From a virus, in the IMG/VR virus record IMGVR_UViG_3300012147_000006, positions 62,001 through 126,000 of that record: a DNA stretch of 64,000 bases. One strand, written 5' to 3'. Each line of letters opens with the position of its first letter. Within the stretch, counting starts at the first letter, position 1. The position numbers and the translations under genes were made by a program. The notes under the pieces were generated by a model that searched no databases, was not told where the DNA came from, and was given only the letters and a program-made list of their open reading frames with translations. Positions 1 to 64,000 of this stretch are shown piece by piece.

Positions 1-191
1 TCCTTACCCTGAATTTCTTTCAGGTCACTTACGTAAAATCTTCTTGGGTGTTTTACCACAGGCTTATTAACTCTCGTGTTAATTAGTCTCTCTGGCATAT
101 TCTTTTCTTTCACCAATTCTAAGTAATCAACTTCTTGGTATAAGAAAATGGTTAGCCCTATGAGTTTGAATGTTTCTACTTCGTAAATCAT
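1..191 (-). CDS. Hypothetical protein, 3' part cut by window edge
   Basis: Reads from ATG at 191 leftwards off the window; about 63 codons are visible, starting MIYEVETFKLIGL. The ATG overlaps the TAA of the preceding gene (TAATG), so the two are translationally coupled. No family recognised. Confidence 0.7.
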   Translation of the reverse strand, partial: MIYEVETFKLIGLTIFLYQEVDYLELVKEKNMPERLINTRVNKPVVKHPRRFYVSDLKEIQGK

Positions 192-463
192 TATATAAAA
201 CATTTTAAGTTAGAAACATCTTTCTTCATTTCTTTCTCAAATGAAGTGCCTTTTGCTTTGTATTGCTCTGCCTCATCTTCCATAATTGCAATAACAATTA
301 CTTTAGGGAGAATTGAAGGGTTTGAGTTTTCATCCCATTCGTCAACATCCAACGCTCCAGAGTTTAAAGCCTTATCAATCTTAGCCTCCATTTCTTTAAG
401 GGAGGTTTTTAACATTTTCTTTGCTAATGCTTTTATTTTCTTTTTCTTTGCTGAATTTGTCAT
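191..463 (-). CDS. Small Lys-rich hypothetical protein, 90 aa
   Basis: Starts MTNSAKKKKIKALAKKML, a basic, probably helical N-terminus, followed by an acidic middle. The frame is open further upstream, but that stretch is the translated promoter (CNFL-YRYTYI), so the ATG at 463 after the promoter at 487-515 is chosen. Shares TAATG with the gene after it. Function unknown. Confidence 0.75.
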   Translation of the reverse strand: MTNSAKKKKIKALAKKMLKTSLKEMEAKIDKALNSGALDVDEWDENSNPSILPKVIVIAIMEDEAEQYKAKGTSFEKEMKKDVSNLKCFI

Positions 464-486
464 GTCTAATGTATTGGTTATGTATG

Positions 487-515
487 TATAACGATATGAA
501 TTTAAAAAGTTACAA
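487..515 (-). promoter_or_regulatory. Early-type 29-bp promoter element, copy 1
   Basis: TTGTAACTTTTT, core AAATTCATA, TCGTTATA. A downstream ATAACC and an A/T-rich leader lead to the gene at 463. The stop of the 516-1100 gene directly abuts it. Confidence 0.85.
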
Positions 516-1100
516 TTATGCTTTAGAATTATAAGGTTCGCTTTGACCTTCAAAAGTTGGCTCTTCATTTAACCTTAAATCATAAGGTTCAGCGTTGAGG
601 TAGTAACTACAAGTGTAGCCTAATTCTTCAAGCCTTGCAATAAGTTTGTCGCAATCTTCATAAGTGTCCTCTAATTCACCAAGTTCAATTAAAAGGTCTT
701 GTACGTTTTGAGGAAGAAGTTCGTAGTGTTCAAATAAGTTAAGTGCCTCTTCATCACCATCAATATGAACAATATCATTTTCACGGTCTGCCCACACTTC
801 ACTATTGAATCTACACAATTCACAAATTGCAGTAAGTTCTTTTCCGTTTGGCAAATCTCTATCCCAAAATCCTGCACCATGTCCGCCACGAGTAAGCCAT
901 AAGTCATGACCTATTTGTTCGTCTGTCCATTCCTCAGTAAGCAAAGGGAGAGCTGCACCTAAGAAGCATTGCACTTGCAATATAGCATCTTTAATTGACT
1001 TGCTACTTACATTGCACTTAACTGACATATCGTCAATCTCATTTGTCCATAAAGCGGCTACTAAATAATGTTCTACTATGGTTGCTATATTTCTTTTCAT
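516..1100 (-). CDS. Conserved phage hypothetical with GHDLWLTRGGHGAGFWDR motif, 194 aa
   Basis: The central motif DEQIGHDLWLTRGGHGAGFWDR is one I recall from many phage and plasmid hypothetical proteins; it is followed by an acidic C-terminal half rich in Glu and Asp. No signal peptide or membrane segment. Driven by the element at 1125-1153. It is a cytosolic protein of unknown role, probably an early accessory protein. Confidence 0.85.
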   Translation of the reverse strand: MKRNIATIVEHYLVAALWTNEIDDMSVKCNVSSKSIKDAILQVQCFLGAALPLLTEEWTDEQIGHDLWLTRGGHGAGFWDRDLPNGKELTAICELCRFNSEVWADRENDIVHIDGDEEALNLFEHYELLPQNVQDLLIELGELEDTYEDCDKLIARLEELGYTCSYYLNAEPYDLRLNEEPTFEGQSEPYNSKA

Positions 1101-1124
1101 CTCTTTCTTATTTGGTTACAATAG

Positions 1125-1153
1125 TATAACGATAGGAATTCAAAAAGTTACAA
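1125..1153 (-). promoter_or_regulatory. Early-type promoter element, copy 2
   Basis: Core GAATTCCTA; TGTAACC lies 6 bases downstream. Drives the gene at 1100. Confidence 0.85.
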
Positions 1154-1154
1154 T

Positions 1155-1595
1155 TTATCTTGCATTGTATTCTACAATCTTAATACTTTTGTATGGAGAA
1201 CCAATTGCGCCACCACCTCCAGAAGAATCTGTTCTTTTAATTTCAAGGTGGCAAGGAATCCATCCCGTAGACTTTCCTACAATGAAACGAACTTTTTCTC
1301 CATAAGAAGTAACAACCTCTACTCTATGACCTTCTTTGCCAATTAATTCTGGAGTAAGCCCTGCTTTGCTTTGCCATCCAGTAGCAATGTTTTTCTCTCT
1401 TGCAAGGGAGACAAGCGTTTCGTAATTGTTGTATGCCTTCTTTGTTCCTTTGCGTGTTGGAATCAAATCTTCTCTATCCAATTCTTTTGCTAACTTAATA
1501 GTTTTGTTGTGGCAAACGTCAAAGCCTAAACAAGAGAATCCACCTCCGCAGGGAGTTACATATAATTTCTGTTCTTTATTTATTGAGCTTAACAT
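1155..1595 (-). CDS. Hypothetical protein with CGGGFSCLGFDVC motif, 146 aa
   Basis: N-terminus carries CGGGFSCLGFDVC, then a basic region (RKGTKKAYNNYETL), and a C-terminal half with GEKVRFIVGKSTGWIPCHLEI and a Gly-rich SSGGGGAIG loop. The last part looks like a beta-rich fold. I associate the pattern with phage and plasmid hypotheticals but can name no function. Confidence 0.8.
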   Translation of the reverse strand: MLSSINKEQKLYVTPCGGGFSCLGFDVCHNKTIKLAKELDREDLIPTRKGTKKAYNNYETLVSLAREKNIATGWQSKAGLTPELIGKEGHRVEVVTSYGEKVRFIVGKSTGWIPCHLEIKRTDSSGGGGAIGSPYKSIKIVEYNAR

Positions 1596-1621
1596 AATTT
1601 ATTTTTATTTGGTTACAACTA

Positions 1622-1650
1622 TATAACGATAGGAATTCAAAAAGTTACAA
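1622..1650 (-). promoter_or_regulatory. Early-type promoter element, copy 3
   Basis: Core GAATTCCTA, identical to copy 2. Drives the gene at 1595. Confidence 0.85.
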
Positions 1651-1653
1651 AAC

Positions 1654-1683
1654 AAAAAGGGAGACTTTGAAAATCCCCCTTTC
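1654..1683 (-). terminator. Intrinsic terminator after the 1721-2416 gene
   Basis: On the minus strand AAAGGGGGATTTTC pairs with the following GTCTCCCTTT, then a T-run; it lies just before promoter copy 3. Confidence 0.65.
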
Positions 1684-1720
1684 TGACCGCAGGTATAGAC
1701 CTGCTTTGCTGGTCGCAAAT

Positions 1721-2416
1721 TTATAAACTTGGTAGTACTCTGTAAATTACTGGCACTTTTGCTTTAATCAACTCTTTAAGTTTTTCAACTCTTTGCTTAA
1801 TGTTCCAATTAATTTCTCCATCAATTGTGCTTTGTGCATGGTCAAGAAGTCCGCTTTTGTCGTGGTCATACCCGTAGAATCCACCACAAGAACCGTCCTC
1901 AACTTCTTCACCGTCTTTATCTTTAACAGTGAATTGGTAAACTTGTCCGCTAATGTAGTTGTCGTATGTTTCAACGTCACTCACCATAAAGTCTGTAAGA
2001 ATTTCTTCTCTTGTCTTACCTTTGTATTTTTCGTCATCACCTTTTGCTAAAGTTTTGGCATATGCTTTTGTCCATCCAATTTCTTTAGCCTTTGCTTCAT
2101 TAATGAAAATGAATCCTACTTGTCCTGAATCCCAACCACAACTGAATCCCGTTGTGTTCATTGTAATTCCTGAATGGTCATACAAGTAAAGTGGCAAAAT
2201 TACAATTGGCTTTTTTTGCTTTACAATTGCTTTTTTAACATCAGCCCAACTATTGCATCCGTCAAGGTCAACCCCATGCTTTTCGTCACCTAAAGAGTAA
2301 CGTCCGTGTTGACAAACCATTATTGTTTCATTGTCCCAAGCTGTACGTGGGTTCATTGGACAATCATCACTTTCAATCTCAATTGAATATCCTTTATAAT
2401 CTACTGACTCACTCAT
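1721..2416 (-). CDS. Conserved phage hypothetical, LPLYLYDHSGITMNT motif, 231 aa
   Basis: Residues 17-50 (DDCPMNPRTAWDNETIMVC, YSLGDEKHG) and the segment LPLYLYDHSGITMNTTGFSC followed by WDSGQVGFIF match a family I have seen repeatedly in phages of many hosts. The C-terminus has a GSCGGFYGYD loop. No transmembrane segment. The function of the family is not known to me. It is the longest gene of the early region apart from partial reads. Confidence 0.85.
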   Translation of the reverse strand: MSESVDYKGYSIEIESDDCPMNPRTAWDNETIMVCQHGRYSLGDEKHGVDLDGCNSWADVKKAIVKQKKPIVILPLYLYDHSGITMNTTGFSCGWDSGQVGFIFINEAKAKEIGWTKAYAKTLAKGDDEKYKGKTREEILTDFMVSDVETYDNYISGQVYQFTVKDKDGEEVEDGSCGGFYGYDHDKSGLLDHAQSTIDGEINWNIKQRVEKLKELIKAKVPVIYRVLPSL

Positions 2417-2445
2417 AATTTCTTTTATTTATTTGGTTATACCTA

Positions 2446-2474
2446 TATAACGATAGGAATTTAAAAAGTTACAA
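2446..2474 (-). promoter_or_regulatory. Early-type promoter element, copy 4
   Basis: Core AAATTCCTA. Drives the gene at 2416. Confidence 0.85.
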
Positions 2475-2476
2475 AA

Positions 2477-2815
2477 TCAATTCAATGTACATTCAAAATG
2501 TTGCAATGCGTCTGCAATAGCATATTTTTCTGTATTACCTTTTGCTGACAAATGTACATTGTACTTTCCGCTATAAGGGTTACAGTTAAATTTACCTTTT
2601 GCTTTGTCAACCTCTTCAAATCTACTGTAAACAGTATAAAGAAATTTTTGAGAGCCATACAGCGTAATATTCAACTTACCTGCAATTGTATTCAAAACAA
2701 ATTGAGTATCACTAAACTCTTGCTTTACAATTGTTGCGCCCATATCTAATAAGCCCTTTTTAATTGCTTCAACAAAGTTGTTTTGTTTTTTTAGAGTAAT
2801 ATTATCGTGTGCCAT
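2477..2815 (-). CDS. Hypothetical protein with CNPYSGKYNVHLS motif, 112 aa
   Basis: The C-terminal half has KFNCNPYSGKYNVHLSAKG, a segment I recall in other phage hypotheticals. N-terminus helical (NFVEAIKKGLLDMGATIV). Small soluble protein of unknown role. Confidence 0.75.
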   Translation of the reverse strand: MAHDNITLKKQNNFVEAIKKGLLDMGATIVKQEFSDTQFVLNTIAGKLNITLYGSQKFLYTVYSRFEEVDKAKGKFNCNPYSGKYNVHLSAKGNTEKYAIADALQHFECTLN

Positions 2816-2839
2816 AATGTTTTTATTTGGTTATACCTA

Positions 2840-2868
2840 TATAACGATATGAATTCAAAAAGTTACAA
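2840..2868 (-). promoter_or_regulatory. Early-type promoter element, copy 5
   Basis: Core GAATTCATA. Drives the gene at 2815. Confidence 0.85.
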
Positions 2869-2957
2869 TTCCATTCGTCATGATGATAGCACCAGACTTT
2901 CGGGCAGGAGTGGATTACTCTTACGATAGGTAAAAAAGAAAACCTATCGGACATTTG
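2869..2957 (-). ncRNA. Candidate small RNA a (no ORF behind a promoter)
   Basis: The 89 bases between promoter copy 6 and copy 5 hold no credible ORF. The transcript would start with a CCTATCG repeat able to pair with a second copy, then GTAAGAGTAATCCACTCC and TGCCCG, similar to the candidates at 14959 and 17904. The 3' part has CATCATGACGAATGG. Confidence 0.45.
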
Positions 2958-2986
2958 TATAACGATAGGTTTTCAAAAAGTTACAA
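2958..2986 (-). promoter_or_regulatory. Early-type promoter element, copy 6 (no ORF)
   Basis: Core GAAAACCTA. No ORF follows; see candidate small RNA a. Confidence 0.8.
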
Positions 2987-2988
2987 AT

Positions 2989-3138
2989 CTAAATTTCGTT
3001 TCCGTCCTCATCAACTTCATAGCCCCGTGGGTTCTTAATATCTTCCTCCTCACATCTATCACAGTATGCAAGTTTTGGGTTTTCAGTATCTTTGCCTAAG
3101 TTGTTTCCACACTCAGGGTACGTTAAATCACAAGCCAT
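2989..3138 (-). CDS. Small zinc-ribbon protein, 49 aa
   Basis: MACDLTYPECGNN and AYCDRCEEED give two Cys pairs about 23 residues apart, a likely zinc knuckle. The C-terminus is acidic. The ATG lies two bases after the stop of the 3141-3536 gene, so it is the second gene of that unit. Function unknown. Confidence 0.75.
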   Translation of the reverse strand: MACDLTYPECGNNLGKDTENPKLAYCDRCEEEDIKNPRGYEVDEDGNEI

Positions 3139-3140
3139 AA

Positions 3141-3536
3141 TTATACAGTTTTTACGTTACTTAATTTTAGGTGAAAATTCTTATCACTAACTTGAAAGAA
3201 TTGGTCTTGAAGTTCTACTTCTCCTTCGTAAACTCCCACAATGTCAATCATGAAAATTCGAATTGTAGTCTTATCTTCTCTCAAAGGCACTTCATTGTTA
3301 CATGAGTAGTTGAGGTCATTTGGTTTGCAGAATTTTTTAATACCCCAAAAGTTGTTTGAAGTAATACTTGCATCTCTAATGGTAATACCATTTACAACCT
3401 TTCCCGTTAAAGAGTCTAAGTACTTTTTAAGCTCACGGTAAATGTAATTGTGCTTGCCTGCATTGGTCTTGTAGGTTTCGTATTTCTTTGGGCTTATGTA
3501 GAAGTCTATAATTGCTCCTGCTAATAATATTTTCAT
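3141..3536 (-). CDS. Hypothetical protein, 131 aa
   Basis: Starts MKILLAGAIIDFYISPKK; upstream in-frame codons are translated promoter sequence and are excluded. Mixed alpha/beta composition, no motif recognised. First gene of a two-gene unit with the zinc-ribbon gene. Confidence 0.75.
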   Translation of the reverse strand: MKILLAGAIIDFYISPKKYETYKTNAGKHNYIYRELKKYLDSLTGKVVNGITIRDASITSNNFWGIKKFCKPNDLNYSCNNEVPLREDKTTIRIFMIDIVGVYEGEVELQDQFFQVSDKNFHLKLSNVKTV

Positions 3537-3559
3537 AATGTATTGTTTGGTTATGTATG

Positions 3560-3588
3560 TATAACGATAGCAATTCAAAAAGTTACAA
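3560..3588 (-). promoter_or_regulatory. Early-type promoter element, copy 7
   Basis: Core GAATTGCTA; drives the gene pair at 3536. Confidence 0.85.
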
Positions 3589-3593
3589 GACAC

Positions 3594-3632
3594 AAAAAAG
3601 CCAGCGCTTAAAACCTCTTAAAAGCGCTGGCC
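3594..3632 (-). terminator. Strong intrinsic terminator
   Basis: GCCAGCGCTT pairs with AAGCGCTGGC around a loop containing AAGAGG, followed on the minus strand by TTTTTT. It ends the RNA begun at promoter copy 8. Confidence 0.8.
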
Positions 3633-3761
3633 TAAATTTGCATGGTCCCTAAAACCTCTTAAAGGCTTGATGCATGCGAGCGCTCGAAAAACGCATGGAC
3701 CATAGGTCCCACATCGTAATATATTTCAAAGTATCATGGTCCCTCTCTTGGTCCCTACAAA
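3633..3761 (-). ncRNA. Candidate structured small RNA with GGGACC repeats
   Basis: Between promoter copy 8 and the terminator at 3594-3632. The RNA would carry GGGACC four times (one as GGGACCTATGGTCC, a hairpin), the palindrome GAGCGCTC, and the segment TTTAAGAGGTTTTA twice, the second within the terminator loop. A 21-codon ORF from ATG TGG GAC is possible, but the repeats and palindromes favour RNA function. Confidence 0.5.
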
Positions 3762-3790
3762 TATAACGATGAGAATCTAAAAAGTTACAA
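3762..3790 (-). promoter_or_regulatory. Early-type promoter element, copy 8 (no clear ORF)
   Basis: Core AGATTCTCA. Precedes the GGGACC-repeat RNA candidate. Confidence 0.8.
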
Positions 3791-3818
3791 CAGCTGAAGA
3801 AATTAATTTTTAATGCAC

Positions 3819-3850
3819 AAAAAAGTCCTTACTCAATAGTAAGGACTTTC
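3819..3850 (-). terminator. Intrinsic terminator
   Basis: AAGTCCTTACTATTGAGTAAGGACTT followed by T-run on the minus strand, 16 bases after the stop of the 3866-4441 gene. Confidence 0.85.
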
Positions 3851-3865
3851 AATATAATATAATGT

Positions 3866-4441
3866 TTATAAGTTGTATTTGGTAAACTTACCCACGTTGG
3901 TTGCAATGTCCTTGACTAACTTGGGACTGGCATAACCATATATTTCGTTGTAATTGGTGACGTACTCGGTCAAATTTGGTATGGGTTCATTCAATGTAAA
4001 GTTATTAACACTAAAGGTAAACTCGGTCAAATTTGGTATAGGTTTATTGTCGCTCAAAGTAAACTCTGTCAAATTTGGTATGGGTTCATTCAAGGTAAAC
4101 TTATCTATATTCGTGGAATAGCCGTCATCAATAGGTATGTCAAACTTTAAGTTAGAGGTGTACAAGCCTTCCGTGTTCACGGCAAACTCAAAGTCCTCCC
4201 CCACACTTGCGCTATTCACAGACACGTCTGCTGACTGAAAGTCATAACTGACTTGCTCAGTTTCAACGTTAAAGGTAAATTCAGTTACCACTGGCACGAA
4301 TTCAAATGCTACTGCATCAACGTGTGCGCTTTCAATGACAAACTCTGTGTTGTCGTTATTGCTATCAGAATCTGAAGCAAAGGCATTTGAGGAAAATGCT
4401 ACCATCAAGCCGACTACGGCTATCGCAAATAATTTTTTCAT
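3866..4441 (-). CDS. Secreted repeat protein with signal peptide, 191 aa
   Basis: MKKLFAIAVVGLMVAFSSNAFAS is a classic Sec signal peptide with predicted cleavage after AFA. The mature part is acidic and strand-prone, and near residues 115-165 repeats the unit FTLNEPIPNLTEF / NKPIPNLTEFTF / FTLNEPIPNLTEY at about 20-residue spacing. Export to periplasm or outside is inferred. A dedicated promoter (4477-4505) and strong terminator make it a single-gene unit. A surface or periplasmic role such as superinfection exclusion is only a guess. Confidence 0.85.
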   Translation of the reverse strand: MKKLFAIAVVGLMVAFSSNAFASDSDSNNDNTEFVIESAHVDAVAFEFVPVVTEFTFNVETEQVSYDFQSADVSVNSASVGEDFEFAVNTEGLYTSNLKFDIPIDDGYSTNIDKFTLNEPIPNLTEFTLSDNKPIPNLTEFTFSVNNFTLNEPIPNLTEYVTNYNEIYGYASPKLVKDIATNVGKFTKYNL

Positions 4442-4476
4442 TCTTTTGGGTTTTAATTAATTTATTGGTTCATTTA

Positions 4477-4505
4477 TATAACGATGAGTTATCAAAAAGT
4501 TACAA
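4477..4505 (-). promoter_or_regulatory. Early-type promoter element, copy 9
   Basis: Core GATAACTCA. Drives the secreted-protein gene; leader contains GAACC instead of TGTAACC. Confidence 0.85.
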
Positions 4506-4586
4506 ATTTCGTTGTGACCACTCTTTAGGTCAGTTTATTATTTCAGATTTGTACTTTTTGAATGGCTCGTTTGCTATTCTTGTTTG
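4506..4586 (-). ncRNA. Candidate small RNA behind orphan promoter
   Basis: Contains no ATG ORF of note on the minus strand. The RNA could fold with GACC...GGTC around CTAAAGAGT. Runs directly into promoter copy 9. Confidence 0.35.
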
Positions 4587-4615
4587 TATAACGATGGTAA
4601 TTTAAAAAGTTACAA
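4587..4615 (-). promoter_or_regulatory. Early-type promoter element, copy 10 (no ORF)
   Basis: Core AAATTACCA. Confidence 0.8.
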
Positions 4616-4619
4616 TTTC

Positions 4620-4925
4620 TTATCTGCTCTTAACTTTTTCAATTGCCTCAGTTCCTGAGTTAATCATTTTAATCACTTCTTTCCACTCTCCTGCATCAGC
4701 AGCCCACTCAATATCGTGAATTGTATGTTTCATTTGCCAATTGCTTAAGGCAAATCCCATCCCTGACATTTTAAAGTCACCACTATCATTTTTTCTGAAT
4801 CTAAGCGTCCCAACGTTATCACACATACAACTTATTGTTGTGAAAATAACCTCTCTCGACTGTTTGCTTACCTCCAACTTTGGAGGACTAATTCTTAATG
4901 CTCTGTATTTGTTGTTGTGTGCCAT
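4620..4925 (-). CDS. Hypothetical protein, 101 aa
   Basis: Start chosen at MAHNNKYRALRISPPKLEV, the first ATG after the promoter. The C-terminal half DIEWAADAGEWKEVIKMINSG is helical and resembles parts of other small phage proteins. Two Cys (SCMCDN). Function unknown. Confidence 0.75.
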   Translation of the reverse strand: MAHNNKYRALRISPPKLEVSKQSREVIFTTISCMCDNVGTLRFRKNDSGDFKMSGMGFALSNWQMKHTIHDIEWAADAGEWKEVIKMINSGTEAIEKVKSR

Positions 4926-4950
4926 GTTTTTTTGTTTTTTGTTACAAGTA

Positions 4951-4979
4951 TATAACGACATGAATTTGAAAAGTTACAA
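4951..4979 (-). promoter_or_regulatory. Early-type promoter element, copy 11 (variant)
   Basis: Core AAATTCATG; the T-run reads TTTTC rather than TTTTT. Drives the gene at 4925. Confidence 0.8.
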
Positions 4980-5447
4980 TTACATGCAACGCTCCATTGT
5001 TTTGTCGTCTTCAATTTCTTTTTGTTCAAGCAATTCAAGAATCTCATCAATAATGTCTTCCTCAAGCTCTTCGTAGCTCAAATCTCCTTCTGAAATTTCA
5101 GTTTCATTGTGGTAAGTAAAAATACCCACACCATCTGTCGAGAATCTTTCAACTAAAACTGAAATATTATTTCTGTTAGTTCCTGTGCTACTAATACAAG
5201 GAGAGCCATCTGCTTCAAGGTCGCAAGTTGACGTACTGTCATCACAACACTTTCTAAGAATTCTTTTTATCTCAGCAATCTTTTGGTCTTTTGAGGTTCC
5301 TACCTCTTCTACTGACAATGTGAATGAATGGGGTTTAAGTGTCATCTCATTCATTTCATCTCCACCAAGAACGTCACAGAATAAATCCATAAGCAAACTT
5401 GTTTGTGCATCCGTTAGGTCGCCAGTATTTATTGTTAATTTTTTCAT
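4980..5447 (-). CDS. Acidic hypothetical protein, 155 aa; leaderless-type start
   Basis: Starts MKKLTINTGDLTDAQ. The ATG lies only 5 bases after the TTATA of the promoter (TTATACTAATATG), so the mRNA may have almost no leader. The protein has a Cys-rich stretch (KCCDDSTSTC) and a very acidic C-terminus (ELEEDIIDEILELLEQ). Function unknown. Confidence 0.8.
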   Translation of the reverse strand: MKKLTINTGDLTDAQTSLLMDLFCDVLGGDEMNEMTLKPHSFTLSVEEVGTSKDQKIAEIKRILRKCCDDSTSTCDLEADGSPCISSTGTNRNNISVLVERFSTDGVGIFTYHNETEISEGDLSYEELEEDIIDEILELLEQKEIEDDKTMERCM

Positions 5448-5452
5448 ATTAG

Positions 5453-5481
5453 TATAACGATGAGGTTTCAAAAAGTTACAA
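5453..5481 (-). promoter_or_regulatory. Early-type promoter element, copy 12 (leaderless class)
   Basis: Core GAAACCTCA. No TGTAACC downstream; ATG follows after CTAAT. Confidence 0.85.
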
Positions 5482-5485
5482 ATAG

Positions 5486-5515
5486 AAAAAGCCCAGAAGA
5501 ATTTCCTCTGAGCTC
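5486..5515 (-). terminator. Intrinsic terminator, imperfect
   Basis: GAGCTCAGAGGAAATTCTTCTGGGC then T-run on the minus strand, downstream of the HNH gene. The 5516-5595 gap holds no further feature I can name. Confidence 0.55.
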
Positions 5516-5595
5516 TAACTAATATAAATAACAAAACAACTGAATATGAAAACAATCGTTGTGTTAATATAATAAATTAGATATTAAAAATCAAG

Positions 5596-6126
5596 TTACT
5601 CTTTGAATAAAATTCCACTATAATTTTTTGATTCTTTAATTAAATTTTCATTTTGATAATCTGAATGTTCAAGTCGATGACACAAAGCGCAAAGTAAATC
5701 ACATTTATCAAGCTCCTGCTTAACAAGTTTCCATGTTTTATTTGCAACTGTTAGAGCACTAATTCCAAAACTTTTTTCTTCTGAAACTCTGTGGTGAAAA
5801 TCAAATCCAGATATATCACCAGACCAGTCGCATCTTTTACATTTATTTCCAAGATATTCAACAGATGTTTTTCTTTCAATATACCTTCTAACCTTAGTCA
5901 TACAAGTACCGCATTTTGTTCTTTTTCTTGAATTGTTAGTTATTTCTCTTCTACAGATTGAACATTTTATATTTACAGACTTCCTTAGTTGAACCCCATT
6001 TCTTTCAAGAATTAGGTATACATTTTTTCTTTGTATTTTTACAATCTTAGAAATATTAGTACAAGTTTCTCCTTCTTCGGTATATAATCGAATAATATCT
6101 TTTTCTCTGTCTTTATTTTTCATCAT
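5596..6126 (-). CDS. HNH homing-type endonuclease, 176 aa
   Basis: N-terminal ~45 residues look like a helix-turn-helix (DIIRLYTEEGETCTNISKIV). Two Cys pairs follow (CSIC, CGTC), then CKRC, FDFHHR and LLCALCHRLEH, the pattern of a zinc-bound HNH nuclease. Likely a free-standing mobile endonuclease. Unlike every neighbour it has no early element; CTATTTAT overlaps its start (6126-6133). A bidirectional terminator isolates it from the tRNA. Confidence 0.85.
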   Translation of the reverse strand: MMKNKDREKDIIRLYTEEGETCTNISKIVKIQRKNVYLILERNGVQLRKSVNIKCSICRREITNNSRKRTKCGTCMTKVRRYIERKTSVEYLGNKCKRCDWSGDISGFDFHHRVSEEKSFGISALTVANKTWKLVKQELDKCDLLCALCHRLEHSDYQNENLIKESKNYSGILFKE

Positions 6127-6133
6127 AAATAGT
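6126..6133 (-). promoter_or_regulatory. Late-type CTATTTAT motif before HNH gene
   Basis: CTATTTATGATG with the ATG within it. The only late-type motif I noticed upstream of a gene in the first 21 kb. Confidence 0.5.
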
Positions 6134-6142
6134 ATGAAAAAT

Positions 6143-6190
6143 AAAAAGACTCACTTATAAATTGATTAAAAATCTAAGTGAGTCTTTTTT
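6143..6190. terminator. Bidirectional terminator between tRNA and HNH gene
   Basis: AAAAAGACTCACTTA pairs with TAAGTGAGTCTTTTT over about 15 bp, with T-runs in both directions. It starts 2 bases after the tRNA 3' end. Confidence 0.85.
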
Positions 6191-6192
6191 AG

Positions 6193-6284
6193 TGGAGAGA
6201 GCAAGATTCGAACTTGCGACACACGGGTGTTCAGCGCCGCTGCTCTACCTGATTCTTTTACAGAACTCTCTGAGCTACCTCTCC
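6193..6284 (-). tRNA. tRNA-Phe-like (anticodon GAA) with enlarged D-loop
   Basis: Acceptor GGAGAGG pairs with TCTCTCC; T-arm GCAAG-TTCGAAT-CTTGC is perfect; D-stem GCTC/GAGC. The anticodon arm GCGG...CCGT holds CTGAACA, giving GAA (Phe), but with one extra base in the stem and C at position 37. The D-loop is 26 bases instead of about 8, holding an extra mini-hairpin TTCT-GTAAA-AGAA. No CCA encoded. Total 92 bases. It could be a functional variant, an inactive relic, or a decoy for anticodon nucleases; the first cannot be assumed. Confidence 0.7.
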
Positions 6285-6344
6285 TTCGTGTAGACAATAT
6301 ATAAAAGTATTTTTAGAATATCAAGTGGTAATCGAAGCGTATTT

Positions 6345-6482
6345 TTAAAAAAGAATGAGCAATAGCTTCACTTGGTTTTTAAACCATCTTTTGCAGGTTA
6401 TTAGCATTGTTGACCATCCGAAAGGGTTATCTTGCTTTTTACCGCTACTACTCATATTCTTGTACAAACCGTTAGCAAACAT
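6345..6482 (-). CDS. Small basic, possibly membrane-active protein, 45 aa
   Basis: Starts MFANGLYKNM with TAATG overlap to the gene before it and ends FKNQVKLLLILF, a short hydrophobic tail too brief for a clear transmembrane helix. No homology recognised; coupling to the upstream gene is the main support. Confidence 0.5.
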   Translation of the reverse strand: MFANGLYKNMSSSGKKQDNPFGWSTMLITCKRWFKNQVKLLLILF

Positions 6483-6694
6483 TAGAGGTTATCAATCTCT
6501 TTCATTACCTCTGTGTAGTAATCAAACTTTTTATCTGCTATTGTTGTAACTGCATCTAATATAGCTTGTACACAAATTTTTGTGCGTTCTTTTGCTCTTT
6601 CAATCTCCTTTAAGTGTCCTTGTTTATCATAATCAAATACACTCCCTTGGTAAAATTTGTTACCTAATTCGTTTGCTTTTTCTTTTGGTGTCAT
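6482..6694 (-). CDS. Helical hypothetical protein, 70 aa
   Basis: MTPKEKANELGNKFYQGSVF then Lys/Glu-rich helices ending YYTEVMKEIDNL. This helical type (acronym-less, often DnaT-like in databases) is common in Bacteroidota phages. Preceded by an unusually long leader. Confidence 0.75.
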   Translation of the reverse strand: MTPKEKANELGNKFYQGSVFDYDKQGHLKEIERAKERTKICVQAILDAVTTIADKKFDYYTEVMKEIDNL

Positions 6695-6808
6695 AATTTA
6701 TTTTTTGTGTTGAGTCACGCCAGCATCTTACTGGATAGATACGAGGTTAAGGGAATCGTACCAATACCGTTGCAGCATCTTAAATCAGTTCGCCTTTGGT
6801 TCTAAATA
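6695..6808 (-). promoter_or_regulatory. Long 5' leader with repeated AAGATGCTG
   Basis: The 114-base leader is several times longer than others in the region. It holds AAGATGCTG twice and a 16-codon ORF (MLQRYWYDSLNLVSIQ). It may be a structured or attenuating leader. Confidence 0.4.
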
Positions 6809-6837
6809 TATAACGATAGGATTTCAAAAAGTTACAA
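6809..6837 (-). promoter_or_regulatory. Early-type promoter element, copy 13
   Basis: Core GAAATCCTA. Drives the long-leader unit ending at 6345. Confidence 0.85.
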
Positions 6838-6842
6838 AAGGC

Positions 6843-7139
6843 TTACGCCTCCCATAACATTACGGTTCCAGGGTCGTTGAACTCTGCATACCATCCACGC
6901 TCTTCAAGGAACTCATAAAACTTGTTGTTCACTCCGAATGTGTAGTAGTTGCTTCCACCGTCTTGTGAGTAGTAGTTGAATAAAGGCAGGTGGTTCATAA
7001 TAGGACCATCAATCCCGTCCTCTCCAGAAGTCCATATGCCTCCCTCTGCTCCGTCAAACTGTTCTGTTGTTCTTAGTAACATTTTTGGAAACATTCCTTC
7101 TAATTCCGCTGTCAACTCTTCTCTTGTCAATACGCTCAT
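6843..7139 (-). CDS. Conserved phage hypothetical, GGIWTSGEDG motif, 98 aa
   Basis: GGIWTSGEDGIDG, LFNYYSQDG, YTFGV and FLEERGWYAEFNDPGTVMLW form a pattern I recall from phage hypothetical proteins. Soluble, no catalytic motif evident. Confidence 0.8.
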   Translation of the reverse strand: MSVLTREELTAELEGMFPKMLLRTTEQFDGAEGGIWTSGEDGIDGPIMNHLPLFNYYSQDGGSNYYTFGVNNKFYEFLEERGWYAEFNDPGTVMLWEA

Positions 7140-7165
7140 GTCTATGTGTTTTTTGGTTACAAGTG

Positions 7166-7194
7166 TATAACGATGAGTATTTAAAAAGTTACAA
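7166..7194 (-). promoter_or_regulatory. Early-type promoter element, copy 14
   Basis: Core AAATACTCA. The TAA in its TTGTA A C is the stop codon of the 7189-7692 gene. Confidence 0.85.
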
Positions 7195-7692
7195 AGCTCT
7201 CAAATAATCAGCAACTTCTTGGTCATCTCCTTGAAGGCCAGAGGCGCTTTTGTTGCACCATAGTTCAGCGGCTTCATCCCAGAAGTAGTCATCTCCCATA
7301 ATCATGTCATCAGAATCCTCTTCGTCATATCCCAGACAGCTGCAAATTTCCTCATGACTTTGCCCCCAGTCTTCTCTAAATCTCTTAATTCTCTCTTTTG
7401 TTGGCTTATTCATCTTCACCCCTTCTCCAAATACGTGACTTCCAATTGAATCAATAAATTCTCCATCTACATCAAATAAATCTATGACCAAGAAGTCTTC
7501 ATCTTCAAATTTAACTTGCGTAAAAGAATTGTCCTCGTGAGTAAGGTACACATAATCTTCCACGCCCTCATCATGGTTTGCTTCTACAATTGTTCTCACA
7601 TCGTATTCTCTACTCTCTCCGAGTTTGGTTACTACAATGGTTGTTGGCGTGGTAATCTCAAGAACCCAGCCCTCATGTTCAAATTTTCTCAT
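7189..7692 (-). CDS. Acidic hypothetical protein, 167 aa
   Basis: Beta-rich N-terminal half (GWVLEITTPTTIVVTKLGES, DEDFLVIDLFDVDGE) and helical C-terminus with KERIKRFREDWGQSHEEICS, which looks like a small HTH-like segment. Stop codon lies inside promoter copy 14. Function unknown. Confidence 0.8.
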   Translation of the reverse strand: MRKFEHEGWVLEITTPTTIVVTKLGESREYDVRTIVEANHDEGVEDYVYLTHEDNSFTQVKFEDEDFLVIDLFDVDGEFIDSIGSHVFGEGVKMNKPTKERIKRFREDWGQSHEEICSCLGYDEEDSDDMIMGDDYFWDEAAELWCNKSASGLQGDDQEVADYLRAL

Positions 7693-7714
7693 ATCTTTTG
7701 TTTTAGTCTGGTGT

Positions 7715-7743
7715 TATAACGACCCAGATTTAAAAAGTTACAA
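7715..7743 (-). promoter_or_regulatory. Early-type promoter element, copy 15
   Basis: Core AAATCTGGG. Drives the gene at 7692. Confidence 0.8.
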
Positions 7744-7752
7744 AACACAAAT

Positions 7753-7774
7753 ACCCCAACTTGTAGGCTGGGGC
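7753..7774 (-). terminator. Hairpin, weak terminator
   Basis: GCCCCAGCC/GGTTGGGG-like stem without a perfect T-run, in a 139-base 3' untranslated stretch after the 7883-8074 gene. The rest of that stretch has short inverted repeats (GGTTAAAACC) but no ORF. Confidence 0.45.
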
Positions 7775-7882
7775 ATTCTGGACTGACAAATGGTTTTAAC
7801 CATTCAAACAAAAGTGGTAACCGCCATTATCGGCTACCTACGGAATGGGTACGAGACCCAGCAGAGGAGACAAACCCTCCAT

Positions 7883-8074
7883 TTAATTTTTATCATTCAA
7901 GGCTTTCACTGTAGAGACGTACTTTGTCTGTAGGTCTTCTGCTGCGGCTTCATCCATCTCCTTGAGACGGGTAATCAATTTGCCTATCCCAGCGTCCTTA
8001 ACTGTTAATTCTCCTTTGGAAACCTTGCTAATGTTTCCTATAATTTTTCTTTCTAATTGTCTTGCGAAACTCAT
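7883..8074 (-). CDS. Small helical hypothetical protein, 63 aa
   Basis: MSFARQLERKIIGNISKVSKG, then IGKLITRLKEMDEAAAEDLQ; amphipathic helices, possibly dimerising. Single-gene unit. Confidence 0.75.
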   Translation of the reverse strand: MSFARQLERKIIGNISKVSKGELTVKDAGIGKLITRLKEMDEAAAEDLQTKYVSTVKALNDKN

Positions 8075-8098
8075 CTGTGTGTTTTTTGGTTACAAGTG

Positions 8099-8127
8099 TA
8101 TAACGACACGAATTTAAAAAGTTACAA
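8099..8127 (-). promoter_or_regulatory. Early-type promoter element, copy 16
   Basis: Core AAATTCGTG. Drives the gene at 8074. Confidence 0.85.
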
Positions 8128-8298
8128 TTAATCTTCTGTAATTTCTGTAATCAAAATATCATCATCATAAGTTCCCTCTAATTCATCAACGCCGCCATGA
8201 ACATTTGCAACTTGCATTTTTCTTGCAATATCTAATAGTCTTGTTGCAATTTGGTCAACTGTACCACTTCCTGCAATTTTAATTTCAAAGTTTTTCAT
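8128..8298 (-). CDS. Small hypothetical protein, 56 aa
   Basis: MKNFEIKIAGSGTVDQIATRL, then an acidic C-terminus (YDDDILITEITED). Starts 5 bases after the stop of the 8304-8699 gene and shares its promoter. The IKIAGSGTVDQIATRLLDIA pattern resembles small phage proteins of unknown role. Confidence 0.75.
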   Translation of the reverse strand: MKNFEIKIAGSGTVDQIATRLLDIARKMQVANVHGGVDELEGTYDDDILITEITED

Positions 8299-8303
8299 AT
8301 ATA

Positions 8304-8699
8304 TTAAATTAAATGGTTTCCATTCAAATATTCTCTTGCACTCTCAAACTCTTCTTTGTACTCATCACTTTCAGAACTCTCAAAGTCAAATCCATTCTCA
8401 CTTGAAATGCTTTCCAATTCATCAACAACGTTACAGTGCATATAAATTGGCTCTTCATCTGAAATGTTCTCATCAACTTTATCACGAATCTCATCACTCA
8501 CTTCATTCTCAATCACGTAGTAAAGAGGTGTTAACTCATAAGAAGGTGTAATCTCACAAAGGTTTGTAGTTACAGAACTATCGTACATATAAACCGTTTC
8601 AATCTTTCCACAAGCATCTTGAAGTTGTTGTTTCCAAAATCTTGTTTCATCAATTGCTATTACTCTAATTTCGCTTTTTACTAATGTTGTAGTTTCCAT
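8304..8699 (-). CDS. Acidic hypothetical protein, 131 aa
   Basis: METTTLVKSEIRVIAIDETRFW, then alternating strands and Ser/Glu-rich segments (SENGFDFESSESDEYKEEF). Could mimic nucleic acid by charge, but nothing specific supports this. Confidence 0.75.
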   Translation of the reverse strand: METTTLVKSEIRVIAIDETRFWKQQLQDACGKIETVYMYDSSVTTNLCEITPSYELTPLYYVIENEVSDEIRDKVDENISDEEPIYMHCNVVDELESISSENGFDFESSESDEYKEEFESAREYLNGNHLI

Positions 8700-8724
8700 A
8701 ATTTCTTTTTTTTGGTTATATCTG

Positions 8725-8753
8725 TATAACGATTAATTTTTAAAAAGTTACAA
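8725..8753 (-). promoter_or_regulatory. Early-type promoter element, copy 17
   Basis: Core AAAAATTAA. Drives 8699 and 8298. Confidence 0.85.
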
Positions 8754-8784
8754 AAAAAGCCCAGAAGAAAATCCTCTGGGCTCT
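8753..8784 (-). terminator. Intrinsic terminator
   Basis: AGAGCCCAGAGG...CTTCTGGGCT followed by seven T on the minus strand. Confidence 0.8.
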
Positions 8785-8941
8785 CATATTGTTCGTTATA
8801 TGCAATGTAAAAGTTTTATTAGTGTGTAACACCACCCTTGCAATTATACAGCATATAACACTGTTCAACACCGTTGCCATAAGTGTTTTAATAGTAGGTA
8901 TCACCATTCTACCATTATATGAACATATCGTTTCCTATTTG
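8785..8941 (-). ncRNA. Candidate transcript with no secure ORF
   Basis: Begins AATAGGAAACGATATG, the same 5' start as candidate small RNA b. A 56-codon frame starting MVIPTIKTLMATVL is open but runs through the terminator and into promoter copy 17, so I do not accept it as a gene. Confidence 0.35.
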
Positions 8942-8970
8942 TATAACGAAATCAATTTAAAAAGTTACAA
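8942..8970 (-). promoter_or_regulatory. Early-type promoter element, copy 18 (no clear ORF)
   Basis: Core AAATTGATT. Confidence 0.8.
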
Positions 8971-9252
8971 TTATCTTCTTCTATGGCTAAAATTTCTTTT
9001 TTTAGCCAAATGTTTACCTTTTTGTTTTGTTTCTCTAAATTTAGAAAATGGAACTTTATCTGGTTCAATAAAAACCTCTGGCATTTCTAAAATATCATTT
9101 CTGGTAATTAGAAATACTTCTGGCTCTGGCTCAAAAACATTCTTAACGTCATCAACTACTATGGTATAGCCTTGCTCCATTGCAAGTTCCATCAAAGCTA
9201 ACTTTGCACCAGCAGAACCACCGCTACCGCATCCCACAACAACTACATTCAT
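8971..9252 (-). CDS. Small protein with Rossmann-like GxGxxG start, 93 aa
   Basis: MNVVVVGCGSGGSAGAKLAL resembles the first strand, glycine loop and helix of a nucleotide-binding Rossmann fold, but the protein is too short to be a full domain. C-terminus strongly basic (KHLAKKRNFSHRRR). ATGA overlap with the gene before it. Confidence 0.75.
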   Translation of the reverse strand: MNVVVVGCGSGGSAGAKLALMELAMEQGYTIVVDDVKNVFEPEPEVFLITRNDILEMPEVFIEPDKVPFSKFRETKQKGKHLAKKRNFSHRRR

Positions 9253-9584
9253 ATTGCTACGTTTGTGTAAAACATGAACATTCTCTCGTCATTCATGTGA
9301 ACCCAGACATGACTTCTGGTTCTTCCACATTCAAACTTTCCTGTTCTTTTTGCAGTATCAGAATTACAGAAAGTTCTGCAATCAATCAGCATCTTATCCA
9401 GAACTTCATCATCAAATGCTTTTGTATGTTCGTCTGGCTCTTCCTCTCTGGCAATTTGCAATTCAGCAATTCCCGTATTGTTCCAGAATCTCATACATTC
9501 AAGTAAGTTTCTTGAAATGTAGTTAGACGCACCTTTGAAGGCGTTCTCTACTTTAATTTCTACTATCTGTGTCTGTGTGTCCAT
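9249..9584 (-). CDS. Hypothetical protein, 111 aa; leaderless-type start
   Basis: Starts MDTQTQIVEIKVENAFKGAS, 5 bases after TTATA of the promoter (TTATACAGATATG). Acidic middle, RTGKFECGRTRSHVWVHMND in the second half. Overlaps the next gene by ATGA. Confidence 0.8.
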   Translation of the reverse strand: MDTQTQIVEIKVENAFKGASNYISRNLLECMRFWNNTGIAELQIAREEEPDEHTKAFDDEVLDKMLIDCRTFCNSDTAKRTGKFECGRTRSHVWVHMNDERMFMFYTNVAI

Positions 9585-9589
9585 ATCTG

Positions 9590-9618
9590 TATAACGATGG
9601 TTTTTTAAAAAGTTACAA
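9590..9618 (-). promoter_or_regulatory. Early-type promoter element, copy 19 (leaderless class)
   Basis: Core AAAAAACCA, followed by CAGATATG. Confidence 0.85.
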
Positions 9619-9659
9619 AAAGCGAAAGAGGATAACAACCTCAGTCATTACCCTCTCTC
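9617..9659 (-). terminator. Probable terminator, imperfect
   Basis: GAGGGTAATGACTGAGGTTGTTATCCTC then a T-containing tail, downstream of the 9687 gene. Confidence 0.5.
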
Positions 9660-9686
9660 TATGTTCATAACCAAACAAACAAATAT

Positions 9687-10157
9687 CTATTTTTGCAACT
9701 TGTTTTTCAAGTCCAATAATCCCATATAGCCAAGTTCGTTTTCGTCACATTTTCTGTCGCTAATGTTATTATTAATCAATTGCAAAACTGCTGTTAATTC
9801 TCTATCAGTAAATTCTAATTGAGTTTTATCATTTACATCTTCTATTGGTGTAAATGCGTCCACTATTTCGCAAAGTTGTTCAAACTCAATTCCACTATGT
9901 GCATAACTGTAACCGCTTTCGCTAATCAATGCGTATGGAGAAACTGCAACAACATAAGTTGAAGCTCCATCAATGTTGTACATCAATTCATCATCTTTGC
10001 CGTTTTCTAATTTTAGAACGTTCTCGCTGACAACATTGCTTTTTACTCCTATCCCTTTTGTATTAACAAGTTCAATTATTTTCTGAATAACCTCTTGCTC
10101 AATTTCCTCTAATTTATCTTTAAATCCTTTTGCTATTGCTTTAGTGTTTTTAGTTAT
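9687..10157 (-). CDS. Hypothetical protein, ~156 aa, no canonical start codon
   Basis: The frame is open from promoter copy 20 to the TAA at 9687, and upstream of the first usable codons (TTG-ATG at 9986) it encodes a coherent helical stretch (FKDKLEEIEQEVIQKIIELV). No ATG, GTG or TTG exists before it. I set the start at ATA 10157, in the usual position; ATA at about 10136 is an alternative. C-terminus: FTDRELTAVLQLINNNI. Confidence 0.6.
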   Translation of the reverse strand: MTKNTKAIAKGFKDKLEEIEQEVIQKIIELVNTKGIGVKSNVVSENVLKLENGKDDELMYNIDGASTYVVAVSPYALISESGYSYAHSGIEFEQLCEIVDAFTPIEDVNDKTQLEFTDRELTAVLQLINNNISDRKCDENELGYMGLLDLKNKLQK

Positions 10158-10160
10158 GTT

Positions 10161-10189
10161 TATAACGATTTGTTTTTAAAAAGTTACAA
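10161..10189 (-). promoter_or_regulatory. Early-type promoter element, copy 20
   Basis: Core AAAAACAAA. Drives the gene without a canonical start. Confidence 0.85.
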
Positions 10190-10438
10190 TCAATCTTCTA
10201 AGTTAAACACTTCATTTTCATCCTTACCCAATACATCAACTGCGTAGTCTTGAATGTGGTCAATCAAATGAATAATGCCTTGCACTTCGTTAATTTTTTC
10301 TTCACTAACGGTTTTAATTATCCCATTCTTTACACCTTTAACTGCACCCAATATTTCAATCAATGCTTCCTTTTGCTCTCTTAACTTATTAAAGTCAATG
10401 AAGTCTATAATGTCGTCTGCTGAATCAAATTCTGCCAT
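10190..10438 (-). CDS. Acidic helical protein, 82 aa
   Basis: MAEFDSADDIIDFIDFNKLR, then helices and an acidic end (GKDENEVFNLED). The stop touches promoter copy 20. Unknown. Confidence 0.75.
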   Translation of the reverse strand: MAEFDSADDIIDFIDFNKLREQKEALIEILGAVKGVKNGIIKTVSEEKINEVQGIIHLIDHIQDYAVDVLGKDENEVFNLED

Positions 10439-10465
10439 GTCTTAAAGTTTTATTGGTTATGTTTG

Positions 10466-10494
10466 TATAACGATTTGTTTTTAAAAAGTTACAA
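10466..10494 (-). promoter_or_regulatory. Early-type promoter element, copy 21
   Basis: Core AAAAACAAA, identical to copy 20. The end of the 10489 gene overlaps it. Confidence 0.85.
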
Positions 10495-10830
10495 TATATT
10501 AATAATCTTTTTTGTCTTCTCTAAATCAGGCAATCCGTTGAACTCTCTTGAAAGTTCTTTGTAGTTCTTTACCAAGTACTCAAGCGTAATTACTTGCACG
10601 TAATTGTATTTATCTCCATACACCAAAATTGCGTGGTATCTATCAGAATAAAGTTCGTTGAACTCCTTAACTCCATCAAACAACATATCAGAATTTGAAT
10701 CCTTTGTTGCTTCATCATAGAACTTTCCAAATGCAATGGTAGATTTTTCTTCCTCTTCCTCCTGACGTTCTTCTGCTAAGTCCCATAGCACCACAGACTT
10801 CAGGTCTTTAAATAATTTTCGCTTACTCAT
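10489..10830 (-). CDS. Hypothetical protein, 113 aa
   Basis: MSKRKLFKDLKSVVLWDLAE, a Glu run (EERQEEEEEK), then mixed segments. The TAA of TTGTAAC-like sequence serves as stop. Overlaps the 3' end of the preceding gene by 8 bases. Confidence 0.75.
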   Translation of the reverse strand: MSKRKLFKDLKSVVLWDLAEERQEEEEEKSTIAFGKFYDEATKDSNSDMLFDGVKEFNELYSDRYHAILVYGDKYNYVQVITLEYLVKNYKELSREFNGLPDLEKTKKIINIL

Positions 10831-11005
10831 CTTCTAATAAATCTTTACAAGCCCCAATGAATAAATCTAATTCGTTCTGCTCTGACTCTCCCGCTTCTAT
10901 TTCATCTTGCATAAGTTGAAACATATCGTTAACTTCATCTTTTAATTCAGGGTTCTTTCCTAAAAACTCTTTTGCAAATTCTTGTGCTTCTGCTGTTGCG
11001 CTCAT
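10823..11005 (-). CDS. Acidic helical protein, 60 aa
   Basis: MSATAEAQEFAKEFLGKNPE, largely helical and acidic. First gene of the pair with 10489-10830. Confidence 0.7.
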   Translation of the reverse strand: MSATAEAQEFAKEFLGKNPELKDEVNDMFQLMQDEIEAGESEQNELDLFIGACKDLLEDE

Positions 11006-11029
11006 GTTATAATGTTTTTGTTACAAGTG

Positions 11030-11058
11030 TATAACGATGAGTATTTAAAAAGTTACAA
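11030..11058 (-). promoter_or_regulatory. Early-type promoter element, copy 22
   Basis: Core AAATACTCA. Drives 11005 and 10830. Confidence 0.85.
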
Positions 11059-11085
11059 GCTGACGCTTTTCCGCTTCGCTTACAA

Positions 11086-11508
11086 TTATGACTTTAAGTA
11101 AAAGTTGTGGTGTTTTTCAAGAATTTCTCTTTGAATCGCTACTTCTTTAATCGCTTCATCAAGTTTTTTTGAATACTTCGCTTCAACTTCTTCAATGAGT
11201 CCATCGACTCTAATTCTTTTATGAAAGAAGGTACGGTTTATGCGCTCTTTTTCAGCCTTAATTCGGTTTATAATACTTTCCTTGGTTTGAAGCGCTCCTG
11301 TATATTCTAAAGACTTTACACAATGAAATGAAGGCTTCATAATTTCTTCGAACTCTGTTTTGAATTCTGAAATGCTTTTGCCAGCATATTTTTCATTTAG
11401 TTTGTCTTCCATCTTTCCTTCGTGAGGAAAATCTGTAATAACACCATCTTTTACGTTAATAAAAATAGGGTGTCCAAATGCTCTGTCTATATAAAATTGT
11501 GCGTCCAT
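11086..11508 (-). CDS. Helical hypothetical protein, 140 aa; leaderless-type start
   Basis: MDAQFYIDRAFGHPIFINVK; C-terminal 70 residues are Lys/Glu coiled-coil-like (INRIKAEKERINRTFFHKRI). ATG lies in TTATACAGATATG. Its 3' end (11059-11085) has AAGCGAAGCGGAAAAGCG, close to a sequence after the 12304 gene. Confidence 0.8.
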   Translation of the reverse strand: MDAQFYIDRAFGHPIFINVKDGVITDFPHEGKMEDKLNEKYAGKSISEFKTEFEEIMKPSFHCVKSLEYTGALQTKESIINRIKAEKERINRTFFHKRIRVDGLIEEVEAKYSKKLDEAIKEVAIQREILEKHHNFYLKS

Positions 11509-11513
11509 ATCTG

Positions 11514-11542
11514 TATAACGATTGAAGTTTAAAAAGTTACAA
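11514..11542 (-). promoter_or_regulatory. Early-type promoter element, copy 23 (leaderless class)
   Basis: Core AAACTTCAA. Confidence 0.85.
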
Positions 11543-11543
11543 T

Positions 11544-11819
11544 TTAACGAATCTCAATTGTTAAAAGTTTTGACTGCGCATTATAATAAAAATGCGCTTT
11601 ATTGTTGTCGAACTCTGAACTCACGTAAAAACGACCCAACCTTTTCTCTGTTATCGTTCTCTGCTTGTCCAATTGCCCCAGCAACTCAAAACCAATAGCG
11701 TTAGCCTTTTTCATGCTGGGCATCTTTCCTAAAAAACCACCAGCTTTAATAATATCTTTGACTAATTCGCTGGTAGTTATTTCACTTTTTAACCAGCTGG
11801 CTATATTTAACTTTCTCAT
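11544..11819 (-). CDS. Hypothetical protein, 91 aa
   Basis: MRKLNIASWLKSEITTSELV; ends FDNNKAHFYYNAQSKLLTIEI, a beta hairpin. Third gene of a unit, ATGA overlap with the previous gene. Confidence 0.75.
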   Translation of the reverse strand: MRKLNIASWLKSEITTSELVKDIIKAGGFLGKMPSMKKANAIGFELLGQLDKQRTITEKRLGRFYVSSEFDNNKAHFYYNAQSKLLTIEIR

Positions 11820-12010
11820 TTCTTTATCATTGTTTGTGAATACTCATTTTCAAAAGTAGTATCTTTGTGTTGAGTTCCCGAAAATCTGTTTTGTTGGTGT
11901 ACCGTCACCACTTGGTGAGAACCCAACGGCTCCCACCCTTCAGCTTGCATGTCAGCAATCTTTTTATTAAGACCGCTTGCGTGTCTTGAAGTAATTATTT
12001 TCTGCTCCAT
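11816..12010 (-). CDS. DUF1737-like protein, 64 aa
   Basis: MEQKIITSRHASGLNKKI, MQAEGWEPLGSHQVVTVHQQ and SGTQHKDTTFENEYSQTMIK match the DUF1737 pattern of small phage and bacterial proteins. Start set at 12010, where ATG overlaps the previous stop (TAATG). Biochemical role of the domain is unknown. Confidence 0.8.
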   Translation of the reverse strand: MEQKIITSRHASGLNKKIADMQAEGWEPLGSHQVVTVHQQNRFSGTQHKDTTFENEYSQTMIKK

Positions 12011-12225
12011 TATTTTATCTTTAGTTCTTTTCTTAACCATGCGTTACCTTCCCTATTAGGACTTACAATAAATCCTCTTCCCGTTTCAGCGTGCTGAATC
12101 GAGCCACCGTATCCGTTTTCAAGAATGTTAATTGCATTTTCTGCGCTATACTGACCCCCATCACTTGGTTGAAGGCAGTGGTTTTCGAAGTCATCTTCTC
12201 CTAAAGCTTTACTAATTTCGTACAT
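12010..12225 (-). CDS. Hypothetical protein, 71 aa
   Basis: MYEISKALGEDDFENHCLQP; then Gly-rich SDGGQYSAENAINILENGYGG. First gene of the three-gene unit 12225-11544. Confidence 0.75.
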   Translation of the reverse strand: MYEISKALGEDDFENHCLQPSDGGQYSAENAINILENGYGGSIQHAETGRGFIVSPNREGNAWLRKELKIK

Positions 12226-12253
12226 AAGTTGTTATATTAATTTGTTACAATTA

Positions 12254-12282
12254 TATAACGATGCGAATTTAAAAAGTTACAA
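12254..12282 (-). promoter_or_regulatory. Early-type promoter element, copy 24
   Basis: Core AAATTCGCA. Drives 12225-11544. Confidence 0.85.
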
Positions 12283-12303
12283 ACTAACGTTTTTCAGCTT
12301 TGC

Positions 12304-12489
12304 TTACAAAGGGAGAGTTCCGTTTTTGTTACCGAACTTAATAATGTTTTTGACTTGCTCACAATTTTCAATAACAGTCTTACCACCAAATTCAACTTTA
12401 ACCTTTATTAGGGAGAGTCTTAAATCTTGTTGTTCTTGGTTTAAATTTTGTCCTTGTGTCAGTTGGTCGAGCGCTTGATTAATTGTCAT
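12304..12489 (-). CDS. Small Gln-rich hypothetical protein, 61 aa
   Basis: MTINQALDQLTQGQNLNQEQ. Ends NGTLPL with ACTCTCCCTTTGTAA, so the CTCTCCC motif is its last codons. Third gene of the unit from promoter copy 25. Confidence 0.7.
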   Translation of the reverse strand: MTINQALDQLTQGQNLNQEQQDLRLSLIKVKVEFGGKTVIENCEQVKNIIKFGNKNGTLPL

Positions 12490-12529
12490 TTTGAGTGTAT
12501 TTAATTACTTCTATAAATATAGGGAGAAT

Positions 12530-12934
12530 TTATAAACTTTCAAAACTTTTCCATGTCAATTCCCACGCTAAATCTTCAAATTCGTTTTTAGTTAAACCCT
12601 TTTCAATTGACTTTAAAAAATCAAAAGTATCTTTGTCTTTTTTTATTTGACGTTTTCTACTTTTAAATGAATCTCTAAAGAAATGCCAACGCTTTAAACT
12701 AAATTTAATTGAAGCTACGTCTTTAAATGGAATGTAAGCTCCTGCAACGCCATATCCACCTATTGTGTTGGCGAAAACTTTATGACACCTTACAAACCTT
12801 CTATCTCCGTCTGAAAAGTTGTAACAAAAGTAGTACCCAGTCACTCTATAGCTTCTACCATCTTTTGTTTGAAAACTCGACAAACCTATGCAGGTGAAAA
12901 GTTTTATCAACCTTTTTTTAATCCAGTTTTTCAT
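12530..12934 (-). CDS. Basic hypothetical protein, 134 aa
   Basis: MKNWIKKRLIKLFTCIGLSS is basic-hydrophobic, then GRSYRVTGYYFCYNFSDGDRR, strands and a Lys/Arg stretch (FRDSFKSRKRQIKKDK). Possibly nucleic-acid binding by charge. Unknown family. Confidence 0.75.
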   Translation of the reverse strand: MKNWIKKRLIKLFTCIGLSSFQTKDGRSYRVTGYYFCYNFSDGDRRFVRCHKVFANTIGGYGVAGAYIPFKDVASIKFSLKRWHFFRDSFKSRKRQIKKDKDTFDFLKSIEKGLTKNEFEDLAWELTWKSFESL

Positions 12935-12937
12935 ATC

Positions 12938-13156
12938 TTAGTTCAGTGTTGCCTTCCAAAATGTATTTCTTTTTGAAAGTAGTTGAGAATATCTGTTTGC
13001 TTTTTGAATTGCCTCTGTAACATCCGCATGGTTGTCGGGCATAATTCCAATTCCATTTGAATCGAAAACCTCTAATTTAAGTTTAGCAATTTCTTCTGTG
13101 AATTCGAATGGCAATCCTGCCAATCCGTCTATTATTTCATCTTTGTCAAATCTCAT
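12938..13156 (-). CDS. Hypothetical protein, 72 aa
   Basis: MRFDKDEIIDGLAGLPFEF, then MPDNHADVTEAIQKANRYSQ. First gene of a three-gene unit. Confidence 0.75.
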   Translation of the reverse strand: MRFDKDEIIDGLAGLPFEFTEEIAKLKLEVFDSNGIGIMPDNHADVTEAIQKANRYSQLLSKRNTFWKATLN

Positions 13157-13180
13157 CTTGTTATGTTTTGGTTACATAAG

Positions 13181-13209
13181 TATAACGATGAATATTTAAA
13201 AAGTTACAA
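13181..13209 (-). promoter_or_regulatory. Early-type promoter element, copy 25
   Basis: Core AAATATTCA. Drives 13156-12304. Confidence 0.85.
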
Positions 13210-13238
13210 AAAAGCCCCCAAACTAATTGAGGGCTTTT
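13208..13238 (-). terminator. Intrinsic terminator
   Basis: AAAAGCCCTCAATTAGTTTGGGGGCTTTTTT on the minus strand, following the 13242 gene; it overlaps the end of promoter copy 25. Confidence 0.85.
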
Positions 13239-13241
13239 GTT

Positions 13242-13559
13242 TTATTTTCTTTCTATTCTGTGGTCAATTGTCTGCACCAATACGTCAACGTAAACGTTTT
13301 CATCAATGCTAATTACTTTGCCTTTAAGCGTGGTTAAAATTACTTTGAATGTATCATCCCACCCTAAAATAATGTAAACGTGTCCCTTATGCAAAAATCC
13401 TTCTGACTTGAATCTTAAAAACTTGTCTTTGTTAATTGTCCAAGCGTGCGCACCCCAGCACCATACTGTTTGAAGTCTTCTAAGGTTGTTAAACAAATCC
13501 TTTGGGTCAAATCCTCTTTCTCCTATTTCTGCTGGGTTTAAAACGTCTCCTACTTTCAT
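13242..13559 (-). CDS. Hypothetical protein, 105 aa
   Basis: MKVGDVLNPAEIGERGFDPK, LRRLQTVWCWGAHAWTINKD and HKGHVYIILGWDDTFKVIL; small beta-rich protein. The ATG after the promoter is chosen over the open upstream frame. Confidence 0.8.
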   Translation of the reverse strand: MKVGDVLNPAEIGERGFDPKDLFNNLRRLQTVWCWGAHAWTINKDKFLRFKSEGFLHKGHVYIILGWDDTFKVILTTLKGKVISIDENVYVDVLVQTIDHRIERK

Positions 13560-13588
13560 AATTTCCTTTTGTTTATTGGTTACATAGG

Positions 13589-13617
13589 TATAACGACACG
13601 AATTTAAAAAGTTACAA
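13589..13617 (-). promoter_or_regulatory. Early-type promoter element, copy 26
   Basis: Core AAATTCGTG, as copy 16. Drives the gene at 13559. Confidence 0.85.
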
Positions 13618-13618
13618 A

Positions 13619-13894
13619 TTAGTAAACCCAAGTTTGTTGAATCTCTATTTTAAAATCTTCCTCTCCTACTTCTGCTTCAACTCTAACAACAACATCTAAA
13701 GGTGGGCTATTTTTAACATCAGAAAACCCAAGACCGTCTTGAATTTTAATAGACGTAACTTTAGCGTCAAAATGACTTTCAATTGCTTTGGTAGCTTTTT
13801 TAACCAACTCTTCTTCGTCTGTAGTATTAGAAATAATTGTACCAATGTTCGGTGCTTCACAGTTGTCTAACTCTATAAGTGTTATTGCTATCAT
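13619..13894 (-). CDS. Hypothetical protein, 91 aa
   Basis: MIAITLIELDNCEAPNIGTI, then VKKATKAIESHFDAKVTSIK and strands ending IEIQQTWVY. Alternating alpha/beta. Unknown. Confidence 0.75.
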   Translation of the reverse strand: MIAITLIELDNCEAPNIGTIISNTTDEEELVKKATKAIESHFDAKVTSIKIQDGLGFSDVKNSPPLDVVVRVEAEVGEEDFKIEIQQTWVY

Positions 13895-13921
13895 AATTTT
13901 ATTTTTATTTGGTTATATCTG

Positions 13922-13950
13922 TATAACGACAGTAATTTAAAAAGTTACAA
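13922..13950 (-). promoter_or_regulatory. Early-type promoter element, copy 27
   Basis: Core AAATTACTG. Drives the gene at 13894. Confidence 0.85.
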
Positions 13951-14211
13951 TTACCAACCCATATTGGCTTCGGCTTGTTTTGCCATTCCTTTTGCAAGGT
14001 GCAACAAATAGTCAAATACATCTCCATTATGAAAATCTATTTTTACAAGCATTGTACGAATTTCTTTTTGCATCTCATTAGGAATGCCTTCAATGAATTC
14101 TATAAGGTTTTGGTATGTAATCCCAATGTGACCTTCAATTTTAATTTCAGCATCAACACTTTTACCTTTCTCTTCAATTAAATTTGCTAGGTATGTCTTA
14201 ATTTCGCTCAT
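13951..14211 (-). CDS. Helical hypothetical protein, 86 aa
   Basis: MSEIKTYLANLIEEKGKSVD, LIEFIEGIPNEMQKEIRTML, MAKQAEANMGW. Unknown. Confidence 0.75.
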   Translation of the reverse strand: MSEIKTYLANLIEEKGKSVDAEIKIEGHIGITYQNLIEFIEGIPNEMQKEIRTMLVKIDFHNGDVFDYLLHLAKGMAKQAEANMGW

Positions 14212-14236
14212 TGTCTTTATGTATTGGTTACATAGG

Positions 14237-14265
14237 TATAACGATAGGAATTTAAAAAGTTACAA
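14237..14265 (-). promoter_or_regulatory. Early-type promoter element, copy 28
   Basis: Core AAATTCCTA, as copy 4. Drives the gene at 14211. Confidence 0.85.
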
Positions 14266-14643
14266 TTAGTCCAGTCTAAACTTTCTGGCTATTTCTTTGT
14301 GCATTTCTGGCTTAATTACAACATAGTTATTTGAACCTCCTGAATAATCTTTGTTGTGTTTTGCTGTACGAACTAACATTTCTGGCTCATTGTTTCTATT
14401 AAAACCGAATCCACCTCTAACATCTGAAATTGAGAAGTAATAAAATTGCTCATCAACTTTAAAAAATCCGCTCAATCCAAAATGACCTTTACTAAATTCA
14501 ATACTTGTTGCTGCAATGTTTAACAACTCTTTTGTAAACTCTTTTTTGAATAATCTGAAGAATTTATTAAACTCATCAGAGTTTCTTGAACTGCTTCCAA
14601 AATAATTAATTCCTCCTAATAAGTTCTGTACAATCGTTTTCAT
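14266..14643 (-). CDS. Hypothetical protein, 125 aa
   Basis: MKTIVQNLLGGINYFGSSSR, FFKVDEQFYYFSISDVRGGF and MLVRTAKHNKDYSGGSNNYV. This arrangement (GLSGFFKV...YYFSISDVRG...VRTAKHxKDYxGGSN) recalls small phage proteins I cannot name. Soluble. Confidence 0.8.
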   Translation of the reverse strand: MKTIVQNLLGGINYFGSSSRNSDEFNKFFRLFKKEFTKELLNIAATSIEFSKGHFGLSGFFKVDEQFYYFSISDVRGGFGFNRNNEPEMLVRTAKHNKDYSGGSNNYVVIKPEMHKEIARKFRLD

Positions 14644-14667
14644 ATCTTTTTTGTTTGGTTATATCTG

Positions 14668-14696
14668 TATAACGAAATTAATTTAAAAAGTTACAA
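14668..14696 (-). promoter_or_regulatory. Early-type promoter element, copy 29
   Basis: Core AAATTAATT. Its TAA is the stop of the 14691-14906 gene. Confidence 0.85.
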
Positions 14697-14906
14697 TCTA
14701 CTTGGAACAAATGAAGGTGAATTTATTTTTTGAATGGCTAAATCTTTCATTGACTCGTCATTACCTCTAACGCCTTCAAACTCTTCTGTTGTAACGTGAA
14801 CAAACACAGGAAACATTTCTCCTTTAAATACAGGTGTCAAGTCACGTCCGCCCTTTGCACTTCTTAATGCACGTATTGAACGGATGTTTTCTTTCTTAAT
14901 TTCCAT
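14691..14906 (-). CDS. Hypothetical protein, 71 aa
   Basis: MEIKKENIRSIRALRSAKGG, PVFKGEMFPVFVHVTTEEFE. Stop lies in promoter copy 29 (AGATTGTAAC). Confidence 0.75.
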   Translation of the reverse strand: MEIKKENIRSIRALRSAKGGRDLTPVFKGEMFPVFVHVTTEEFEGVRGNDESMKDLAIQKINSPSFVPSRL

Positions 14907-14929
14907 GTCTTTTGTATTGGTTACAAGCA

Positions 14930-14958
14930 TATAACGATAGTAATTCAAAAAGTTACAA
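14930..14958 (-). promoter_or_regulatory. Early-type promoter element, copy 30
   Basis: Core GAATTACTA. Drives the gene at 14906. Confidence 0.85.
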
Positions 14959-15045
14959 TTTCATTCGTCATGACGAACAAGGAAAATATAAGGCAGGTTG
15001 GAGTCTACTCTTCCGACTTATAAAGCCAGGCCCGTTTCCTATTTG
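14959..15045 (-). ncRNA. Candidate small RNA b
   Basis: No ORF. The RNA begins AATAGGAAACGGGC and contains GGAAGAGTAGACTCCAAC then CTGCC, shared with candidate c. Its 3' part is a 22-base segment (14960-14981), centred on the palindrome TTCGTCATGACGAA, which occurs identically at 22081-22102 in the gene-free region. Confidence 0.55.
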
Positions 15046-15074
15046 TATAACGATACGATTTCAAAAAGTTACAA
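15046..15074 (-). promoter_or_regulatory. Early-type promoter element, copy 31 (no ORF)
   Basis: Core GAAATCGTA. Precedes small RNA b. Confidence 0.8.
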
Positions 15075-15227
15075 ATCACGTTTTTCCCGCCCCTTGTGAG
15101 GACGAGTTATGATTAGGAAAAATCAGGTCTGCTCTTGCAGTTGTTAATCTCTGTTTTTTGGAAGTTCAGACTTTGCTGTATCAGAATCTTTTTTTCATGG
15201 CTTCTTTATTTTATTGGTTCTTATCTG
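15075..15227 (-). other. Transcribed stretch with possible broken 17-codon ORF
   Basis: The leader reads ATG followed by seven A, then a stop five codons later. With six A it would encode MKKDSDTAKSELPKNRD. The 3' part has GCAAGAGCAGACC, loosely like the small RNA family. Status unresolved. Confidence 0.35.
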
Positions 15228-15256
15228 TATAACGACTGTATTTTAAAAAGTTACAA
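15228..15256 (-). promoter_or_regulatory. Early-type promoter element, copy 32 (no intact ORF)
   Basis: Core AAAATACAG. Confidence 0.8.
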
Positions 15257-15257
15257 T

Positions 15258-15443
15258 TTAATCCTCTTCAAGGTCTTCTTCAAATTCTTCAGCCAATTCA
15301 ATCAAATAATCACCCTCCAAATTTTCGCCAACTTCAAATCCTGGATACACCCCAACTTCTTGACCATTCTTTTCAATTAACATACCGTCCTCTATGTTTG
15401 AAAAAATGTACTTATCTAATCCGCTAAAAATTATTCTTTTCAT
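15258..15443 (-). CDS. Acidic hypothetical protein, 61 aa
   Basis: MKRIIFSGLDKYIFSNIEDG, ends LAEEFEEDLEED. An in-frame ATG at 15470 would add MCDNIKTTE; the choice is uncertain. Second gene of the unit from promoter copy 33. Confidence 0.7.
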   Translation of the reverse strand: MKRIIFSGLDKYIFSNIEDGMLIEKNGQEVGVYPGFEVGENLEGDYLIELAEEFEEDLEED

Positions 15444-15475
15444 TTCTGTTGTTTTTATGTTGTCACACATTAAAA

Positions 15476-15637
15476 CTACGCTTCGCTATTGCTAACACGT
15501 TGTATAAGTAATTGCTCCTCCAACCATTTAACATACCTATCGCTAAATAATACATCATTAAAATGAGGTTCAGACCAACATTTATTATAGGTCTTTTTCT
15601 CAAATTCATCTCTTAATTTCTCTTGTTCTTCTTCCAA
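15476..15637 (-). CDS. Hypothetical protein, 53 aa, TTG start assumed
   Basis: Reading frame EEEQEKLRDEFEKKTYNKCW then FSDRYVKWLEEQLLIQR; of the type seen in small phage helical proteins. No ATG precedes it in frame; TTG at 15637 is the only usual start, with in-frame TAA further upstream. ATGAGTAG upstream is in another frame, so the 5' end may be damaged. Confidence 0.55.
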   Translation of the reverse strand: MEEEQEKLRDEFEKKTYNKCWSEPHFNDVLFSDRYVKWLEEQLLIQRVSNSEA

Positions 15638-15689
15638 TTTCTTTAGTTTTTAATTCAGAAACTACTCATACAACCATCTGTTACAGCAG

Positions 15690-15718
15690 TATAACGATGA
15701 GGTTTTAAAAAGTTACAA
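15690..15718 (-). promoter_or_regulatory. Early-type promoter element, copy 33
   Basis: Core AAAACCTCA; downstream TGTAACAG. Drives 15637 and 15443. Confidence 0.85.
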
Positions 15719-15901
15719 TTAAAACTTAACTACTGTACACCCTTCTCTATCCGTCCACCACAAAGTCTTTTGAACTCCGTTGCCCATTGTCACCACAACG
15801 GCATCCATAATCTCATCATTCTTTGCTGAACCAACTGAATCTACTGTGTAATCAGTTCCATAAAATTTAATTTGAGAGCCTTGTTGTACTGGATTTGTCA
15901 T
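15719..15901 (-). CDS. Hypothetical protein, 60 aa
   Basis: MTNPVQQGSQIKFYGTDYTV, VVVTMGNGVQKTLWWTDREG; a small all-beta protein. Start after the promoter. Confidence 0.75.
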   Translation of the reverse strand: MTNPVQQGSQIKFYGTDYTVDSVGSAKNDEIMDAVVVTMGNGVQKTLWWTDREGCTVVKF

Positions 15902-15924
15902 GTCTTTTGTTTTGGTTACATCTA

Positions 15925-15953
15925 TATAACGATGAATGTTTAAAAAGTTACAA
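15925..15953 (-). promoter_or_regulatory. Early-type promoter element, copy 34
   Basis: Core AAACATTCA. Drives the gene at 15901. Confidence 0.85.
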
Positions 15954-15956
15954 ACT

Positions 15957-15981
15957 AAAAAAGAGGACATAAGCCCTCTTA
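15957..15981 (-). terminator. Intrinsic terminator
   Basis: AAGAGGGCTTATGTCCTCTTTTTT on the minus strand. Confidence 0.8.
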
Positions 15982-16003
15982 ATTATCGTATATTCAAGAA
16001 ATA

Positions 16004-16192
16004 CTAAGCTGGTATTATCATTATTTCTTTGTTTTTAATACCAGCATACTTAATTGCAATACCTAATAACTCAGCTTCTTCGTTTGCAAAAGCTTCTTGA
16101 GTTAATAAAATTGTTCCTTCATCTCCAGAACAGGCTTTTACGAATTCTGGTAATTCTTTTTCTACTTTTTTTATTACTTCTTGATTTGACAT
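16004..16192 (-). CDS. Hypothetical protein, 62 aa
   Basis: MSNQEVIKKVEKELPEFVKA, then GTILLTQEAFANEEAELLGI and GIKNKEIMIIPA; reads like a compact alpha/beta protein. Unknown. Confidence 0.75.
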   Translation of the reverse strand: MSNQEVIKKVEKELPEFVKACSGDEGTILLTQEAFANEEAELLGIAIKYAGIKNKEIMIIPA

Positions 16193-16218
16193 ATTTTTTG
16201 TTTTATTGGTTATATCTA

Positions 16219-16247
16219 TATAACGATGACATTTTAAAAAGTTACAG
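16219..16247 (-). promoter_or_regulatory. Early-type promoter element, copy 35 (variant)
   Basis: Core AAAATGTCA; first base is C (CTGTAAC), the only such change among the copies. Drives the gene at 16192. Confidence 0.8.
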
Positions 16248-16254
16248 AAATGCG

Positions 16255-16282
16255 AAAAGGCAGGGTAACAACTCCCTGCCTT
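16255..16282 (-). terminator. Intrinsic terminator
   Basis: GAAGGCAGGGAGTTGTTACCCTGCCTTTT on the minus strand (stem of 8 bp). Confidence 0.8.
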
Positions 16283-16324
16283 CTCTATTTGTAACATTGT
16301 AACATATAACAAACAATAATATTT

Positions 16325-16594
16325 TTAGTTCTGGTTCACCTTCTGGACTAACATCTCTAAGGTATCCCTGACCAGCTCCGAGCTGGTAATTTTTTCTTTT
16401 GTCTTCAGGACGGTCTTCTGGTCTTGCTTCAGGTCATCCTTAAAACTTACCTGAACATCCGACTCCTGTATCCTGTATTCACCAGCAATCATGGTTTTGT
16501 ATCCGTCAATCACATCCTGTCCAGTACATCCCCTGTACTCTATCTGGTACACCTGCTGGTCATCAATGGTGAATACTATCCAAGCCCTGTTCAT
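16325..16594 (-). CDS. Hypothetical protein, 89 aa
   Basis: MNRAWIVFTIDDQQVYQIEY, DVIDGYKTMIAGEYRIQESD, SSELVRDTLEMLVQKVNQN. ATGA overlap with the previous gene. Unknown. GC is slightly higher than in neighbours. Confidence 0.75.
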   Translation of the reverse strand: MNRAWIVFTIDDQQVYQIEYRGCTGQDVIDGYKTMIAGEYRIQESDVQVSFKDDLKQDQKTVLKTKEKITSSELVRDTLEMLVQKVNQN

Positions 16595-16908
16595 AATTTC
16601 ACGCCTGTAATTCTAACTACTTTGTTGCTGGAGAAATCACCTTCAAAAAGTTCTTCAAATAACGCCTCCTGCTCATTAATAGCGTAAACCTCATCCCAGT
16701 TGACATATAACACAGGCGTTTCACCGTCCATCTCAATATACACCCTTCCCTGTCTGCCTCTACCTTCGTTCTTGTCGTCATCAGCATCAAAGAATCCGTC
16801 ATACTGCTGGTTTCTTAGAATGAATCTCATTGCAGCCTCAAGCTCCTGAACCTTTGCGGCTATGGTTGCTTTTGCCCACTCTTGTAAATCTTTCTTTGCT
16901 GTTTTCAT
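16591..16908 (-). CDS. Hypothetical protein, 105 aa; leaderless-type start
   Basis: MKTAKKDLQEWAKATIAAKV, RFILRNQQYDGFFDADDDKN, YIEMDGETPVLYVNWDEVYA. ATG in TTATACAGATATG. Unknown; first gene of a pair. Confidence 0.8.
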   Translation of the reverse strand: MKTAKKDLQEWAKATIAAKVQELEAAMRFILRNQQYDGFFDADDDKNEGRGRQGRVYIEMDGETPVLYVNWDEVYAINEQEALFEELFEGDFSSNKVVRITGVKL

Positions 16909-16913
16909 ATCTG

Positions 16914-16942
16914 TATAACGATTCAGGTTTAAAAAGTTACAA
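16914..16942 (-). promoter_or_regulatory. Early-type promoter element, copy 36 (leaderless class)
   Basis: Core AAACCTGAA. Its TAA is the stop of the 16937-17266 gene, with CTCTCCC just before. Confidence 0.85.
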
Positions 16943-17266
16943 AGGGAGAGTTATAAAATTGTCATCTCCCATAATAAAATCATTCTTTGTAGCGCACACA
17001 TCCACTTTGTATCCCAAGCCCATAAGTTCTTCCAGAGCTTTTGCTGAATTATACACCTGCTCCTTCTGGTTAAGTCTGTGAGAAATCTCTGGCATCAGGT
17101 AAATTACTTGGTCTGGCTTCTCACCTTTCATTGAGGCTGGTAACCCATCTCTTTCCCACGCTCTAACATTGCTCATGCTGAATTTGCATACAACAATATA
17201 ATTAGTCCTATCATTGAACTCTAACCCTATCAAAAGTTCTTTTAATATGTTTAAAATATCTTCCAT
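16937..17266 (-). CDS. Hypothetical protein, 109 aa
   Basis: MEDILNILKELLIGLEFNDR, VRAWERDGLPASMKGEKPDQ and EELMGLGYKVDVCATKNDFI. Ends TLPL by CTCCCTTTGTAA. TAATG overlap with the preceding gene. Confidence 0.75.
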   Translation of the reverse strand: MEDILNILKELLIGLEFNDRTNYIVVCKFSMSNVRAWERDGLPASMKGEKPDQVIYLMPEISHRLNQKEQVYNSAKALEELMGLGYKVDVCATKNDFIMGDDNFITLPL

Positions 17267-17610
17267 TAGTCCAGTATAATTTTTTTAGTTAATGGCATAT
17301 TTAAAGCCTCTTCCAGTTCATTTATTTCTACCAGTAATTCCTCTTTCAAAACCTCAACCCTATCCATCTTCGTTGGAAATCTTGAAGCGTCTTTCTCAAT
17401 CATTTGAGTTTTATCTGTATTCTGAATTCTGCCAGTATGGTATCCGCCTGCTTCATTAAGGTAAATTACTTTATTGTTTGTCAACGCCTCCAAATAAACA
17501 TCCATTGCTCTGTTGGTCATGTTCATATGCTTCAGGGCAAATTCCAGTTCCTCTGCGGTTCTAATAATCAGCCAGTAACATCCGTTGCTAAATCCAAATA
17601 AAAATTTCAT
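17266..17610 (-). CDS. Hypothetical protein, 114 aa
   Basis: MKFLFGFSNGCYWLIIRTAE, then helices (MTNRAMDVYLEALTNNKVIY) and acidic end. First gene of the pair with 16937. Unknown. Confidence 0.75.
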   Translation of the reverse strand: MKFLFGFSNGCYWLIIRTAEELEFALKHMNMTNRAMDVYLEALTNNKVIYLNEAGGYHTGRIQNTDKTQMIEKDASRFPTKMDRVEVLKEELLVEINELEEALNMPLTKKIILD

Positions 17611-17633
17611 AATTGTCTTGTTGGTTATGTATG

Positions 17634-17662
17634 TATAACGACACAGTTTTAAAAAGTTACAA
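17634..17662 (-). promoter_or_regulatory. Early-type promoter element, copy 37
   Basis: Core AAAACTGTG. Its TAA is the stop of the 17657-17869 gene. Confidence 0.85.
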
Positions 17663-17869
17663 AGACTTTAATACATCATTGACTTTGAAAAACCAATGTT
17701 GTGTGAACTTATGTTCACTGTCATTTACAAGAGAGAGTATTCCATCCTTTATGACCACCTCACGCTCACTGTATCCCCACTTAGGGCAGGTTAAGTAATT
17801 TCCATCAGGCAAAGCATTATCCATTGCCTTAGCGTTTAATTCTGCGTTGGGTGTCTGCGTTAGTTTCAT
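17657..17869 (-). CDS. Hypothetical protein, 70 aa; leaderless-type start
   Basis: MKLTQTPNAELNAKAMDNAL, WGYSEREVVIKDGILSLVND. ATG in TTATACAGATATG; stop inside promoter copy 37, so the gene exactly fills the space between two elements. Confidence 0.8.
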   Translation of the reverse strand: MKLTQTPNAELNAKAMDNALPDGNYLTCPKWGYSEREVVIKDGILSLVNDSEHKFTQHWFFKVNDVLKSL

Positions 17870-17874
17870 ATCTG

Positions 17875-17903
17875 TATAACGATGAGGTTTTAAAAAGTTA
17901 CAA
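17875..17903 (-). promoter_or_regulatory. Early-type promoter element, copy 38 (leaderless class)
   Basis: Core AAAACCTCA, as copy 33. Confidence 0.85.
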
Positions 17904-17994
17904 GGGAGAGTTTTAAAAAAAGAGGGCGTGTTGGAGTCTACTCTTCCGCCATTTTTGAAATGTCATGCCCGTATCAGTTTCCTACCTACATTCA
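17904..17994 (-). ncRNA. Candidate small RNA c
   Basis: No ORF. Contains AGGAAACTGATACGGGC and GGAAGAGTAGACTCCAAC followed by ACGCCC; GGGC can pair with GCCC across the molecule. Ends AACTCTCCC at promoter copy 38. Confidence 0.55.
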
Positions 17995-18023
17995 TATAAC
18001 GATGGTTATTTAAAAAGTTACAA
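17995..18023 (-). promoter_or_regulatory. Early-type promoter element, copy 39 (no ORF)
   Basis: Core AAATAACCA. Precedes small RNA c. Confidence 0.8.
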
Positions 18024-18050
18024 CGCTTCGCTCGTTCGGGGCAAACAAAG

Positions 18051-18077
18051 AAAAGGGAGACTTTTCAGCCTCCCCTT
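18051..18077 (-). terminator. Intrinsic terminator
   Basis: AAGGGGAGGCTGAAAAGTCTCCCTTTTC on the minus strand, after the SprT-like gene. Confidence 0.75.
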
Positions 18078-18106
18078 ATTGTCGTAACCACACAAACAAT
18101 AATCTC

Positions 18107-18685
18107 TTAATAGTTCTGTATCTGTGTTAGTGCATACTTTTCGGTGTATCTTCCGTTGTTGTGTTCGTTACAACATTTTCCACAAGCACTAATTCTTTTC
18201 TTCTTTTTGTGACTCGCACTTTTTTTCCCGCATCCATTTTCACAAACTAATGTGTATTTACTTTGAGTGTCGCTAATGTCCTCCGACTTGTAGCATCTTT
18301 CTGCGGTGCAAAGTACTTTTCTTGCTATTGCTTTCCACACGTTGTTGTGGTGGTTTCTTCCTCCCATTGCTCCATCAAGTGCGTGCGCTAATTCGTGACG
18401 CAATGTGTTTTCAAATTCTAATCCTTTGCTTAAGTTTTGAGTTACCAAATACTTTGAAAGGTAAATCGTTTTGTTTCTGTAATTACAAAGACCTGCTGCT
18501 CTTTTTCTTGAATTATACTCAAACTTCCACCCCAATTCTTTTAAGTTAATAACACTTGCTTCTTTGAAACTGTAAATATCAATTGTCCAAATCGTTGCAA
18601 GTAATCTGTTTGCTAATCTTTCAAGTTCTCCAAGGGTTGTCTTACAGTTTTCCTCGAAGTGCATTTCTTTTGTTAAGTCTTTCAT
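18107..18685 (-). CDS. SprT-like zinc metalloprotease, 192 aa
   Basis: LRHELAHALDG near residue 95 is the HExxH zinc site of the SprT/Spartan family. LGWKFEYNSRKRAAGLCNYR and NKTIYLSKYL precede it, as usual in the family. The C-terminus has a zinc ribbon (CENGCGKKS, CGKCC). Family members in cells cut DNA-protein crosslinks; in phages they are common but the role is unproven. Single-gene unit with its own promoter and terminator. Confidence 0.9.
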   Translation of the reverse strand: MKDLTKEMHFEENCKTTLGELERLANRLLATIWTIDIYSFKEASVINLKELGWKFEYNSRKRAAGLCNYRNKTIYLSKYLVTQNLSKGLEFENTLRHELAHALDGAMGGRNHHNNVWKAIARKVLCTAERCYKSEDISDTQSKYTLVCENGCGKKSASHKKKKRISACGKCCNEHNNGRYTEKYALTQIQNY

Positions 18686-18710
18686 TGTCGTTGTTTTTAT
18701 GTTACATACA

Positions 18711-18739
18711 TATAACGATACGATTTCAAAAAGTTACAA
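18711..18739 (-). promoter_or_regulatory. Early-type promoter element, copy 40
   Basis: Core GAAATCGTA. Its TAA is the stop of the 18734-18865 gene. Confidence 0.85.
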
Positions 18740-18865
18740 TTTCTTTCTCTGCGCTTTTCTCTTCTCTCTGCGCTTTTCTTTTCCACACTTTGGAATGTCA
18801 AAGTTTTTGGTGGTTCTACCCTCATCACTATAAGGGTTTGTTATGTAATAAATTTTATCAACCAT
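18734..18865 (-). CDS. Small basic protein, 43 aa
   Basis: MVDKIYYITNPYSDEGRTTK, then Lys/Arg-rich KEKRREKRKAQRKKL ending in the TTGTAA of the promoter. A nucleic-acid-binding tail is likely by charge. One base after the stop of the previous gene. Confidence 0.7.
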   Translation of the reverse strand: MVDKIYYITNPYSDEGRTTKNFDIPKCGKEKRREKRKAQRKKL

Positions 18866-18866
18866 C

Positions 18867-19259
18867 TTATCCAAAAATTACTTCTCCATATAAACAGTGC
18901 TGAAGCAATTCAGTAGCCGTTATCGCATCATCCCCCTCTTCTTTGTAGGTCAACACTATTTCAGACGCATCTTCATTGCTAAGGGCTTCTATCGCACCCT
19001 CAAGCGTGAATTCTAACGCTTCATCCCCCTCATAGTCAAAAAACTGTAAAGGCTTTCCGCTTTTAAGAATTTGAGCGTAAATGTCCTCACGACACGGGCT
19101 ATTGTCATTCTCTGCGTTCCAAGTGTTTTTCGCTTCCTCATAGTCCTCTTGAACTATGTTTAATCGAACCGAACACATTGCGAGTTCGCTTAACCCTCCG
19201 TTGCAAAGTGCGTTATGCACCATCTCTAAAACTTCTACTTTATCTAAAATAATTTTCAT
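18867..19259 (-). CDS. Acidic hypothetical protein, 130 aa
   Basis: MKIILDKVEVLEMVHNALCN, LKSGKPLQFFDYEGDEALEF, DDAITATELLQHCLYGEVIFG. Unknown; first gene of a pair. Confidence 0.75.
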   Translation of the reverse strand: MKIILDKVEVLEMVHNALCNGGLSELAMCSVRLNIVQEDYEEAKNTWNAENDNSPCREDIYAQILKSGKPLQFFDYEGDEALEFTLEGAIEALSNEDASEIVLTYKEEGDDAITATELLQHCLYGEVIFG

Positions 19260-19283
19260 GTCTTTTGTTTTTGGTTACAAGTG

Positions 19284-19312
19284 TATAACGATACGATTTC
19301 AAAAAGTTACAA
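19284..19312 (-). promoter_or_regulatory. Early-type promoter element, copy 41
   Basis: Core GAAATCGTA, as copies 31 and 40. Confidence 0.85.
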
Positions 19313-19316
19313 TTAT

Positions 19317-19580
19317 CTAAGCTTCAAAATCTCCAATATATAATTTTCCATTTTGAAAACTTGGCTCATATTCTCCATGCTCTGCTTCCATGTCATCAGT
19401 TTCAAAAAACGTGCTATCTGCCGCTTTCTCTAATTTGTGGCATACACATATAACAACTGACATATCTCCTTGCATTGGGTGCTCAAAGAACTCTATCTCT
19501 TGACCCTTTGAGTTTGTCATTGCTCCGTAGCTTGTCGGGTTATGCTCCATTAATTTTTCGTACTTATAATGCTTTGCCAT
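19317..19580 (-). CDS. Hypothetical protein, 87 aa
   Basis: MAKHYKYEKLMEHNPTSYGA, KGQEIEFFEHPMQGDMSVVI, YEPSFQNGKLYIGDFEA. Composition of a small beta protein. Unknown. Confidence 0.75.
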   Translation of the reverse strand: MAKHYKYEKLMEHNPTSYGAMTNSKGQEIEFFEHPMQGDMSVVICVCHKLEKAADSTFFETDDMEAEHGEYEPSFQNGKLYIGDFEA

Positions 19581-19607
19581 TTTGTTTGTCTTTATTGGTT
19601 ACAAGTG

Positions 19608-19636
19608 TATAACGAAATGAATTTAAAAAGTTACAA
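19608..19636 (-). promoter_or_regulatory. Early-type promoter element, copy 42
   Basis: Core AAATTCATT. Its TAA is the stop of the 19631-19873 gene. Confidence 0.85.
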
Positions 19637-19873
19637 AACGTTTGCAAGGTTTGTGAAATATGCAAAATCAATTAACATCATTTCTTTTTGTGCCACGGGG
19701 AGAGTTGCAAAATTTGGTGAGCAAATCATATCGCCCAAGGCTTGCATTTTTTGTATTGTCTGAGCTTGTAAGTGACCCGTAGGCATTTCGCCCATTTGTT
19801 GAGGTTGGGGAGAGTTTTGTCCTTCTAACTCTTCTGCTTGTCTTTTTGACGGTGTGTTGAATCCTATTGCCAT
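19631..19873 (-). CDS. Gln/Pro-containing hypothetical protein, 80 aa
   Basis: MAIGFNTPSKRQAEELEGQN, SPQPQQMGEMPTG, then a helical end. Holds two AACTCTCCC copies within the frame (NSP and TLP). Stop inside promoter copy 42. Confidence 0.75.
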   Translation of the reverse strand: MAIGFNTPSKRQAEELEGQNSPQPQQMGEMPTGHLQAQTIQKMQALGDMICSPNFATLPVAQKEMMLIDFAYFTNLANVL

Positions 19874-19900
19874 TTTGTTTATCTTTATTGGTTACATAGA

Positions 19901-19929
19901 TATAACGATAGCAATTCAAAAAGTTACAA
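19901..19929 (-). promoter_or_regulatory. Early-type promoter element, copy 43
   Basis: Core GAATTGCTA, as copy 7. Confidence 0.85.
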
Positions 19930-19930
19930 T

Positions 19931-20149
19931 CTAATTAGGGAGAGTTTCAATGCGTTCTAAGGTGTTTTTATCTACTGAGTAAGGCTGGCTATGCCCGTTA
20001 CCTTTTAAGACCAATACAATAGGTATTGGGGAGAGTTCTAATAGTATTCCATGCACAGTAACGCCATCGCCAATGCCACACGTACCAACTGCCTTAACAA
20101 GTCCGCCAATCATCTTTTTTGCATCTTCTAATAATACTATCTTTGCCAT
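19931..20149 (-). CDS. Hypothetical protein, 72 aa
   Basis: MAKIVLLEDAKKMIGGLVKA, GVTVHGILLELSPIPIVLVL. AACTCTCCC copies lie just before the ATG, in the middle and just before the stop. No promoter of its own; it must be read through the terminator after 20218 or from an unseen start. Confidence 0.7.
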   Translation of the reverse strand: MAKIVLLEDAKKMIGGLVKAVGTCGIGDGVTVHGILLELSPIPIVLVLKGNGHSQPYSVDKNTLERIETLPN

Positions 20150-20171
20150 TAGGGAGAGTTTCTAAGTTTAT

Positions 20172-20200
20172 AAAAAAAAAGGGGAGCAATTCGCCCCCCT
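20172..20200 (-). terminator. Intrinsic terminator
   Basis: AGGGGGGCGAATTGCTCCCCTTTTTTTTT on the minus strand. Confidence 0.85.
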
Positions 20201-20217
20201 CGTTGTTGTTTCGTTTC

Positions 20218-20787
20218 TTATCCCTCAATTAGGTACATATTACCATTCATATTGAAAGAAATTAAGTTGTTAAAGTCAAGCGTTCTGAAAAAGAAGTTAT
20301 TTTCTTCGTTAATCGTTCCACGTCCTGCAACTGCATTTGGTTTCAATCCCGCAGGTGTAATGTAAGTATCATTCCAAACATCTTTACGGTCAACTAACTT
20401 TCCATCTAAAATCAATTGTGTTTGTGGCTTTGAATGTCCTTCAACAATGAATACTAAGTATCTTTTTTCTTGTGTCTTTGTGTCCATACACACTGGGTTT
20501 CCTTCTGAAACATAATCTTTACCTCTCATTGGTTGCGCTTCAAAAACAATTTCCTTTCCCTCTCTGTCAAGAATTTTGTTAACTTTCTTTGCATAATCAC
20601 TCCCTATTGTTGCGTTCGTTTCAACCATTTTCTGTAAAACTTTCTTACCTTTTACAGTTTTAGACTTTGACTCGTCTACTAAGTATGCAATGTTTGAAAA
20701 TGCTACACCCGAAGCCGAAACTTCTTTTTTGTAGTTAGTGAACATTGTTACTGCTTGGTCTCTTGTAATTCTTACTAAATTTTTCAT
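20218..20787 (-). CDS. Hypothetical protein, 189 aa
   Basis: MKNLVRITRDQAVTMFTNYK, SAFSN-free region KSKTVKGKKVLQKMVETNAT, and AGRGTINEENNFFFRTLDFN near the C-terminus. It resembles conserved phage hypotheticals of about this size; no catalytic motif seen. Last minus gene before the divergent promoter pair. Confidence 0.8.
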   Translation of the reverse strand: MKNLVRITRDQAVTMFTNYKKEVSASGVAFSNIAYLVDESKSKTVKGKKVLQKMVETNATIGSDYAKKVNKILDREGKEIVFEAQPMRGKDYVSEGNPVCMDTKTQEKRYLVFIVEGHSKPQTQLILDGKLVDRKDVWNDTYITPAGLKPNAVAGRGTINEENNFFFRTLDFNNLISFNMNGNMYLIEG

Positions 20788-20816
20788 AATGTTTGTTTTA
20801 TTATTGGTTACATACT

Positions 20817-20845
20817 TATAACGATATGTTTTTAAAAAGTTACAA
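20817..20845 (-). promoter_or_regulatory. Early-type promoter element, copy 44
   Basis: Core AAAAACATA. Diverges from copy 45, 69 bases away; the gap is A/T-rich without other signal. Confidence 0.85.
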
Positions 20846-20914
20846 AATCAAATTTCTACCTTAGAAAGTTCGCTTACTTTCTTATACGCAAATAAAAATT
20901 AATGTTCTATATCT

Positions 20915-20943
20915 TTGTAACTTTTTGAATTTTGGTCGTTATA
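20915..20943 (+). promoter_or_regulatory. Early-type promoter element, copy 45 (plus strand)
   Basis: Core GAATTTTGG, followed by TGTAACC and an A-rich leader to ATG 20972. Confidence 0.85.
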
Positions 20944-20971
20944 TATATGTAACCAATAAAAACATTAAAAG

Positions 20972-21232
20972 ATGATTGATTTAACGCAAGAGCAAAAGAA
21001 CAAAATTCAGGAGAATACTGTAAGAGATTCAGGAGTCATTTGCTTTGAAGAGTACCATTCAGCTGACGGTGAAGTAACAGTAACCAATATTAATATTAAC
21101 AAGCAGCCTGGATTCTATGCCGACAGGGTATATACCTTAAAAAACAAAAACAAAAACATTCTTGTCTCTAAAAGCGCTGGTGATATTCTTGATGAATATA
21201 CAAAGATAATGCTTGTAAAATTAAAATTGTAA
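20972..21232 (+). CDS. Hypothetical protein, 86 aa
   Basis: MIDLTQEQKNKIQENTVRDS, then strands (GEVTVTNININKQPGFYADR). Its TAA is the TAA of TTGTAAC in promoter copy 46, showing the same gene/promoter fusion on the plus strand. Confidence 0.8.
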   Translation: MIDLTQEQKNKIQENTVRDSGVICFEEYHSADGEVTVTNININKQPGFYADRVYTLKNKNKNILVSKSAGDILDEYTKIMLVKLKL

Positions 21233-21255
21233 CTTTTTAAATTCCTGTCGTTATA
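21227..21255 (+). promoter_or_regulatory. Early-type promoter element, copy 46 (plus strand)
   Basis: Core AAATTCCTG, then TGTAACC. Last copy in the window. Confidence 0.85.
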
Positions 21256-21281
21256 TTAATGTAACCAAACAAGTAGAAATT

Positions 21282-21422
21282 ATGAGCAAAGATATTAAAG
21301 CACCAAAGTTTGAAGTCATTCAATTGACGCAAGGTGAGATACAAGATGCAATGAAGCATAGCGTACACAAGTCTAAGAAGACGTACACACGAAAGGCAAA
21401 GCACAAAGGTAAGAGGTACTAA
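21282..21422 (+). CDS. Small basic protein, 46 aa
   Basis: MSKDIKAPKFEVIQLTQGEI, then KHSVHKSKKTYTRKAKHKGK; about one third Lys/Arg/His. Probably binds nucleic acid. Followed by GC-rich inverted repeats at 21423-21540 that may end its RNA. Confidence 0.7.
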   Translation: MSKDIKAPKFEVIQLTQGEIQDAMKHSVHKSKKTYTRKAKHKGKRY

Positions 21423-21743
21423 CCCCCTACCCTGTTTAAGCCCCTTACAGATAGGCTCTTATTTAAGGGGTCTATTTAAGGCTCGGAAGGAAAATAAGCC
21501 CCTAAAAAAGCCGCCCCTCCATAGGGGGTCCAAGACCTCTCACGAATTTTTCCCCATTTTTTTTACAATATTCTCAACCAACGTATATTCCCTATCATAC
21601 GCATTGTTGCTCCAGGTTTATTATTATTTTTCTCAACCAATCCCGTCAAGGACAAAATGTCCTATAGAATGTCTTTGAGAATTGTGAATATAAGCTATAT
21701 TGCTTATAAAGGACAATATAAGCTCCTGGGCTTATAATACGTT

Positions 21744-21761
21744 CGGAATGACCATCGGAAT
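21744..21761 (+). repeat. 18-bp repeat, copy 1
   Basis: CGGAATGACCATCGGAAT, itself two CGGAAT units 6 bases apart. A partial copy (CGTTCGGAATAA) is near 21820. Confidence 0.85.
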
Positions 21762-21774
21762 TTTCTTAATACTT

Positions 21775-21802
21775 ATTTGCCGCATCCTTTACTGCGATTA
21801 GG
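21775..21802 (+). repeat. Two-part repeat ATTTGCCGCAT / CTGCGATTAGG, copy 1
   Basis: The two parts are separated by 6 bases here; it directly follows 18-bp repeat copy 1. Confidence 0.8.
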
Positions 21803-21880
21803 ATAGCTAACTGCCGTAACGTTCGGAATAAATAGTTCTTTCATCATGACGAGGAAAAGTTTTCTCTTTGTTAATAAGTC

Positions 21881-21910
21881 AATCCTTAAAAATTTTTTCC
21901 CAAATTTTTT
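21881..21910 (+). repeat. 30-bp direct repeat, copy 1
   Basis: AATCCTTAAAAATT then TTTTCCCAAATTTTTT; A/T-rich, candidate unwinding element. Confidence 0.85.
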
Positions 21911-21936
21911 AAGCTAATTTCTGGACCAATTACGCT

Positions 21937-21954
21937 CGGAATGACCATCGGAAT
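21937..21954 (+). repeat. 18-bp repeat, copy 2
   Basis: Identical to 21744-21761, same orientation, 193 bases on. Confidence 0.85.
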
Positions 21955-22004
21955 CTCTCTGAGAAAAAACCTCTACACAACACTGATAGCAAAGCTTTAA
22001 CGAG

Positions 22005-22022
22005 CGGAATGACCATCGGAAT
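22005..22022 (+). repeat. 18-bp repeat, copy 3
   Basis: Identical to the others, 68 bases after copy 2. Confidence 0.85.
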
Positions 22023-22023
22023 T

Positions 22024-22051
22024 ATTTGCCGCATAAAGCGCTGCGATTAGG
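22024..22051 (+). repeat. Two-part repeat, copy 2
   Basis: Same two parts and spacing as 21775-21802, again right after an 18-bp repeat (copy 3). A third partial (ATTTGCCGCAC) is at 22058-22068. Confidence 0.8.
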
Positions 22052-22084
22052 TGTTCTATTTGCCGCACTCAAAGATATTGTTCA

Positions 22085-22098
22085 TTCGTCATGACGAA
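22085..22098. repeat. Perfect palindrome TTCGTCATGACGAA
   Basis: Centre of a 22-base segment (22081-22102) that is identical at 14960-14981 inside small RNA candidate b; partial copies near 2873 and 21841. Confidence 0.8.
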
Positions 22099-22172
22099 CA
22101 AGAAACTTTCTCTGGGGGGTAGGGGGTCCGTATAAGGGGGTGCCCCTTTTTCCTATGGACTTACAAAAAGTG

Positions 22173-22202
22173 AATCCTTAAAAATTTTTTCCCAAATTTT
22201 TT
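22173..22202 (+). repeat. 30-bp direct repeat, copy 2
   Basis: Identical to 21881-21910, 292 bases on. Confidence 0.85.
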
Positions 22203-22281
22203 ATTGTAAATTTTGGGAACAAGTTAACAGTGGTCTTTGAATAGTTTCTTCATTCTATGTATGTGAGAAATGACAAGACAC

Positions 22282-22392
22282 TTATATGCAAGGTGCAGCA
22301 ACGAAGTTTCTGATAGGCCCATCTTTTTTCTCTTCAAATGTTCGAGTATATTCTTCGTACTTAAATTCCCAGAGTTCTATATCTTCATTCAT
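22282..22392 (-). CDS. Small protein, 36 aa, last gene of Cys-tail operon
   Basis: MNEDIELWEFKYEEYTRTFE..., ends AAPCI. TAATG overlap with the preceding gene. Cys is second last, but the tail differs from the HC/YC pattern. Confidence 0.55.
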   Translation of the reverse strand: MNEDIELWEFKYEEYTRTFEEKKDGPIRNFVAAPCI

Positions 22393-22580
22393 TAGCAGTA
22401 ATCTTGTATTATTTTTTCACGCCTACACCTGACAGCCAAATCCAGGAAACGATAAGCTCTAACGAGTTCATGAGTACCTGTGCTGAGGCCCCAGAAATGG
22501 ACTTCAGTTTCATAATCTCCTATTGATTGGTTGCACCTGGTTTCCCACTTAATTATTTCTTCTCTTGTAATCTTACTCAC
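22392..22580 (-). CDS. Cys-tail protein, 62 aa (ends IIQDYC)
   Basis: MSKITREEIIKWETRCNQSI. GTG start overlaps the end of the gene before it (CACTGTGAGTAA). C-terminal RCRREKIIQDYC fits the family tail: a helix with basic residues then Asp/Lys-His/Tyr-Cys. Not related in its N-terminal half to other members except KVTENQIINWET in the 22980 gene. Confidence 0.75.
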   Translation of the reverse strand: MSKITREEIIKWETRCNQSIGDYETEVHFWGLSTGTHELVRAYRFLDLAVRCRREKIIQDYC

Positions 22581-22758
22581 AGTGTTTTCTATATATTTTA
22601 TGGTAATGCAATTTAATAATCCAATAGTGAGACTCCTCTTGTTTGTCTTCTCCCATGATTCTTAAATTACTTTCCATTAGATTCAACAATTGCTCCAGCG
22701 TCAAACCTTGTTGCTTGAGAACTCCATTGACTTCTTCTTTTGTTAGGTTATTTATCAC
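22573..22758 (-). CDS. Cys-tail protein, 61 aa (ends YRKHCE)
   Basis: MINNLTKEEVNGVLKQQGLT, tail LHYHKIYRKHCE. GTG start inside the tail codons of the previous gene (CATTGTGATAAA). Confidence 0.75.
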   Translation of the reverse strand: MINNLTKEEVNGVLKQQGLTLEQLLNLMESNLRIMGEDKQEESHYWIIKLHYHKIYRKHCE

Positions 22759-22987
22759 AATGCTTCAATTTAATTAACATCATCCTATATTCAATTGAAT
22801 TTGTTACACAGAAGAGTGCGGTTTCTTCCCACCCTCTCTTGGAGCCAAGTCTATTCTGAACTGAACCGTCACTTCTAATGTGACTTACATATCCGCAATC
22901 CATAGCCTTGCAGTACTTAACATAATCAAGGTCATAAATTTTGGTCCTATATTCCAATTCGTTTATATCATTTCTAAAATCATCCAC
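22748..22987 (-). CDS. Cys-tail protein, 79 aa (ends LKHCDK)
   Basis: MDDFRNDINELEYRTKIYDL, four internal Cys, tail IEYRMMLIKLKHCDK. GTG start overlapping previous gene by 8 bases. Confidence 0.75.
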   Translation of the reverse strand: MDDFRNDINELEYRTKIYDLDYVKYCKAMDCGYVSHIRSDGSVQNRLGSKRGWEETALFCVTNSIEYRMMLIKLKHCDK

Positions 22988-23186
22988 AGTGGTCTTGTTT
23001 TATTTTTATCATTCTAAGTTGTATTACCTTAAATATTGAAAACACTGACATTTCAGCACATTCTTCATATGACATTTCAATGGTATTATCGTAGAGATTG
23101 TCTAAATATTCTTGATGGACGGTTTCCCAGTTAATAATTTGGTTCTCGGTGACCTTGCCTCCCCTCCTTCTTCTAATATTCGCCAT
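22980..23186 (-). CDS. Cys-tail protein, 68 aa (ends KQDHCG)
   Basis: MANIRRRRGGKVTENQIINW, tail VIQLRMIKIKQDHCG. ATG overlaps the previous tail. Confidence 0.75.
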   Translation of the reverse strand: MANIRRRRGGKVTENQIINWETVHQEYLDNLYDNTIEMSYEECAEMSVFSIFKVIQLRMIKIKQDHCG

Positions 23187-23430
23187 GGTCTCTAAGTATC
23201 TTTTTCATCCTGTAGTAAATTGATTTCATAAGTGCGTCACATGCTCTCCCAAGAGATAACATGGAGTCTTTGTTGCATTCATAATTAATGTCGTAGTGAC
23301 GAATGTTGTCCTCCAGGGAAAAAGTCTGTTCTATGATTTTTTCAGTAGAAGTAACTTGGAAGTTTAAATATATAAGTTCTCCTTTTGGAGTTATAATCCC
23401 TGGCGGTATAAATTCTTTTCCTTTATGCAC
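23173..23430 (-). CDS. Cys-tail family relative, 85 aa (Cys lost: LRDHGEY)
   Basis: MHKGKEFIPPGIITPKGELI, tail SIYYRMKKILRDHGEY. The tail matches YRM-I-DH of its neighbours but Gly replaces Cys, in the one junction where ATG rather than GTG starts the next gene. Confidence 0.75.
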   Translation of the reverse strand: MHKGKEFIPPGIITPKGELIYLNFQVTSTEKIIEQTFSLEDNIRHYDINYECNKDSMLSLGRACDALMKSIYYRMKKILRDHGEY

Positions 23431-23713
23431 AGTGTTTTTTTAAAATTAATAAATTCATGTAATACAAATATTTCTCCAGGTGATACATGGTAAACTCATC
23501 TTTATACTCTCCTTGTTTAAAGTAAGCATCTGAATATCTCTTATGAGATTCAACATTATTCTCAATGCTATCCTTGGTATCAATAAAAATGTCCCTCATA
23601 TGAATGGGTGGCATTCTAAGCGATTTCCTCAAACTTGCAAGAAACCGTTCCATATCCTCATCGCTAACTGTATTTGGATACACGACAAACGTTCTTTTAT
23701 TATCCTTACTCAC
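23423..23713 (-). CDS. Cys-tail protein, 96 aa (ends LKKHCA)
   Basis: MSKDNKRTFVVYPNTVSDED, tail LYYMNLLILKKHCA. GTG start in CATTGTGAGTAA. Confidence 0.75.
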   Translation of the reverse strand: MSKDNKRTFVVYPNTVSDEDMERFLASLRKSLRMPPIHMRDIFIDTKDSIENNVESHKRYSDAYFKQGEYKDEFTMYHLEKYLYYMNLLILKKHCA

Positions 23714-23801
23714 AATGCTTCTCTTTTATGTTATAGTGCATTAGGTGGATGCATTTCTTGGGCTTGAACTCGTTGGGGTCATATATATTCTGTTCACTCA
23801 C
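23706..23801 (-). CDS. Mini Cys-tail protein, 31 aa (ends KEKHCE)
   Basis: GTG at 23801 overlaps the stop of the 23794 gene; product MSEQNIYDPNEFKPKKCIHL... ending IKEKHCE. Very short, but start and stop both use the same overlap signals as its neighbours. Confidence 0.65.
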   Translation of the reverse strand: MSEQNIYDPNEFKPKKCIHLMHYNIKEKHCE

Positions 23802-24132
23802 AGTAGTCCTTTCTTATTTTCTTCTCCATCACAGTCAAGAGGTTTGCCAGAATATCTTTCCTAAGAAAGTCTGGAATATCTGTATCAAGCATTGACTTCA
23901 TCTTCTCTACTCTTCCCTCCAGAGAAAGAGTGCTAAGTTCAATTGTTTTTGTTTTAGCTATTTCCTTATCAATTTCTTTTTTAAGAATGCTTGTGAGAGC
24001 TGCTTCTATGTCAATGCCATACAGTTCCAACAGCTCTCTTGTTTCTTGTGAAACAGGCTTAATTGAGAACTCGGTGCCATGGAATTCATAGGTGTATTCT
24101 TCTGTTGGCAATTTTATCTCTTCTTTTGTCAT
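23794..24132 (-). CDS. Cys-tail protein, 112 aa (ends RKDYCE)
   Basis: MTKEEIKLPTEEYTYEFHGT, a beta-like N-terminus then helices; tail VMEKKIRKDYCE. ATG overlaps previous stop (TAATG). Confidence 0.8.
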   Translation of the reverse strand: MTKEEIKLPTEEYTYEFHGTEFSIKPVSQETRELLELYGIDIEAALTSILKKEIDKEIAKTKTIELSTLSLEGRVEKMKSMLDTDIPDFLRKDILANLLTVMEKKIRKDYCE

Positions 24133-24395
24133 TAGCAGTGGTCTATTTTTATTTTCTTCATCATAACTCCTATTATTGTATCGAGCGTCAATAATTTTTC
24201 TGTAATTGTTCGCTCATGCGTAATTCTCTCCTTAAGATTTGTTAGCTGCGTGCTTATGCTAATTGTTGAAAGTCCTGCTATTTGCATCATCTCATTGAAT
24301 GCTTCGGCTCCCATATTTTCTCCGTCAACCACAAATCCCACAATATTGGTACCAGTCTGGTTCCAGACAATCTCTGTTTTATTCGATTCGTTCAT
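24132..24395 (-). CDS. Cys-tail protein, 87 aa (ends IDHC)
   Basis: MNESNKTEIVWNQTGTNIVG; tail VMMKKIKIDHC. First gene of the ten-gene operon, behind a host-type promoter. Its TGC Cys codon precedes TAATG, so here the Cys is kept without a GTG start to explain it. Confidence 0.8.
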   Translation of the reverse strand: MNESNKTEIVWNQTGTNIVGFVVDGENMGAEAFNEMMQIAGLSTISISTQLTNLKERITHERTITEKLLTLDTIIGVMMKKIKIDHC

Positions 24396-24400
24396 GTGCT

Positions 24401-24430
24401 CAAAGTTATGAAAAAATGGTCAATTTTCAA
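24401..24430 (-). promoter_or_regulatory. Bacteroidota-type promoter of Cys-tail operon
   Basis: TTG, 19 bases, TAACTTTG; matches the -33/-7 pattern of Bacteroidota primary sigma factors. ATG follows within 10 bases of the -7 box. Confidence 0.75.
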
Positions 24431-24439
24431 AAAGAATGT

Positions 24440-24447
24440 ATATTTAT
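24440..24447 (+). promoter_or_regulatory. Late-type ATATTTAT motif
   Basis: 36 bases before the plus-strand gene at 24483; variant of CTATTTAT. Confidence 0.4.
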
Positions 24448-24482
24448 TAAATATAACAAAACAACACAAAAACAAAACAATT

Positions 24483-24704
24483 ATGGCATTACCAGGAGTA
24501 TCATTTAAGGAATTCGTAAAGAATCCGATAGTGGCATTACTCTTCATGTCCCTAATGGCGGTGGGTTACCTTTATTACGATAATAAGAGTACCTTAACGT
24601 CACAAGTGGAGACATTGCAAGAGGACATTAAAACCCTCAAAGAGGATTACAAAGAATTAAACGAGAAGTTCATTGAGTCACTCAAAGAGCTTCACAATCA
24701 CTAA
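24483..24704 (+). CDS. Membrane-anchored coiled-coil protein, 73 aa
   Basis: MALPGVSFKEFVKNPIVALL...: one transmembrane helix (about residues 14-33), then a 35-residue coiled coil (TSQVETLQEDIKTLKEDYKE). The layout fits an inner-membrane spanin or a holin-like lysis accessory, but no lysis enzyme is nearby. Next gene starts 5 bases on. Confidence 0.75.
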   Translation: MALPGVSFKEFVKNPIVALLFMSLMAVGYLYYDNKSTLTSQVETLQEDIKTLKEDYKELNEKFIESLKELHNH

Positions 24705-24709
24705 AAAAT

Positions 24710-25270
24710 ATGAAAAAAGAATATAAGAAAGCTATATTAATAGCGGTATCAGGATTGGCGCTGATGTTCATGGTTAAAATGTGCAAGTCAGAAGATTTCA
24801 CAAAGATTTACCAGAAGGATAAGGAGGATATAAAAAAGTTAGGAGAGTTGCAGCACGAGAGCGACAGCTTGCTAACAGAGATGCTTCATGACCTTGATAC
24901 CAGGAGAAATATGTACAGCAGTGAGATTGACAGCTTGAACAACATCGTCCTAAACGATAACCTTACAGTAGAAGAGGTTGAGAAACTTAAAAAGAAAGTG
25001 AAAGATGCGCAGAAGCTATTGAAGGATGCTCAAGATGCCAAGGGTGTTATTATAATTGACGCTGGCATGACGATTAGCGAAATAGTTCTTGACTCAATTA
25101 TTTACAACTATATTTACAAAGATTCTGTACAGTGGAATATTGTTGAGAAAGACTCTATTGTATACAACATAGTCCACAAAGACACTGTGATTGACAGGAA
25201 AGTTTATAAAATAGACACTGTTTACTATGACGGTGATGACGTTAAGAAGCTGAAGCTTAAAAACGATTAA
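24710..25270 (+). CDS. Membrane-anchored repeat protein, 186 aa
   Basis: MKKEYKKAILIAVSGLALMF gives an N-terminal transmembrane anchor; then a long coiled coil (residues 30-115), then strand repeats of the type KDSVQWNIVE / KDSIVYNIVH / KDTVIDRKVY. Likely spans the periplasm with its partner at 24483. Spanin-like function is inference. Confidence 0.75.
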   Translation: MKKEYKKAILIAVSGLALMFMVKMCKSEDFTKIYQKDKEDIKKLGELQHESDSLLTEMLHDLDTRRNMYSSEIDSLNNIVLNDNLTVEEVEKLKKKVKDAQKLLKDAQDAKGVIIIDAGMTISEIVLDSIIYNYIYKDSVQWNIVEKDSIVYNIVHKDTVIDRKVYKIDTVYYDGDDVKKLKLKND

Positions 25271-25297
25271 GAGGTCAAAAAATTTTTACGTAAAAAC

Positions 25298-25327
25298 GGT
25301 CATTCTAAATTTAGAGTGACTTTTTTT
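25298..25327 (+). terminator. Intrinsic terminator
   Basis: GTCATTCTAAATTTAGAGTGAC then seven T; also usable by the convergent minus genes. Confidence 0.85.
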
Positions 25328-25330
25328 ATT

Positions 25331-25753
25331 TTAGACCTTTGACATTACCCAGCTGCTATTTTCCCATTTGCCAGCGCCATAATATTTAACATTACCACCA
25401 CACTTAGGGCAAGGATTGTGAGCCCACATATCACTTTGCATTCCTATCGCTTCGCAGTTACCGCATCTGTTGACTTTTGTAAATGTTCCTCTATAGTATG
25501 TGATGCCAGGTTTAACATGCTCAACTTTCTTCTTTGGTGGAGTTGGCATTGTGCCTTCTTTAATTATCCTTGATGGTGGCGGAGGTGGTGGAGCAACTCT
25601 ACCTTTGATTACCTTTTTGATTGCACCTCCTTCATCACGAATAAATTCATTAATGTTAAACTTGGGTTCTTCCTTAATTTTTTCTCTGGCTTTAATCTTG
25701 GCAATAGCCTTAGACTTAATTCCGATTATGTATCCAATTGCAAATGCAATCAC
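25331..25753 (-). CDS. Membrane-anchored zinc-ribbon protein, about 147 aa with apparent frameshift
   Basis: Intact frame (140 aa from GTG) has a transmembrane start (AFAIGYIIGIKS), a basic stretch, PPPPPP, then CGNC...CPKCGG zinc ribbon. An ATG at 25773 that overlaps the previous stop would give MGYFFIAV joined to this frame if the run of six T at 25760-25765 had seven. So the true 5' end is probably at 25773. Confidence 0.7.
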   Translation of the reverse strand: MIAFAIGYIIGIKSKAIAKIKAREKIKEEPKFNINEFIRDEGGAIKKVIKGRVAPPPPPPSRIIKEGTMPTPPKKKVEHVKPGITYYRGTFTKVNRCGNCEAIGMQSDMWAHNPCPKCGGNVKYYGAGKWENSSWVMSKV

Positions 25754-25772
25754 TGCTATAAAAAATATCCCA

Positions 25773-26009
25773 TTATTTAAAGTCTATGTGAAATGTAACA
25801 TCTGTTGTATCGTTGTTATGCATTTCGTAAATATAAGTTGTATCTCCTTCTGCGGAAATCTCAAGTGTTGGCTCCATTGGACTGTCGAGTCTTGTTGATA
25901 GCTTGGTTACGTGTATTGCGTTAATTACGATTACCAGAAGTATCATCCCAAGGATTCCTGGGAGTATCTTTAGAAAGTAATCTAAAAAGCTATTGTGTGG
26001 TTCTTTCAT
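25773..26009 (-). CDS. Single-pass membrane protein, 78 aa
   Basis: MKEPHNSFLDYFLKILPGIL, transmembrane helix through VIVINAI, then a polar acidic C-terminus rich in Thr/Asp. Overlaps the previous gene by ATGA. Unknown. Confidence 0.75.
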   Translation of the reverse strand: MKEPHNSFLDYFLKILPGILGMILLVIVINAIHVTKLSTRLDSPMEPTLEISAEGDTTYIYEMHNNDTTDVTFHIDFK

Positions 26010-26533
26010 ATATTAATTGGCGCTTTGGTGCTGTTTACAATCTCCTGGAGCCACGTTCTCTTCTCTTCGGCAATATCTCTTAGATTTTTCATAACGATGT
26101 CTGTAAGGACTTCTTTTTTGATTCTCTCGTAGAAGTTTTTCCCCTCTACATTATCCCAAGCTTTCTTTTCATCATCACGAAGTTTAGCGGCTCTATCGTA
26201 TTCTTGGGCTACTATCATTTCGCCTTTCTCCTCTTTGATTCTGATGAGTTCAGCAATACCGCAATCTTTAGATATTTCTTGATACTTTTCATTAGCAACG
26301 CTCTTCACTTCTTCAGATAAACCTCCTGCTCCGAATCTTTTAGTCAATTTTTCACCAGACACAAGTTGAATTGTGAATTGTACGTGAACGGTTTTCTTTT
26401 TTGGATTGATGATGTCTTTTGTTATATCTAAAAAAGATTTTGTCTCCAATTCTGGAATATACTCCTCCAATTCTGAAATCGTCTCAATGTATTCAGCTGT
26501 AAATATTTTATCATCTAATCTTAGTGTTGTCAT
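26006..26533 (-). CDS. Hypothetical protein with UVR-like motif, 175 aa
   Basis: N-terminal half is beta-like (VHVQFTIQLVSGEKLTKRFG); residues near 115-130 read AQEYDRAAKLRDDEKKA, very like the UVR motif of UvrB/UvrC/ClpC (E-x-A-A-x-L-R-D). In those proteins the motif mediates protein contacts. Role here unknown. Confidence 0.75.
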   Translation of the reverse strand: MTTLRLDDKIFTAEYIETISELEEYIPELETKSFLDITKDIINPKKKTVHVQFTIQLVSGEKLTKRFGAGGLSEEVKSVANEKYQEISKDCGIAELIRIKEEKGEMIVAQEYDRAAKLRDDEKKAWDNVEGKNFYERIKKEVLTDIVMKNLRDIAEEKRTWLQEIVNSTKAPINI

Positions 26534-26862
26534 TATATTTTATTTAAAGTATCTGTAACAATGTCAAGCGCTGCAGGGCGAGTGCTTCCTTTTCTGTCAA
26601 GGTCTCCTTCTGTGATTCCTTTTCCCTTGTATTTTTCGAACAAAGCAGAGATGTCAGCCATGAAATCTCTGAAGTGAATGTTTACCTCTGTAATACTTTC
26701 TGACTCAACATAGAATCTAAGTTCGTAATTGCTTTCAGTGATGCCGTAGCCGTTTTTAATTCTAAGAATGGCAGCGTCAACCTGTTCAGCATCTTGGTAT
26801 TCCAGGAGCCTTTTATATTCACGATGTTCTCTGGTTTTCTCCAAAAATTCTTCTTCGTTCAT
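26533..26862 (-). CDS. Hypothetical protein, 109 aa
   Basis: MNEEEFLEKTREHREYKRLL, NYELRFYVESESITEVNIHF. One-base overlap (TAATG) with the next gene. Unknown. Confidence 0.7.
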   Translation of the reverse strand: MNEEEFLEKTREHREYKRLLEYQDAEQVDAAILRIKNGYGITESNYELRFYVESESITEVNIHFRDFMADISALFEKYKGKGITEGDLDRKGSTRPAALDIVTDTLNKI

Positions 26863-26863
26863 C

Positions 26864-27116
26864 TTAGTATTTTTTAATCATTGGATGCTCAATTACTTTG
26901 ACAAATTCTTTCTTTGTCAAGTATATGGATTCGATTATTTTTGTCGAGGAGGGCAGATTTATCTGTATCAGTGTATTCATATAAGACAGAGCCTCCGCCA
27001 CAACCGCCAACTTCGTATCTATAACTACGCCATCCAAAGAAAGTTTTCCTCTGGATGGTGTAATCATGTTTTTCTCCATGTTGGACGAATCTTATATTTA
27101 AGACAAGTCTTCCCAC
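26864..27116 (-). CDS. Frameshifted gene, hypothetical protein
   Basis: GTG at 27116 follows the previous stop; frame 1 reads MGRLVLNIRFVQHGEKHDYT...GGCGGGSVLYEYTDTDKSALLDK then loses sense. A second frame continues IIESIYLTKKEFVKVIEHPM to the TAA at 26864, just before the next ATG. Removing one base from the five-A run at 26938-26942 joins them into one protein of about 84 aa. Sequencing error, mutation or +1 shifting are all possible. Confidence 0.6.
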
Positions 27117-27872
27117 TTAGAAGTGTATTTTACCAGTTCTTGTGTGGAAGTTGTATAGCTTAACAAGCTCATTGACCATGTCTCCAACTTTAGATTGTTC
27201 ACGAACGATACCTGAGTTAAGTTTAAGCTTGGTAGTCATTTTCTCATGAACATAGTTAGGGTGCATATAAAGTTTAAGCATTGCCTTAACAAACTTTTCT
27301 TTCTTAGCGAAATCATAGTAATTTTCGAAGATAGCCATGTGAGTAAAGAAATCGTCAATGTCGATGTCTTCTCTAAATTCGAAAGAACCTTGTTTAATGT
27401 TGTGTGAGTGAGAACGTGCGTTCTTTGAGATTTTACCGAATGCACCAACTACAGAAATTCTCTGGTCGTATTTAGCACAAAGGTCTAAAAGCATGATGTA
27501 AGAGTCTTTCCCTCTCTTAGCATAGTGACGAGCATAATCCATAGCGTTCCAGTTCTTAGCAGCTCTGTTGATGTCTGCAGCAGCATAGATATGAATATCT
27601 TCTGATACGATGAAATGAATTGGAAGGCCAAGCTCTTTACATGCAAGGTATCTGTTTTGTCCATCGACAATCTCCATTTGCTTGTTAACAAGGATTGGTT
27701 GATATTGAGTATAATCGTTTGCTTCGATTGACTCTTTAACTTTTTTGTAGTGAGACGGGTCTCTGTTGAATTCGCTTAGTACGAACTTTTCATACTGTGT
27801 AGAAATCCAGATTTTAATGTCGGACATCTTTGCGAATGCTGCATCTTGTGCAGTATCATTTTTCGTTTCCAT
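27117..27872 (-). CDS. ParB/Srx-fold protein, 251 aa
   Basis: Residues 30-75 contain LSEFNRDPSHYKKVKESIEA, QYQPILVNKQMEIVDGQNRY and LACKELGLPIHFIV, the ParB-like nucleotide/DNA-binding core (GQNRY corresponds to the GERR-type box). A helical second half follows. ParB-like phage proteins range from DNA binders to nucleases; I cannot tell which. It has its own host-type promoter. Confidence 0.85.
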   Translation of the reverse strand: METKNDTAQDAAFAKMSDIKIWISTQYEKFVLSEFNRDPSHYKKVKESIEANDYTQYQPILVNKQMEIVDGQNRYLACKELGLPIHFIVSEDIHIYAAADINRAAKNWNAMDYARHYAKRGKDSYIMLLDLCAKYDQRISVVGAFGKISKNARSHSHNIKQGSFEFREDIDIDDFFTHMAIFENYYDFAKKEKFVKAMLKLYMHPNYVHEKMTTKLKLNSGIVREQSKVGDMVNELVKLYNFHTRTGKIHF

Positions 27873-27902
27873 AAATTTTTGTTTTGTAATTAAATTAGAC
27901 TA

Positions 27903-27934
27903 CAAATCTATAGAAACTTTTTAACCCTTGCAAA
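27903..27934 (-). promoter_or_regulatory. Bacteroidota-type promoter of ParB-like gene
   Basis: TTTG, 20 bases, TAGATTTG; -7 box is a perfect TAnnTTTG. Confidence 0.7.
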
Positions 27935-27936
27935 TT

Positions 27937-28146
27937 TTAAATGCAATATTTGCTCATTATTAGCTGAATTTGTCTATCTATAAGGTATTTTTGAGCCTTT
28001 ATTCTTATTAGATTGAGCGATTGATATTCGTCAGTCTCATAAAAGTCAACAATATTTTCGAGGTACCTCTCAATATCTCGTTCGGCTGCTCCAACTATGT
28101 AGTATATTTCTCCGTTGTGGATAAAACACGCATCTTCCTTGCTCAT
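27937..28146 (-). CDS. Cys-tail protein, 69 aa (ends SKYCI)
   Basis: MSKEDACFIHNGEIYYIVGA; tail RQIQLIMSKYCI matches the operon at 22.4-24.4 kb. Upstream 28147-28297 holds A/T-rich sequence with TTATTTATTG and a TGTCGG direct repeat, no ORF. Confidence 0.75.
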   Translation of the reverse strand: MSKEDACFIHNGEIYYIVGAAERDIERYLENIVDFYETDEYQSLNLIRIKAQKYLIDRQIQLIMSKYCI

Positions 28147-28297
28147 CTATTTGCTTATTATAAGTCTTAATAATAAATATACAATAAATAAGAAGAAATT
28201 TAATTAGAATATTTTTAAATTTAATTAATGGTGAAAAAATTTTGTCGGAATCCGCCTGTCGGCAATGACTGTGCGATGAAAAAATTGTATTATTTTT

Positions 28298-28627
28298 TTA
28301 TAGAAATTTCTTTAAAAAACAAATTCTTTCCTGCTCTAACTTAATGCCTCTTTCTTTAGAGTCAATATATTTTTGAATATCTTCTTTGCTTATTTCTTGA
28401 AAACACGGGTAGTTTTGATTTTTCACCAGTTTCATTTCACGTTCTAATTCTCCTAAGTTGTGTTTAGAACTATTTGTGAAGTTAGTTAACTTGCATAGAT
28501 AAACGCCAGAAAACTTTCCTGGATAGGATTCTATCAATTCACCAGTGTCCTTAATGAATTCTACAATGAAGTCGCCCATTTGGTAAAACTTACTTGGTTC
28601 AAGTTCTTTTCCGCTAAAGTGCTTCAT
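28298..28627 (-). CDS. Hypothetical protein, 109 aa
   Basis: MKHFSGKELEPSKFYQMGDF, strands (VEFIKDTGELIESYPGKFSG), ends KLEQERICFLKKFL. Unknown. Confidence 0.75.
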   Translation of the reverse strand: MKHFSGKELEPSKFYQMGDFIVEFIKDTGELIESYPGKFSGVYLCKLTNFTNSSKHNLGELEREMKLVKNQNYPCFQEISKEDIQKYIDSKERGIKLEQERICFLKKFL

Positions 28628-28629
28628 AA

Positions 28630-29079
28630 TTAATCCATTCCATCTACATCATCTTGAGTAATCTCAAGACAATCAAATTTATCCATGCAATCCTCAAGAA
28701 TTACATGCAAGAAAGAGCTGTTGTTTCTTGGAGACAAACCTCTTAACATGGTGTGTCCATTCTTGTTTTTGTACTTCCACACTGGGATGTTCCACTTCTT
28801 ATAACCTGCATCATCATTTTTTGCCCAGCTATCATCATAAGTTTCGAACATATCAATTCTAAGATTTTTGTCTCCGCCAAATCCTGCTCCAAGTCTATTG
28901 AATCCTTTCGGCATTCCAAGAAAAAACTTACCTATGCCAACTGCTGCAGTTCCAGCTCTGTGATTTCCACAAGCTGAACTTAATCCTTCGTCATCTTTCT
29001 TGAAGCATGTAATGTCGCTTCCAGCCATGCATCCTGGGCACTGGTATTCTTCGATTGCGTCTTTAACGTTATCTTTCAT
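28630..29079 (-). CDS. Conserved phage hypothetical, YQCPGC...PKGFNRLG motif, 149 aa
   Basis: EYQCPGCMAGSDITCFKKDD, SSACGNHRAGTAAVGIGKFF, LGMPKGFNRLG and LRGLSPRNNSSFLHVILEDC: a metal-binding-looking Cys/His set with a PKGFNRLG segment I recall in phage hypotheticals. The ATG at 29079 is preferred to an upstream extension overlapping the previous gene. Confidence 0.8.
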   Translation of the reverse strand: MKDNVKDAIEEYQCPGCMAGSDITCFKKDDEGLSSACGNHRAGTAAVGIGKFFLGMPKGFNRLGAGFGGDKNLRIDMFETYDDSWAKNDDAGYKKWNIPVWKYKNKNGHTMLRGLSPRNNSSFLHVILEDCMDKFDCLEITQDDVDGMD

Positions 29080-29081
29080 GT

Positions 29082-29384
29082 TTAGTGTTCTAAAAATTCG
29101 TAAACTTCTGTGACTGTATCCCAAACGTCTTGGCCAATAACTTCACAGTATTGTTCGTGAGTAAACCCAAGTTGCTTAAGGATTTCGTTTTGAATGTCAG
29201 TGCTTACTTCAGACTCAGCTTCTCCACGACCAGTTTCTCGATAAGCATCTTGCTCGTCTTCATACTCGTCTTCCCAATCTTCATCAAGATAATTATAGAT
29301 TGCCTCTTCAACTAAATGCTGAAGGACACTTTCTTCATATTCTTTTCTCAAAAATTCGATTACTGATTCTTTAGTAGCTTCCAT
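29082..29384 (-). CDS. Acidic helical protein, 100 aa
   Basis: MEATKESVIEFLRKEYEESV, DEDWEDEYEDEQDAYRETGR. Unknown. A TTTATTTAT motif lies about 20 bases upstream. Confidence 0.75.
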   Translation of the reverse strand: MEATKESVIEFLRKEYEESVLQHLVEEAIYNYLDEDWEDEYEDEQDAYRETGRGEAESEVSTDIQNEILKQLGFTHEQYCEVIGQDVWDTVTEVYEFLEH

Positions 29385-29430
29385 ACTTAGGTTATACGAT
29401 AAATAAAAGAAAGTGTTCTATTTATCTCGA

Positions 29431-29898
29431 CTAAGCTGTTTGTTTCCACTTGGTTGGAAACTTATAATCTTTTAAAAGCTCAAAAGCTTTCTCTGGAGTT
29501 ATATAGCCATCAATTTTAACAAAGAACTCTCTCCAGTTCTCATCAGACTTTGCTCTCTTAGCGTTTTTAGCCTTCTCTTTCTTCTTCTTTTCTTCATCAA
29601 GAGAGACTACTGAAAATCCATCACCCATTTCTTCATCACAGACAGATTGGTCTTTTCTGTAAGAACTCCCATCAACTTCAAATCTAAAACCATCTATTGT
29701 AGTGTGGTATGTGCATGTGATATAGCACGAGCCTGTAGTCTCGTCATAGTCATCATAACTTTCTCTTAGGCATTCTACTACCTCCTCGATAGTCATTTCT
29801 TCGCCCTCACCTTCTTCCTCTTGAAAGTATTCTGCAAACACTTTCTTAAGAACTACCATTACATCACTTGGGATGTCTTCTATTTTATCAATATACAT
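29431..29898 (-). CDS. Acidic hypothetical protein, 155 aa
   Basis: MYIDKIEDIPSDVMVVLKKV, EEEGEGEEMTIEEVVECLRE, a beta segment (SCYITCTYHTTIDGFRFEVD), then a Lys-rich linker and DGYITPEKAFELLKDYK. Unknown. Confidence 0.75.
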   Translation of the reverse strand: MYIDKIEDIPSDVMVVLKKVFAEYFQEEEGEGEEMTIEEVVECLRESYDDYDETTGSCYITCTYHTTIDGFRFEVDGSSYRKDQSVCDEEMGDGFSVVSLDEEKKKKEKAKNAKRAKSDENWREFFVKIDGYITPEKAFELLKDYKFPTKWKQTA

Positions 29899-29912
29899 AA
29901 TTATTTATTTTT

Positions 29913-30164
29913 TTATGAGTCCATTACGTGGTCTGAACATAAGTTATAGTCAACGCAATCTTGGTTAGTTGTATCAACGGGTTGTCCGCAATAACATTTC
30001 TTTGGAACTTCTGAAGCTGGAACTGCGTCCAGGTGCTCCATTAGTTTTTCTTTAAATTTTCTATATCCGTCAGCATTCTCAAACCCTTCTTCGTCCAAGC
30101 AGATACCTATTCCATAAAGGAAATCGTCTATGATTGTTTTCACGCTATATTTCTTGTGACCCAT
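29913..30164 (-). CDS. Hypothetical protein with Cys pairs, 83 aa
   Basis: MGHKKYSVKTIIDDFLYGIG; C-terminus PKKCYCGQPVDTTNQDCVDY suggests metal binding. Unknown. Confidence 0.7.
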   Translation of the reverse strand: MGHKKYSVKTIIDDFLYGIGICLDEEGFENADGYRKFKEKLMEHLDAVPASEVPKKCYCGQPVDTTNQDCVDYNLCSDHVMDS

Positions 30165-30207
30165 CTGGCCATCATAAGTGTTAACGTATTTCTTAAATTT
30201 TTATAAG

Positions 30208-30414
30208 TCAAAATTCTCCATCATCAAGTATATCTTTGTTGCTAACTTTTTCTTTTTCCCACCCCATTAATAATCGACCTATAATTGACACAACAAAACC
30301 TGCAGGTACAAGTGTGTATTTTAAGTCTGGCCTTCCAGTCATCATTGGAATAAACATTACAACGATTCCGATTACATAAAAAAAATATTGAGGCAATTTT
30401 ATAAACCATATCAA
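30208..30414 (-). CDS. Two-helix membrane protein, 68 aa
   Basis: MIWFIKLPQYFFYVIGIVVM and LVPAGFVVSIIGRLLM are two transmembrane segments. ATGA overlap with the previous gene. Role unknown; holin-like size only. Confidence 0.75.
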   Translation of the reverse strand: MIWFIKLPQYFFYVIGIVVMFIPMMTGRPDLKYTLVPAGFVVSIIGRLLMGWEKEKVSNKDILDDGEF

Positions 30415-30740
30415 GCTTCTTTTCTTAGTTTTTCAGCAAATTCCTGGAGTTCGTTCCACTCTTTTTCATATACCTCTGGGTCTTCGTTATATTTTTCTTT
30501 TCTATTCTTAAGTCTCCAAGGAGTTATTGAATGCATGGACGTATTGTGGTAATCTAATTCAATTTCTTCAACCGTCTTTAGTATTTCCTCCTTTGTCTTC
30601 GCAAGCCTAAGAGTGAAGTGAATTTGATTCATAGCTGTCTTGGCGGCTTCGTTTTGTTCCTCTATGATTTTTTCAATCTCAACATCAAGTTCTTCAATGC
30701 TTGAGGAGTTGAGCTACTCTAAGTGTTCTTCCCAGTTCAT
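30411..30740 (-). CDS. Helical protein interrupted by an in-frame amber codon
   Basis: ATG at 30740 follows the previous stop by one base and reads MNWEEHLE, TAG (30714-30716), then LNSSSIEELDVEIEKIIEEQ... straight into the intact ORF starting ATG 30632 (MNQIHFTLRLAKTKEEI, 73 aa). The whole 109-codon frame is coherent. A nonsense change, read-through, or internal restart at 30632 are possible. Confidence 0.6.
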
Positions 30741-30741
30741 A

Positions 30742-31038
30742 TTATTGAATTGTAAAATCTACAACTTGTATTTCATCAACAGTGTTGTGCCATCTATTTT
30801 CTCTCTTGTCACATTTTCTCCACTTAAACTCTTCATAGTGCCTTAACATAACTTCATGGTCTTCATCTTCTACTTCAAGTTTTCTATATTCTTCTTGGCG
30901 AGCTATCTCCATTTCAAAAATCCTTGTCGCTTCAGCAACTGCAGCTTCTTTATCTTTGAAGAGGTTTTTGTTGACTCCTCCACCTTCGTAGATGCAGCCT
31001 TGATGTATTCCGTATACAACGTCTTTATCTTCGCTCAT
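30742..31038 (-). CDS. Hypothetical protein, 98 aa
   Basis: MSEDKDVVYGIHQGCIYEGG, EAAVAEATRIFEMEIARQEE, KRENRWHNTVDEIQVVDFTI. Looks like a small phage protein of the type reporting clock-less 'query' motifs; no function assigned. Confidence 0.75.
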   Translation of the reverse strand: MSEDKDVVYGIHQGCIYEGGGVNKNLFKDKEAAVAEATRIFEMEIARQEEYRKLEVEDEDHEVMLRHYEEFKWRKCDKRENRWHNTVDEIQVVDFTIQ

Positions 31039-31040
31039 AT

Positions 31041-31169
31041 TTACTCGCCATTTTGTTCGTTAATAAACTCTTCTCTAATTGCTACCAAAAGCTCCATTAA
31101 CAATTTATTGGCCTCATCTGCTTTGTCAACCATTCCGAAGCTCATCATTATTTTGATTCTTTCTTCCAT
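31041..31169 (-). CDS. Small helical protein, 42 aa
   Basis: MEERIKIMMSFGMVDKADEA..., ends EEFINEQNGE two bases before the next ATG. An earlier in-frame ATG at 31199 is possible. Confidence 0.6.
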   Translation of the reverse strand: MEERIKIMMSFGMVDKADEANKLLMELLVAIREEFINEQNGE

Positions 31170-31266
31170 TGTGGCAACCTGGAGCACAACTTTTTGCATA
31201 CTTCTCCGACAAGGGCTTGGTGTGCTCGTATGACAATATTTGCATTAATTGTGTTGCTTTTTTCAC
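31126..31266 (-). CDS. Small protein, 46 aa, overlapping the next gene
   Basis: GTG start at 31266 (ATG at 31245): MKKATQLMQILSYEHTKPLS then CAPGCHNGRKN. Overlaps the 31041-31169 gene by 44 bases in another frame. Weak evidence. Confidence 0.4.
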   Translation of the reverse strand: MKKATQLMQILSYEHTKPLSEKYAKSCAPGCHNGRKNQNNDELRNG

Positions 31267-31286
31267 TGCTCAAATTTAGTTAAAAT

Positions 31287-31517
31287 TTATTTATTTACCA
31301 AATGTATTTTAATGAACCTGGAAATTAACCCTGGAGTTACAGTTGGCATTCCAGTCGGAGGATTAACCCACTCAGGTTCTGAAATATATCTTTTTTCATA
31401 CTTAAGTTTTTTATCCTTCCATATTTTAATAGTTGAAACTCCTTGATAGCCTCTTATTACTGACCACGCCCATAAGTCGCCCCCATCTATCGTTATATTT
31501 CTGTGCTTCTTTTTCAT
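31287..31517 (-). CDS. Hypothetical protein, 76 aa
   Basis: MKKKHRNITIDGGDLWAWSV; beta-rich (YQGVSTIKIWKDKKLKYEKR). ATGA overlap with the previous Cys-tail gene (CATTGCATATGA). Confidence 0.7.
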   Translation of the reverse strand: MKKKHRNITIDGGDLWAWSVIRGYQGVSTIKIWKDKKLKYEKRYISEPEWVNPPTGMPTVTPGLISRFIKIHLVNK

Positions 31518-31708
31518 ATGCAATGTTTTATAAAAATTTCTCTAAACATTTCGTGGTAATTTCTTTCATACCCTTTAATCAAATAATTTACTTGATAATC
31601 TGAAAGCCCGTTGTTTACTATTATGCGCAAGTCTTTAGATGACAAGTGAACAAATTTCTTGTTTCTGAGATGTTCTGGAAGTCTTCTTATTTTGTCTTCT
31701 TCTAACAT
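31514..31708 (-). CDS. Cys-tail protein, 64 aa (ends FIKHCI)
   Basis: MLEEDKIRRLPEHLRNKKFV; tail YHEMFREIFIKHCI. TAATG overlap with previous gene. Confidence 0.75.
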   Translation of the reverse strand: MLEEDKIRRLPEHLRNKKFVHLSSKDLRIIVNNGLSDYQVNYLIKGYERNYHEMFREIFIKHCI

Positions 31709-31899
31709 TAGCAATATTTTTTTAAGATGTATTTATTTTTCTCCTCAATAGAAAAGATAAGACTTTGCCTTGTCATCCACAAACCTCTTTTTACAAAAGC
31801 TGTATTAGCAAACTTAGGGTCCTTAAGTCTTTCTGTTAAAATTTTATGCAATTGCTCCCCCGCTTTATCCCACTTCATTTTTCTTGCTCTTGTTTTCAT
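31708..31899 (-). CDS. Cys-tail protein, 63 aa (ends LKKYC)
   Basis: MKTRARKMKWDKAGEQLHKI; tail SIEEKNKYILKKYC. First gene of the 31.9-28 kb block. Confidence 0.75.
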   Translation of the reverse strand: MKTRARKMKWDKAGEQLHKILTERLKDPKFANTAFVKRGLWMTRQSLIFSIEEKNKYILKKYC

Positions 31900-31904
31900 T
31901 GCAG

Positions 31905-31937
31905 CGAAGGTACGAATAAATGAAAAAATTTCCAAAA
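31905..31937 (-). promoter_or_regulatory. Probable Bacteroidota-type promoter
   Basis: TTTTTG, 20 bases, TACCTTCG; close to the -33/-7 pattern. Precedes the gene at 31899. Confidence 0.55.
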
Positions 31938-31944
31938 ATAAAAA

Positions 31945-31952
31945 CTATTTAT
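31945..31952 (+). promoter_or_regulatory. Late-type CTATTTAT motif
   Basis: Precedes the plus genes at 31972 and 32019. Confidence 0.5.
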
Positions 31953-31971
31953 TAAGACAACACAAAAATAG

Positions 31972-32022
31972 ATGGAGCCTGAAGAAGACTACGATGACTA
32001 TAACTGGTTTAACGAACAATGA
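31972..32022 (+). CDS. Possible 16-codon leader ORF
   Basis: MEPEEDYDDYNWFNEQ, ending in ATGA overlap with the kinase-like gene. Placement right after the late-type motif is the only support. Confidence 0.4.
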   Translation: MEPEEDYDDYNWFNEQ

Positions 32023-32804
32023 ATATAAAAAAAATAATACAAGAAGAACTTAAAAAGGTTTTTGAAGCTGTTGTCTATAGTGACTACAAAGACTTTCCAG
32101 ACTTTTTTGACCCACAGTTCAACCCACAGATGAGGAGCTATCCTACGACTGGGCAGCACAAATTTGGAACCATGGTGAAAGAAGATTCTTTGGAAGAGGG
32201 TTATCCTGAAATGTTTAAGATAGAGGAGTTTAAGACTCTTACAACGTTTGCAGAGAGAATTAGATATTGTGAAGCATTTCTTCAAAGGATTTCTTCTGGT
32301 TCGTCAAGAATTGTATATAAAATTGATGATGAGAAAGTTTTAAAGCTTGCTAAGAACAAAAAAGGTATTGCTCAAAACCAGGTTGAGATTGACTTTGCAA
32401 AAGAAGGCTTAGATGATGTTTTGGCTACAATTTATGACTATGACCCAAATAGCTTGTGGACCGAAATGGAATTGGCCCAAAAGCTTAAAGTGGCTGATTT
32501 TAAAAAAATTACTGGATTTGATTTTAGAGATTTTGCTGTAGCTATTCACAATTATGGAGAAGATGCGAATGGGATTGGTGACAGAAGTTCGTATAAGCAA
32601 GATATTGATAAAGCTGTTGTAGAAGAGATGTGGGAAGACGAGTTTGTGTATGGAATATTTCAGTACATAGGAAATTTTGGAATACCTGCAGGGGATTTAA
32701 CAAGACTTAGCTCCTACGGTGTCGTTAAAGAGGGTGGAATAGAAAGGGTTGTGATTATTGATTATGGTTTAAATTCTGAAGTTTACGGCTCTTATTATTC
32801 TTAA
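32019..32804 (+). CDS. Protein kinase-like fold protein, 261 aa
   Basis: N-terminal helix MNIKKIIQEELKKVFEA resembles starts of four other proteins here. SGSSRIVYKIDDEKVLKLAK looks like a kinase glycine loop and VLK lysine; VVIIDYGLN near the C-terminus could be the DFG-type metal site. The HRD loop is not obvious, so activity is uncertain. Behind a late-type motif, hence possibly a virion-associated protein. Confidence 0.7.
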   Translation: MNIKKIIQEELKKVFEAVVYSDYKDFPDFFDPQFNPQMRSYPTTGQHKFGTMVKEDSLEEGYPEMFKIEEFKTLTTFAERIRYCEAFLQRISSGSSRIVYKIDDEKVLKLAKNKKGIAQNQVEIDFAKEGLDDVLATIYDYDPNSLWTEMELAQKLKVADFKKITGFDFRDFAVAIHNYGEDANGIGDRSSYKQDIDKAVVEEMWEDEFVYGIFQYIGNFGIPAGDLTRLSSYGVVKEGGIERVVIIDYGLNSEVYGSYYS

Positions 32805-32810
32805 AATCGA

Positions 32811-32838
32811 AAAAGCCCCCATTGCTGGAGGCTTTTTC
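32811..32838 (+). terminator. Intrinsic terminator
   Basis: AAAAGCCCCCATTGCTGGAGGCTTTTTC. Confidence 0.85.
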
Positions 32839-32912
32839 TTTGAACCAATAAATAAAGATGTCAATTGCGAGACGCATAGATGACCATCCTTAGATACAGA
32901 CGTTATATATCT

Positions 32913-33251
32913 TTAGTCCCAAATACCCTTGCTGCTGCTTGAGTTTGGAGACTTTTCAATTTCTTCTTCATTTGCAAACTTAAACGCTTCATTTGTTCTA
33001 TCGTAAACTTCTGTTCCAGCCTTAACGACTTTATCATAAGCTTTTGCAACGAATGAATTCATTTGCTCGTTCATCTTTGTCATCTTCTCTCCAAGCAGCG
33101 CTCCAGTTCCTCTTTCGATTTCCTCGTGACACCATTGAGTAAAGACAGCTTTATTATCAACTTCAAGAGTTGAGAACATTGCTTTTAATATTTCAATTTT
33201 TTCTTCTTGGCTTAGCGTTTCTGAGCCAGTTCCTGTGTTTGCTGTTTCCAT
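32913..33251 (-). CDS. Hypothetical protein, 112 aa
   Basis: METANTGTGSETLSQEEKIE; helical middle (MTKMNEQMNSFVAKAYDKVV); Ser-rich end. Unknown. Confidence 0.75.
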   Translation of the reverse strand: METANTGTGSETLSQEEKIEILKAMFSTLEVDNKAVFTQWCHEEIERGTGALLGEKMTKMNEQMNSFVAKAYDKVVKAGTEVYDRTNEAFKFANEEEIEKSPNSSSSKGIWD

Positions 33252-33286
33252 ATTCTTTATACGATTATTATTATAAAATGTTCTAT

Positions 33287-33775
33287 TTAATTTGTTCTAA
33301 TATATTCGACATCATCTAAATCGCTATTTTTTAGATGTTTATTGTTTAAATAAACTTTGTTCATAACGATGCTTTGCTTGTCTTTGAAGTCTGGGTGTTG
33401 CATTAAATCGCTTGCAATAGCCCATCTTCTATCTGCCTCCTCTCTTGAGAGGTCAAGAATAGATGTCATGAGCCATACAATGTGACCTTTTTCTTTAGGC
33501 TCATACTGATAAGCGTCTTTAAACGCTTCGCATCTTGTGCTCCAGGATTTGCTTTTTCTTTTTTCGTCTTCATTCTCTATAGTTTCGAAAATAGAATGTA
33601 CTGTTTTTTCTAATATAGCCTTCTTTTCTCCTATAGATAGATTGAATCCAGATTCATAGAAGTTTATTCTGGCGAAAAGCTTTTCTGAGGCTTCGTTGAA
33701 TATGAAACCTTGTTCTCCATCGTCAGATACGCTGCAGCTTATTTTAACTCCTTTTTCTATTTCTTCATTTGTCAT
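33287..33775 (-). CDS. Hypothetical protein, 162 aa
   Basis: MTNEEIEKGVKISCSVSDDG; helical C-terminal half (EADRRWAIASDLMQHPDFKD). Overlaps the previous gene by 11 bases. Unknown. Confidence 0.75.
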   Translation of the reverse strand: MTNEEIEKGVKISCSVSDDGEQGFIFNEASEKLFARINFYESGFNLSIGEKKAILEKTVHSIFETIENEDEKRKSKSWSTRCEAFKDAYQYEPKEKGHIVWLMTSILDLSREEADRRWAIASDLMQHPDFKDKQSIVMNKVYLNNKHLKNSDLDDVEYIRTN

Positions 33776-34016
33776 CTGGAATGTTTTTGTAATTATTAAA
33801 TGCGTAAACATATATCAATGATATAAGTGTTGACAAAGATATGATTAAAATCTCAAGTGAAAAAAATAATCTTAAATTAAATTCTAAAGAAATTGGTTTT
33901 CCTTCTGAAACATAATTTACAAGATTCATTACTACTTGAATTGCTATTAGAGTTAGTGTAAAAAGCACTACTCCAAATGTAAACATTTCTATAAAATCTC
34001 TTAACTTATTCTTCAT
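33765..34016 (-). CDS. Two-helix membrane protein, 83 aa
   Basis: FGVVLFTLTLIAIQVVMNLV and LEILIISLSTLISLIYVYAF are two transmembrane segments. Unknown. Confidence 0.75.
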   Translation of the reverse strand: MKNKLRDFIEMFTFGVVLFTLTLIAIQVVMNLVNYVSEGKPISLEFNLRLFFSLEILIISLSTLISLIYVYAFNNYKNIPDDK

Positions 34017-34042
34017 GTAAAAATATTAGTTAAACAATAAGC

Positions 34043-34243
34043 TTACTTGTCGCAGCTACAATTTGTGCATTTACAGTCTGGGTTATTTTTTATAGCCTCC
34101 ACTGCAATATTCATCTTAGAGAACATGTCCTTTAAAATAGTCGAAACACTATCAACAGCGTCATAATCATTAATTGACTCAGTTGTTTTTGTTACGATTC
34201 CTTCGGCAATATCTCGAATCTCTTTGTTAGTTACTTCCTTCAT
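34043..34243 (-). CDS. Protein with metallothionein-like C-terminal tail, 66 aa
   Basis: MKEVTNKEIRDIAEGIVTKT and helices, ending NPDCKCTNCSCDK: four Cys in ten residues. The tail closely matches the end of the 59857 protein (SCKCDGCACDK). Metal binding is likely. A run of 14 T lies just upstream (34248-34261). Confidence 0.75.
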   Translation of the reverse strand: MKEVTNKEIRDIAEGIVTKTTESINDYDAVDSVSTILKDMFSKMNIAVEAIKNNPDCKCTNCSCDK

Positions 34244-34357
34244 TTTGTTTTTTTTTTTTTTCTTGATTTGATGTCATAGACTTTGACATAGACAATATAT
34301 TGTTTATAAAAAACTTGTTCAGTTTTAGAAAACTTGTCTTTATGGAAAACTCATACA

Positions 34358-34444
34358 TCATCTGGATAACCTGTTTTTAGTAACAGCTCTTATTACAACA
34401 GTGCTCTCATGAAATTTAATTTCTAAATTATTATCGTTTATCAT
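34358..34444 (-). CDS. Short hypothetical protein, 28 aa
   Basis: MINDNNLEIKFHESTVVIRA..., ATGA overlap with the previous gene. Between it and 34243 is an A/T-rich gap with no accepted gene. Confidence 0.45.
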   Translation of the reverse strand: MINDNNLEIKFHESTVVIRAVTKNRLSR

Positions 34445-34785
34445 TTGCTATTATTTTTCCAGAAATCAATATAGTGATTTATTTGCTCATCAAGCTTTAG
34501 CTCTTTTTTATTTAGATGACGATGGTATGATGTAATTATCAATCCAGATATGTCATCAGCATGGCTTAATCCAAGCTTTTTAAAATACTGAAGCAAAGTG
34601 CTGTCTTCTATTCCAAATATCCAATTGTTTCTTATCCATTGGCCAAGGCCGTGATGAGATTCTGCAACAGCCTTATCTTCTGAAGAGGACACAAACCAAT
34701 CGCTATCCTCCGACTCTTTAAATATGTCGTCAAGATGTCTGAAACACTCTAACAAGCTGGTTGGTTGTTTTACTTCTTCTTTCAT
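34441..34785 (-). CDS. DUF6794-like protein, 114 aa
   Basis: SLLECFRHLDDIFKESEDSD, HHGLGQWIRNNWIFGIEDST, HADDISGLIITSYHRHLN: the LG-WIRN-W ... DD-SG-I-TS-HR-L pattern fits the DUF6794 family as I remember it. Start at MKEEVKQ. Unknown biochemical role. Confidence 0.75.
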   Translation of the reverse strand: MKEEVKQPTSLLECFRHLDDIFKESEDSDWFVSSSEDKAVAESHHGLGQWIRNNWIFGIEDSTLLQYFKKLGLSHADDISGLIITSYHRHLNKKELKLDEQINHYIDFWKNNSK

Positions 34786-34845
34786 TTTATTATCTCTTTC
34801 TAATACAAACTTAGATATTTTATTTCGTTTTGACAAAAAAATAAC

Positions 34846-34853
34846 TACATTTG
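34846..34853 (+). promoter_or_regulatory. Possible -7 box TACATTTG
   Basis: 25 bases before the adenylate kinase-like gene; the -33 TTG is not at the right distance, so this is weak. Confidence 0.35.
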
Positions 34854-34877
34854 CTTAGTTTAATATAAGAAAAAAAT

Positions 34878-35447
34878 ATGAAAAACATAATCATTTTTGG
34901 ACCTCCTGGAACTGGGAAAGGAACAATGTCAGAGAAAGTTGCAAAAGAGTTTGGATTTAAACATATTTCTACTGGCGACATAATTAGAAAGAACCAGGAA
35001 GAGAAGACAAAGATTGGAATTCTTGCTGACAAAGTTGTAAATCAAGGAAATTTGCTTCCAGATAATATTGTCAATGAAATGATTAAGCAAGAGATTATTG
35101 ACAACAGCAATGCTTCTGGGCTCATATTTGACGGTTACCCAAGAACAACAGACCAAGCAAAAACTCTGGACCAATTTTTAAACAAAAGAAAGGCTCCAGT
35201 TTCAAAAGTTATTCTGCTTGATGCTGACAAGTATGTTATTAAAAACAGAATTTTAGAAAGAGGAAGAGAAAGCGGAAGAAAAGATGATAACGCTGAAGTT
35301 TTCGAAACAAGATGGAGCGCCTATCAAAAGGAGACAATTCCAGCTTTAAATTATTTTGAAGGTCGTGGAATGGTTGTGAAAGTTGATAGCGAAAAATCTA
35401 TTGAATCGGTTTATGATGAGGTTAAAAGTATAATTAACGCATTATGA
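34878..35447 (+). CDS. adk: Adenylate kinase-like nucleoside monophosphate kinase, 189 aa
   Basis: IIFGPPGTGKGTMSEKVAKE is the P-loop; HISTGDIIRKNQEEK and FDGYPRTTDQAKTLD are the NMP-binding segments; RILERGRESGRKDD is a short LID. It phosphorylates AMP or a related NMP with ATP. Start overlaps nothing; the stop overlaps the DHFR start by 4 bases, so both form a nucleotide-metabolism operon. Confidence 0.9.
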   Translation: MKNIIIFGPPGTGKGTMSEKVAKEFGFKHISTGDIIRKNQEEKTKIGILADKVVNQGNLLPDNIVNEMIKQEIIDNSNASGLIFDGYPRTTDQAKTLDQFLNKRKAPVSKVILLDADKYVIKNRILERGRESGRKDDNAEVFETRWSAYQKETIPALNYFEGRGMVVKVDSEKSIESVYDEVKSIINAL

Positions 35448-36010
35448 CAATTAATCTAATAGTAGCAACGACTGAGAATGGAGTAATAGGCAAAGATGGA
35501 GACATGCTATGGAGAATGCCTGCAGACCTAAAGCATTTTAAGCATATTACAACGCTCGGAGAGAGCAATGTGATAATCATGGGCAGAAAGACCTATGATT
35601 CAATCGGAAAACCGCTGCCTGGTAGAACTAACTATGTTGTAACCAGAAACAGAAACAAGGAAGAGACAGATTACATTAACACTGAGGTATTCAACACAAT
35701 TGAGGATGCGTTACATCAAGCACAAGGTCTTGAGTATTTTCTAAAGTTAGAATTAGATGTTCACATCATAGGTGGGGCCAGCATATATGAGCAAGTCATG
35801 AAAATGGATAAAGTAGAAAGAATTCATCACACACTTATTCATACTGAATTAGATGGAGATACTTTTTTTAATATTCCAGAAGGTTGGGTTGTAAAAAGCG
35901 AAAAGCCTTATTTAGCAGATGAAGACAATGCTTACAATTACACATTTAGAGTTCTTAGGAAGGAAAAGGATTTATCTTCTCACCAAGGGTTGAATTCACT
36001 CTTTCAATAA
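35444..36010 (+). CDS. folA: Dihydrofolate reductase, 188 aa
   Basis: GVIGKDGDMLWRMPADLKHF, IIMGRKTYDSIGKPLPGRTN and VHIIGGASIYEQ are the DHFR signature segments, with Asp27-type acid in the active site (PADL). It regenerates tetrahydrofolate used by thymidylate synthase, present in this window at 54.4-56.8 kb. Its 3' end overlaps the convergent 35955 gene by 56 bases, and the last 20 residues extend beyond a typical DHFR. Confidence 0.95.
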   Translation: MTINLIVATTENGVIGKDGDMLWRMPADLKHFKHITTLGESNVIIMGRKTYDSIGKPLPGRTNYVVTRNRNKEETDYINTEVFNTIEDALHQAQGLEYFLKLELDVHIIGGASIYEQVMKMDKVERIHHTLIHTELDGDTFFNIPEGWVVKSEKPYLADEDNAYNYTFRVLRKEKDLSSHQGLNSLFQ

Positions 36011-36395
36011 ATGTGTGGTATTCCTCTACGTATCCAGTCTCTGCAATTATCTGAGGCTCATTCGAGCCACGCTCTAATTCAGCAATCCTAAGATTACAGA
36101 AGCTATTGTATTCTGGCCCAATTGTGTGTGTGATTTCTATAATTTGACTTCCTCCATAGCTGGATTCAATCTCAAACATCCAACCCTCTTCAAATTCTGA
36201 ACGTGGGAAGTAGTCGTTCATATAATACTCGGAAAGCCCGTTGATGTCTCTGGATAGTTTATTTTTACCAAACATTCTCCCAGCATCAAAATCGTAAAGA
36301 ATTTGTTCTTCACCAGAAGTTTGAAGCGCTGACCCGTTTATCTCAAGTAATGCCTTCAAAAGTTCTTTCTGTATTATTTCTCTAACTCTTTTCAT
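35955..36395 (-). CDS. Hypothetical protein with IIxKEL N-terminal helix, 146 aa
   Basis: MKRVREIIQKELLKALLEIN resembles the starts at 32019 and 39514. Rest: RDINGLSEYYMNDYFPRSEF, QIIEITHTIGPEYNSFCNLR. Late-type motif upstream. Possibly virion-associated. Confidence 0.75.
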   Translation of the reverse strand: MKRVREIIQKELLKALLEINGSALQTSGEEQILYDFDAGRMFGKNKLSRDINGLSEYYMNDYFPRSEFEEGWMFEIESSYGGSQIIEITHTIGPEYNSFCNLRIAELERGSNEPQIIAETGYVEEYHTFIERVNSTLGEKINPFPS

Positions 36396-36401
36396 GTACT
36401 A

Positions 36402-36409
36402 ATAAATAG
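36402..36409 (-). promoter_or_regulatory. Late-type CTATTTAT motif
   Basis: Seven bases before ATG 36395. Confidence 0.5.
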
Positions 36410-36419
36410 TACTTTAAAA

Positions 36420-36950
36420 TCAGGAAACCACTTTATTAAATGTGTTGACTACATCAGCCATATTGTCTATAGCTTCTATTGTGAGAGGTCTGTCGCTCAT
36501 TAGCTTGTTAACCATTGGTTCTCTAAGCTCTGCTTTTGGCGTATTTCTTATCTTATTTTCCAAAGTAAAATACTTAGCTACAACAGAAAGGTTTTCGCTT
36601 ATTTTTGATATAGGGTCATAACCAAGAGCTACTGCAAAATAAGATTTAACATTATCCTTAAAGTCTGGAGACATTTGAAAATCTGAATCCTCATCGAGAG
36701 CTTTATTAATCAGCAATTTTTTATACTCTTCATAAACAAGTTTTACGTCATTTACGTTGCTTGCTGAATCTATTGAGTTGGCAATGTTAGATTTATCATC
36801 TTGAGTTAGATGAAATTCTGACATTATTCTTGTCGAATATCCAAGTTTAGCGTTAGCAAGCGTAAGTGATTGATTTGATAGCTCCAGATTAAAAACTTTA
36901 ACTTCTAAATCCTTTATCATTTGTTGTTCTGGTGTAATGTTCTCTTCCAT
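36420..36950 (-). CDS. Helical hypothetical protein, 176 aa
   Basis: MEENITPEQQMIKDLEVKVF with a coiled-coil start, then helices. Composition would suit a scaffold-like protein but there is no direct support. Confidence 0.75.
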   Translation of the reverse strand: MEENITPEQQMIKDLEVKVFNLELSNQSLTLANAKLGYSTRIMSEFHLTQDDKSNIANSIDSASNVNDVKLVYEEYKKLLINKALDEDSDFQMSPDFKDNVKSYFAVALGYDPISKISENLSVVAKYFTLENKIRNTPKAELREPMVNKLMSDRPLTIEAIDNMADVVNTFNKVVS

Positions 36951-37012
36951 ACAACAAATATAATTTATTTTTATGACTTTTCCTCTTCTTTAAGGATTTT
37001 TTTTAATGTTAG

Positions 37013-37999
37013 CTACACTTTTTCTGACTTTGTTCTCATGTCAATGAAGTTGTCTGTTTCGTCAACAATTTCATAACCAAATATTTCTTCATGTATATCT
37101 TCAAGAGTAATGATTCCAAGTATATTGTCATGTTCATCAACAACAATTAACAAGTGCTGTCTTGCGGTTCTAAAAATCTCCAATATGTCATCCAACTTCG
37201 TATCATCCTTTACAGTAATTGGCTCATTTGCTTTGTTCATTATTTTAGTACCCTTTCTCATTCCGAGAAGATTCTTGGCAAGGACGACTCCAACAACTTG
37301 GTCCCTCTTTGTTTTGAAGACGGGCACTCTTGTGTGACCCTTCTGAATTATGCTATCAATTAATTCTGTGGTAAGCTTTTGGTCTTCATAGAATCTATAC
37401 ACATTTTTCTTTGGTGTCATTACCTCTCTTGCTGTCTTATCAGAGAACGTTAGAGCTCCCATAACAGTTTTTGCTTCCCTTTCATCAATATCAGTAGTAA
37501 TGTCCAGCTGGTGGTCTCTAATCATCTCGCCAATTTCAAACTTTGTATGTCGAACTGGAGGCTCAGGCCCAAGAAAATAATCCATAATTTTAGAAAGCGG
37601 CCAACATATAACCCAAAGAGCAATCATAAACACTCTAAATACAGGAGCTGCTTTTGAACCTATTTCAAGAGGATACCTTGAGCATATTGCTTGTGGTAAT
37701 ATTTCACCAAACACAACAACTAATGCTGTTGCAACAATCACAGCCATTGCACCAGTAAACATCTCACTCATGTATATTGCAAGTATGTTGTTAACTAATA
37801 CGTTACCTATAAGAATCGTACAAAGAAGAAGGTTTCCATTCTTTCTAAGTCTATAAACAACATCAGCTCTCTTGTCGCCCATGCTTATTTTTCTTTGCAA
37901 CTCTTCTTTCCCAAGGGACATAAACCCAAGGTTAAGTCCAGAAAATAATCCAGACATAAATAATAATCCTAAAATAATCCCTATACTAATTAGCTCCAT
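37013..37999 (-). CDS. CNNM/CorC-type transmembrane protein with CBS pair, 328 aa
   Basis: Residues 1-140 are a DUF21/CNNM membrane domain (SGLFSGLNLGFMSLGKEELQ, IGNVLVNNILAIYM, VVFGEILPQAICSRYP: the conserved NxxN and GEILPQ). Then EREAKTVMGALTFSDKTARE-VMTP and two CBS motifs (GHTRVPVFKTKRDQVVGVVL; VVDEHDNILGIITLEDIHEE). Bacterial relatives are Mg2+/Co2+ transport proteins. Phage copies are rare to my knowledge. Overlaps the HD-Pnk gene by 14 bases. Confidence 0.9.
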   Translation of the reverse strand: MELISIGIILGLLFMSGLFSGLNLGFMSLGKEELQRKISMGDKRADVVYRLRKNGNLLLCTILIGNVLVNNILAIYMSEMFTGAMAVIVATALVVVFGEILPQAICSRYPLEIGSKAAPVFRVFMIALWVICWPLSKIMDYFLGPEPPVRHTKFEIGEMIRDHQLDITTDIDEREAKTVMGALTFSDKTAREVMTPKKNVYRFYEDQKLTTELIDSIIQKGHTRVPVFKTKRDQVVGVVLAKNLLGMRKGTKIMNKANEPITVKDDTKLDDILEIFRTARQHLLIVVDEHDNILGIITLEDIHEEIFGYEIVDETDNFIDMRTKSEKV

Positions 38000-39143
38000 C
38001 TTCTTTTACGTGGTATTGAACTTTATAACATTCGTTGAGGTCTGGGACATCCAGGGCACCAATCATACTATTAACTGCGTCCTCTGGGACCTTGTAGTAT
38101 CTGTTATGATTTTGATTTAATAAAACTTTATATGGAACCTCTATGTAGATAACTTCTACCTTGGCTCCGTAATCTTCAAATTCTTTAATAGCCTTTCCAC
38201 GCATATCTTTTGTGATATTTGTTGCGTTGAATACAAAATCTTGCTTAACTCTCATGTGAACTTTACACATTTCCTTGATGTCTTGATAGATGTGGCCTTC
38301 TGCTTTGGTGTCTCCACGCTTAACTTTTCTTTCTCTTCTCAGCGCATCAATTGATACCATTGGAAGGTCGGGTATGTTGTTTTTAATAAAAGTGTCTTTA
38401 CCAGAACCTGAAACAGCGCACATAATGTAGGCTATTAAATCTTTTTCATCAAAAGGCTCATAGTCAGGGTGTGCTTCTTCTTTTTGGAAGTAGTATCTTC
38501 TACCGAGGTCGGATGCGAACTCTCTTGCGTTTCCAAAGCATTTATTATCCTTGCAAAGCTCTTCAAACAATTCTACACGCATTAGCATTTCTTCTGAATC
38601 TTTTGCAATCCTACCAAGTATATCAGCTTTTGCAAATAGTCCAAGCATTTTCGTATTAAGAAACAAACTTGCGCCAATAACCTCTTTATCTGGATTCTCT
38701 TTTTCTATAGCCCAAATTGGCAATCCGTGGTGACGAACAAGCTTACAAATATGTTCTCTAATTATAAATGGAGTTGATATGTCTTTGTATAAAATTACCC
38801 TGGCAGTCTTCTCTCCTCTCTTGGCATGACTTCTTGAGGTGATTGCCATTCTCTTGACTCCATTCTCTTCAATTTCCTCTTCTTCTGTTGTGGAACGTTT
38901 TTCTATGTCATGAAACATTGCGGTTGCAAACAATATATGTTGCCCCTGTTCGTCAAAACACTTAAAATCTGGATGTGCAACAAGTGCCTCCGCCACCATT
39001 TTGGTGTGAACGAATACATCGCCTTCAGCGTGCCAGATTTTATCTTGAGGTACTCCCTTCATATCTCGGAACCAATCGAATTCTTTTTCGAGTTTGTCCC
39101 AAGGTATAGGAAGCCCTACTTCATAGTAAGGGAATTTCCACAT
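37986..39143 (-). CDS. HD-Pnk: HD phosphohydrolase plus polynucleotide kinase, 385 aa
   Basis: N-terminal HD domain (H46 in VHTKM, H78-D79 in FHDIEK, H-rich RHHGLP) and a C-terminal P-loop kinase (CAVSGSGKDTF, 243-252; SIDALRRERKVKRGD; FNATN; late lid). This order matches bacterial HD-Pnk enzymes, known from Bacteroidota such as Runella, which heal RNA/DNA ends by removing 2',3' phosphates and adding 5' phosphate. In a phage this suits tRNA repair after host nuclease attack, though I see no RNA ligase in the window. Confidence 0.85.
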   Translation of the reverse strand: MWKFPYYEVGLPIPWDKLEKEFDWFRDMKGVPQDKIWHAEGDVFVHTKMVAEALVAHPDFKCFDEQGQHILFATAMFHDIEKRSTTEEEEIEENGVKRMAITSRSHAKRGEKTARVILYKDISTPFIIREHICKLVRHHGLPIWAIEKENPDKEVIGASLFLNTKMLGLFAKADILGRIAKDSEEMLMRVELFEELCKDNKCFGNAREFASDLGRRYYFQKEEAHPDYEPFDEKDLIAYIMCAVSGSGKDTFIKNNIPDLPMVSIDALRRERKVKRGDTKAEGHIYQDIKEMCKVHMRVKQDFVFNATNITKDMRGKAIKEFEDYGAKVEVIYIEVPYKVLLNQNHNRYYKVPEDAVNSMIGALDVPDLNECYKVQYHVKEDGAN

Positions 39144-39175
39144 AATTGTTTATACGTAAATTTAATTGAAATGTT

Positions 39176-39340
39176 CTACTTATTTTTGCTATCTTTCTTG
39201 TAGGGGCAATGCTTGCAATTATTGTTGCAGCAAAAGTTTCTATCTCTAAGGTATGATTCGGTAAATACTTTATAAGTAATGTCACCAGATTTTTCCCAAT
39301 AGAAATCTACACCCTCTTCTAATATAAGCTTCTTACTCAT
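39176..39340 (-). CDS. DUF5522-like Cys-rich protein, 54 aa
   Basis: MSKKLILEEGVDFYWEKSGD, TESYLRDRNFCCNNNCKHCP; the CCxxxCxHCPY end is typical of DUF5522. Overlaps the previous gene (AATGAGTAA). Confidence 0.75.
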   Translation of the reverse strand: MSKKLILEEGVDFYWEKSGDITYKVFTESYLRDRNFCCNNNCKHCPYKKDSKNK

Positions 39341-39443
39341 TTGCAATAAATATGTAGATATAGTTACCCTCTTCAAGGGTGGATGTGCTTACCCAGGCTG
39401 GCGAATCTTGCTCAACTGCGTATGTTGTGTGTTTTGTCTTCAT
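39333..39443 (-). CDS. Small hypothetical protein, 36 aa
   Basis: MKTKHTTYAVEQDSPAWVST..., ends IYIFIANE, overlapping the next start by 8 bases. Coupling supports it. Confidence 0.6.
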   Translation of the reverse strand: MKTKHTTYAVEQDSPAWVSTSTLEEGNYIYIFIANE

Positions 39444-39490
39444 TATTAGTAAAAATATATACTTTATATTTCAATATCAATAGTTTTTGT

Positions 39491-39498
39491 CTATTTAT
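39491..39498 (+). promoter_or_regulatory. Late-type CTATTTAT motif
   Basis: 16 bases before ATG 39514, followed by AATAAAG. Confidence 0.55.
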
Positions 39499-39513
39499 AA
39501 TAAAGTGATTTTT

Positions 39514-39765
39514 ATGAAAAAGGAAATAATGGATATTATAAAGGAGGAGTTTGAGAGTGTTTTCTCAAAAACATTTTCTGGTGAAGAGATTTCTAATGCA
39601 ATTAATAACAAGTACTTTATACACACCAAGGGTGGGAACGTCTTTTCTCCCGTAAAGCTAAACAAAGACTTTGTTGTTGGAGTAAACAATGACTGTCAAC
39701 ATGTTAACGTACCATTGGGTGAAATCACATTAATAGAAACCGCAGAAGAAAGATTTAGAAAATGA
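39514..39765 (+). CDS. Hypothetical protein with IIKEEF N-terminal helix, 83 aa
   Basis: MKKEIMDIIKEEFESVFSKT, then GGNVFSPVKLNKDFVVGVNN. Start after the late-type motif. Member of the shared N-terminal helix set. Confidence 0.75.
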   Translation: MKKEIMDIIKEEFESVFSKTFSGEEISNAINNKYFIHTKGGNVFSPVKLNKDFVVGVNNDCQHVNVPLGEITLIETAEERFRK

Positions 39766-39838
39766 TGGAAGTTGAAAACTTTTTAGTCTTTTGGTCGAAT
39801 TTTTGCGTCTTAACAGTAGGGTTTAGTTTTTAGTGAGT

Positions 39839-39846
39839 CTATTTAT
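39839..39846 (+). promoter_or_regulatory. Late-type CTATTTAT motif
   Basis: 36 bases before ATG 39882; a TATTAGACC...GGCTAATATA inverted repeat lies between. Confidence 0.5.
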
Positions 39847-39881
39847 ATTAGACCAGCAAAAACGGCTAATATAAAATAGAA

Positions 39882-40166
39882 ATGTCACAAGTAGATAAGA
39901 AAATAGAATTCATTAAAATTTGGTATACATCAGAGTGTGCTAAGCTTAGCTTTGGAGATAGTCTTAAGCTTGCCAGAATATGGATTGAAGTTTGTCTTAA
40001 AGATGAGGAGTATGAGATGGCAGCTGCAATAACAGAGGAAAGACAGAAAATAATAAAGAAACACATCAAAAATAAGAGAAGCAAAAGACGTTTGTCTCAA
40101 AAGATTGTGATTTGGATATATCTTTGCAAAAGGAAGATGTCTGCCAAGCTTAAAAATAGACGATAA
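39882..40166 (+). CDS. Small basic protein with UVR-like motif, 94 aa
   Basis: MSQVDKKIEFIKIWYTSECA; DEEYEMAAAITEERQKIIKK recalls the UVR helix; C-terminus strongly basic (KHIKNKRSKRRLSQK). Probably nucleic-acid binding. Confidence 0.75.
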   Translation: MSQVDKKIEFIKIWYTSECAKLSFGDSLKLARIWIEVCLKDEEYEMAAAITEERQKIIKKHIKNKRSKRRLSQKIVIWIYLCKRKMSAKLKNRR

Positions 40167-40484
40167 AAGTATTTTTTTTAACCCGTTAGCTTTACCAATA
40201 GAATCCCGTGTACCCTTTGACTTCGAATACCAAAAAGCTACTACTAATTCTGAATTTTCTATTATTGTTGTATTTCTTAGGAATCCAGCTTTTTTACCAA
40301 ACAGGTCCCACTGGGCAAGGTAAATTTCGGTTGGCAAACCTTTTTCTTTGGCATATCTCTCAGATAATTTGTCGGCACCCCTTGTTCCTCCAGATACTAT
40401 TTTAGTGATATAAAATTGTTCTAAAGTTTTCTTAAGAAGCTCATAATCATTAAACTCCCTACCTCCTATTACTGCTACTTTCAT
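39930..40484 (-). CDS. SLOG-fold (YspA-like) protein; 3' end probably frameshifted
   Basis: MKVAVIGGREFNDYELLKKT, KIVSGGTRGADKLSERYAKE and SKGTRDSIGKANGLKK form a YspA-type SLOG nucleotide-binding domain of about 110 residues. After GLKK (eight-A run, 40172-40179) the frame runs 230 bases antisense through the 39882 gene and makes no domain sense. One more A would end the protein at TAA 40150, beside the convergent stop. Confidence 0.75.
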   Translation of the reverse strand: MKVAVIGGREFNDYELLKKTLEQFYITKIVSGGTRGADKLSERYAKEKGLPTEIYLAQWDLFGKKAGFLRNTTIIENSELVVAFWYSKSKGTRDSIGKANGLKKILLSSIFKLGRHLPFAKIYPNHNLLRQTSFASLIFDVFLYYFLSFLCYCSCHLILLIFKTNFNPYSGKLKTISKAKLSTL

Positions 40485-40487
40485 ATT

Positions 40488-40697
40488 TTAATATTTAAAA
40501 ATCTCTGGAAGAAGGTTTTTTACCATATCTCTAAAACCATCATTACTACCAATTTCTTTTATAAGTAAAAATTTAAACTCTTCCCTATATTTTTCATTTT
40601 TAATGATATTTTCTTTGGTTACATTTTTAAAACCATTTGCCATTAAATTACGAACACCGTTATCTATCAAATGTTCTCTAATTTGTTTATTTTCCAT
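40488..40697 (-). CDS. Hypothetical protein, 69 aa
   Basis: MENKQIREHLIDNGVRNLMA, ends FRDMVKNLLPEIFKY. Helical. Unknown. Confidence 0.7.
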   Translation of the reverse strand: MENKQIREHLIDNGVRNLMANGFKNVTKENIIKNEKYREEFKFLLIKEIGSNDGFRDMVKNLLPEIFKY

Positions 40698-40714
40698 TAT
40701 TTTCTAAATTTAGA

Positions 40715-40769
40715 AGTGTTAAAAAATATGCCAACTTGGTATTCGTCAATAAAAAACATTTTTAACACT
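40715..40769 (+). other. Long inverted repeat before endonuclease gene
   Basis: AGTGTTAAAAA and TTTTTAACACT flank a 33-base loop; the right arm merges with a late-type motif. May block read-through or control translation. Confidence 0.5.
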
Positions 40770-40775
40770 ATTTAT
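40768..40775 (+). promoter_or_regulatory. Late-type CTATTTAT motif
   Basis: 15 bases before ATG 40790. Confidence 0.5.
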
Positions 40776-40789
40776 ATAAAAATAAAGTT

Positions 40790-41710
40790 ATGGCTAATAA
40801 GTTTAATACACAAATATTTATAAATAAATCAACAAAAATTCATGGTGAATATTATGACTACTCCTTGGTTGAGTATAAAAATTGTGATTCTAAAGTTAAA
40901 ATAATATGCCCAAAGCATGGTAAGTTTGAGCAAATTCCTTACTTACATTATAAAAAAGGTAGTGGATGTATTAAATGTGCTGAAGAAAAAGTTGGAATGT
41001 CGTTTAGAAAGAGTGGTAAAGATTTTATCTCAGAAGCCAATAAAATACATAATTATTTTTATGATTATTCTTTTGTAAAATATGATGGTGCTCGAAAAAA
41101 CATAACAATAACCTGCTTAAAACATGGAGAATTTGACCAGACTCCAACTAATCACTTAAAAGGAAAAGGTTGTAGGAAATGTTATAATGAAAAAATAAGA
41201 GACAGACTATTGATGACAACAGAAGAATTTACGTCAAGAGCTAAAATAATTCATGATTATAAATTTGACTACTCATTGGTTAGCTATAACGGTGGTAGAA
41301 ATAAAGTAAAAATAATATGCCCTATACACGGAGAGTTTGAACAGACTCCAGAAAATCACCTTAGTAATCGTGGGTGCAGGAAATGTAGAAGTTCTAAAGG
41401 GGAAAAAGAAATAAGAAAAATTCTAAAAGAAAATGAGATTAATTTCAAAGAACAACACACATTTGAATTGTGTAGGCATATAAACAAACTTCCTTTTGAT
41501 TTCTATTTACCTGAACGTAATTTATGTATTGAATTTGATGGTAGACAGCATTTTGAGGTAATTGAATTTTATGGAGGACAAAAAGGCTTTGATTCTACAA
41601 AAATAAATGACCAAATCAAAAATGATTATTGCAAAAATAATGGAGTCACACTAATTAGAATTAAGTATGACTCCATTATAAAAAAAGAGTTAAATAAAAT
41701 TATTTCCTAA
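40790..41710 (+). CDS. Homing-type endonuclease with three zinc-finger-like repeats and Vsr-like domain, 306 aa
   Basis: Three repeats of about 65 residues read YDYS-VEY...KVKIICPKHGKFEQ...HY-KGSGCIKC (C-x-H and C-x2-C ligands). The C-terminal 100 residues hold INKLPFDFYLPERNLCIEFD and GRQHFEVIEFYGG, the D...E-x-D core of a Vsr/PD-(D/E)XK nuclease. Free-standing mobile gene; it sits beside nadE with a convergent 11-base overlap. Confidence 0.85.
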   Translation: MANKFNTQIFINKSTKIHGEYYDYSLVEYKNCDSKVKIICPKHGKFEQIPYLHYKKGSGCIKCAEEKVGMSFRKSGKDFISEANKIHNYFYDYSFVKYDGARKNITITCLKHGEFDQTPTNHLKGKGCRKCYNEKIRDRLLMTTEEFTSRAKIIHDYKFDYSLVSYNGGRNKVKIICPIHGEFEQTPENHLSNRGCRKCRSSKGEKEIRKILKENEINFKEQHTFELCRHINKLPFDFYLPERNLCIEFDGRQHFEVIEFYGGQKGFDSTKINDQIKNDYCKNNGVTLIRIKYDSIIKKELNKIIS

Positions 41711-42554
41711 AAACATCTGTATTAAATGTTGGAATAGGTATCATCTTGTGAAGATTAGCTCTATGTCTTTTTAGATATATTTTCATTACTTCTTTTTCTC
41801 TTTCACTACAATCTTCATATATATGAACACCAAGATTTATGTCATTTGATGCTGTACCTGTATAATAATTCATAGCCCACTCTAATTCTGAGTATGTACA
41901 TCCCAATTGTTCTTCGTCTGTACGAGCGTCATCATGAAGTCCATCTGTAGGAGCAGCAACCAGGATGTCGTTGTTAATTCCAAGCTCAGAACCTAACTTA
42001 TAAACTTCTGACTTCATAAGGTCAGCGATAGGAGATAAATCAACCCCACCATCACCATACTTAGTATAGAATCCGATTCCGAAATCCTCAACTTTGTTTC
42101 CAGTTCCAGCGACAAGCATTTTGTTCATTCCTGCATATTGATAAAGAGTTGTCATCCTAAGTCTTGAACGTGTGTTCGCCATTGAGAAATCAAAGTCTTC
42201 AGCAGAAATCATTCCTACAACTCCTTTTGATTTATTAGCATATGTGTTATAAAGAACGCCATAAGCCTCTGTAAGGTCAATCTCTTTTGAAGTTACATTG
42301 TCGAAGTTATCCTTAAGCCATTGAATGTGGTTCTTGGCTCTATCAACTTCTGCAGTCCCCTGGTGAATTGGCATTTCAAGAACCAAAAGGTTCATTCCAG
42401 TTCTTGCGCATAATGTAGACACTACTGCAGAATCAATTCCTCCAGATACTCCCATTACAAATCCGTTTGTTCCAGATTTTCTAACGTAGTCAGTTAACCA
42501 GTCAGAAATCCCTTCTGCGATGGCGCTATAGTTAAGTGTTGTAGTTGTTTCCAT
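41700..42554 (-). CDS. nadE: NAD synthetase, ammonia-dependent type, 284 aa
   Basis: FVMGVSGGIDSAVVSTLCAR near residue 38 is the PP-loop of N-type ATP pyrophosphatases; GTGNKVEDFGIGFYTKYGDG, DLSPIADLMKSEVYKLGSEL and APTDGLHDDARTDEEQLGCT are NadE signatures. No glutaminase domain. It amidates nicotinate adenine dinucleotide to NAD+, the last step of the Preiss-Handler route. Next to nadD with 5 bases between. Confidence 0.95.
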   Translation of the reverse strand: METTTTLNYSAIAEGISDWLTDYVRKSGTNGFVMGVSGGIDSAVVSTLCARTGMNLLVLEMPIHQGTAEVDRAKNHIQWLKDNFDNVTSKEIDLTEAYGVLYNTYANKSKGVVGMISAEDFDFSMANTRSRLRMTTLYQYAGMNKMLVAGTGNKVEDFGIGFYTKYGDGGVDLSPIADLMKSEVYKLGSELGINNDILVAAPTDGLHDDARTDEEQLGCTYSELEWAMNYYTGTASNDINLGVHIYEDCSEREKEVMKIYLKRHRANLHKMIPIPTFNTDVFRK

Positions 42555-42559
42555 TTTAT

Positions 42560-43186
42560 TTATTTTTGAAATAATTTGTGTTCTTCAATGTGTTCAATTA
42601 CCGCATCTGGAACGAAGTATCTATTTGAAATATTTAATTGGATGTTCTTTCTAATTAAAGTGGCAGAAATGTCAATCTGAGGAACATCTTTAAGGTATGT
42701 TGATACTGAGTGAGCTTTGTCTGTCAACTTCCACTTAGAATCCTTCTCAGACACTTCTCGTGGATATACAATCATATCATGCATGTCAAGAATTTCTTCA
42801 CGTTTTCTCCAGTAGTTACCCATTTTTCTCTGAGTATCTGTTCCAACCACGATTGTAAAATGAGTCTCTGGGTGTGCGTTTCGAAGTGCGCTTAGCGTTT
42901 CTGCAGTGTAAGATGGAACTGGCATGCTAAATTCAATATCACATGTAGAAAACTTAGGCTCATCAGCAATTGCCTTAGAAACCATCTCTAATCTATGGTT
43001 GGCATCTTCGAGTTCTCCGCTTTTTACCTTAGCAGGGTTTTGGGGGGACACAACAAACCATAATTCATCAAGGTCTGTGTGCTCAAGAGCTGCCTTAGCA
43101 ACAATGAGGTGGCCAATATGAATAGGGTTGAATGAACCGAAGTATAATCCAACTTTTTTATTTAGAAGTTTAGTCTTCATTTTCAT
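42560..43186 (-). CDS. nadD: Nicotinate mononucleotide adenylyltransferase, ~206 aa
   Basis: GLYFGSFNPIHIGHLIVAKA is the nucleotidyl transferase HxGH-type site; ISATLIRKNI matches ISxTxIR. WFVVSPQNPAKVKS and TIVVGTDTQRKMGNYWR support NadD rather than NadR or NMNAT of other types. It makes NaAD from NaMN and ATP. Two nearby ATGs (43186, 43180) overlap the Nudix gene's end. Confidence 0.92.
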   Translation of the reverse strand: MKMKTKLLNKKVGLYFGSFNPIHIGHLIVAKAALEHTDLDELWFVVSPQNPAKVKSGELEDANHRLEMVSKAIADEPKFSTCDIEFSMPVPSYTAETLSALRNAHPETHFTIVVGTDTQRKMGNYWRKREEILDMHDMIVYPREVSEKDSKWKLTDKAHSVSTYLKDVPQIDISATLIRKNIQLNISNRYFVPDAVIEHIEEHKLFQK

Positions 43187-43847
43187 CTTCGTTTATAACT
43201 TGTTCAGCAATTTTCTTTGCACGCTCCATTCTTTGATTCTCAATAAACTGTCTTCCTGCAGCAACTACTTCAGAATTTCTAAAATGCCAAAGCGCTTGTG
43301 CTCCAATTAGTGTTTTTCCATCACAAATAGTTCCATCAGCAACCATATCAAAGAACTTGCTAACACCATGTGATTCTATCTCAATATTTTCATGCTCCCC
43401 TTCTACTCCTCCGCCATTTGAAGCTTTGTCTTCATTGGTAACAAAAGCTAAGTACAAGTAAATTTTTTCTGAAGAGTACCCTGGAGAAGCAAAGAAAGAG
43501 TTTAGCAAGCCCATCTTTCCTTCTTGTACTTCGTACCCAATTTCTTCTTTTATCTCTCTTAAGGCAGCGTCTGATGGAGATTCTCCTTCATCAACTTTTC
43601 CAGCTGGAATTTCAAGGATATTACCATCAACTTTGTCATCAATTGGATAACGGTGTTGCTTAACAAGAATTACAGTATCATCACTGTTGTTGTAGACAAC
43701 AATAGCTACAGCGTCTGGTCTTGTAAGTTTGAATCTGTCGTAAGTTTGAACTTCTCCGTCTTCAGCAGTCTCTTCAACAATGCCTTTATCAATTTTAAAG
43801 TACTTATCATACTCTCTTTGTTCTGTTATTACTTTAATTTTTGGCAT
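43170..43847 (-). CDS. Nudix hydrolase, ADP-ribose pyrophosphatase-like, 225 aa
   Basis: GKVDEGESPSDAALREIKEE then IGY is a complete Nudix box (GX5EX7REUXEEXGU); VILVKQHRYPIDDKVDGNIL-EIPAG precedes it as in NudF-type enzymes. Likely hydrolyses ADP-ribose, which would recycle products of NAD+-cleaving enzymes. Overlaps nadD by up to 17 bases. Confidence 0.9.
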   Translation of the reverse strand: MPKIKVITEQREYDKYFKIDKGIVEETAEDGEVQTYDRFKLTRPDAVAIVVYNNSDDTVILVKQHRYPIDDKVDGNILEIPAGKVDEGESPSDAALREIKEEIGYEVQEGKMGLLNSFFASPGYSSEKIYLYLAFVTNEDKASNGGGVEGEHENIEIESHGVSKFFDMVADGTICDGKTLIGAQALWHFRNSEVVAAGRQFIENQRMERAKKIAEQVINEDENED

Positions 43848-44253
43848 CGTTTATTTTTTTAATTAGGTTTTCAATTTTAGCTTTTGCTCCAACCCCAAGA
43901 GGTCTCTTGTCTCCGTCTTGCTTGTCAATCCTTACAAAAACTGCTCGTGTTTTGCAAACCAACTTTTCCATTCCAGTGTGAACATTATATTTTCTCGCTT
44001 CAAGCGCAATTACTATTGATGTGGTTCCAACACTTATTGGTTCTCCATAAATATTAACTTGCGTATTTTCTCTCACTTTTTTGAGGAATTTTACTCCCTC
44101 CATTTCTCCAGTTACCATACTGCTTGATTCACACAAGCTTGTGGCCCAAATTGCCCCAGCCTTGTCTAAAAAACTCATCATTTTCCCACCAAAAAGATTA
44201 CCATGAATTCCAAGGTCACCTTTCAATACTAATTCTCTTGTAATAAGCTCCAT
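43834..44253 (-). CDS. Acyl-CoA thioesterase-like hotdog protein, 139 aa
   Basis: LGIHGNLFGGKMMSFLDKAG and VKFLKKVRENTQVNIYGEPI are typical of the YciA/BFIT acyl-CoA thioesterase group (the N/D and GG active-site loop are present). Substrate and reason for being in an NAD cluster unknown. ATG 44253 chosen over TTG 44262. Confidence 0.85.
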   Translation of the reverse strand: MELITRELVLKGDLGIHGNLFGGKMMSFLDKAGAIWATSLCESSSMVTGEMEGVKFLKKVRENTQVNIYGEPISVGTTSIVIALEARKYNVHTGMEKLVCKTRAVFVRIDKQDGDKRPLGVGAKAKIENLIKKINDAKN

Positions 44254-44258
44254 ATTAA

Positions 44259-44378
44259 TCAAACTCTTATTTTAACTCCAGTGCAAATTCTATTTTCATC
44301 CAAAACTACTCCTATAGTTTTTATTGGTCTGTTATTTGAAAACTTTAACAAATCTATTTCTATACTTTTTGTCATCAT
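44259..44378 (-). CDS. Small hypothetical protein, 39 aa
   Basis: MMTKSIEIDLLKFSNNRPIK..., ends TGVKIRV a few bases before the thioesterase start. Beta-like. Overlaps the 44332 frame. Confidence 0.55.
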   Translation of the reverse strand: MMTKSIEIDLLKFSNNRPIKTIGVVLDENRICTGVKIRV

Positions 44379-44549
44379 TCACCTTAAGTTCATTAAGCAA
44401 ATAATTAATAGTGTCATCAACGCCTTTTAAATACGCTTGATTTACGTTTGACCACAATGTTTCATCAGACATGTTGTCTGGAGAATTTGGTTTTATGTTA
44501 TCAGAATAGTCAACTGATTTTTCTTTAAATTTTCTCTAATATTTTTCAT
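44332..44549 (-). CDS. Hypothetical protein with apparent frameshift, ~72 aa
   Basis: ATG 44549 reads MKNIREN, then goes out of frame; the other frame gives FKEKSVDYSDNIKPNSPDNM, SDETLWSNVNQAYLKGVDDT. Adding one A to the run at 44530-44533 makes MKNIREKFKEKSVDYSDN continuous. Intact part from ATG 44472 is 46 aa. Confidence 0.5.
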
Positions 44550-44552
44550 ATT

Positions 44553-45263
44553 TTATATAAATTTCCAAACATAACCGCATGCTGTTTTTCTTTTTCCTTT
44601 ACAAACTTCTCTTATGTGGTCGTTTTCGTATTTTTTTATAGCAATACTTAAGTTTTCAAACTCTTCTTGCAATTCGTTTTTATCAAACCTTCCAACCCTT
44701 AGTGTTTGATATGCGTTTTTAACTTTTATTTTCTTTTCAAAGTTACAACTTTCTTTCCAAATAAAAAAATAACCACGAGAAAATTTAGGTTTATTTTTTG
44801 GCACAGCACCCAATCGTCCTTTGATACTTTCTTCTGCTTTTTTTTTAGATTCGAACTCTTTTAAAAAATCACCTTTTAAATCATATTGAAGGATTGGTTT
44901 ATATAGTTTTTTTACAACTTCTTTTGGCCTCTTTCTGCCAGTTAAAGATTTTCTTATCTTATCTTTAGTTTCCTCGCTTGTTGTATGTCCAAAAACTGCG
45001 CCACCAACTCCTCCATCTTGTAGGTTATAAAAATCTTCTGATTTAACAGCATCAAAAAAATCTATCCACCACACCTCTCTATTTTCAAGATGGCATCTAT
45101 CTGTGCATTCTTCTAAAGTTATTTTTTTAAAATTTTCTTTGCCATATTTTTTTATAGCTTTAGTCAGCACTGTTCCAGAACCCAAGTAGCTTTTTTTGTT
45201 TTTTACATCTTTACCTATATAACGCTTTTTGTTAATAAGGTTAATTGTCATATAAACTACCAT
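44553..45263 (-). CDS. GIY-YIG homing-type endonuclease, 236 aa
   Basis: VVYMTINLINKKRYIGKDVK (GIY degenerate to VVY, YIG kept), EVWWIDFF, then NUMOD3-like GHTTSEETKDKIRKSLTGRK and a NUMOD1-like ILQYDLKGDFLKEFESKKKA, and a repeat ending HIREVCKGKRKTACGYVWKF. Free-standing gene next to pncB; late-type motif upstream. Confidence 0.88.
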   Translation of the reverse strand: MVVYMTINLINKKRYIGKDVKNKKSYLGSGTVLTKAIKKYGKENFKKITLEECTDRCHLENREVWWIDFFDAVKSEDFYNLQDGGVGGAVFGHTTSEETKDKIRKSLTGRKRPKEVVKKLYKPILQYDLKGDFLKEFESKKKAEESIKGRLGAVPKNKPKFSRGYFFIWKESCNFEKKIKVKNAYQTLRVGRFDKNELQEEFENLSIAIKKYENDHIREVCKGKRKTACGYVWKFI

Positions 45264-45277
45264 AGTATTGTTTTACT

Positions 45278-45285
45278 ATAAATAG
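45278..45285 (-). promoter_or_regulatory. Late-type CTATTTAT motif
   Basis: 15 bases before the GIY-YIG start at 45263. Confidence 0.55.
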
Positions 45286-45333
45286 TTTATAAAAACACTT
45301 TTACACCAAATCCATTAAATCATAATTCCTCCA

Positions 45334-46599
45334 TCAATTTTCCGATACTTCTGCAACCTTTTCTACTTCTTTAATTCTTAAAGTGTCCTTACACAGTTGG
45401 ATTTCTTCTTTGGTGCCAGTGTGTTTAATTGGATTATCACTAAGCTTAACTGTGTCAAACCATATGTCTCCAACTTTTACTTGAACAATCTTGATGACCA
45501 TGTTGAGAGCTTTAACTCCAACGTCATTTGTAAAATGGGTCCCAATTCCAAAAGAACTTTTGATTGCCGCAACAGGAGAACCATAAGCTATCGCTGTCTT
45601 TATACCAAGGTCTTTACAAAACTTGTATAAGTCAACAGCAATGTCTGTATTAAGACCGTCAGAGAATACAATAGTTTTAGAAGATGAGTCAATCTCAAGT
45701 TTTCTATAATGAGCTACAACTTTAGTTGCAAACTCAAAAGGGTCGCCAGAGTCATGACGAACTCCATCAAATAATTTAGCGAATTTTTTATCGAATGTTT
45801 TGAAAAATACATCTGTAGTAAATGTATCAGAAAGTGCAATACCAAGGTCTCCTTCATAAACTTTAACCCAGTTCTCAAGAGCTCTGTAGTTTGCCATTGT
45901 GTATCCGTAATGTACAGCATGGAACATGAACCATTCATGAGCGTGAGTGCCTATCGGTTGAATGCCTGTCTTCATTGCAATATGCACATTAGATGTACCT
46001 ACAAGGAATGGGTTTCCATTATCGAAACAAGAAAGCAAGTCCTCAACTACTTCCAATTGGTTGTCATAAGAATATCTTCTACGAGTTCCAAAGTCAGCAA
46101 CCTTCATTCCGTGAGTGTAGAATTTCTTACCCTTTTCAATATTGTTTGTGTGCCTCTCGCTTCTGCTCTTAATTTTTTCTCCAGTCATCTGGAAGTAAAG
46201 TTCAGATATAAGCGCCATAAGAGGAACTTCCCAAAGGATAGTTCTGTACCAGTAACCAGTAATGTTGATTGTAAGGTCGCCACCGTCTTGCGTGATTCCT
46301 ATTTCAGAAGAGTCATATCTATATGATTTCAAAAAATCAATATATGTAGGCTTTAAAAAGCTACCGCATTTTTGTGTAAGAAAATCAGCTTCAGAGTCTT
46401 TTAAAGATAGTTGTTCCATCTTTTTAAGTTCTTGTCTAAGCCTAAGGTCAAATCCATCTGGGAACTTTGTTCCGCCTCTGTTGATGAAATTGTACTTAAC
46501 CCATTCTCTTTGAAAAAGCTCCACAACAGCTTGTTGTTGGGTAAACTTATATAAATCATTATCTATTATAGACTTAATTATACTTGACTTTTCGTTCAT
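45334..46599 (-). CDS. pncB: Nicotinate phosphoribosyltransferase, 421 aa
   Basis: DNDLYKFTQQQAVVELFQRE and YNFINRGGTKFP open the PncB fold; VADFGTRRRYSYDNQ, LVGTSNVHIAMKTGIQPIGT-HAHEW, LSDTFTTDVFF, VRHDSGDPFEFATK and FSDGLNTDIA carry the PRPP and base-binding residues. Length fits E. coli-type PncB. It makes NaMN from nicotinate and PRPP, the first Preiss-Handler step; nadD and nadE follow 2-3 kb downstream on the same strand. Confidence 0.95.
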   Translation of the reverse strand: MNEKSSIIKSIIDNDLYKFTQQQAVVELFQREWVKYNFINRGGTKFPDGFDLRLRQELKKMEQLSLKDSEADFLTQKCGSFLKPTYIDFLKSYRYDSSEIGITQDGGDLTINITGYWYRTILWEVPLMALISELYFQMTGEKIKSRSERHTNNIEKGKKFYTHGMKVADFGTRRRYSYDNQLEVVEDLLSCFDNGNPFLVGTSNVHIAMKTGIQPIGTHAHEWFMFHAVHYGYTMANYRALENWVKVYEGDLGIALSDTFTTDVFFKTFDKKFAKLFDGVRHDSGDPFEFATKVVAHYRKLEIDSSSKTIVFSDGLNTDIAVDLYKFCKDLGIKTAIAYGSPVAAIKSSFGIGTHFTNDVGVKALNMVIKIVQVKVGDIWFDTVKLSDNPIKHTGTKEEIQLCKDTLRIKEVEKVAEVSEN

Positions 46600-46651
46600 A
46601 ACATTATAGTTTTATATAATATTATACGAACAAATTTACAAAATGTTTCAA

Positions 46652-47341
46652 TTAATCCAATCTTTTTGCAGTCCACCCTTTGTGATGTTTTCTCTCCCCT
46701 TTAATTATCTTTAGTATATTAGCTCCGCTTAGATTATTTTTTTCGCAAAACAAAGTCAAACCATTTTCTGTAATGTAAATGTTTCCATCTGGGTCAGTCA
46801 TCTCAAATTTCTTGATGTTTATTTTTCCTTTTGATGTTTTACTGCGCTTGTCTTTTGTTGCCTGAGTTGTTTTTCTTTTTTTTCTGGCAATACTTAAGTT
46901 TTCCTTATGCTCATCAGTAAACTTCATACCAATTCTGGCTTCACTCATTTTCTTTTTAGTTTCTTCACTGCGCTTACTTCCGAGGTGTGCTTTTCTTATT
47001 TTTTCAGATACCCCAGGAATAGACATTATCCCACCGTCTCCACCATCTGTTAGGTTTTTTAGATTATACCCTTCTTCTCTGAGTTTTTTAATGTAATAGA
47101 TTTCTTTATCATCAACTTGGTCACACGATAAACCACTCTCAACAACCACAACAAGGTTATTGAAATTACTTCCTTCTCTGATAAGTTTTCTTAGTTTGTT
47201 GTATTTTGGGAGAGTATTCCCTTCTTTGACTTCAAATAGATGTTCTCTATTTCTTCTTTTGATGTCACAGGTCTTACCTATGTAAAAATATTGACCCTGG
47301 TCATCTATAAATGCGTAGATAGTGTGTTTTATTTCCTCCAT
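46652..47341 (-). CDS. GIY-YIG homing-type endonuclease, 229 aa
   Basis: HTIYAFIDDQGQYFYIGKTC, IKRRNREHLFE (catalytic Arg), KEIYYIKKLREEGYNLKNLT; then NUMOD3-like repeats (KIRKAHLGSKRSEETKKKMS). Second endonuclease flanking pncB. Mutually unlike the 44553 protein apart from domains. Confidence 0.88.
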   Translation of the reverse strand: MEEIKHTIYAFIDDQGQYFYIGKTCDIKRRNREHLFEVKEGNTLPKYNKLRKLIREGSNFNNLVVVVESGLSCDQVDDKEIYYIKKLREEGYNLKNLTDGGDGGIMSIPGVSEKIRKAHLGSKRSEETKKKMSEARIGMKFTDEHKENLSIARKKRKTTQATKDKRSKTSKGKINIKKFEMTDPDGNIYITENGLTLFCEKNNLSGANILKIIKGERKHHKGWTAKRLD

Positions 47342-47358
47342 GATTTATGAGTTTTCTC

Positions 47359-47366
47359 ATAAATAG
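47359..47366 (-). promoter_or_regulatory. Late-type CTATTTAT motif
   Basis: 18 bases before the GIY-YIG start at 47341; followed by GAGAAAACTCATAAATC. Confidence 0.55.
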
Positions 47367-47436
47367 GAATAAATTTATAAAAGTCGTTGTCATAATTTAT
47401 TTAAGTTGTTATCCAACTAATTATTATCCTTGTTTT

Positions 47437-47583
47437 CTAATCTAAAAGGTCACGCCAATGTAGGCCTTTGTCAAAGTTTGCTCTAGTTACACTCTTTCTA
47501 TTTCCAATAGAAATAGCAACTATGTATATGATAACTAATAAAGGCAAAATAAAAACTGGTAATATAGTATAAAAAAAGCTCAT
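47437..47583 (-). CDS. Single-pass membrane protein, 48 aa
   Basis: MSFFYTILPVFILPLLVIIY gives one transmembrane helix, then RKSVTRANFDKGLHWRDLLD. Starts 4 bases after the previous stop. Confidence 0.7.
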   Translation of the reverse strand: MSFFYTILPVFILPLLVIIYIVAISIGNRKSVTRANFDKGLHWRDLLD

Positions 47584-47586
47584 AAT

Positions 47587-47820
47587 TTAATAATCTTTTG
47601 ACATTCTCTCCAAAGTCTTTGCGCTCTCTTCGTGGTGCAAGTCTTTAAAGTGCGTTCCAACTTGTTCTTTATGTTCGTTTATAATAGGAACTGGCACATG
47701 CACATCCATATTATAAAGAAGTTGATGAAATCTAAGGCTTGGATATTTTTCTATTGCCTTAGATAATTCTTCAATTATTTTTCTATTAGCCTCTTGTCTT
47801 GCGTTATTTTGTTTGTTCAT
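47587..47820 (-). CDS. Hypothetical protein, 77 aa
   Basis: KAIEKYPSLRFHQLLYNMDV is a segment recurrent in phage hypotheticals (KYP-LRF-QLL). Unknown role. Confidence 0.75.
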   Translation of the reverse strand: MNKQNNARQEANRKIIEELSKAIEKYPSLRFHQLLYNMDVHVPVPIINEHKEQVGTHFKDLHHEESAKTLERMSKDY

Positions 47821-47891
47821 AATATTTTTATTTAAAACATTTTTACCTATTCTACGTATAATAAAGAAAAATGTTTCAACTATTTAATTAA

Positions 47892-49304
47892 ATGAGCAAA
47901 GAAATTAGAAATAAAATAGCAAATATACTTAACGAGGAATTTGGAGAATCTCAAAAAGACAAGCTCGTTGGGATGTTAAACGCACTTGAATTTAAGAATG
48001 ACGTTCTTGCAGCAGGAGGAGAAATTTACGCTGTAGGAGGAATTGTGCGTGATGCAATTATGGGAACGCCAAGTGATGACCTTGACATTGTTGTTCGTGG
48101 TGTAGCTTACGACCAGTTATTTGCGATACTTTCTAAATATGGAAAACCGACTGACACGTCTCACGTAGATGAGAATGGTAAGAAGGATTTTGGTTCTACA
48201 AAGTTCGTTTCATCAAATAAAGCCTTTAATCAATTTCTTGCAGACAATGGTGCTGCCAGAGATATTGATGTGATGCTTCCTCGTAAGGACGCAAAGGACG
48301 TTGGAGTAAAGGGTCACAAAGGAATTAAATCTGAAGTAAACCCAATGTTTACAATTCAAGATGACCTTGAGAGACGTGACATAACAATAAACGCAATCGC
48401 CATGGATATGGCTGGCAATCTAATTGTAAATGGAACTGGGGTTGAGGACATTCAAAATGGTGTCATAAAAGCGGTTAATGCAGATGCGTTTATTGAAGAC
48501 CCGCTTAGAATGCTTAGAGCTGTAAGGTTTGCTGCAAGATACAATTACAATTGGGACCCAGAAACTGTTAGACTAATTAAAGAAAACGCCTCACTTCTTG
48601 CTGACAAAGAAGAGTTGCACAGCAGTAGATTCTTAAAAGAGTTTCAGAAGATGATTGGTAAAGCTGATTTATCAAGAGCTGTTCGATTGATTGTTGAACT
48701 GGGTATGTACAAGCATATTTTTGGCGTAGAGTCAAAGATTCAAGATTACACTAAATTTCAATACGCAAATAGCGTTGGGGAGATGGCATACATGATGTTT
48801 GACAACGAAGCTTCAGGAACAATTTTAGGACTGGTTAACAACAATATAACAGATGACAAATACACCGCTGCCGTTGTAGAGTCTCTAATTAACTACGTTG
48901 GCAATGTGAAAAACAAAAACCTTGACTTCATCAAGAGAGTTAATGAGCTTGCTTCTATCTTTCTTAAAAAAATGGATACAGTTGCGAGAACAGGTCCAGG
49001 CGTAGACGTTTTAACAAACTCTTACTACATAGAACCTCATGATAGAGAGATTGCAAGAAAGTTTTCTACTGGAGAACTTCCAGCTGGAGAAAATGACGTT
49101 GCCTTTAAGGGTCAAGAGTTTGCTGAATTTGTAAGAGACATTATAGTAAGCAACCAGGGTGAGTTTAGTAAATCAAAAGATGGCAGAAAGTTTGGTAACG
49201 CAAAAAGACTTGCGCTAACAGCTCTTTACAATGAAGAGATTGAAAACGATGTTGATAGTATTAAAAGATTCTTGATTGATTCCGCAAATCAATGGATGCT
49301 ATAA
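47892..49304 (+). CDS. CCA-adding / poly(A) polymerase-like nucleotidyltransferase, 470 aa
   Basis: EIYAVGGIVRDAIMGTPSDD-LDIVV is the nucleotidyltransferase site with DxD; ERRDITINAIAMDMAG and EDPLRMLRAVRFAARYNYNW complete class II CCA-adding signatures (residues 50-220). About 250 more residues are helical and unassigned. N-terminal helix MSKEIRNKIANILNEEFGES resembles other late-gene starts. Could repair tRNA ends alongside HD-Pnk, or be a virion-associated NTase. Confidence 0.85.
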   Translation: MSKEIRNKIANILNEEFGESQKDKLVGMLNALEFKNDVLAAGGEIYAVGGIVRDAIMGTPSDDLDIVVRGVAYDQLFAILSKYGKPTDTSHVDENGKKDFGSTKFVSSNKAFNQFLADNGAARDIDVMLPRKDAKDVGVKGHKGIKSEVNPMFTIQDDLERRDITINAIAMDMAGNLIVNGTGVEDIQNGVIKAVNADAFIEDPLRMLRAVRFAARYNYNWDPETVRLIKENASLLADKEELHSSRFLKEFQKMIGKADLSRAVRLIVELGMYKHIFGVESKIQDYTKFQYANSVGEMAYMMFDNEASGTILGLVNNNITDDKYTAAVVESLINYVGNVKNKNLDFIKRVNELASIFLKKMDTVARTGPGVDVLTNSYYIEPHDREIARKFSTGELPAGENDVAFKGQEFAEFVRDIIVSNQGEFSKSKDGRKFGNAKRLALTALYNEEIENDVDSIKRFLIDSANQWML

Positions 49305-49313
49305 ATTTGGTGT

Positions 49314-49321
49314 CTATTTAT
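49314..49321 (+). promoter_or_regulatory. Late-type CTATTTAT motif
   Basis: Five bases before ATG 49326. Confidence 0.5.
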
Positions 49322-49325
49322 TTGC

Positions 49326-49421
49326 ATGAGAGGAAATAGAGGAATAAAAATAGATATATCCTTTAAGATTTTAATTGTTATACTGGCGCTGCTAACAGCT
49401 TCTGCCTTGAAGTGTTGTTAA
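49326..49421 (+). CDS. Tiny membrane peptide, 31 aa
   Basis: MRGNRGIKIDISFKILIVIL..., ends ALKCC: basic N-terminus, one hydrophobic helix, terminal Cys pair. Directly follows a late-type motif. Confidence 0.55.
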   Translation: MRGNRGIKIDISFKILIVILALLTASALKCC

Positions 49422-49424
49422 AAA

Positions 49425-49531
49425 TTAACAAACTTCCATAACAGCAAATGCTGGAACTCCTTCCATGTAGGCACCTATGATGTTGTATTCATAATTTTCC
49501 ATTGCCATTGTGTAAAAGCTATAATCTTCAT
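49425..49531 (-). CDS. Small hypothetical protein with apparent frameshift, ~35 aa
   Basis: ATG 49531 reads MKIIAF then leaves frame; adding one T to the run at 49514-49517 gives MKIIAFYTMAMENYEYNIIG and on to AFAVMEVC. The downstream frame alone has ATG 49508 (27 aa). It is also in frame with the TAA of the 49542 gene. Confidence 0.5.
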
Positions 49532-49541
49532 CCTCTTCTAA

Positions 49542-49877
49542 TTATGGGTGAGATTCATATTCGGTAATCATTTGCTCAATCATCTTTTCTCTATCGTGAA
49601 GATAAACTACATAGCCGTCAATATTTAAGTATCCTATAAGGGTATCCTCAAACCCATCAGCCTTTAAAGCTCTTGAATTATATTGGCTAACGTGTTCAAC
49701 TAATTTGTCCATATCGTTTATGATAAATGCATTTATTCCCTCATACATAGGCAAAATGGCTCCCCCAAAACGTTCAGCATAACCAATTAGTTTATCTTCA
49801 TTTTCTTCATCAAACTTAATGCATGGGTCCATTTCCATTAGGTATTGCTTTAGCTCTTCTCTGTCTTCTTGTTTCAT
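49542..49877 (-). CDS. Hypothetical protein, 111 aa
   Basis: MKQEDREELKQYLMEMDPCI, GYAERFGGAILPMYEGINAF, GYLNIDGYVVYLHDREKMIE. Unknown, soluble. Confidence 0.75.
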   Translation of the reverse strand: MKQEDREELKQYLMEMDPCIKFDEENEDKLIGYAERFGGAILPMYEGINAFIINDMDKLVEHVSQYNSRALKADGFEDTLIGYLNIDGYVVYLHDREKMIEQMITEYESHP

Positions 49878-49956
49878 AAACGGGTAAATTTTGATTACGA
49901 ATATACAAAAGTTTTTTTAGCCTTGCAAGAAAGCAGCTAAAATTCCATTTTTTTAA

Positions 49957-49964
49957 CTATTTAT
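49957..49964 (+). promoter_or_regulatory. Late-type CTATTTAT motif
   Basis: 22 bases before ATG 49986, followed by GATAAAG. Confidence 0.55.
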
Positions 49965-49985
49965 GATAAAGTATCTCTAACGACT

Positions 49986-50369
49986 ATGGATAAGAAAATA
50001 ATAAACGAGGAACAATTTAGAAAATTGGTAATCAAGGAAGCAAAAAAAATCTTCTCTGAGGATGTGAAATCGACTCCAGCAATGGAGAGTGGCAAGGTAG
50101 AATCAAAGAGATTGTCTATTGATGAGGTTGAAAGCTTAATCAAAGAGATGGAAGAGATGAATACTTCAATAACTTCTTTAAGCCTTAGCCTGTTAGGTGA
50201 GTCTGAAGCCGCATCTGAAGAAGCAATCGAAGAATCTAAGGGCCCAAATAGAGACCTTGATGTTAATGAGCACAATAAGAATAAGAATTATAAGCACATT
50301 AATGAAAATGAAAAAGATAGAATCAAAAGAATGTTGAATTACAATGTTCCTAAAGATGAGGATAGATAA
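49986..50369 (+). CDS. Hypothetical protein, 127 aa, basic N-terminal helix
   Basis: MDKKIINEEQFRKLVIKEAK then acidic coiled-coil-like segments (IDEVESLIKEMEEMNTSITS). N-terminus resembles the shared helix. Possibly virion-associated. Confidence 0.75.
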   Translation: MDKKIINEEQFRKLVIKEAKKIFSEDVKSTPAMESGKVESKRLSIDEVESLIKEMEEMNTSITSLSLSLLGESEAASEEAIEESKGPNRDLDVNEHNKNKNYKHINENEKDRIKRMLNYNVPKDEDR

Positions 50370-50387
50370 TCTTCATCAATAATATTT

Positions 50388-50417
50388 TAAAAAGCTCTGG
50401 TATCAGGGCTTTTTTTT
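50388..50417 (+). terminator. Intrinsic terminator
   Basis: AAAAAGCTCTGGTATCAGGGCTTTTTTT. Confidence 0.8.
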
Positions 50418-50443
50418 GTGCTCAAAATTTCTTATAATTACTC

Positions 50444-50917
50444 ATGAATAAATTAAAAGGAGAATATGTTTTTGCCAAGGATTTAATTAAAGGCGAAGCT
50501 GGAGAAGATAAGATTGTAGAGTTTATGGTTGGTCTTGGATTTGAGTTTATTAGCAGAAACAACGACAATAGATATGATGCTGTAATGAAGTTTGATGAAA
50601 CTGAATATAAGTATGAATACAAGACAGATATGTATTGCAACCCAACAAATGACACAGGAAATCTCGTTGTAGAAATAAGAAGTCGTGGAAAAGATTCAGG
50701 CATAACTGTTACTCAAGCAGATTATTTCGTAACATATTATCCTCACCTGGGGGAGATATGGAATATAAAAACTTCTGACCTTAAAAAATTAATAGAAGAT
50801 AATAATATTAGACTAAAAGAAGGAGCAGGAGACCCTGGGAGCAATACTGCTTTTTATTTAGTAAACAGAGCTACGTACAGAAAACATTTCAAAGTACACA
50901 CCATAGCTAAAGTTTAA
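50444..50917 (+). CDS. PD-(D/E)XK-like nuclease, 157 aa
   Basis: GEAGEDKIVEFMVGLGFEFI gives the leading acidic helix; NNDNRYDAVMKF then YKYEYKTDMY supply D and E-x-K; QADYFVTYYPH follows as in this fold. Could be a recombination or restriction-like nuclease. It starts 75 bases after a terminator. Confidence 0.7.
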   Translation: MNKLKGEYVFAKDLIKGEAGEDKIVEFMVGLGFEFISRNNDNRYDAVMKFDETEYKYEYKTDMYCNPTNDTGNLVVEIRSRGKDSGITVTQADYFVTYYPHLGEIWNIKTSDLKKLIEDNNIRLKEGAGDPGSNTAFYLVNRATYRKHFKVHTIAKV

Positions 50918-50927
50918 GTTTTGCTGA

Positions 50928-50935
50928 CTATTTAT
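50928..50935 (+). promoter_or_regulatory. Late-type CTATTTAT motif
   Basis: 17 bases before ATG 50952. Confidence 0.5.
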
Positions 50936-50951
50936 AGAGAAAGCAAATAAT

Positions 50952-51122
50952 ATGAAATTTATAAATAACTGGAAGAGCCCGAACAAACAATGGGACAAAT
51001 GGGAATTCAGACTAAGACTTGGCGCTATAGATGTACTTAGACTTAAATACGACCACTCAGACAAATATTTTGAATTTAGAGTTATTAACTTAGGTGGAAA
51101 ATTAGGTGGACGTAGAAAATAA
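50952..51122 (+). CDS. Small basic hypothetical protein, 56 aa
   Basis: MKFINNWKSPNKQWDKWEFR, YDHSDKYFEFRVINLGGKLG, ends GRRK. Overlaps the next start (GTG) by 17 bases. Unknown. Confidence 0.7.
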   Translation: MKFINNWKSPNKQWDKWEFRLRLGAIDVLRLKYDHSDKYFEFRVINLGGKLGGRRK

Positions 51123-52431
51123 CATACCAGAAGAAGGGAGAAACTTATCTCACACAGCAAAAAGAAGCGCTAAGTACAGGAACAAAAAAGGTCCTGCTAA
51201 GTATTTCAAGCCGTATAAGAATCTTAAGTACATCGTAATGGACGAAGAAGTTGAGCCAGATGATGTATCAGTTCCTGTTGCGCCATTAAGAGATGAGTTA
51301 AATGCTAAAGTTTGGACTGCAGATAATCAATTAAGACCAGAGGTAAGACAGGCGTTGATTGATATTGCTAATTCTTATTTTGAAGCGCTTGAGCTTGAGC
51401 TGGAAATCAAAGACATTTTGTTTACTGGAAGCCTTGCTAATTATGGATGGACTGAAGGTAGTGATATTGACTTGCATATTATTGTAGAGTATGGAGAACT
51501 TGGAGAAGTTGCATTTCTCGAAGACTATCTTTATCTTAAAAAGAAAAACTGGCTTGATGCTCACAATATTTCTATTTATGGATTCGAAGTTGAACCGTTT
51601 GCAAAAGATGTTGAGAACGAATTTGCCTACAAAGCAATTTATAGCGTTCTAAATAACGAATGGGTGGTTCCGCCAAGAAAAGATAAGCCTGTAATTGATT
51701 TTGAGACAGTTAAAGAAAAGTCTGCAAGTCTTATGAATGATATTGATAAAATCTTATCAATAAAAGATAATGTACAACAATTTGAAGCTGCTGAGAAACT
51801 TAAAAACAAGCTTGGCGGATTAAGAAACATTGGCCTACATAAAAGTGGCGAATACTCTAATGAGAACCTAATTTATAAAACACTTAGAAGAACTGGGTAC
51901 CTTGATAAGTTAGGTGATGCTAAAAATGATTCGTTTGATGCTGGGCTGTCACTTAACGAAGGAGTTAAAAGCAAAGTTATAAGTGAGAATAAAACTGTAA
52001 CTCAAAACCTTGGCGCTACTCCAATGGTTCATACACTAAAAGTGCAGAGTGGAATTGATGGGATGATTCCAGAAAAAATTAGAATAATAAAAGACTTTAT
52101 AAGTTTCGTGTGTGGAAAGCTTGGAATGGAAGAACCTGTAAGCGTATGCCTTAGAAGAGGTAGAGACGCTTATATTGAAACTACAGCTTCGTATGTGCCA
52201 GGAGACAATGAAAATCACATTAGATGCAATGGTAGAGCTCTTGTAGACATACTTAGAAGTATAGCGCACGAACTTACTCACAATAGACAGAGAGAAGTTG
52301 GTATGTTCGGAAATGGAGACCAGGTTCAAAATATTGGAGGCCACATTGAGGACCAAGCTAATTCAGTTGCTGGAATCTTTATAAAAGACTTTACTCACAA
52401 TTACGGGTACGACAATATTTACGACATTTAA
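51106..52431 (+). CDS. Nucleotidyltransferase plus zinc metallopeptidase-like protein, 441 aa
   Basis: Residues ~100-125 hold ILFTGSLANYGWTEGSDIDL, the GS...SDIDL core of a Pol-beta-type nucleotidyltransferase. Near residues 385-420, IAHELTHNRQREV is an HExxH-like zinc site with HIEDQAN as possible third ligand. The two domains are joined by helices. Such fusions occur in large phages, sometimes as virion proteins; target unknown. GTG start. Confidence 0.8.
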   Translation: MDVENNIPEEGRNLSHTAKRSAKYRNKKGPAKYFKPYKNLKYIVMDEEVEPDDVSVPVAPLRDELNAKVWTADNQLRPEVRQALIDIANSYFEALELELEIKDILFTGSLANYGWTEGSDIDLHIIVEYGELGEVAFLEDYLYLKKKNWLDAHNISIYGFEVEPFAKDVENEFAYKAIYSVLNNEWVVPPRKDKPVIDFETVKEKSASLMNDIDKILSIKDNVQQFEAAEKLKNKLGGLRNIGLHKSGEYSNENLIYKTLRRTGYLDKLGDAKNDSFDAGLSLNEGVKSKVISENKTVTQNLGATPMVHTLKVQSGIDGMIPEKIRIIKDFISFVCGKLGMEEPVSVCLRRGRDAYIETTASYVPGDNENHIRCNGRALVDILRSIAHELTHNRQREVGMFGNGDQVQNIGGHIEDQANSVAGIFIKDFTHNYGYDNIYDI

Positions 52432-52644
52432 AGGTCTGTAAAACTCTTAAGTTTCACAGCTTCTTTAGCAATATCTTCATCATGAGGAGAAAGCAAAGTA
52501 AATTCACCAAGCAATGATTCTTGAAGTGCTTTTGTAAGCTCTGCAACTCCCTCAGAGTTTGTTTCATTCATTATTTCTTCCCACATTTCATCACCCTTAA
52601 GGTCTTCTTCTGTAAGTGTTATTTCGAATACGTATTTTTTTCAT
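52428..52644 (-). CDS. Acidic protein with apparent frameshift after the start codon, ~71 aa
   Basis: ATG 52644 (ATGA overlap with dNMP kinase stop) is followed by seven A; with six, the product is MKKYVFEITLTEEDLKGDEM then helices ending KLKSFTDL at TAA 52428. As read, the frame stops after 15 codons. The coherent frame strongly suggests a single-base excess at 52635-52641. Confidence 0.6.
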
Positions 52645-53522
52645 AAGTCAAGTATGCTTATTTGTTTTCCTGGAAAGTTTAATTTCTTATCTGGCTTAGA
52701 TATGCCAAATTTCTTTGCAACTTCTTTGATTTGAAAGTTTGCTGAATTATTTCTGTAAGGACCATAATCTGGAAGTCTTGGGTCAATATAGAACGTGTGG
52801 TCGAAGAGCCAGTTTTCTTCAGCGACTCTGATGCACTCGTGAGTAAGAACGTCTTTGTCTTTAAGTTCGAATTGGCTAACATGAAAAAGGAGCGCAGAAT
52901 AAGATTTAAGTTTTGATGGCTTCATGGTAACTCCAGCGGAAGCGAAACCAAGCTCAGACCTTCTATTAAAGGCGTTTGAGTTCATGAATATATCAAGCTC
53001 TTTAGTTCTTCTAACATCAGACAAGATGATGTTGTTGTGACCAGCGGCATCAATTTCCATTGCTTTATTTATCCAATAGTATCCTCCATTGATTTCACGA
53101 AGCTTTTCTCCATACCAAATGATAAATGGCCTAAGTCTTTTTTTAACTGGAATGTCTTCAGTTTGAAAGTCCATCATATCCATTGTAAGAGTTCTCATAT
53201 CTTCAAGCAAGAGAGCGTCAGAAACATCTGGATGTATGTCTTCAGAGAAGTGCGTGTTGGGTATTTCTGCAAGGTACTCATAAACAGCTTTCTTAAGATA
53301 TTTATTCATCTCAATTTTAATGTTGTCAGCAAAAGCTACTCTATGATAACCATAGTCATCAATAAACTTCTTAGCTATTGTATCTTTTCCGCTTTTTGCA
53401 TATCCAACTAAACCTAAAATTATTTTGTTATTTAATAATTCATAATTTATCTTTTCATGCTTTTCTTTAGAAATTAAACAATCTGGAATTTTTATATCAA
53501 AATCATACTGATGGTCAAACAT
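52641..53522 (-). CDS. Deoxynucleoside monophosphate kinase, T4 gp1-like, 293 aa
   Basis: ILGLVGYAKSGKDTIAKKFI is the P-loop; RVAFADNIKIEMNKYL, RLRPFIIWYGEKLREINGGY and NNIILSDVRRTKELD match dNMP kinases of large phages. The N-terminal 30 residues are an extension. It would make dNDPs, including dTDP from the dTMP made by the split thymidylate synthase upstream. Confidence 0.88.
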   Translation of the reverse strand: MFDHQYDFDIKIPDCLISKEKHEKINYELLNNKIILGLVGYAKSGKDTIAKKFIDDYGYHRVAFADNIKIEMNKYLKKAVYEYLAEIPNTHFSEDIHPDVSDALLLEDMRTLTMDMMDFQTEDIPVKKRLRPFIIWYGEKLREINGGYYWINKAMEIDAAGHNNIILSDVRRTKELDIFMNSNAFNRRSELGFASAGVTMKPSKLKSYSALLFHVSQFELKDKDVLTHECIRVAEENWLFDHTFYIDPRLPDYGPYRNNSANFQIKEVAKKFGISKPDKKLNFPGKQISILDL

Positions 53523-53552
53523 ATTTTTATTTTTTTGTAAAGTTATAATATC

Positions 53553-54353
53553 TTACTCATATTTCCAAATAAATCCTTTAGCTGTTTTCGATTTTCCAAC
53601 ACAAGCTCTTCTAATGTTTTCTTCAATACATTTCATTTTATTAGATGCATCTCTACAGCTATCAAAAGTTCTTATAAATTCTCCACTTAAATCAAATTGA
53701 CCAACACGCCTTGCTGTTTTTTTGCCAGATAATTTATATCCAGATTTACCAGTATTCCACGGATTTGATTTAGTTTTAAAACTTCCATCGTTAGATTTTC
53801 TTTTTCTGTTAATATAGCAATTTATAAAATCATTAAATTGCTTTTCTGTCATAGTTTCGTATGTAATTTTCCTTAGCCATAAAAACCCTCCAGTAGAAAG
53901 TCTTTCTTTATCTATAGATTTAAACATATCTTTTCCAAAAACCCTCCTTGCTATGATATAAGATTCAAATTCTTTAACTACCACTCCAGAATCGCTAATT
54001 TGAAGTATAGGGATAGAGTTTTCTCCTTTTTTAAAAGATGTTTTGTTTGCAAATGTACAGCCATCTCCACCGCTAGTATGGTTAACTAAATCAAAGCCCC
54101 ATGTTTTAATTTGAGAAATCCAATAAGTTTCCCAAAACCTCCAATCATCTAAAGGAACAATATCTATAACTTCTATTATTGGTTTTAATTTTTTCTTTTT
54201 CAAAGACTCAATCCAATTTTTTTTATGAGTTTGATGCTTTCTAGCTTTATTTAAGTGTGCTCTATATCTTTGTGTTACATTATTAGCTTTACCAATGTAT
54301 CTAATTTTATTTGTCTCTGGGTCTCTTAGTGTGTAAATATTTGTAAAATTCAT
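53553..54353 (-). CDS. GIY-YIG homing-type endonuclease, 266 aa
   Basis: NIYTLRDPETNKIRYIGKAN, TQRYRAHLNKARKH (catalytic Arg), RFWETYWISQIKTWGFDLVN; two NUMOD1-like repeats in the C-terminal half (VGQFDLSGEFIRTFDSCRDA). Lies between thyA 3' part and dNMP kinase. Confidence 0.88.
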   Translation of the reverse strand: MNFTNIYTLRDPETNKIRYIGKANNVTQRYRAHLNKARKHQTHKKNWIESLKKKKLKPIIEVIDIVPLDDWRFWETYWISQIKTWGFDLVNHTSGGDGCTFANKTSFKKGENSIPILQISDSGVVVKEFESYIIARRVFGKDMFKSIDKERLSTGGFLWLRKITYETMTEKQFNDFINCYINRKRKSNDGSFKTKSNPWNTGKSGYKLSGKKTARRVGQFDLSGEFIRTFDSCRDASNKMKCIEENIRRACVGKSKTAKGFIWKYE

Positions 54354-54367
54354 AATAATGATTTATT

Positions 54368-54375
54368 ATAAATAT
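54368..54375 (-). promoter_or_regulatory. Late-type ATATTTAT motif
   Basis: 15 bases before the start at 54353, followed by AATAAATC. Confidence 0.5.
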
Positions 54376-54428
54376 GAACAAAAAATATAAAAACGAGAGC
54401 CCATTAATGCTATATCCGCAAAGACCTA

Positions 54429-55118
54429 TTAAACTGAAACTTTTGCTTTAATTGCAGGAAGTGGTTTGTAATCTAAAATCTTAATATCATCATATTGAAA
54501 GTCGAATATGTTCTTAACGTCTGGATTTAGCCAAATACTTGGTAATTCAGGACCATATACATCTGGCATATAATGAATGTTTTTGTTTTCCCAGAAATTA
54601 ATACCACCAGAACCATTAGAATATGTTCTGTCTAAAAGCTCATTTACTTGGTCTTTATGATTTGAATACAGGTGAGCATCCCCAAATGTATGAACAAACT
54701 TACCAGGCTTCATTCCAGTTACGTGACACATCATGTGCAACAGTAGTGAGTATGACGCAATGTTAAAAGGAACTCCAAGAAATGTATCTGCAGAACGTTG
54801 GTACAGTTGTAGAGAAAGTTCGTATTTTGGCACTCCCCAACCATCGCAAACTCCATGTAAATAACCTTTTTCAACATCCCAATTAGCATCTACACCATTA
54901 GTGTTTCCATAATTTACTGAAATGTTCATCCTTTCTCTGGATGTTAATTCTCTTGCTTGAAACTGGAAGAATGCATGGCAGGGTCTGAGTGCCATCTTTC
55001 CTGGTTGGACATGTTTTTTACCAAACTCTTTATTAAATCCTTTATCTGCTTTTAACTTTTCTAAAAACTCTTCTTTTGTAAGCGGAGCTCCATCTTCATG
55101 TGTATACTTTTTATTCAT
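54429..55118 (-). CDS. thyA: Thymidylate synthase, C-terminal part of split gene, 229 aa
   Basis: [12 protein letters not shown] has the catalytic Cys47 of this [43 protein letters not shown] and the terminal IKAKVSV complete the dUMP and folate sites. The first ~38 residues ([18 protein letters not shown]...) are not in ordinary ThyA and include its own start. Needs the N-terminal part (56247-56825) for activity. Confidence 0.92.
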
Positions 55119-55119
55119 A

Positions 55120-55374
55120 TTAATTTATTTTTTGGTTTCCCCATTTGGTGTTATCATAAGTAACTGTTTCCATTTTATCAACATTTACAAACACTCCCCA
55201 GCCAAACTCTGTTTGATAAAACGCTTCATTATCTTTTAATTGGTATATATCCTCATCATTTGGACCTACCTTTAACTTTCGTTTATGAGATAAATTAAAT
55301 TCCATTGTTTCGTCATAACCATTTAATTTTATGGTTTTTGGTAAATCTATTGTTTTTGTTATTTTATAATCCAT
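55120..55374 (-). CDS. Hypothetical protein inside the split thyA, 84 aa
   Basis: [20 protein letters not shown], then [20 protein letters not shown]. Overlaps the endonuclease stop by 16 bases and ends one base before the thyA 3' ORF. Not part of ThyA by sequence; may have come with the endonuclease. Confidence 0.75.
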
Positions 55375-56213
55375 TCTTTAAAATTTTTATTTTTAACTCT
55401 ACCCCTTACTGTATTTTCAGATAAATCAAGTTGTCTTGCAGCTTCAGCAACGCTTCTATAAACAACTTCATTTATAGAACATTGTTTATTTTGAGCTGAA
55501 TTCAAACTTATATTTTTCTTGTGTTCATCAGTTTTTGGCTTTGAGTTAATTTCGCTCAACATTTTCTTTACTTCATCTGTATGTGTTTTCCCTTTAAAAG
55601 GATTATTTTCTTTCATCCACTGGGAGTGACCATCATTTGTTTTACCATTCCAATAACCCTCTTTTCCTTTGTTAGCCTCACTTATTTTTTTACTAATAAT
55701 TTTTCGCTCTTCATCGGGCAAATTTTGGTGCCATTCTTTTCTTTTGTCTGATATTATTTTTTTTGTCTCTTCAGTGTGAGTATTTCCATACATTGGATTA
55801 TTTTCTCCTAATGATTTGTCACCAAAAGATTTTCTCCATTTTTCAATTTCTTCAGAAGTTCTTTTTCGCCCCCTTGTAGGGTTATTTTCTTTCATCCATT
55901 CAGAGTGGTTTTTAGATATTAAATCTTTATCTTGATGGTTCGATATTGTGTCTCCACCCTCCCCTCCTGTTGCAATATTATATCCGTTAGGATAAAAAGA
56001 ACCAAGTTCATTAATCCAAAAGATTTCTCGCTCTGACATTTGCTCGTATGTTTCGCAATGTTCTAAAATTTCTTTTTTAAAATTATCTTTTCCATAATGC
56101 TTTATGGCATTTTTTAAAATCTTTCCACTCCCCAAATAATCAGGGTTATTAAACTTATCTTTACCAATGTAAAATCTTCCGTTTGCTAAATTTGTTGTTT
56201 TGTATATAATCAT
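55359..56213 (-). CDS. GIY-YIG homing-type endonuclease within split thyA, 284 aa
   Basis: IIYKTTNLANGRFYIGKDKF, SEREIFWINELGSFYPNGYN, several NUMOD3-like repeats (NPTRGRKRTSEEIEKWRKSF; NPMYGNTHTEETKKIISDKR), and a helix-turn-helix end (VYRSVAEAARQLDLSENTVR). Own late-type motif. Its position splits thyA exactly before the catalytic Cys segment, as homing genes prefer conserved sites. Confidence 0.9.
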   Translation of the reverse strand: MIIYKTTNLANGRFYIGKDKFNNPDYLGSGKILKNAIKHYGKDNFKKEILEHCETYEQMSEREIFWINELGSFYPNGYNIATGGEGGDTISNHQDKDLISKNHSEWMKENNPTRGRKRTSEEIEKWRKSFGDKSLGENNPMYGNTHTEETKKIISDKRKEWHQNLPDEERKIISKKISEANKGKEGYWNGKTNDGHSQWMKENNPFKGKTHTDEVKKMLSEINSKPKTDEHKKNISLNSAQNKQCSINEVVYRSVAEAARQLDLSENTVRGRVKNKNFKEWIIK

Positions 56214-56235
56214 AATGGTATTACCTCATTTTATT

Positions 56236-56243
56236 ATAAATAC
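56236..56243 (-). promoter_or_regulatory. Late-type GTATTTAT motif
   Basis: 23 bases before the endonuclease start, followed by AATAAAATG. Confidence 0.5.
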
Positions 56244-56246
56244 AAA

Positions 56247-56825
56247 TCATTTTATTTTTTTCAGATATTCTTGATAAAGTTCGTCATAACTTCTATTATC
56301 TGGCTCTGACAAATCCGCTACATTCCAAGCAGATACAATAAGGCCTCTATCCATTGGATTGAAATTGTCGTGACCTTCTGTAAGTTTGTCAACTATGTTT
56401 TGAATTTGATTTATGTGCTTATACATAATCTTAGGGTCTCTTGATTTTGATAACAAACCATCAGAAATGCTAATATAATGAGCTACCTCCCAATCTACCC
56501 ACTGCTTCCCGTATACTGGACCAAGGCTACCATCTTCATCGGCCCATTCATCCCAGATGTGAACTTTATTATCTACAAGGTATTTTATATTTGTCATTTC
56601 AAGACCTTCGTATTCTTTAAGGTTGGTATGATTACCAAGGAGCCAAAGTAGTTCATGAGTAACTCCTGGCATCCAAGTTTTCTTTAAAGTAAGAAGTGGG
56701 AATCCGTCATCCATATTATAAGTAGATTGGTGTCCGAATATTTTTACAGTACCAGTGCCAGTTCTATCGTCAGACTTGTGTCCTTCGTTTATAATTCTAT
56801 GAATTAAATCTGTATATTGTTTCAT
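56247..56825 (-). CDS. thyA: Thymidylate synthase, N-terminal part of split gene, 192 aa
   Basis: DDRTGTGTVKIFGHQ (Arg21 phosphate ligand), LKKTWMPGVTHELLWLLGN, VHIWDEWADEDGSLGPVYGK and DRGLIVSAWNVADL are ThyA segments; Gly replaces the second Arg of the usual RR pair. The ORF ends 20 residues after the AWN motif (YDELYQEYLKKIK), before the Cys region. Those residues resemble the start of the C-terminal ORF, suggesting a former continuous insert. Confidence 0.92.
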   Translation of the reverse strand: MKQYTDLIHRIINEGHKSDDRTGTGTVKIFGHQSTYNMDDGFPLLTLKKTWMPGVTHELLWLLGNHTNLKEYEGLEMTNIKYLVDNKVHIWDEWADEDGSLGPVYGKQWVDWEVAHYISISDGLLSKSRDPKIMYKHINQIQNIVDKLTEGHDNFNPMDRGLIVSAWNVADLSEPDNRSYDELYQEYLKKIK

Positions 56826-57733
56826 ATTTGTATTTTTAAGTATTCATCATCTTCATCGTAGAGAATGTCCATTGAGTCAAGGTACTCTTTTATTGATAGC
56901 TTTTGACTATTTGATATTCCGCTTTCTATTGAACCGAGACAATCGAATTCAAGCCTTCCAACCATGCTAATATACTTGAGACCTATGTAAATGTGTTTAG
57001 ACTCTGTATCATACCCTGAGGTGGCTGCAATATCATACATAGATAGCAATACATATTTTCCAAAATACATTTCATCAATACCTTTGCTTAAATCTTTTAT
57101 TTCTGAATACTTTTCGAGTTCCAATTTATTATCAACAACAGATACAATAAATTGTCCATTGTATTTTTCTGATGACTCAAGATATTTAAACGCCTCAAGA
57201 AACTCTTCTGGCTGCCACTTAAATTCCTTGGAAAAAACATTACTTTTTGGATTAGCTCTTAACGAATTAATTATTTTCTCTTTTTCAAAATAACTAACCT
57301 TTTCTCTTTTCCAGTCTGTTTTTGGTGGTGGCGTTCCTTTTGAGATGGGTTGCTTCAATTGGTCTGCAACTTCTTTAGCTGTCCTGGAAGGCTCTTCCAT
57401 TGTAATACCAGCTGCAGCAACAGATGCTTTTCGAATTTCTTCCTGTCTTTCACGAGAAAGAACTTCATCTATAATAGCTTTTTTGCCGATGTCACCAAAA
57501 TGGACACCTTTGAATTTTTCTTTATTTTGAGACTCTTTAACCTTTTGAATTGTGTCATTATTAAGTTCATCTCTAATATCAAGAAACATAAATTCAGCAA
57601 GCTCACAAAGCTTATTGTTAATGTCTAAGATGTACTTTTCAACTCTATCTTTTCGGTTTTTGTTTATTTCTGCAATGTTGTTTTCCTTTCCGCTGATTGG
57701 GTAGTGGTCAGGATGGTATCTGTTTATGCTCAT
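56822..57733 (-). CDS. Hypothetical protein, 303 aa
   Basis: MSINRYHPDHYPISGKENNI; helical charged N-terminal half with a PISKGTPPPK linker, then a C-terminal domain (HIYIGLKYISMVGRLEFDCL). ATGA overlap with thyA. Unknown; maybe structural. Confidence 0.75.
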   Translation of the reverse strand: MSINRYHPDHYPISGKENNIAEINKNRKDRVEKYILDINNKLCELAEFMFLDIRDELNNDTIQKVKESQNKEKFKGVHFGDIGKKAIIDEVLSRERQEEIRKASVAAAGITMEEPSRTAKEVADQLKQPISKGTPPPKTDWKREKVSYFEKEKIINSLRANPKSNVFSKEFKWQPEEFLEAFKYLESSEKYNGQFIVSVVDNKLELEKYSEIKDLSKGIDEMYFGKYVLLSMYDIAATSGYDTESKHIYIGLKYISMVGRLEFDCLGSIESGISNSQKLSIKEYLDSMDILYDEDDEYLKIQI

Positions 57734-57786
57734 GACTATGCTTTCTAATTTTTATAAAAATAAGAAAATATAGTCATAAAAACAAA

Positions 57787-58926
57787 TTAGGAAATGGAAA
57801 ATAGCTTGAAATATTCTTCTGTAGTAATTTCAGGCTTGTCAAGACTCTTTATAAACTCTATTTTTGTTTTGATGAACTCGACATCTTTCTTTACCATCAT
57901 AGCCTCTTCGAACTCTTCGTTATTAGATAGTGAGTCCATTTTTTTAGAAAGAAACTTGCTCAACTCTTCGGCTTCGTATTCTATATCTCCAGTTGCAATA
58001 AATTTATTACCTTCATAGACTGATTCTGTCTTAATTTTTTCAGACAACTTAATCAACCTATCATATCCCATTCTATTTGTCTCAAAAACAATTGATTGGT
58101 CTGGTTTAAGGTGTTTTTTTACTTCAGCAAGTTTATATGGAAACTTTGTTTCCTTAAGAATCATAGAGTCACCCTTTTCAAGTCTTTTTTGATACTTAAA
58201 GAATCCACTATAAAGTATTCCAACTTCTTTTAGCAAGTCACCTTGGTTCTTGCAGCTTGTGAACACAATTGAGTTTGGACTATTTGGGTCTTTTACTCTT
58301 TCGAATTCTGACTCAACTATTTTTATATAATTTCTATCATCATAATCCTCAGAATCTTTAAAGTCTCCTCCGAACTGGATTATAGGGCTTCCCGTTTGGT
58401 TAAACCCAAACTCCAAGAATAGATAAAAATACAAAGTAACTTTTTCTCTTAATTCAGGCTCTTTGTATTTAAACTTAAACAATTCGCTTTTTGATGCTAT
58501 AAGTTCATTTTTTGTACTTTCTCCTATTGGAGCATCACTTATTTCTTTGTCAAAATCCCCTTCTCCATAAATAAACTCCAGGTTGTTGTGCGCTATTTTG
58601 TCTGTCTCTGCCTTTAGATTGTTCAAATCCTTTACAACACTAACCTCCAACTCTCTACTATAGTTGAGCCCAAGGTTTTCGAGATTATCTCTCATTTCCA
58701 TTATAGTTGAGACAGTTGAATTGTTGGAAGATTCAAATTGAAGACTGCTTGTTTCAGTATATCCAAATTTTTCGAGTATCTCCTTTATGTCTTTATAACT
58801 TTTGTTTTTTACAACGCTTCTATTAAGAGTGTTGCTTCCATTTTTTGTAATAAATATCATATTCCTTCCACCGCTTGCAAAAGGATTTGGTATGATACAG
58901 AAATCTAAATCTACGTCTTTATTCAT
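57787..58926 (-). CDS. Hypothetical protein with UVR-like end, 379 aa
   Basis: MNKDVDLDFCIIPNPFASGG, then alpha/beta segments and near the C-terminus NEEFEEAMMVKKDVEFIKTK, a UVR-like helix. Homologues not recognised. Late-type motif upstream. Confidence 0.75.
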   Translation of the reverse strand: MNKDVDLDFCIIPNPFASGGRNMIFITKNGSNTLNRSVVKNKSYKDIKEILEKFGYTETSSLQFESSNNSTVSTIMEMRDNLENLGLNYSRELEVSVVKDLNNLKAETDKIAHNNLEFIYGEGDFDKEISDAPIGESTKNELIASKSELFKFKYKEPELREKVTLYFYLFLEFGFNQTGSPIIQFGGDFKDSEDYDDRNYIKIVESEFERVKDPNSPNSIVFTSCKNQGDLLKEVGILYSGFFKYQKRLEKGDSMILKETKFPYKLAEVKKHLKPDQSIVFETNRMGYDRLIKLSEKIKTESVYEGNKFIATGDIEYEAEELSKFLSKKMDSLSNNEEFEEAMMVKKDVEFIKTKIEFIKSLDKPEITTEEYFKLFSIS

Positions 58927-58939
58927 ATAGGCTTTTATT

Positions 58940-58947
58940 ATAAATAG
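58940..58947 (-). promoter_or_regulatory. Late-type CTATTTAT motif
   Basis: 14 bases before ATG 58926. Confidence 0.55.
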
Positions 58948-58975
58948 TTTATAAATAATTTGACATTTTTGTCAC

Positions 58976-58981
58976 ATATTT

Positions 58982-58983
<2 letters not shown>
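58976..58983 (+). promoter_or_regulatory. ATATTTAT motif overlapping the next ATG
   Basis: If it acts as promoter, the ATG at 58982 would not be in the RNA and ATG 59027 would be used. Confidence 0.35.
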
Positions 58984-59586
<603 letters not shown>

Positions 59587-59587
<1 letters not shown>

Positions 59588-59838
59588 TGAATTTATCAGA
59601 AGAAGACGAAATAAGAGCAATGGTTAGAGAAATGCTTGCTGGAGGAATCAAAGAATATGACGCATTGTATTCCAAAGAAAAAGAATGGAAGCAGGAGTCT
59701 AAAGAGCTTAGAGTCTTACTTGTTGACTTGCTTAAAAATATTGAGAATGATGATTACAAAGAGGGTGTCAGCAAAATAGACACCGTTGTTCACAAGCTAA
59801 ATACTTGGAAAAGGAAAATCGAAAAATTTATTGACTAA
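59587..59838 (+). CDS. Acidic coiled-coil-like protein, 83 aa
   Basis: MNLSEEDEIRAMVREMLAGG, KEKEWKQESKELRVLLVDLL, INDV-type end DTVVHKLNTWKRKIEKFID. One-base overlap (ATAATGA) with the previous gene. Confidence 0.75.
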
Positions 59839-59856
59839 TACCTAAAAAATAACAAA

Positions 59857-59970
59857 ATGAAAGACGTGAAAGAAACCTGTACTTGCAAATGCAAGGAATG
59901 CGAAAAAGATAGCTGTAAAAATTGCTCTTGCAAATCATGCAAGTGTGACGGATGTGCTTGTGACAAATAA
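59857..59970 (+). CDS. Metallothionein-like Cys-rich protein, 37 aa
   Basis: Eleven Cys in 37 residues in CxC and CxxC spacing (ETCTCKCKECEKDSC, NCSCKSCKCDGCACDK). No aromatic residues. This composition is that of metallothioneins, which bind Zn, Cu or Cd. Too short for most ORF callers. Its C-terminal KCDGCACDK resembles KCTNCSCDK of the 34043 gene. Confidence 0.8.
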   Translation: MKDVKETCTCKCKECEKDSCKNCSCKSCKCDGCACDK

Positions 59971-59973
59971 AAG

Positions 59974-60867
59974 TTAATTAACTTTATAAACATGTAGTTC
60001 AGGCTGGCTCATCAAAATGTTGCTCCAGTTGTTATCATCTAACTTATCGAATTTACAATGAGCCAGGAATTTTCCTGGCTTTTCTATTAACAGCTTCTCC
60101 CAGCCAAATGGAGATATTTTATTAATATCCCTATCAAGAACAAGATAAGACAAATCAGGTTCTTCAAACATACAACAAAGCCTTATTGAATAGAATATGT
60201 CGCCAGAAAGGAACTTTTTAAAATTGCAGTAACTAAGCATCTCTGGCCTAATAGATAAAAGATTAATCCAATCTATGCTTGTTAAAGCGTTTATGTCTAA
60301 AAGGTCTAAGCTTTCTTTGCCTGTGTGAGCCAATATTTCAGAAATCTGGTATCCTTTTAATAATTTATAACTTACCTGTTTAATAATGTTTCTGTCGTAA
60401 TTATATCCTTTAATGATATTCATCGACTCTTTGAAGTTAAACTTGTAATTAGAAAGTTTTATATTGTCAAGAAAATATTTCTCCCCCAAAGAAAGAACTA
60501 CTGCAGCTTCAGATGTGGTTATTTTATTGAGGTCAATTTTAAATTTCTCAACATATTCAGGCTTTCTCTTGAGAAGGTGGATTAAGTGCTTGATTTTGTA
60601 GTCATATTTCTCAATACTTACCTTTTTCATTATGTCAGCATCATTGTCGAGGCATCTAATTAGAATTCTAATCATCTTCATTTTATCAATCTTATCCCAT
60701 CTAACAACTTTTCTAACCTCTTCATTTTCAGATATGACTCTATCTGGCACCTGGTTGTAATTAACATTATTCGCCAAATGTTTCAATATTGAACTTGGAA
60801 TCTCGTCCCAGTGCCAACTGAATATATCAGTTATCAAAGCGTCTGCTGTAATTGAAATTACATTCAT
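59974..60867 (-). CDS. Tandem W-LL-P-C repeat protein, 297 aa
   Basis: C-terminal half repeats a ~35-residue unit: IDWINLLSIRPEMLSYCNFK, FGWEKLLIEKPGKFLAHCKF, NNWSNILMSQPEL. This W-x-x-LL-x-x-xP-x4-C-x-F/W unit is known from phage and bacterial repeat proteins. Likely an elongated binding scaffold. Convergent with the metallothionein-like gene. Confidence 0.75.
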   Translation of the reverse strand: MNVISITADALITDIFSWHWDEIPSSILKHLANNVNYNQVPDRVISENEEVRKVVRWDKIDKMKMIRILIRCLDNDADIMKKVSIEKYDYKIKHLIHLLKRKPEYVEKFKIDLNKITTSEAAVVLSLGEKYFLDNIKLSNYKFNFKESMNIIKGYNYDRNIIKQVSYKLLKGYQISEILAHTGKESLDLLDINALTSIDWINLLSIRPEMLSYCNFKKFLSGDIFYSIRLCCMFEEPDLSYLVLDRDINKISPFGWEKLLIEKPGKFLAHCKFDKLDDNNWSNILMSQPELHVYKVN

Positions 60868-60879
60868 AATTGATTTTAA

Positions 60880-60887
60880 GTATTTAT
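60880..60887 (+). promoter_or_regulatory. Late-type GTATTTAT motif
   Basis: 17 bases before ATG 60904. Confidence 0.4.
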
Positions 60888-60903
60888 TTTCTTATTTTTC
60901 CAC

Positions 60904-61428
60904 ATGGACAATAACATACCCATAAAAATATACAACAAAGATGGAAAAATAAAGCTATCCGTTAAGTATTCTAAAGTCACCAAGACTATTAGTACATATA
61001 AATACAATGGAGAAAGTGTTGACACACATCATCTTACAGTTGATGTTCGTGAGGCTATGGATAAATTGTTACTTGAGTACTCGGAATCAAATTATAATCC
61101 AGCAAGGCTTAGTAGAAAAAGCCCACTTAGCCCTTATCACGCATACTATGAAATGACGAGTGAGGTTGGTGGAGTCTTAAAAAAAAGAGTGTCTGTTTCA
61201 AAAAAATCAATTGAGAAAATTGAGATTGCTGGAGACATGGAAGAGGTGAGAACGACAATTAATCTCGATAGTAAAAATGAGTATGAAAAAAGGATTAAGT
61301 ACTTTGAGGGCGAGAGGTATGAGTCAGAATTTAAAAACGGAGAACTATATGATATTGCCTTCAGATTAAAAGAAAATAAAATTAATGAATATTTAAAAAC
61401 ACTACAAGATGGAAAAGAAAAAAATTGA
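60904..61428 (+). CDS. Hypothetical protein, 174 aa
   Basis: MDNNIPIKIYNKDGKIKLSV, strands, then helices (NEYEKRIKYFEGERYESEFK). Overlaps the next gene by 20 bases. Unknown. Confidence 0.75.
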   Translation: MDNNIPIKIYNKDGKIKLSVKYSKVTKTISTYKYNGESVDTHHLTVDVREAMDKLLLEYSESNYNPARLSRKSPLSPYHAYYEMTSEVGGVLKKRVSVSKKSIEKIEIAGDMEEVRTTINLDSKNEYEKRIKYFEGERYESEFKNGELYDIAFRLKENKINEYLKTLQDGKEKN

Positions 61429-61723
61429 CATAGAGATGGCGAACATGGTCGGCAAGACTTATTTTGCAATTGCAACTTGGCATAACCAAGATTTTGATAA
61501 CGAGAAAGAAAAACAAGAAGCTTTGAAGCATGTGTCTGCTGAGATTATACAGCAAATACTTGAAGATACATTCCTTCAGATGGATGGTGTTGTAGACACA
61601 GAAGCTAAAGACGTTAGTCACAGCGTTCCTGCAAAAACAATTAACCAAACATCAGGAGGTACAGGAAAGATGTTTGCTCCTACTGAGGACCCAATAATAA
61701 GAGCTCTAAGAGAAAATAGATAA
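61409..61723 (+). CDS. Hypothetical protein, 104 aa
   Basis: MEKKKIDIEMANMVGKTYFA, EIIQQILEDTFLQMDGVVDT. Unknown. Confidence 0.75.
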   Translation: MEKKKIDIEMANMVGKTYFAIATWHNQDFDNEKEKQEALKHVSAEIIQQILEDTFLQMDGVVDTEAKDVSHSVPAKTINQTSGGTGKMFAPTEDPIIRALRENR

Positions 61724-61727
61724 TATC

Positions 61728-62612
61728 ATGATAACTATATTCAAAAATATAATAAAGTTCATTACAGACCCTAAAAACACTCGAATGATAATGTTGGGCG
61801 TTATTGTTGTAGTATTATTGTTGTTCTTGCAACAGTGCAATAGAACGCAACACTTTAAAGACCAGGTTGAGCTTGAGAAACAGGAAACAAAAAGAGTTAC
61901 AAATAACTACGAAGCTGCAATGGACACAATTGTTCAAGGCAAAGCAGATGAGAATACGTGGAGAGCTGAAAAAGCGGGATATGAATTAACTCTTGATGAA
62001 CTTGAAGGCAAATATTCTGACCTTCTTGGCGACTTCAAGGTTGAGAAAAATAAGCCACCAAAAGTTATCATAAAAACAGAGTACGTAATAAACGAAGTTA
62101 TAAACAATGTTCCAGTATATGTTGAGATTGATAGTTTTGGAAATACGGTTATGGCATTTAATGACAGCACATACCACGACTCTACAATGACTAATTATAG
62201 ATTTTTAAGCGGAAGGATTCCATATAAGATTGTGTTCGACCCATCTGACTCTCTTTATAAAGCAGTTCCAGATTTTGGCACATTTGACCTTACACTGGGA
62301 ATGAACCTTAACTTAGGGTTATTCCAAGATAAGAAAACAAGAAAGATTAGCATAATGGCTGACACAGATTATCCTGGAGTTACGTTTACAAACATTGAGG
62401 GAGCCAGCATAATGGATGACCCTGCAAACAAAAAAGTTCTTAGACAAATGCGTAAACCATGGGGGTTAGGACTTAATGTTGGATATGGTGCTATCGTAGA
62501 CATAAAGAGTGGAAACATTTCTACTGGCCCTTATTTCGGAGTAGGCTTAAGTTATACGCCTAAATTTTTACAATGGGGAAATAAAATATCTTTTTTAACT
62601 CTATTTATATAA
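61728..62612 (+). CDS. Membrane-anchored periplasm-spanning protein, 294 aa
   Basis: TM helix at ~19-37 (MIMLGVIVVVLLLFLQQ) with Cys after it, a coiled coil (residues 40-110), beta segments (VIIKTEYVINEVINNVPVYV), and an end of outer-membrane-like strands (WGLGLNVGYGAIVDI, GPYFGVGLSYTPKF). The layout suits a protein joining inner and outer membranes, such as a one-piece spanin; inference only. Confidence 0.75.
   Translation: MITIFKNIIKFITDPKNTRMIMLGVIVVVLLLFLQQCNRTQHFKDQVELEKQETKRVTNNYEAAMDTIVQGKADENTWRAEKAGYELTLDELEGKYSDLLGDFKVEKNKPPKVIIKTEYVINEVINNVPVYVEIDSFGNTVMAFNDSTYHDSTMTNYRFLSGRIPYKIVFDPSDSLYKAVPDFGTFDLTLGMNLNLGLFQDKKTRKISIMADTDYPGVTFTNIEGASIMDDPANKKVLRQMRKPWGLGLNVGYGAIVDIKSGNISTGPYFGVGLSYTPKFLQWGNKISFLTLFI
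62601..62608 (+). promoter_or_regulatory. Late-type CTATTTAT motif
   Basis: 15 bases before ATG 62623, within the end of the previous gene. Confidence 0.5.
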
Positions 62613-62622
62613 AACAAAACAA

Positions 62623-63162
62623 ATGTATACAGAAAGACTTATTGCAAATATGGCAAAGAAGACTGGGATTGACATTAGCAAGTTCGACATAGAAGAGTTG
62701 GTAATGGGAATGGATGTTGAGTTAGAACACGGAAGTGAAAATCCAGAGACAGACGTAACAGGAGATGACCCAGAAGCTACTTTTAAAATTGTAATATCTC
62801 ACATGCGTGAACTTTCAGATTATTACACAAGATTAAAAAAAATGGAAAAGAAAGAAAACATTAGCGAATACGCAAAAAGAATGAGAGAACTTGCTGGTCT
62901 TTCTGAAGGAAATCAGAACAAAACTCTTAAAACTATTCAAGAAGGGGAATCTTCTTTTGAAGAAGGTCAGACTTTCTACGCAAAAGACATGATGACTTCT
63001 AATGATGTTGTTAAAGAATCTGAAGAAAAGGATGAAGATTTTGAAACTCACAAGTTTGAGCAAAAGACAATCGAAGAAGGCGCAGATGATGCTGAGCTTT
63101 ACAACTTAAATGAAAACACTGTTATTGTACTTGACTTCTTAGAAGACGAGGATAATAAATAA
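62623..63162 (+). CDS. DUF5661-like protein, 179 aa
   Basis: FDIEELVMGMDVELEHGSEN, DVTGDDPEATFKIVISHMRE, SDYYTRLKKMEKKE match the DUF5661 pattern (G--VELEHG, T-DDP-AT-KI--AH-KE---YYT-L--ME) found in large phages and viruses. The C-terminal 90 residues are acidic and unassigned. Function of the domain unknown. Confidence 0.8.
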   Translation: MYTERLIANMAKKTGIDISKFDIEELVMGMDVELEHGSENPETDVTGDDPEATFKIVISHMRELSDYYTRLKKMEKKENISEYAKRMRELAGLSEGNQNKTLKTIQEGESSFEEGQTFYAKDMMTSNDVVKESEEKDEDFETHKFEQKTIEEGADDAELYNLNENTVIVLDFLEDEDNK

Positions 63163-63178
63163 AAGATACCTTGGGGCG

Positions 63179-63209
63179 ATAACGGACCCCTATCCTTTAG
63201 GACCGTTAT
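63179..63209 (+). other. Hairpin after DUF5661 gene
   Basis: ATAACGG...CCGTTAT with inner CCTA/TAGG; may protect the RNA end or stop transcription with the next hairpin. Confidence 0.5.
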
Positions 63210-63214
63210 AGTTA

Positions 63215-63250
63215 CAAAAAAAGAGACTTATCGCTAAGTCTCTTTTTCTT
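63215..63250. terminator. Bidirectional terminator
   Basis: AAAAAAAGAGACTTATCGCTAAGTCTCTTTTTCTT between convergent genes. Confidence 0.85.
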
Positions 63251-63271
63251 TGTCTAATATTTTCTAATTTC

Positions 63272-63508
63272 TTAGTATCCCTGTGGAGCTTCATCGTTTG
63301 ATGCTCTTGGTGCTTCTGTTACAGACGGTGCTGATACAACCTCTTCAGTTGGAGCTGGAGCTGGAGCTTCTTGGTTTTGAAGTGAGTTAAGGTAAGATAT
63401 GGCTACATAAATGTAGTGAGATTCTTCTAATGAGTATACTCCACCTTTGCTATGTGCAACGTTTACTGCTGAAATTAATGTGTTTAATGCTTCTGCTACT
63501 GAATTCAT
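63272..63508 (-). CDS. Hypothetical protein, 78 aa
   Basis: MNSVAEALNTLISAVNVAHS, HYIYVAISYLNSLQNQEAPA, then a Pro/Ala/Glu-rich tail. Unknown. Confidence 0.75.
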   Translation of the reverse strand: MNSVAEALNTLISAVNVAHSKGGVYSLEESHYIYVAISYLNSLQNQEAPAPAPTEEVVSAPSVTEAPRASNDEAPQGY

Positions 63509-63582
63509 AATTCTAAATTTATAAAGTTTTTATTTAACCAAATATATAAACCTGGTTTTGTAAAATAAATAGTTTTTGTTTT

Positions 63583-64000
63583 TTATTTAACTAAGTCGTT
63601 AATCCAAGAAAACCTATGATTAATGTTCTCAATTATATATTCTGGCAATTTTAGGTTGTGTTGTTTAAATTTAACAGAACCTTCTTTGATTGTGTGTGGG
63701 AACTTATAGTTATACATTCCGTCAAACTCAAATGTAGACTGTCTAAGGTCCTCAAAGTTGTTTTTGCCATAATCATACTCTTCTTCTCCTAAGAACTCGT
63801 GAACACGCTTTAAAGTCTCTACTGGATGCTTTGTAAGATGTTCATACTTAACAATAAGTATTCTATCTCCGTATCCAGTTTCAAATGCGTCATTTAAAAG
63901 CCATACTGGTCTTGCTACAAGTCCTCCATCGTTTATAAATGTATCAACCCTTTTAGATAGAGTGGAGAAAATTACCTAAAGCTCCAGAAATAAAGTTATT
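63583..64000 (-). CDS. Sulfotransferase-like C-terminal part, 5' end outside window, apparent frameshift
   Basis: Open from 63975 to TAA 63583: RVDTFINDGGLVARPVWLLN, DRILIVKYEHLTKHPVETLK-RVHEFLGEEEYDYGKN resembles the C-terminal half of sulfotransferases (KYEDL...P--TL--I--FLG). No start codon; upstream sense (NFISGALGN) is in another frame and would join if the four-A/T run at 63968-63971 had three. Confidence 0.6.

Follow-up and report, generated by a model that had tools for sequence, protein, structure and literature searches.

In large phages, tiny genes that match no profile number in the hundreds, and small early host-takeover genes also occur there as tandem families; these are composed of tiny overlapping ORFs that diverge fast and usually lack a common terminal signature. 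In zinc clasps and hooks (Rad50 CxxC, CD4/CD8-Lck), Cys-containing ends pair between chains. The capsid targeting sequence of phage T4 is N-terminal and is proteolytically removed. It is the one short terminal element carried by the T4 internal proteins IPI, IPII, IPIII and Alt (PMC3012670). Here we describe 28 tiny genes from two related phages, whose products share a C-terminal module of ~24 residues ending in [H/Y]C, and which we read, with about an even chance of being right, as tandem, fast-diversifying small proteins with variable N-termini carried by a common docking or assembly module.

We analysed a window of 64,000 nucleotides, which spans bases 62001-126000 of an IMG/VR virus record 142 kb long. 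Another record, G001 (168 kb), was identical across window positions 17120-34260 and had ~72 kb extra upstream; therefore, the virus genome is at least ~214 kb. The gene content of the virus includes NAD-salvage enzymes, a tRNA nucleotidyltransferase, a thymidylate synthase and several GIY-YIG-like proteins. The NAD-salvage block (41700-46599) was read by eye as NadE-, NadD-, Nudix- and NAMPT/PncB-like genes; it occurs in huge phages and was 57-76% conserved with G002, a relative recognised by its NAD-salvage protein, which is syntenic with the window virus and whose contig ends before the tail cluster. Also by eye, GIY-YIG homing endonuclease lookalikes were found between the metabolic genes (44553-45263, 46652-47341, 53553-54353 and 55359-56213).

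The closest isolate matches of the ParB-like gene were Flavobacterium phages (27%), and promoter-like boxes near the tail cluster (TAACTTTG and others) resembled, by eye, the -7 boxes of Bacteroidota. These two features, the promoter-like motifs and the 27% ParB match, and only these, point to a probable Bacteroidota host, and they would also suggest early expression of the tail genes. At window positions 454-21269 we observed 44 copies of a dispersed element, TTGTAACTTTTT[AG]AA-N5-TCGTTATA...TGTAACCAA, 42 on the minus strand and 2 on the plus strand (20915 and 21225), often with an ATG within ~20 bases downstream. This element is probably a phage-specific promoter or leader, and no copy of it was found in the tail-gene region.

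We detected 13 tiny minus-strand ORFs at 22224-31935, mostly overlapping: 12 out of the 13 end in [K/D]-[H/Y]-C, with the Cys within the last 3 residues, and the remaining one has no Cys (Table 1). An earlier note on this DNA had quoted eleven of these tails and the Cys-less twelfth (LRDHGEY), all of which we recovered at their minus-strand positions; the thirteenth, which we added, ends at 22224, at the 3' end of the gene where the interval of that note (22282-31899) begins. Ten of the genes, J to A (24395 to 22224), lie in a single run, with an [HY]C end in all except F; L and M are paired at 31.5-31.9 kb, and K is solitary, beside the ParB-like gene. In gene A, the tail ORF lies one frame off the N-terminal ORF, with the shift near an A6 run, and this arrangement is identical in the second record; a slippage site, a separate tail-only ORF or a decaying gene are possible explanations. 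The 3' end of gene A is overlapped by no minus-strand gene, and a terminator at this end was unsupported by folding (z -0.3).

Table 1. Tail genes of the window and neighbouring features (window coordinates).
Feature	Position	Strand	Remarks
Gene A, last of operon	22224..22392	-	N-terminal ORF MNEDIELWEF... 22282-22392; tail ORF ...HRMKKLFKDHC 22224-22337
Gene B, 62 aa	22392..22580	-	Tail REKIIQDYC; junction to A is TGCTAATG
Gene C, 61 aa	22573..22758	-	Tail KIYRKHCE; TGTG provides next GTG start
Gene D, 79 aa	22748..22987	-	Tail LIKLKHCDK; MAG-phage profile match, E 7e-4
Gene E, 68 aa	22980..23186	-	Tail MIKIKQDHCG
Gene F, 85 aa	23173..23430	-	Tail MKKILRDHGEY; MAG-phage profile match, E 0.0017
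Gene G, 96 aa	23423..23713	-	Tail LLILKKHCA; AlphaFold C-terminal helices 47-66, 73-95
Gene H, 31 aa	23706..23801	-	Tail NIKEKHCE; hardly more than tail
Gene I, 112 aa	23794..24132	-	Tail KKIRKDYCE
Gene J, 87 aa, first of operon	24132..24395	-	Tail MMKKIKIDHC; AlphaFold helices 47-60, 64-86
Region upstream of gene J	24396..24450	-	Candidate Bacteroidota-type -7 box TAACTTTG, read by eye
ParB-like gene, adjoins K	27117..27872	-	Syntenic anchor, 67% identity in L096
Gene K, 69 aa	27937..28146	-	Tail LIMSKYCI; 64 nt before ParB-like gene
Gene L, 66 aa	31514..31714	-	Tail FREIFIKHCI; junction TGCATATGA
Gene M, 75 aa (63 aa from ATG 31899)	31708..31935	-	Tail NKYILKKYC; junction TGCTAATG

Outside the cluster, an [HY]C within the last four residues was present in 1 out of 216 predicted genes, these controls being our own gene predictions for the virus with the cluster excluded. 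Many of the tail genes received low scores in the same prediction; their reality thus rests on the conservation of the tail and not on codon usage. The sole other [HY]C end among the predicted genes of the record belongs to a 209-aa protein (L002:13884-14513, ending GLERKYCL), which we left out of the family because the tail profile does not match it. When a leave-one-out profile was made from the 22 residues before [HY]C, excluding the dipeptide itself, 6 of the 13 members scored above all 216 controls and most others scored high, with K, L and C weak. The summed score was 37.9, compared with -89.0 +/- 17.6 for shuffled tails, and none of 500 shuffles reached it. The earlier claim that the members have only a His/Tyr-Cys tail in common was too narrow: ~24 residues are shared (L-x3-I-x2-[RM]-M-x-K-I-x-K-[DK]-[HY]-C), and they are recognisable without the [HY]C.

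A related phage was found when a genome collection was scanned with the ParB-like gene and the gene next to it; the scan recovered a 7.4 kb contig (L096) in a MAG labelled Deltaproteobacteria. This contig is syntenic with the window, with the orthologs of the gene at 28630 (72%), of K (44%) and of the ParB-like gene (67%) in the same order. The ortholog of K, La, is a true ortholog and retained its tail (LIIKKHCS). In total, L096 contains 10 tail genes, namely the K ortholog and nine genes that stand in overlapping tandem together with a tail-less gene, Lx; this tandem begins two genes behind ParB. A profile search identified five further tail genes in a row on a second contig of the same MAG (L119), and the two contigs likely come from one phage. 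Their 15 tail genes have N-termini that are mostly unalignable and junction sequences other than those of the window. The same MAG carries NAD-salvage genes at 56-77%, thus the source is likely a related phage and not a bacterium. The MAG (G016) holds contigs L096, L119 and L121 of a large phage that probably had a Bacteroidota host and that is split and perhaps misbinned.

A profile built from the window tails only matched nine of the 15 members of this phage at E<=0.05 among 8781 ORFs, together with one non-member, and the reverse search with the MAG-phage profile matched five of the 13 window members, including the Cys-less F. The consensus of all 28 members, L(-16) I(-12) [RM](-9) M(-8) K(-6) I(-5) K(-3) [KD](-2) [HY](-1) C(0), takes in the members of the second phage, so that the cross-profile search is the only independent test between phages. 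Position -5 was I or L and position -2 was K, D or R in all 28 sequences; His (22) or Tyr (6) occupied -1 in all 28; the Cys was present in 27, and zero to two residues come after it. Conservation was highest at the Cys (6.0 bits), followed by the His/Tyr position (4.6 bits). This signature unites 28 tiny genes in one family and can be used to find more members.

AlphaFold models of J and G (mean pLDDT 65 and 73, respectively) both gave a C-terminal helical hairpin, with the helices at pLDDT ~78-90 and the last helix reaching the tail; the input alignments were thin (11-12 diverse sequences) and the N-terminal parts were of low confidence. According to these models, the ~24-residue module probably corresponds to the second of the two hairpin helices.

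We then considered the tail as nucleic acid. Identical residues of the window tails used the same codon in 153 out of 322 pairs, where 157.7 were expected from codon usage. With the second phage included, there were 995 same-codon pairs out of 1825, compared with 901 expected from the usage of this virus, a modest excess whose candidate cause, to which we put it down, is the codon preference of the other phage. Downstream of the Cys there is a GTG start, TAATG, ATGA or TAGATG, or no overlapping start (K, La and Lj, and also A). Since the synonymous codons are random and the tail is kept in varied downstream contexts, the tail is selected as protein, which leaves no place for a start signal or a recent copying of DNA. 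An origin as start signal or DNA linker was ruled out by the codon test, the varied junctions and the tails without a following gene, in agreement with the earlier note, which had argued that the tail is not merely a start-signal effect. A loss of the tail at the protein level in relatives that keep the overlap would have spoken for such an effect, and we found the opposite: the related phage keeps the tail, while its junction sequences differ. It is also very improbable, and already contradicted, that the tail acts in translational coupling, aiding as RNA or as nascent peptide the restart on the next overlapping gene. Most members do overlap the next gene, and TGTG gives the next GTG start in six window junctions; however, besides the random codons and the junctions unlike between the two phages, the Cys is kept whether or not a start overlaps, and the tail-less Lx also precedes an overlapping start.

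The earlier note had also described the members as otherwise unlike each other, which is mostly so: the mean pairwise z was 0.4 for the N-terminal parts and 3.6 for the tails, and the exceptions were the orthologs K and La and the pairs E-B, E-Lj and G-Lh. The three pairs, alike beyond the tail, together with many N-terminal parts that resemble short strands followed by a helix, would fit plain tandem duplicates of one full-length family, with the fastest divergence at the N-terminus and the C-terminal helix as the structural core. We consider this improbable, because the high conservation of the Cys and the His/Tyr at the end of the helix would be left unexplained. Moreover, residues 1-94 of gene I resemble the tail-less gene L096:2613-3014 (28% identity, E 8e-6). 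This resemblance is a hint that recombination of heads and tails can occur, and a gain or loss of the module between the two genes is possible.

The conservation of Cys and His/Tyr, a rare residue pair retained at the helix end, speaks in turn for a chemical site, at which tails would meet in homo- or hetero-oligomers through a (His-Cys)2 metal clasp, a disulfide, or a reactive or modified thiol. This reading is unlikely, though not negligibly so: gene F has lost the Cys and kept the rest of the module, Tyr stands in place of His in 6 out of 28 members, the module has no other conserved Cys or His, and no metal- or redox-protein family was matched. Within one chain, we found no invariant Cys/His set of the kind that binds zinc, and the His/Tyr alternation together with the Cys loss in F argues against an obligatory single-chain metal site. 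A metal site formed between subunits is possible.

A shared docking tail, one of the options named by the earlier note, fits best the conserved C-terminal module, which is common to the members, conserved as protein, and kept in the second phage while the N-terminal parts diverge. Each member would consist of a variable N-terminal part, from almost absent to ~65 aa, and the common module, which is predicted to be a helical hairpin with I-x-K-[D/K]-[H/Y]-C closing its second helix, at the C-terminal end of the protein. A hydrophobic stripe (L, I, M, I) may pack the hairpin or a partner, with the [H/Y]C end as the putative contact at which change is least tolerated. The module would bring different small effectors, perhaps host-takeover or counter-defence proteins, to one phage or host partner; alternatively, the members may assemble with each other through it. 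New copies of the genes would arise by tandem duplication within a co-translated operon and would diversify in their N-terminal parts. The near tail-only members (H, 31 aa) indicate that the module is retained on its own as well, and in gene A the tail ORF likewise contains little else. On the other hand, the N-terminal parts may all represent a single fold that has diverged past recognition, and not different effectors. In a bolder form, which we regard as rather unlikely, mix-and-match effectors would dock through the C-terminal helix and the Cys into one hub, by a new Cys-centred docking or covalent link; if so, new effectors could be added by changing the sequence ahead of the tail. The tail as a single bait could fish a common partner.

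Our searches for relatives covered IMG/VR, the INPHARED phages and a single scan of a genome collection, and all members of the family come from two viruses. Pfam, PHROGs, NCBIfam and PADLOC gave nothing above cut-off, only scattered weak single-member matches, among which a PADLOC ZorC1 match (E 6e-4) and a Type I specificity-subunit match, each to one member only, were read as chance. The best profile match among PDB sequences had E 1.2, and Foldseek of the J and G models, which are of modest confidence, gave nothing at E<=0.001 in PDB/BFVD. A tblastn of the concatenated small proteins against 50,697 phage records gave no match, and one MAG-phage member gave three matches to phage records, all by chance. 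Two narrow IMG/VR motif scans recovered the same virus only, the other matches being internal motifs or stray short frames. The tail family was absent from two further relatives by NAD-salvage protein, G004 and G013 (405 and 429 kb), while L010, L082 and L083 had single genes in common with otherwise unrelated phages. Among 46 genomes of the class and phylum of the MAG, the family was found only in the MAG itself.

With regard to known systems, the family is similar to the T4 internal proteins in that small, otherwise unlike phage proteins carry one short terminal element. A capsid-targeting (ejection) tag, which would pack unrelated small proteins into the head for delivery to the next host cell, nevertheless seems a poor prospect here: the cluster shows no link to a scaffold or a prohead protease, many of the proteins are neutral or acidic, and the promoter-like motifs suggest host-type early transcription. 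The T4 tag is N-terminal and serves packaging, whereas the element described here is C-terminal in all 28 members, spans ~24 residues, ends in [H/Y]C and has no known packaging link. If the docking reading is true, this would be a second phage case, apparently unrelated to T4, of one address label on diverse effectors. The genes also resemble the early host-takeover families, as operons of tiny overlapping, fast-diverging ORFs of unknown function, but here a near-invariant C-terminal Cys links all members. Finally, zinc clasps and hooks have in common with the tail a Cys-containing end, whereas each tail here has a single Cys, beside His or Tyr, and its role in metal binding is putative.
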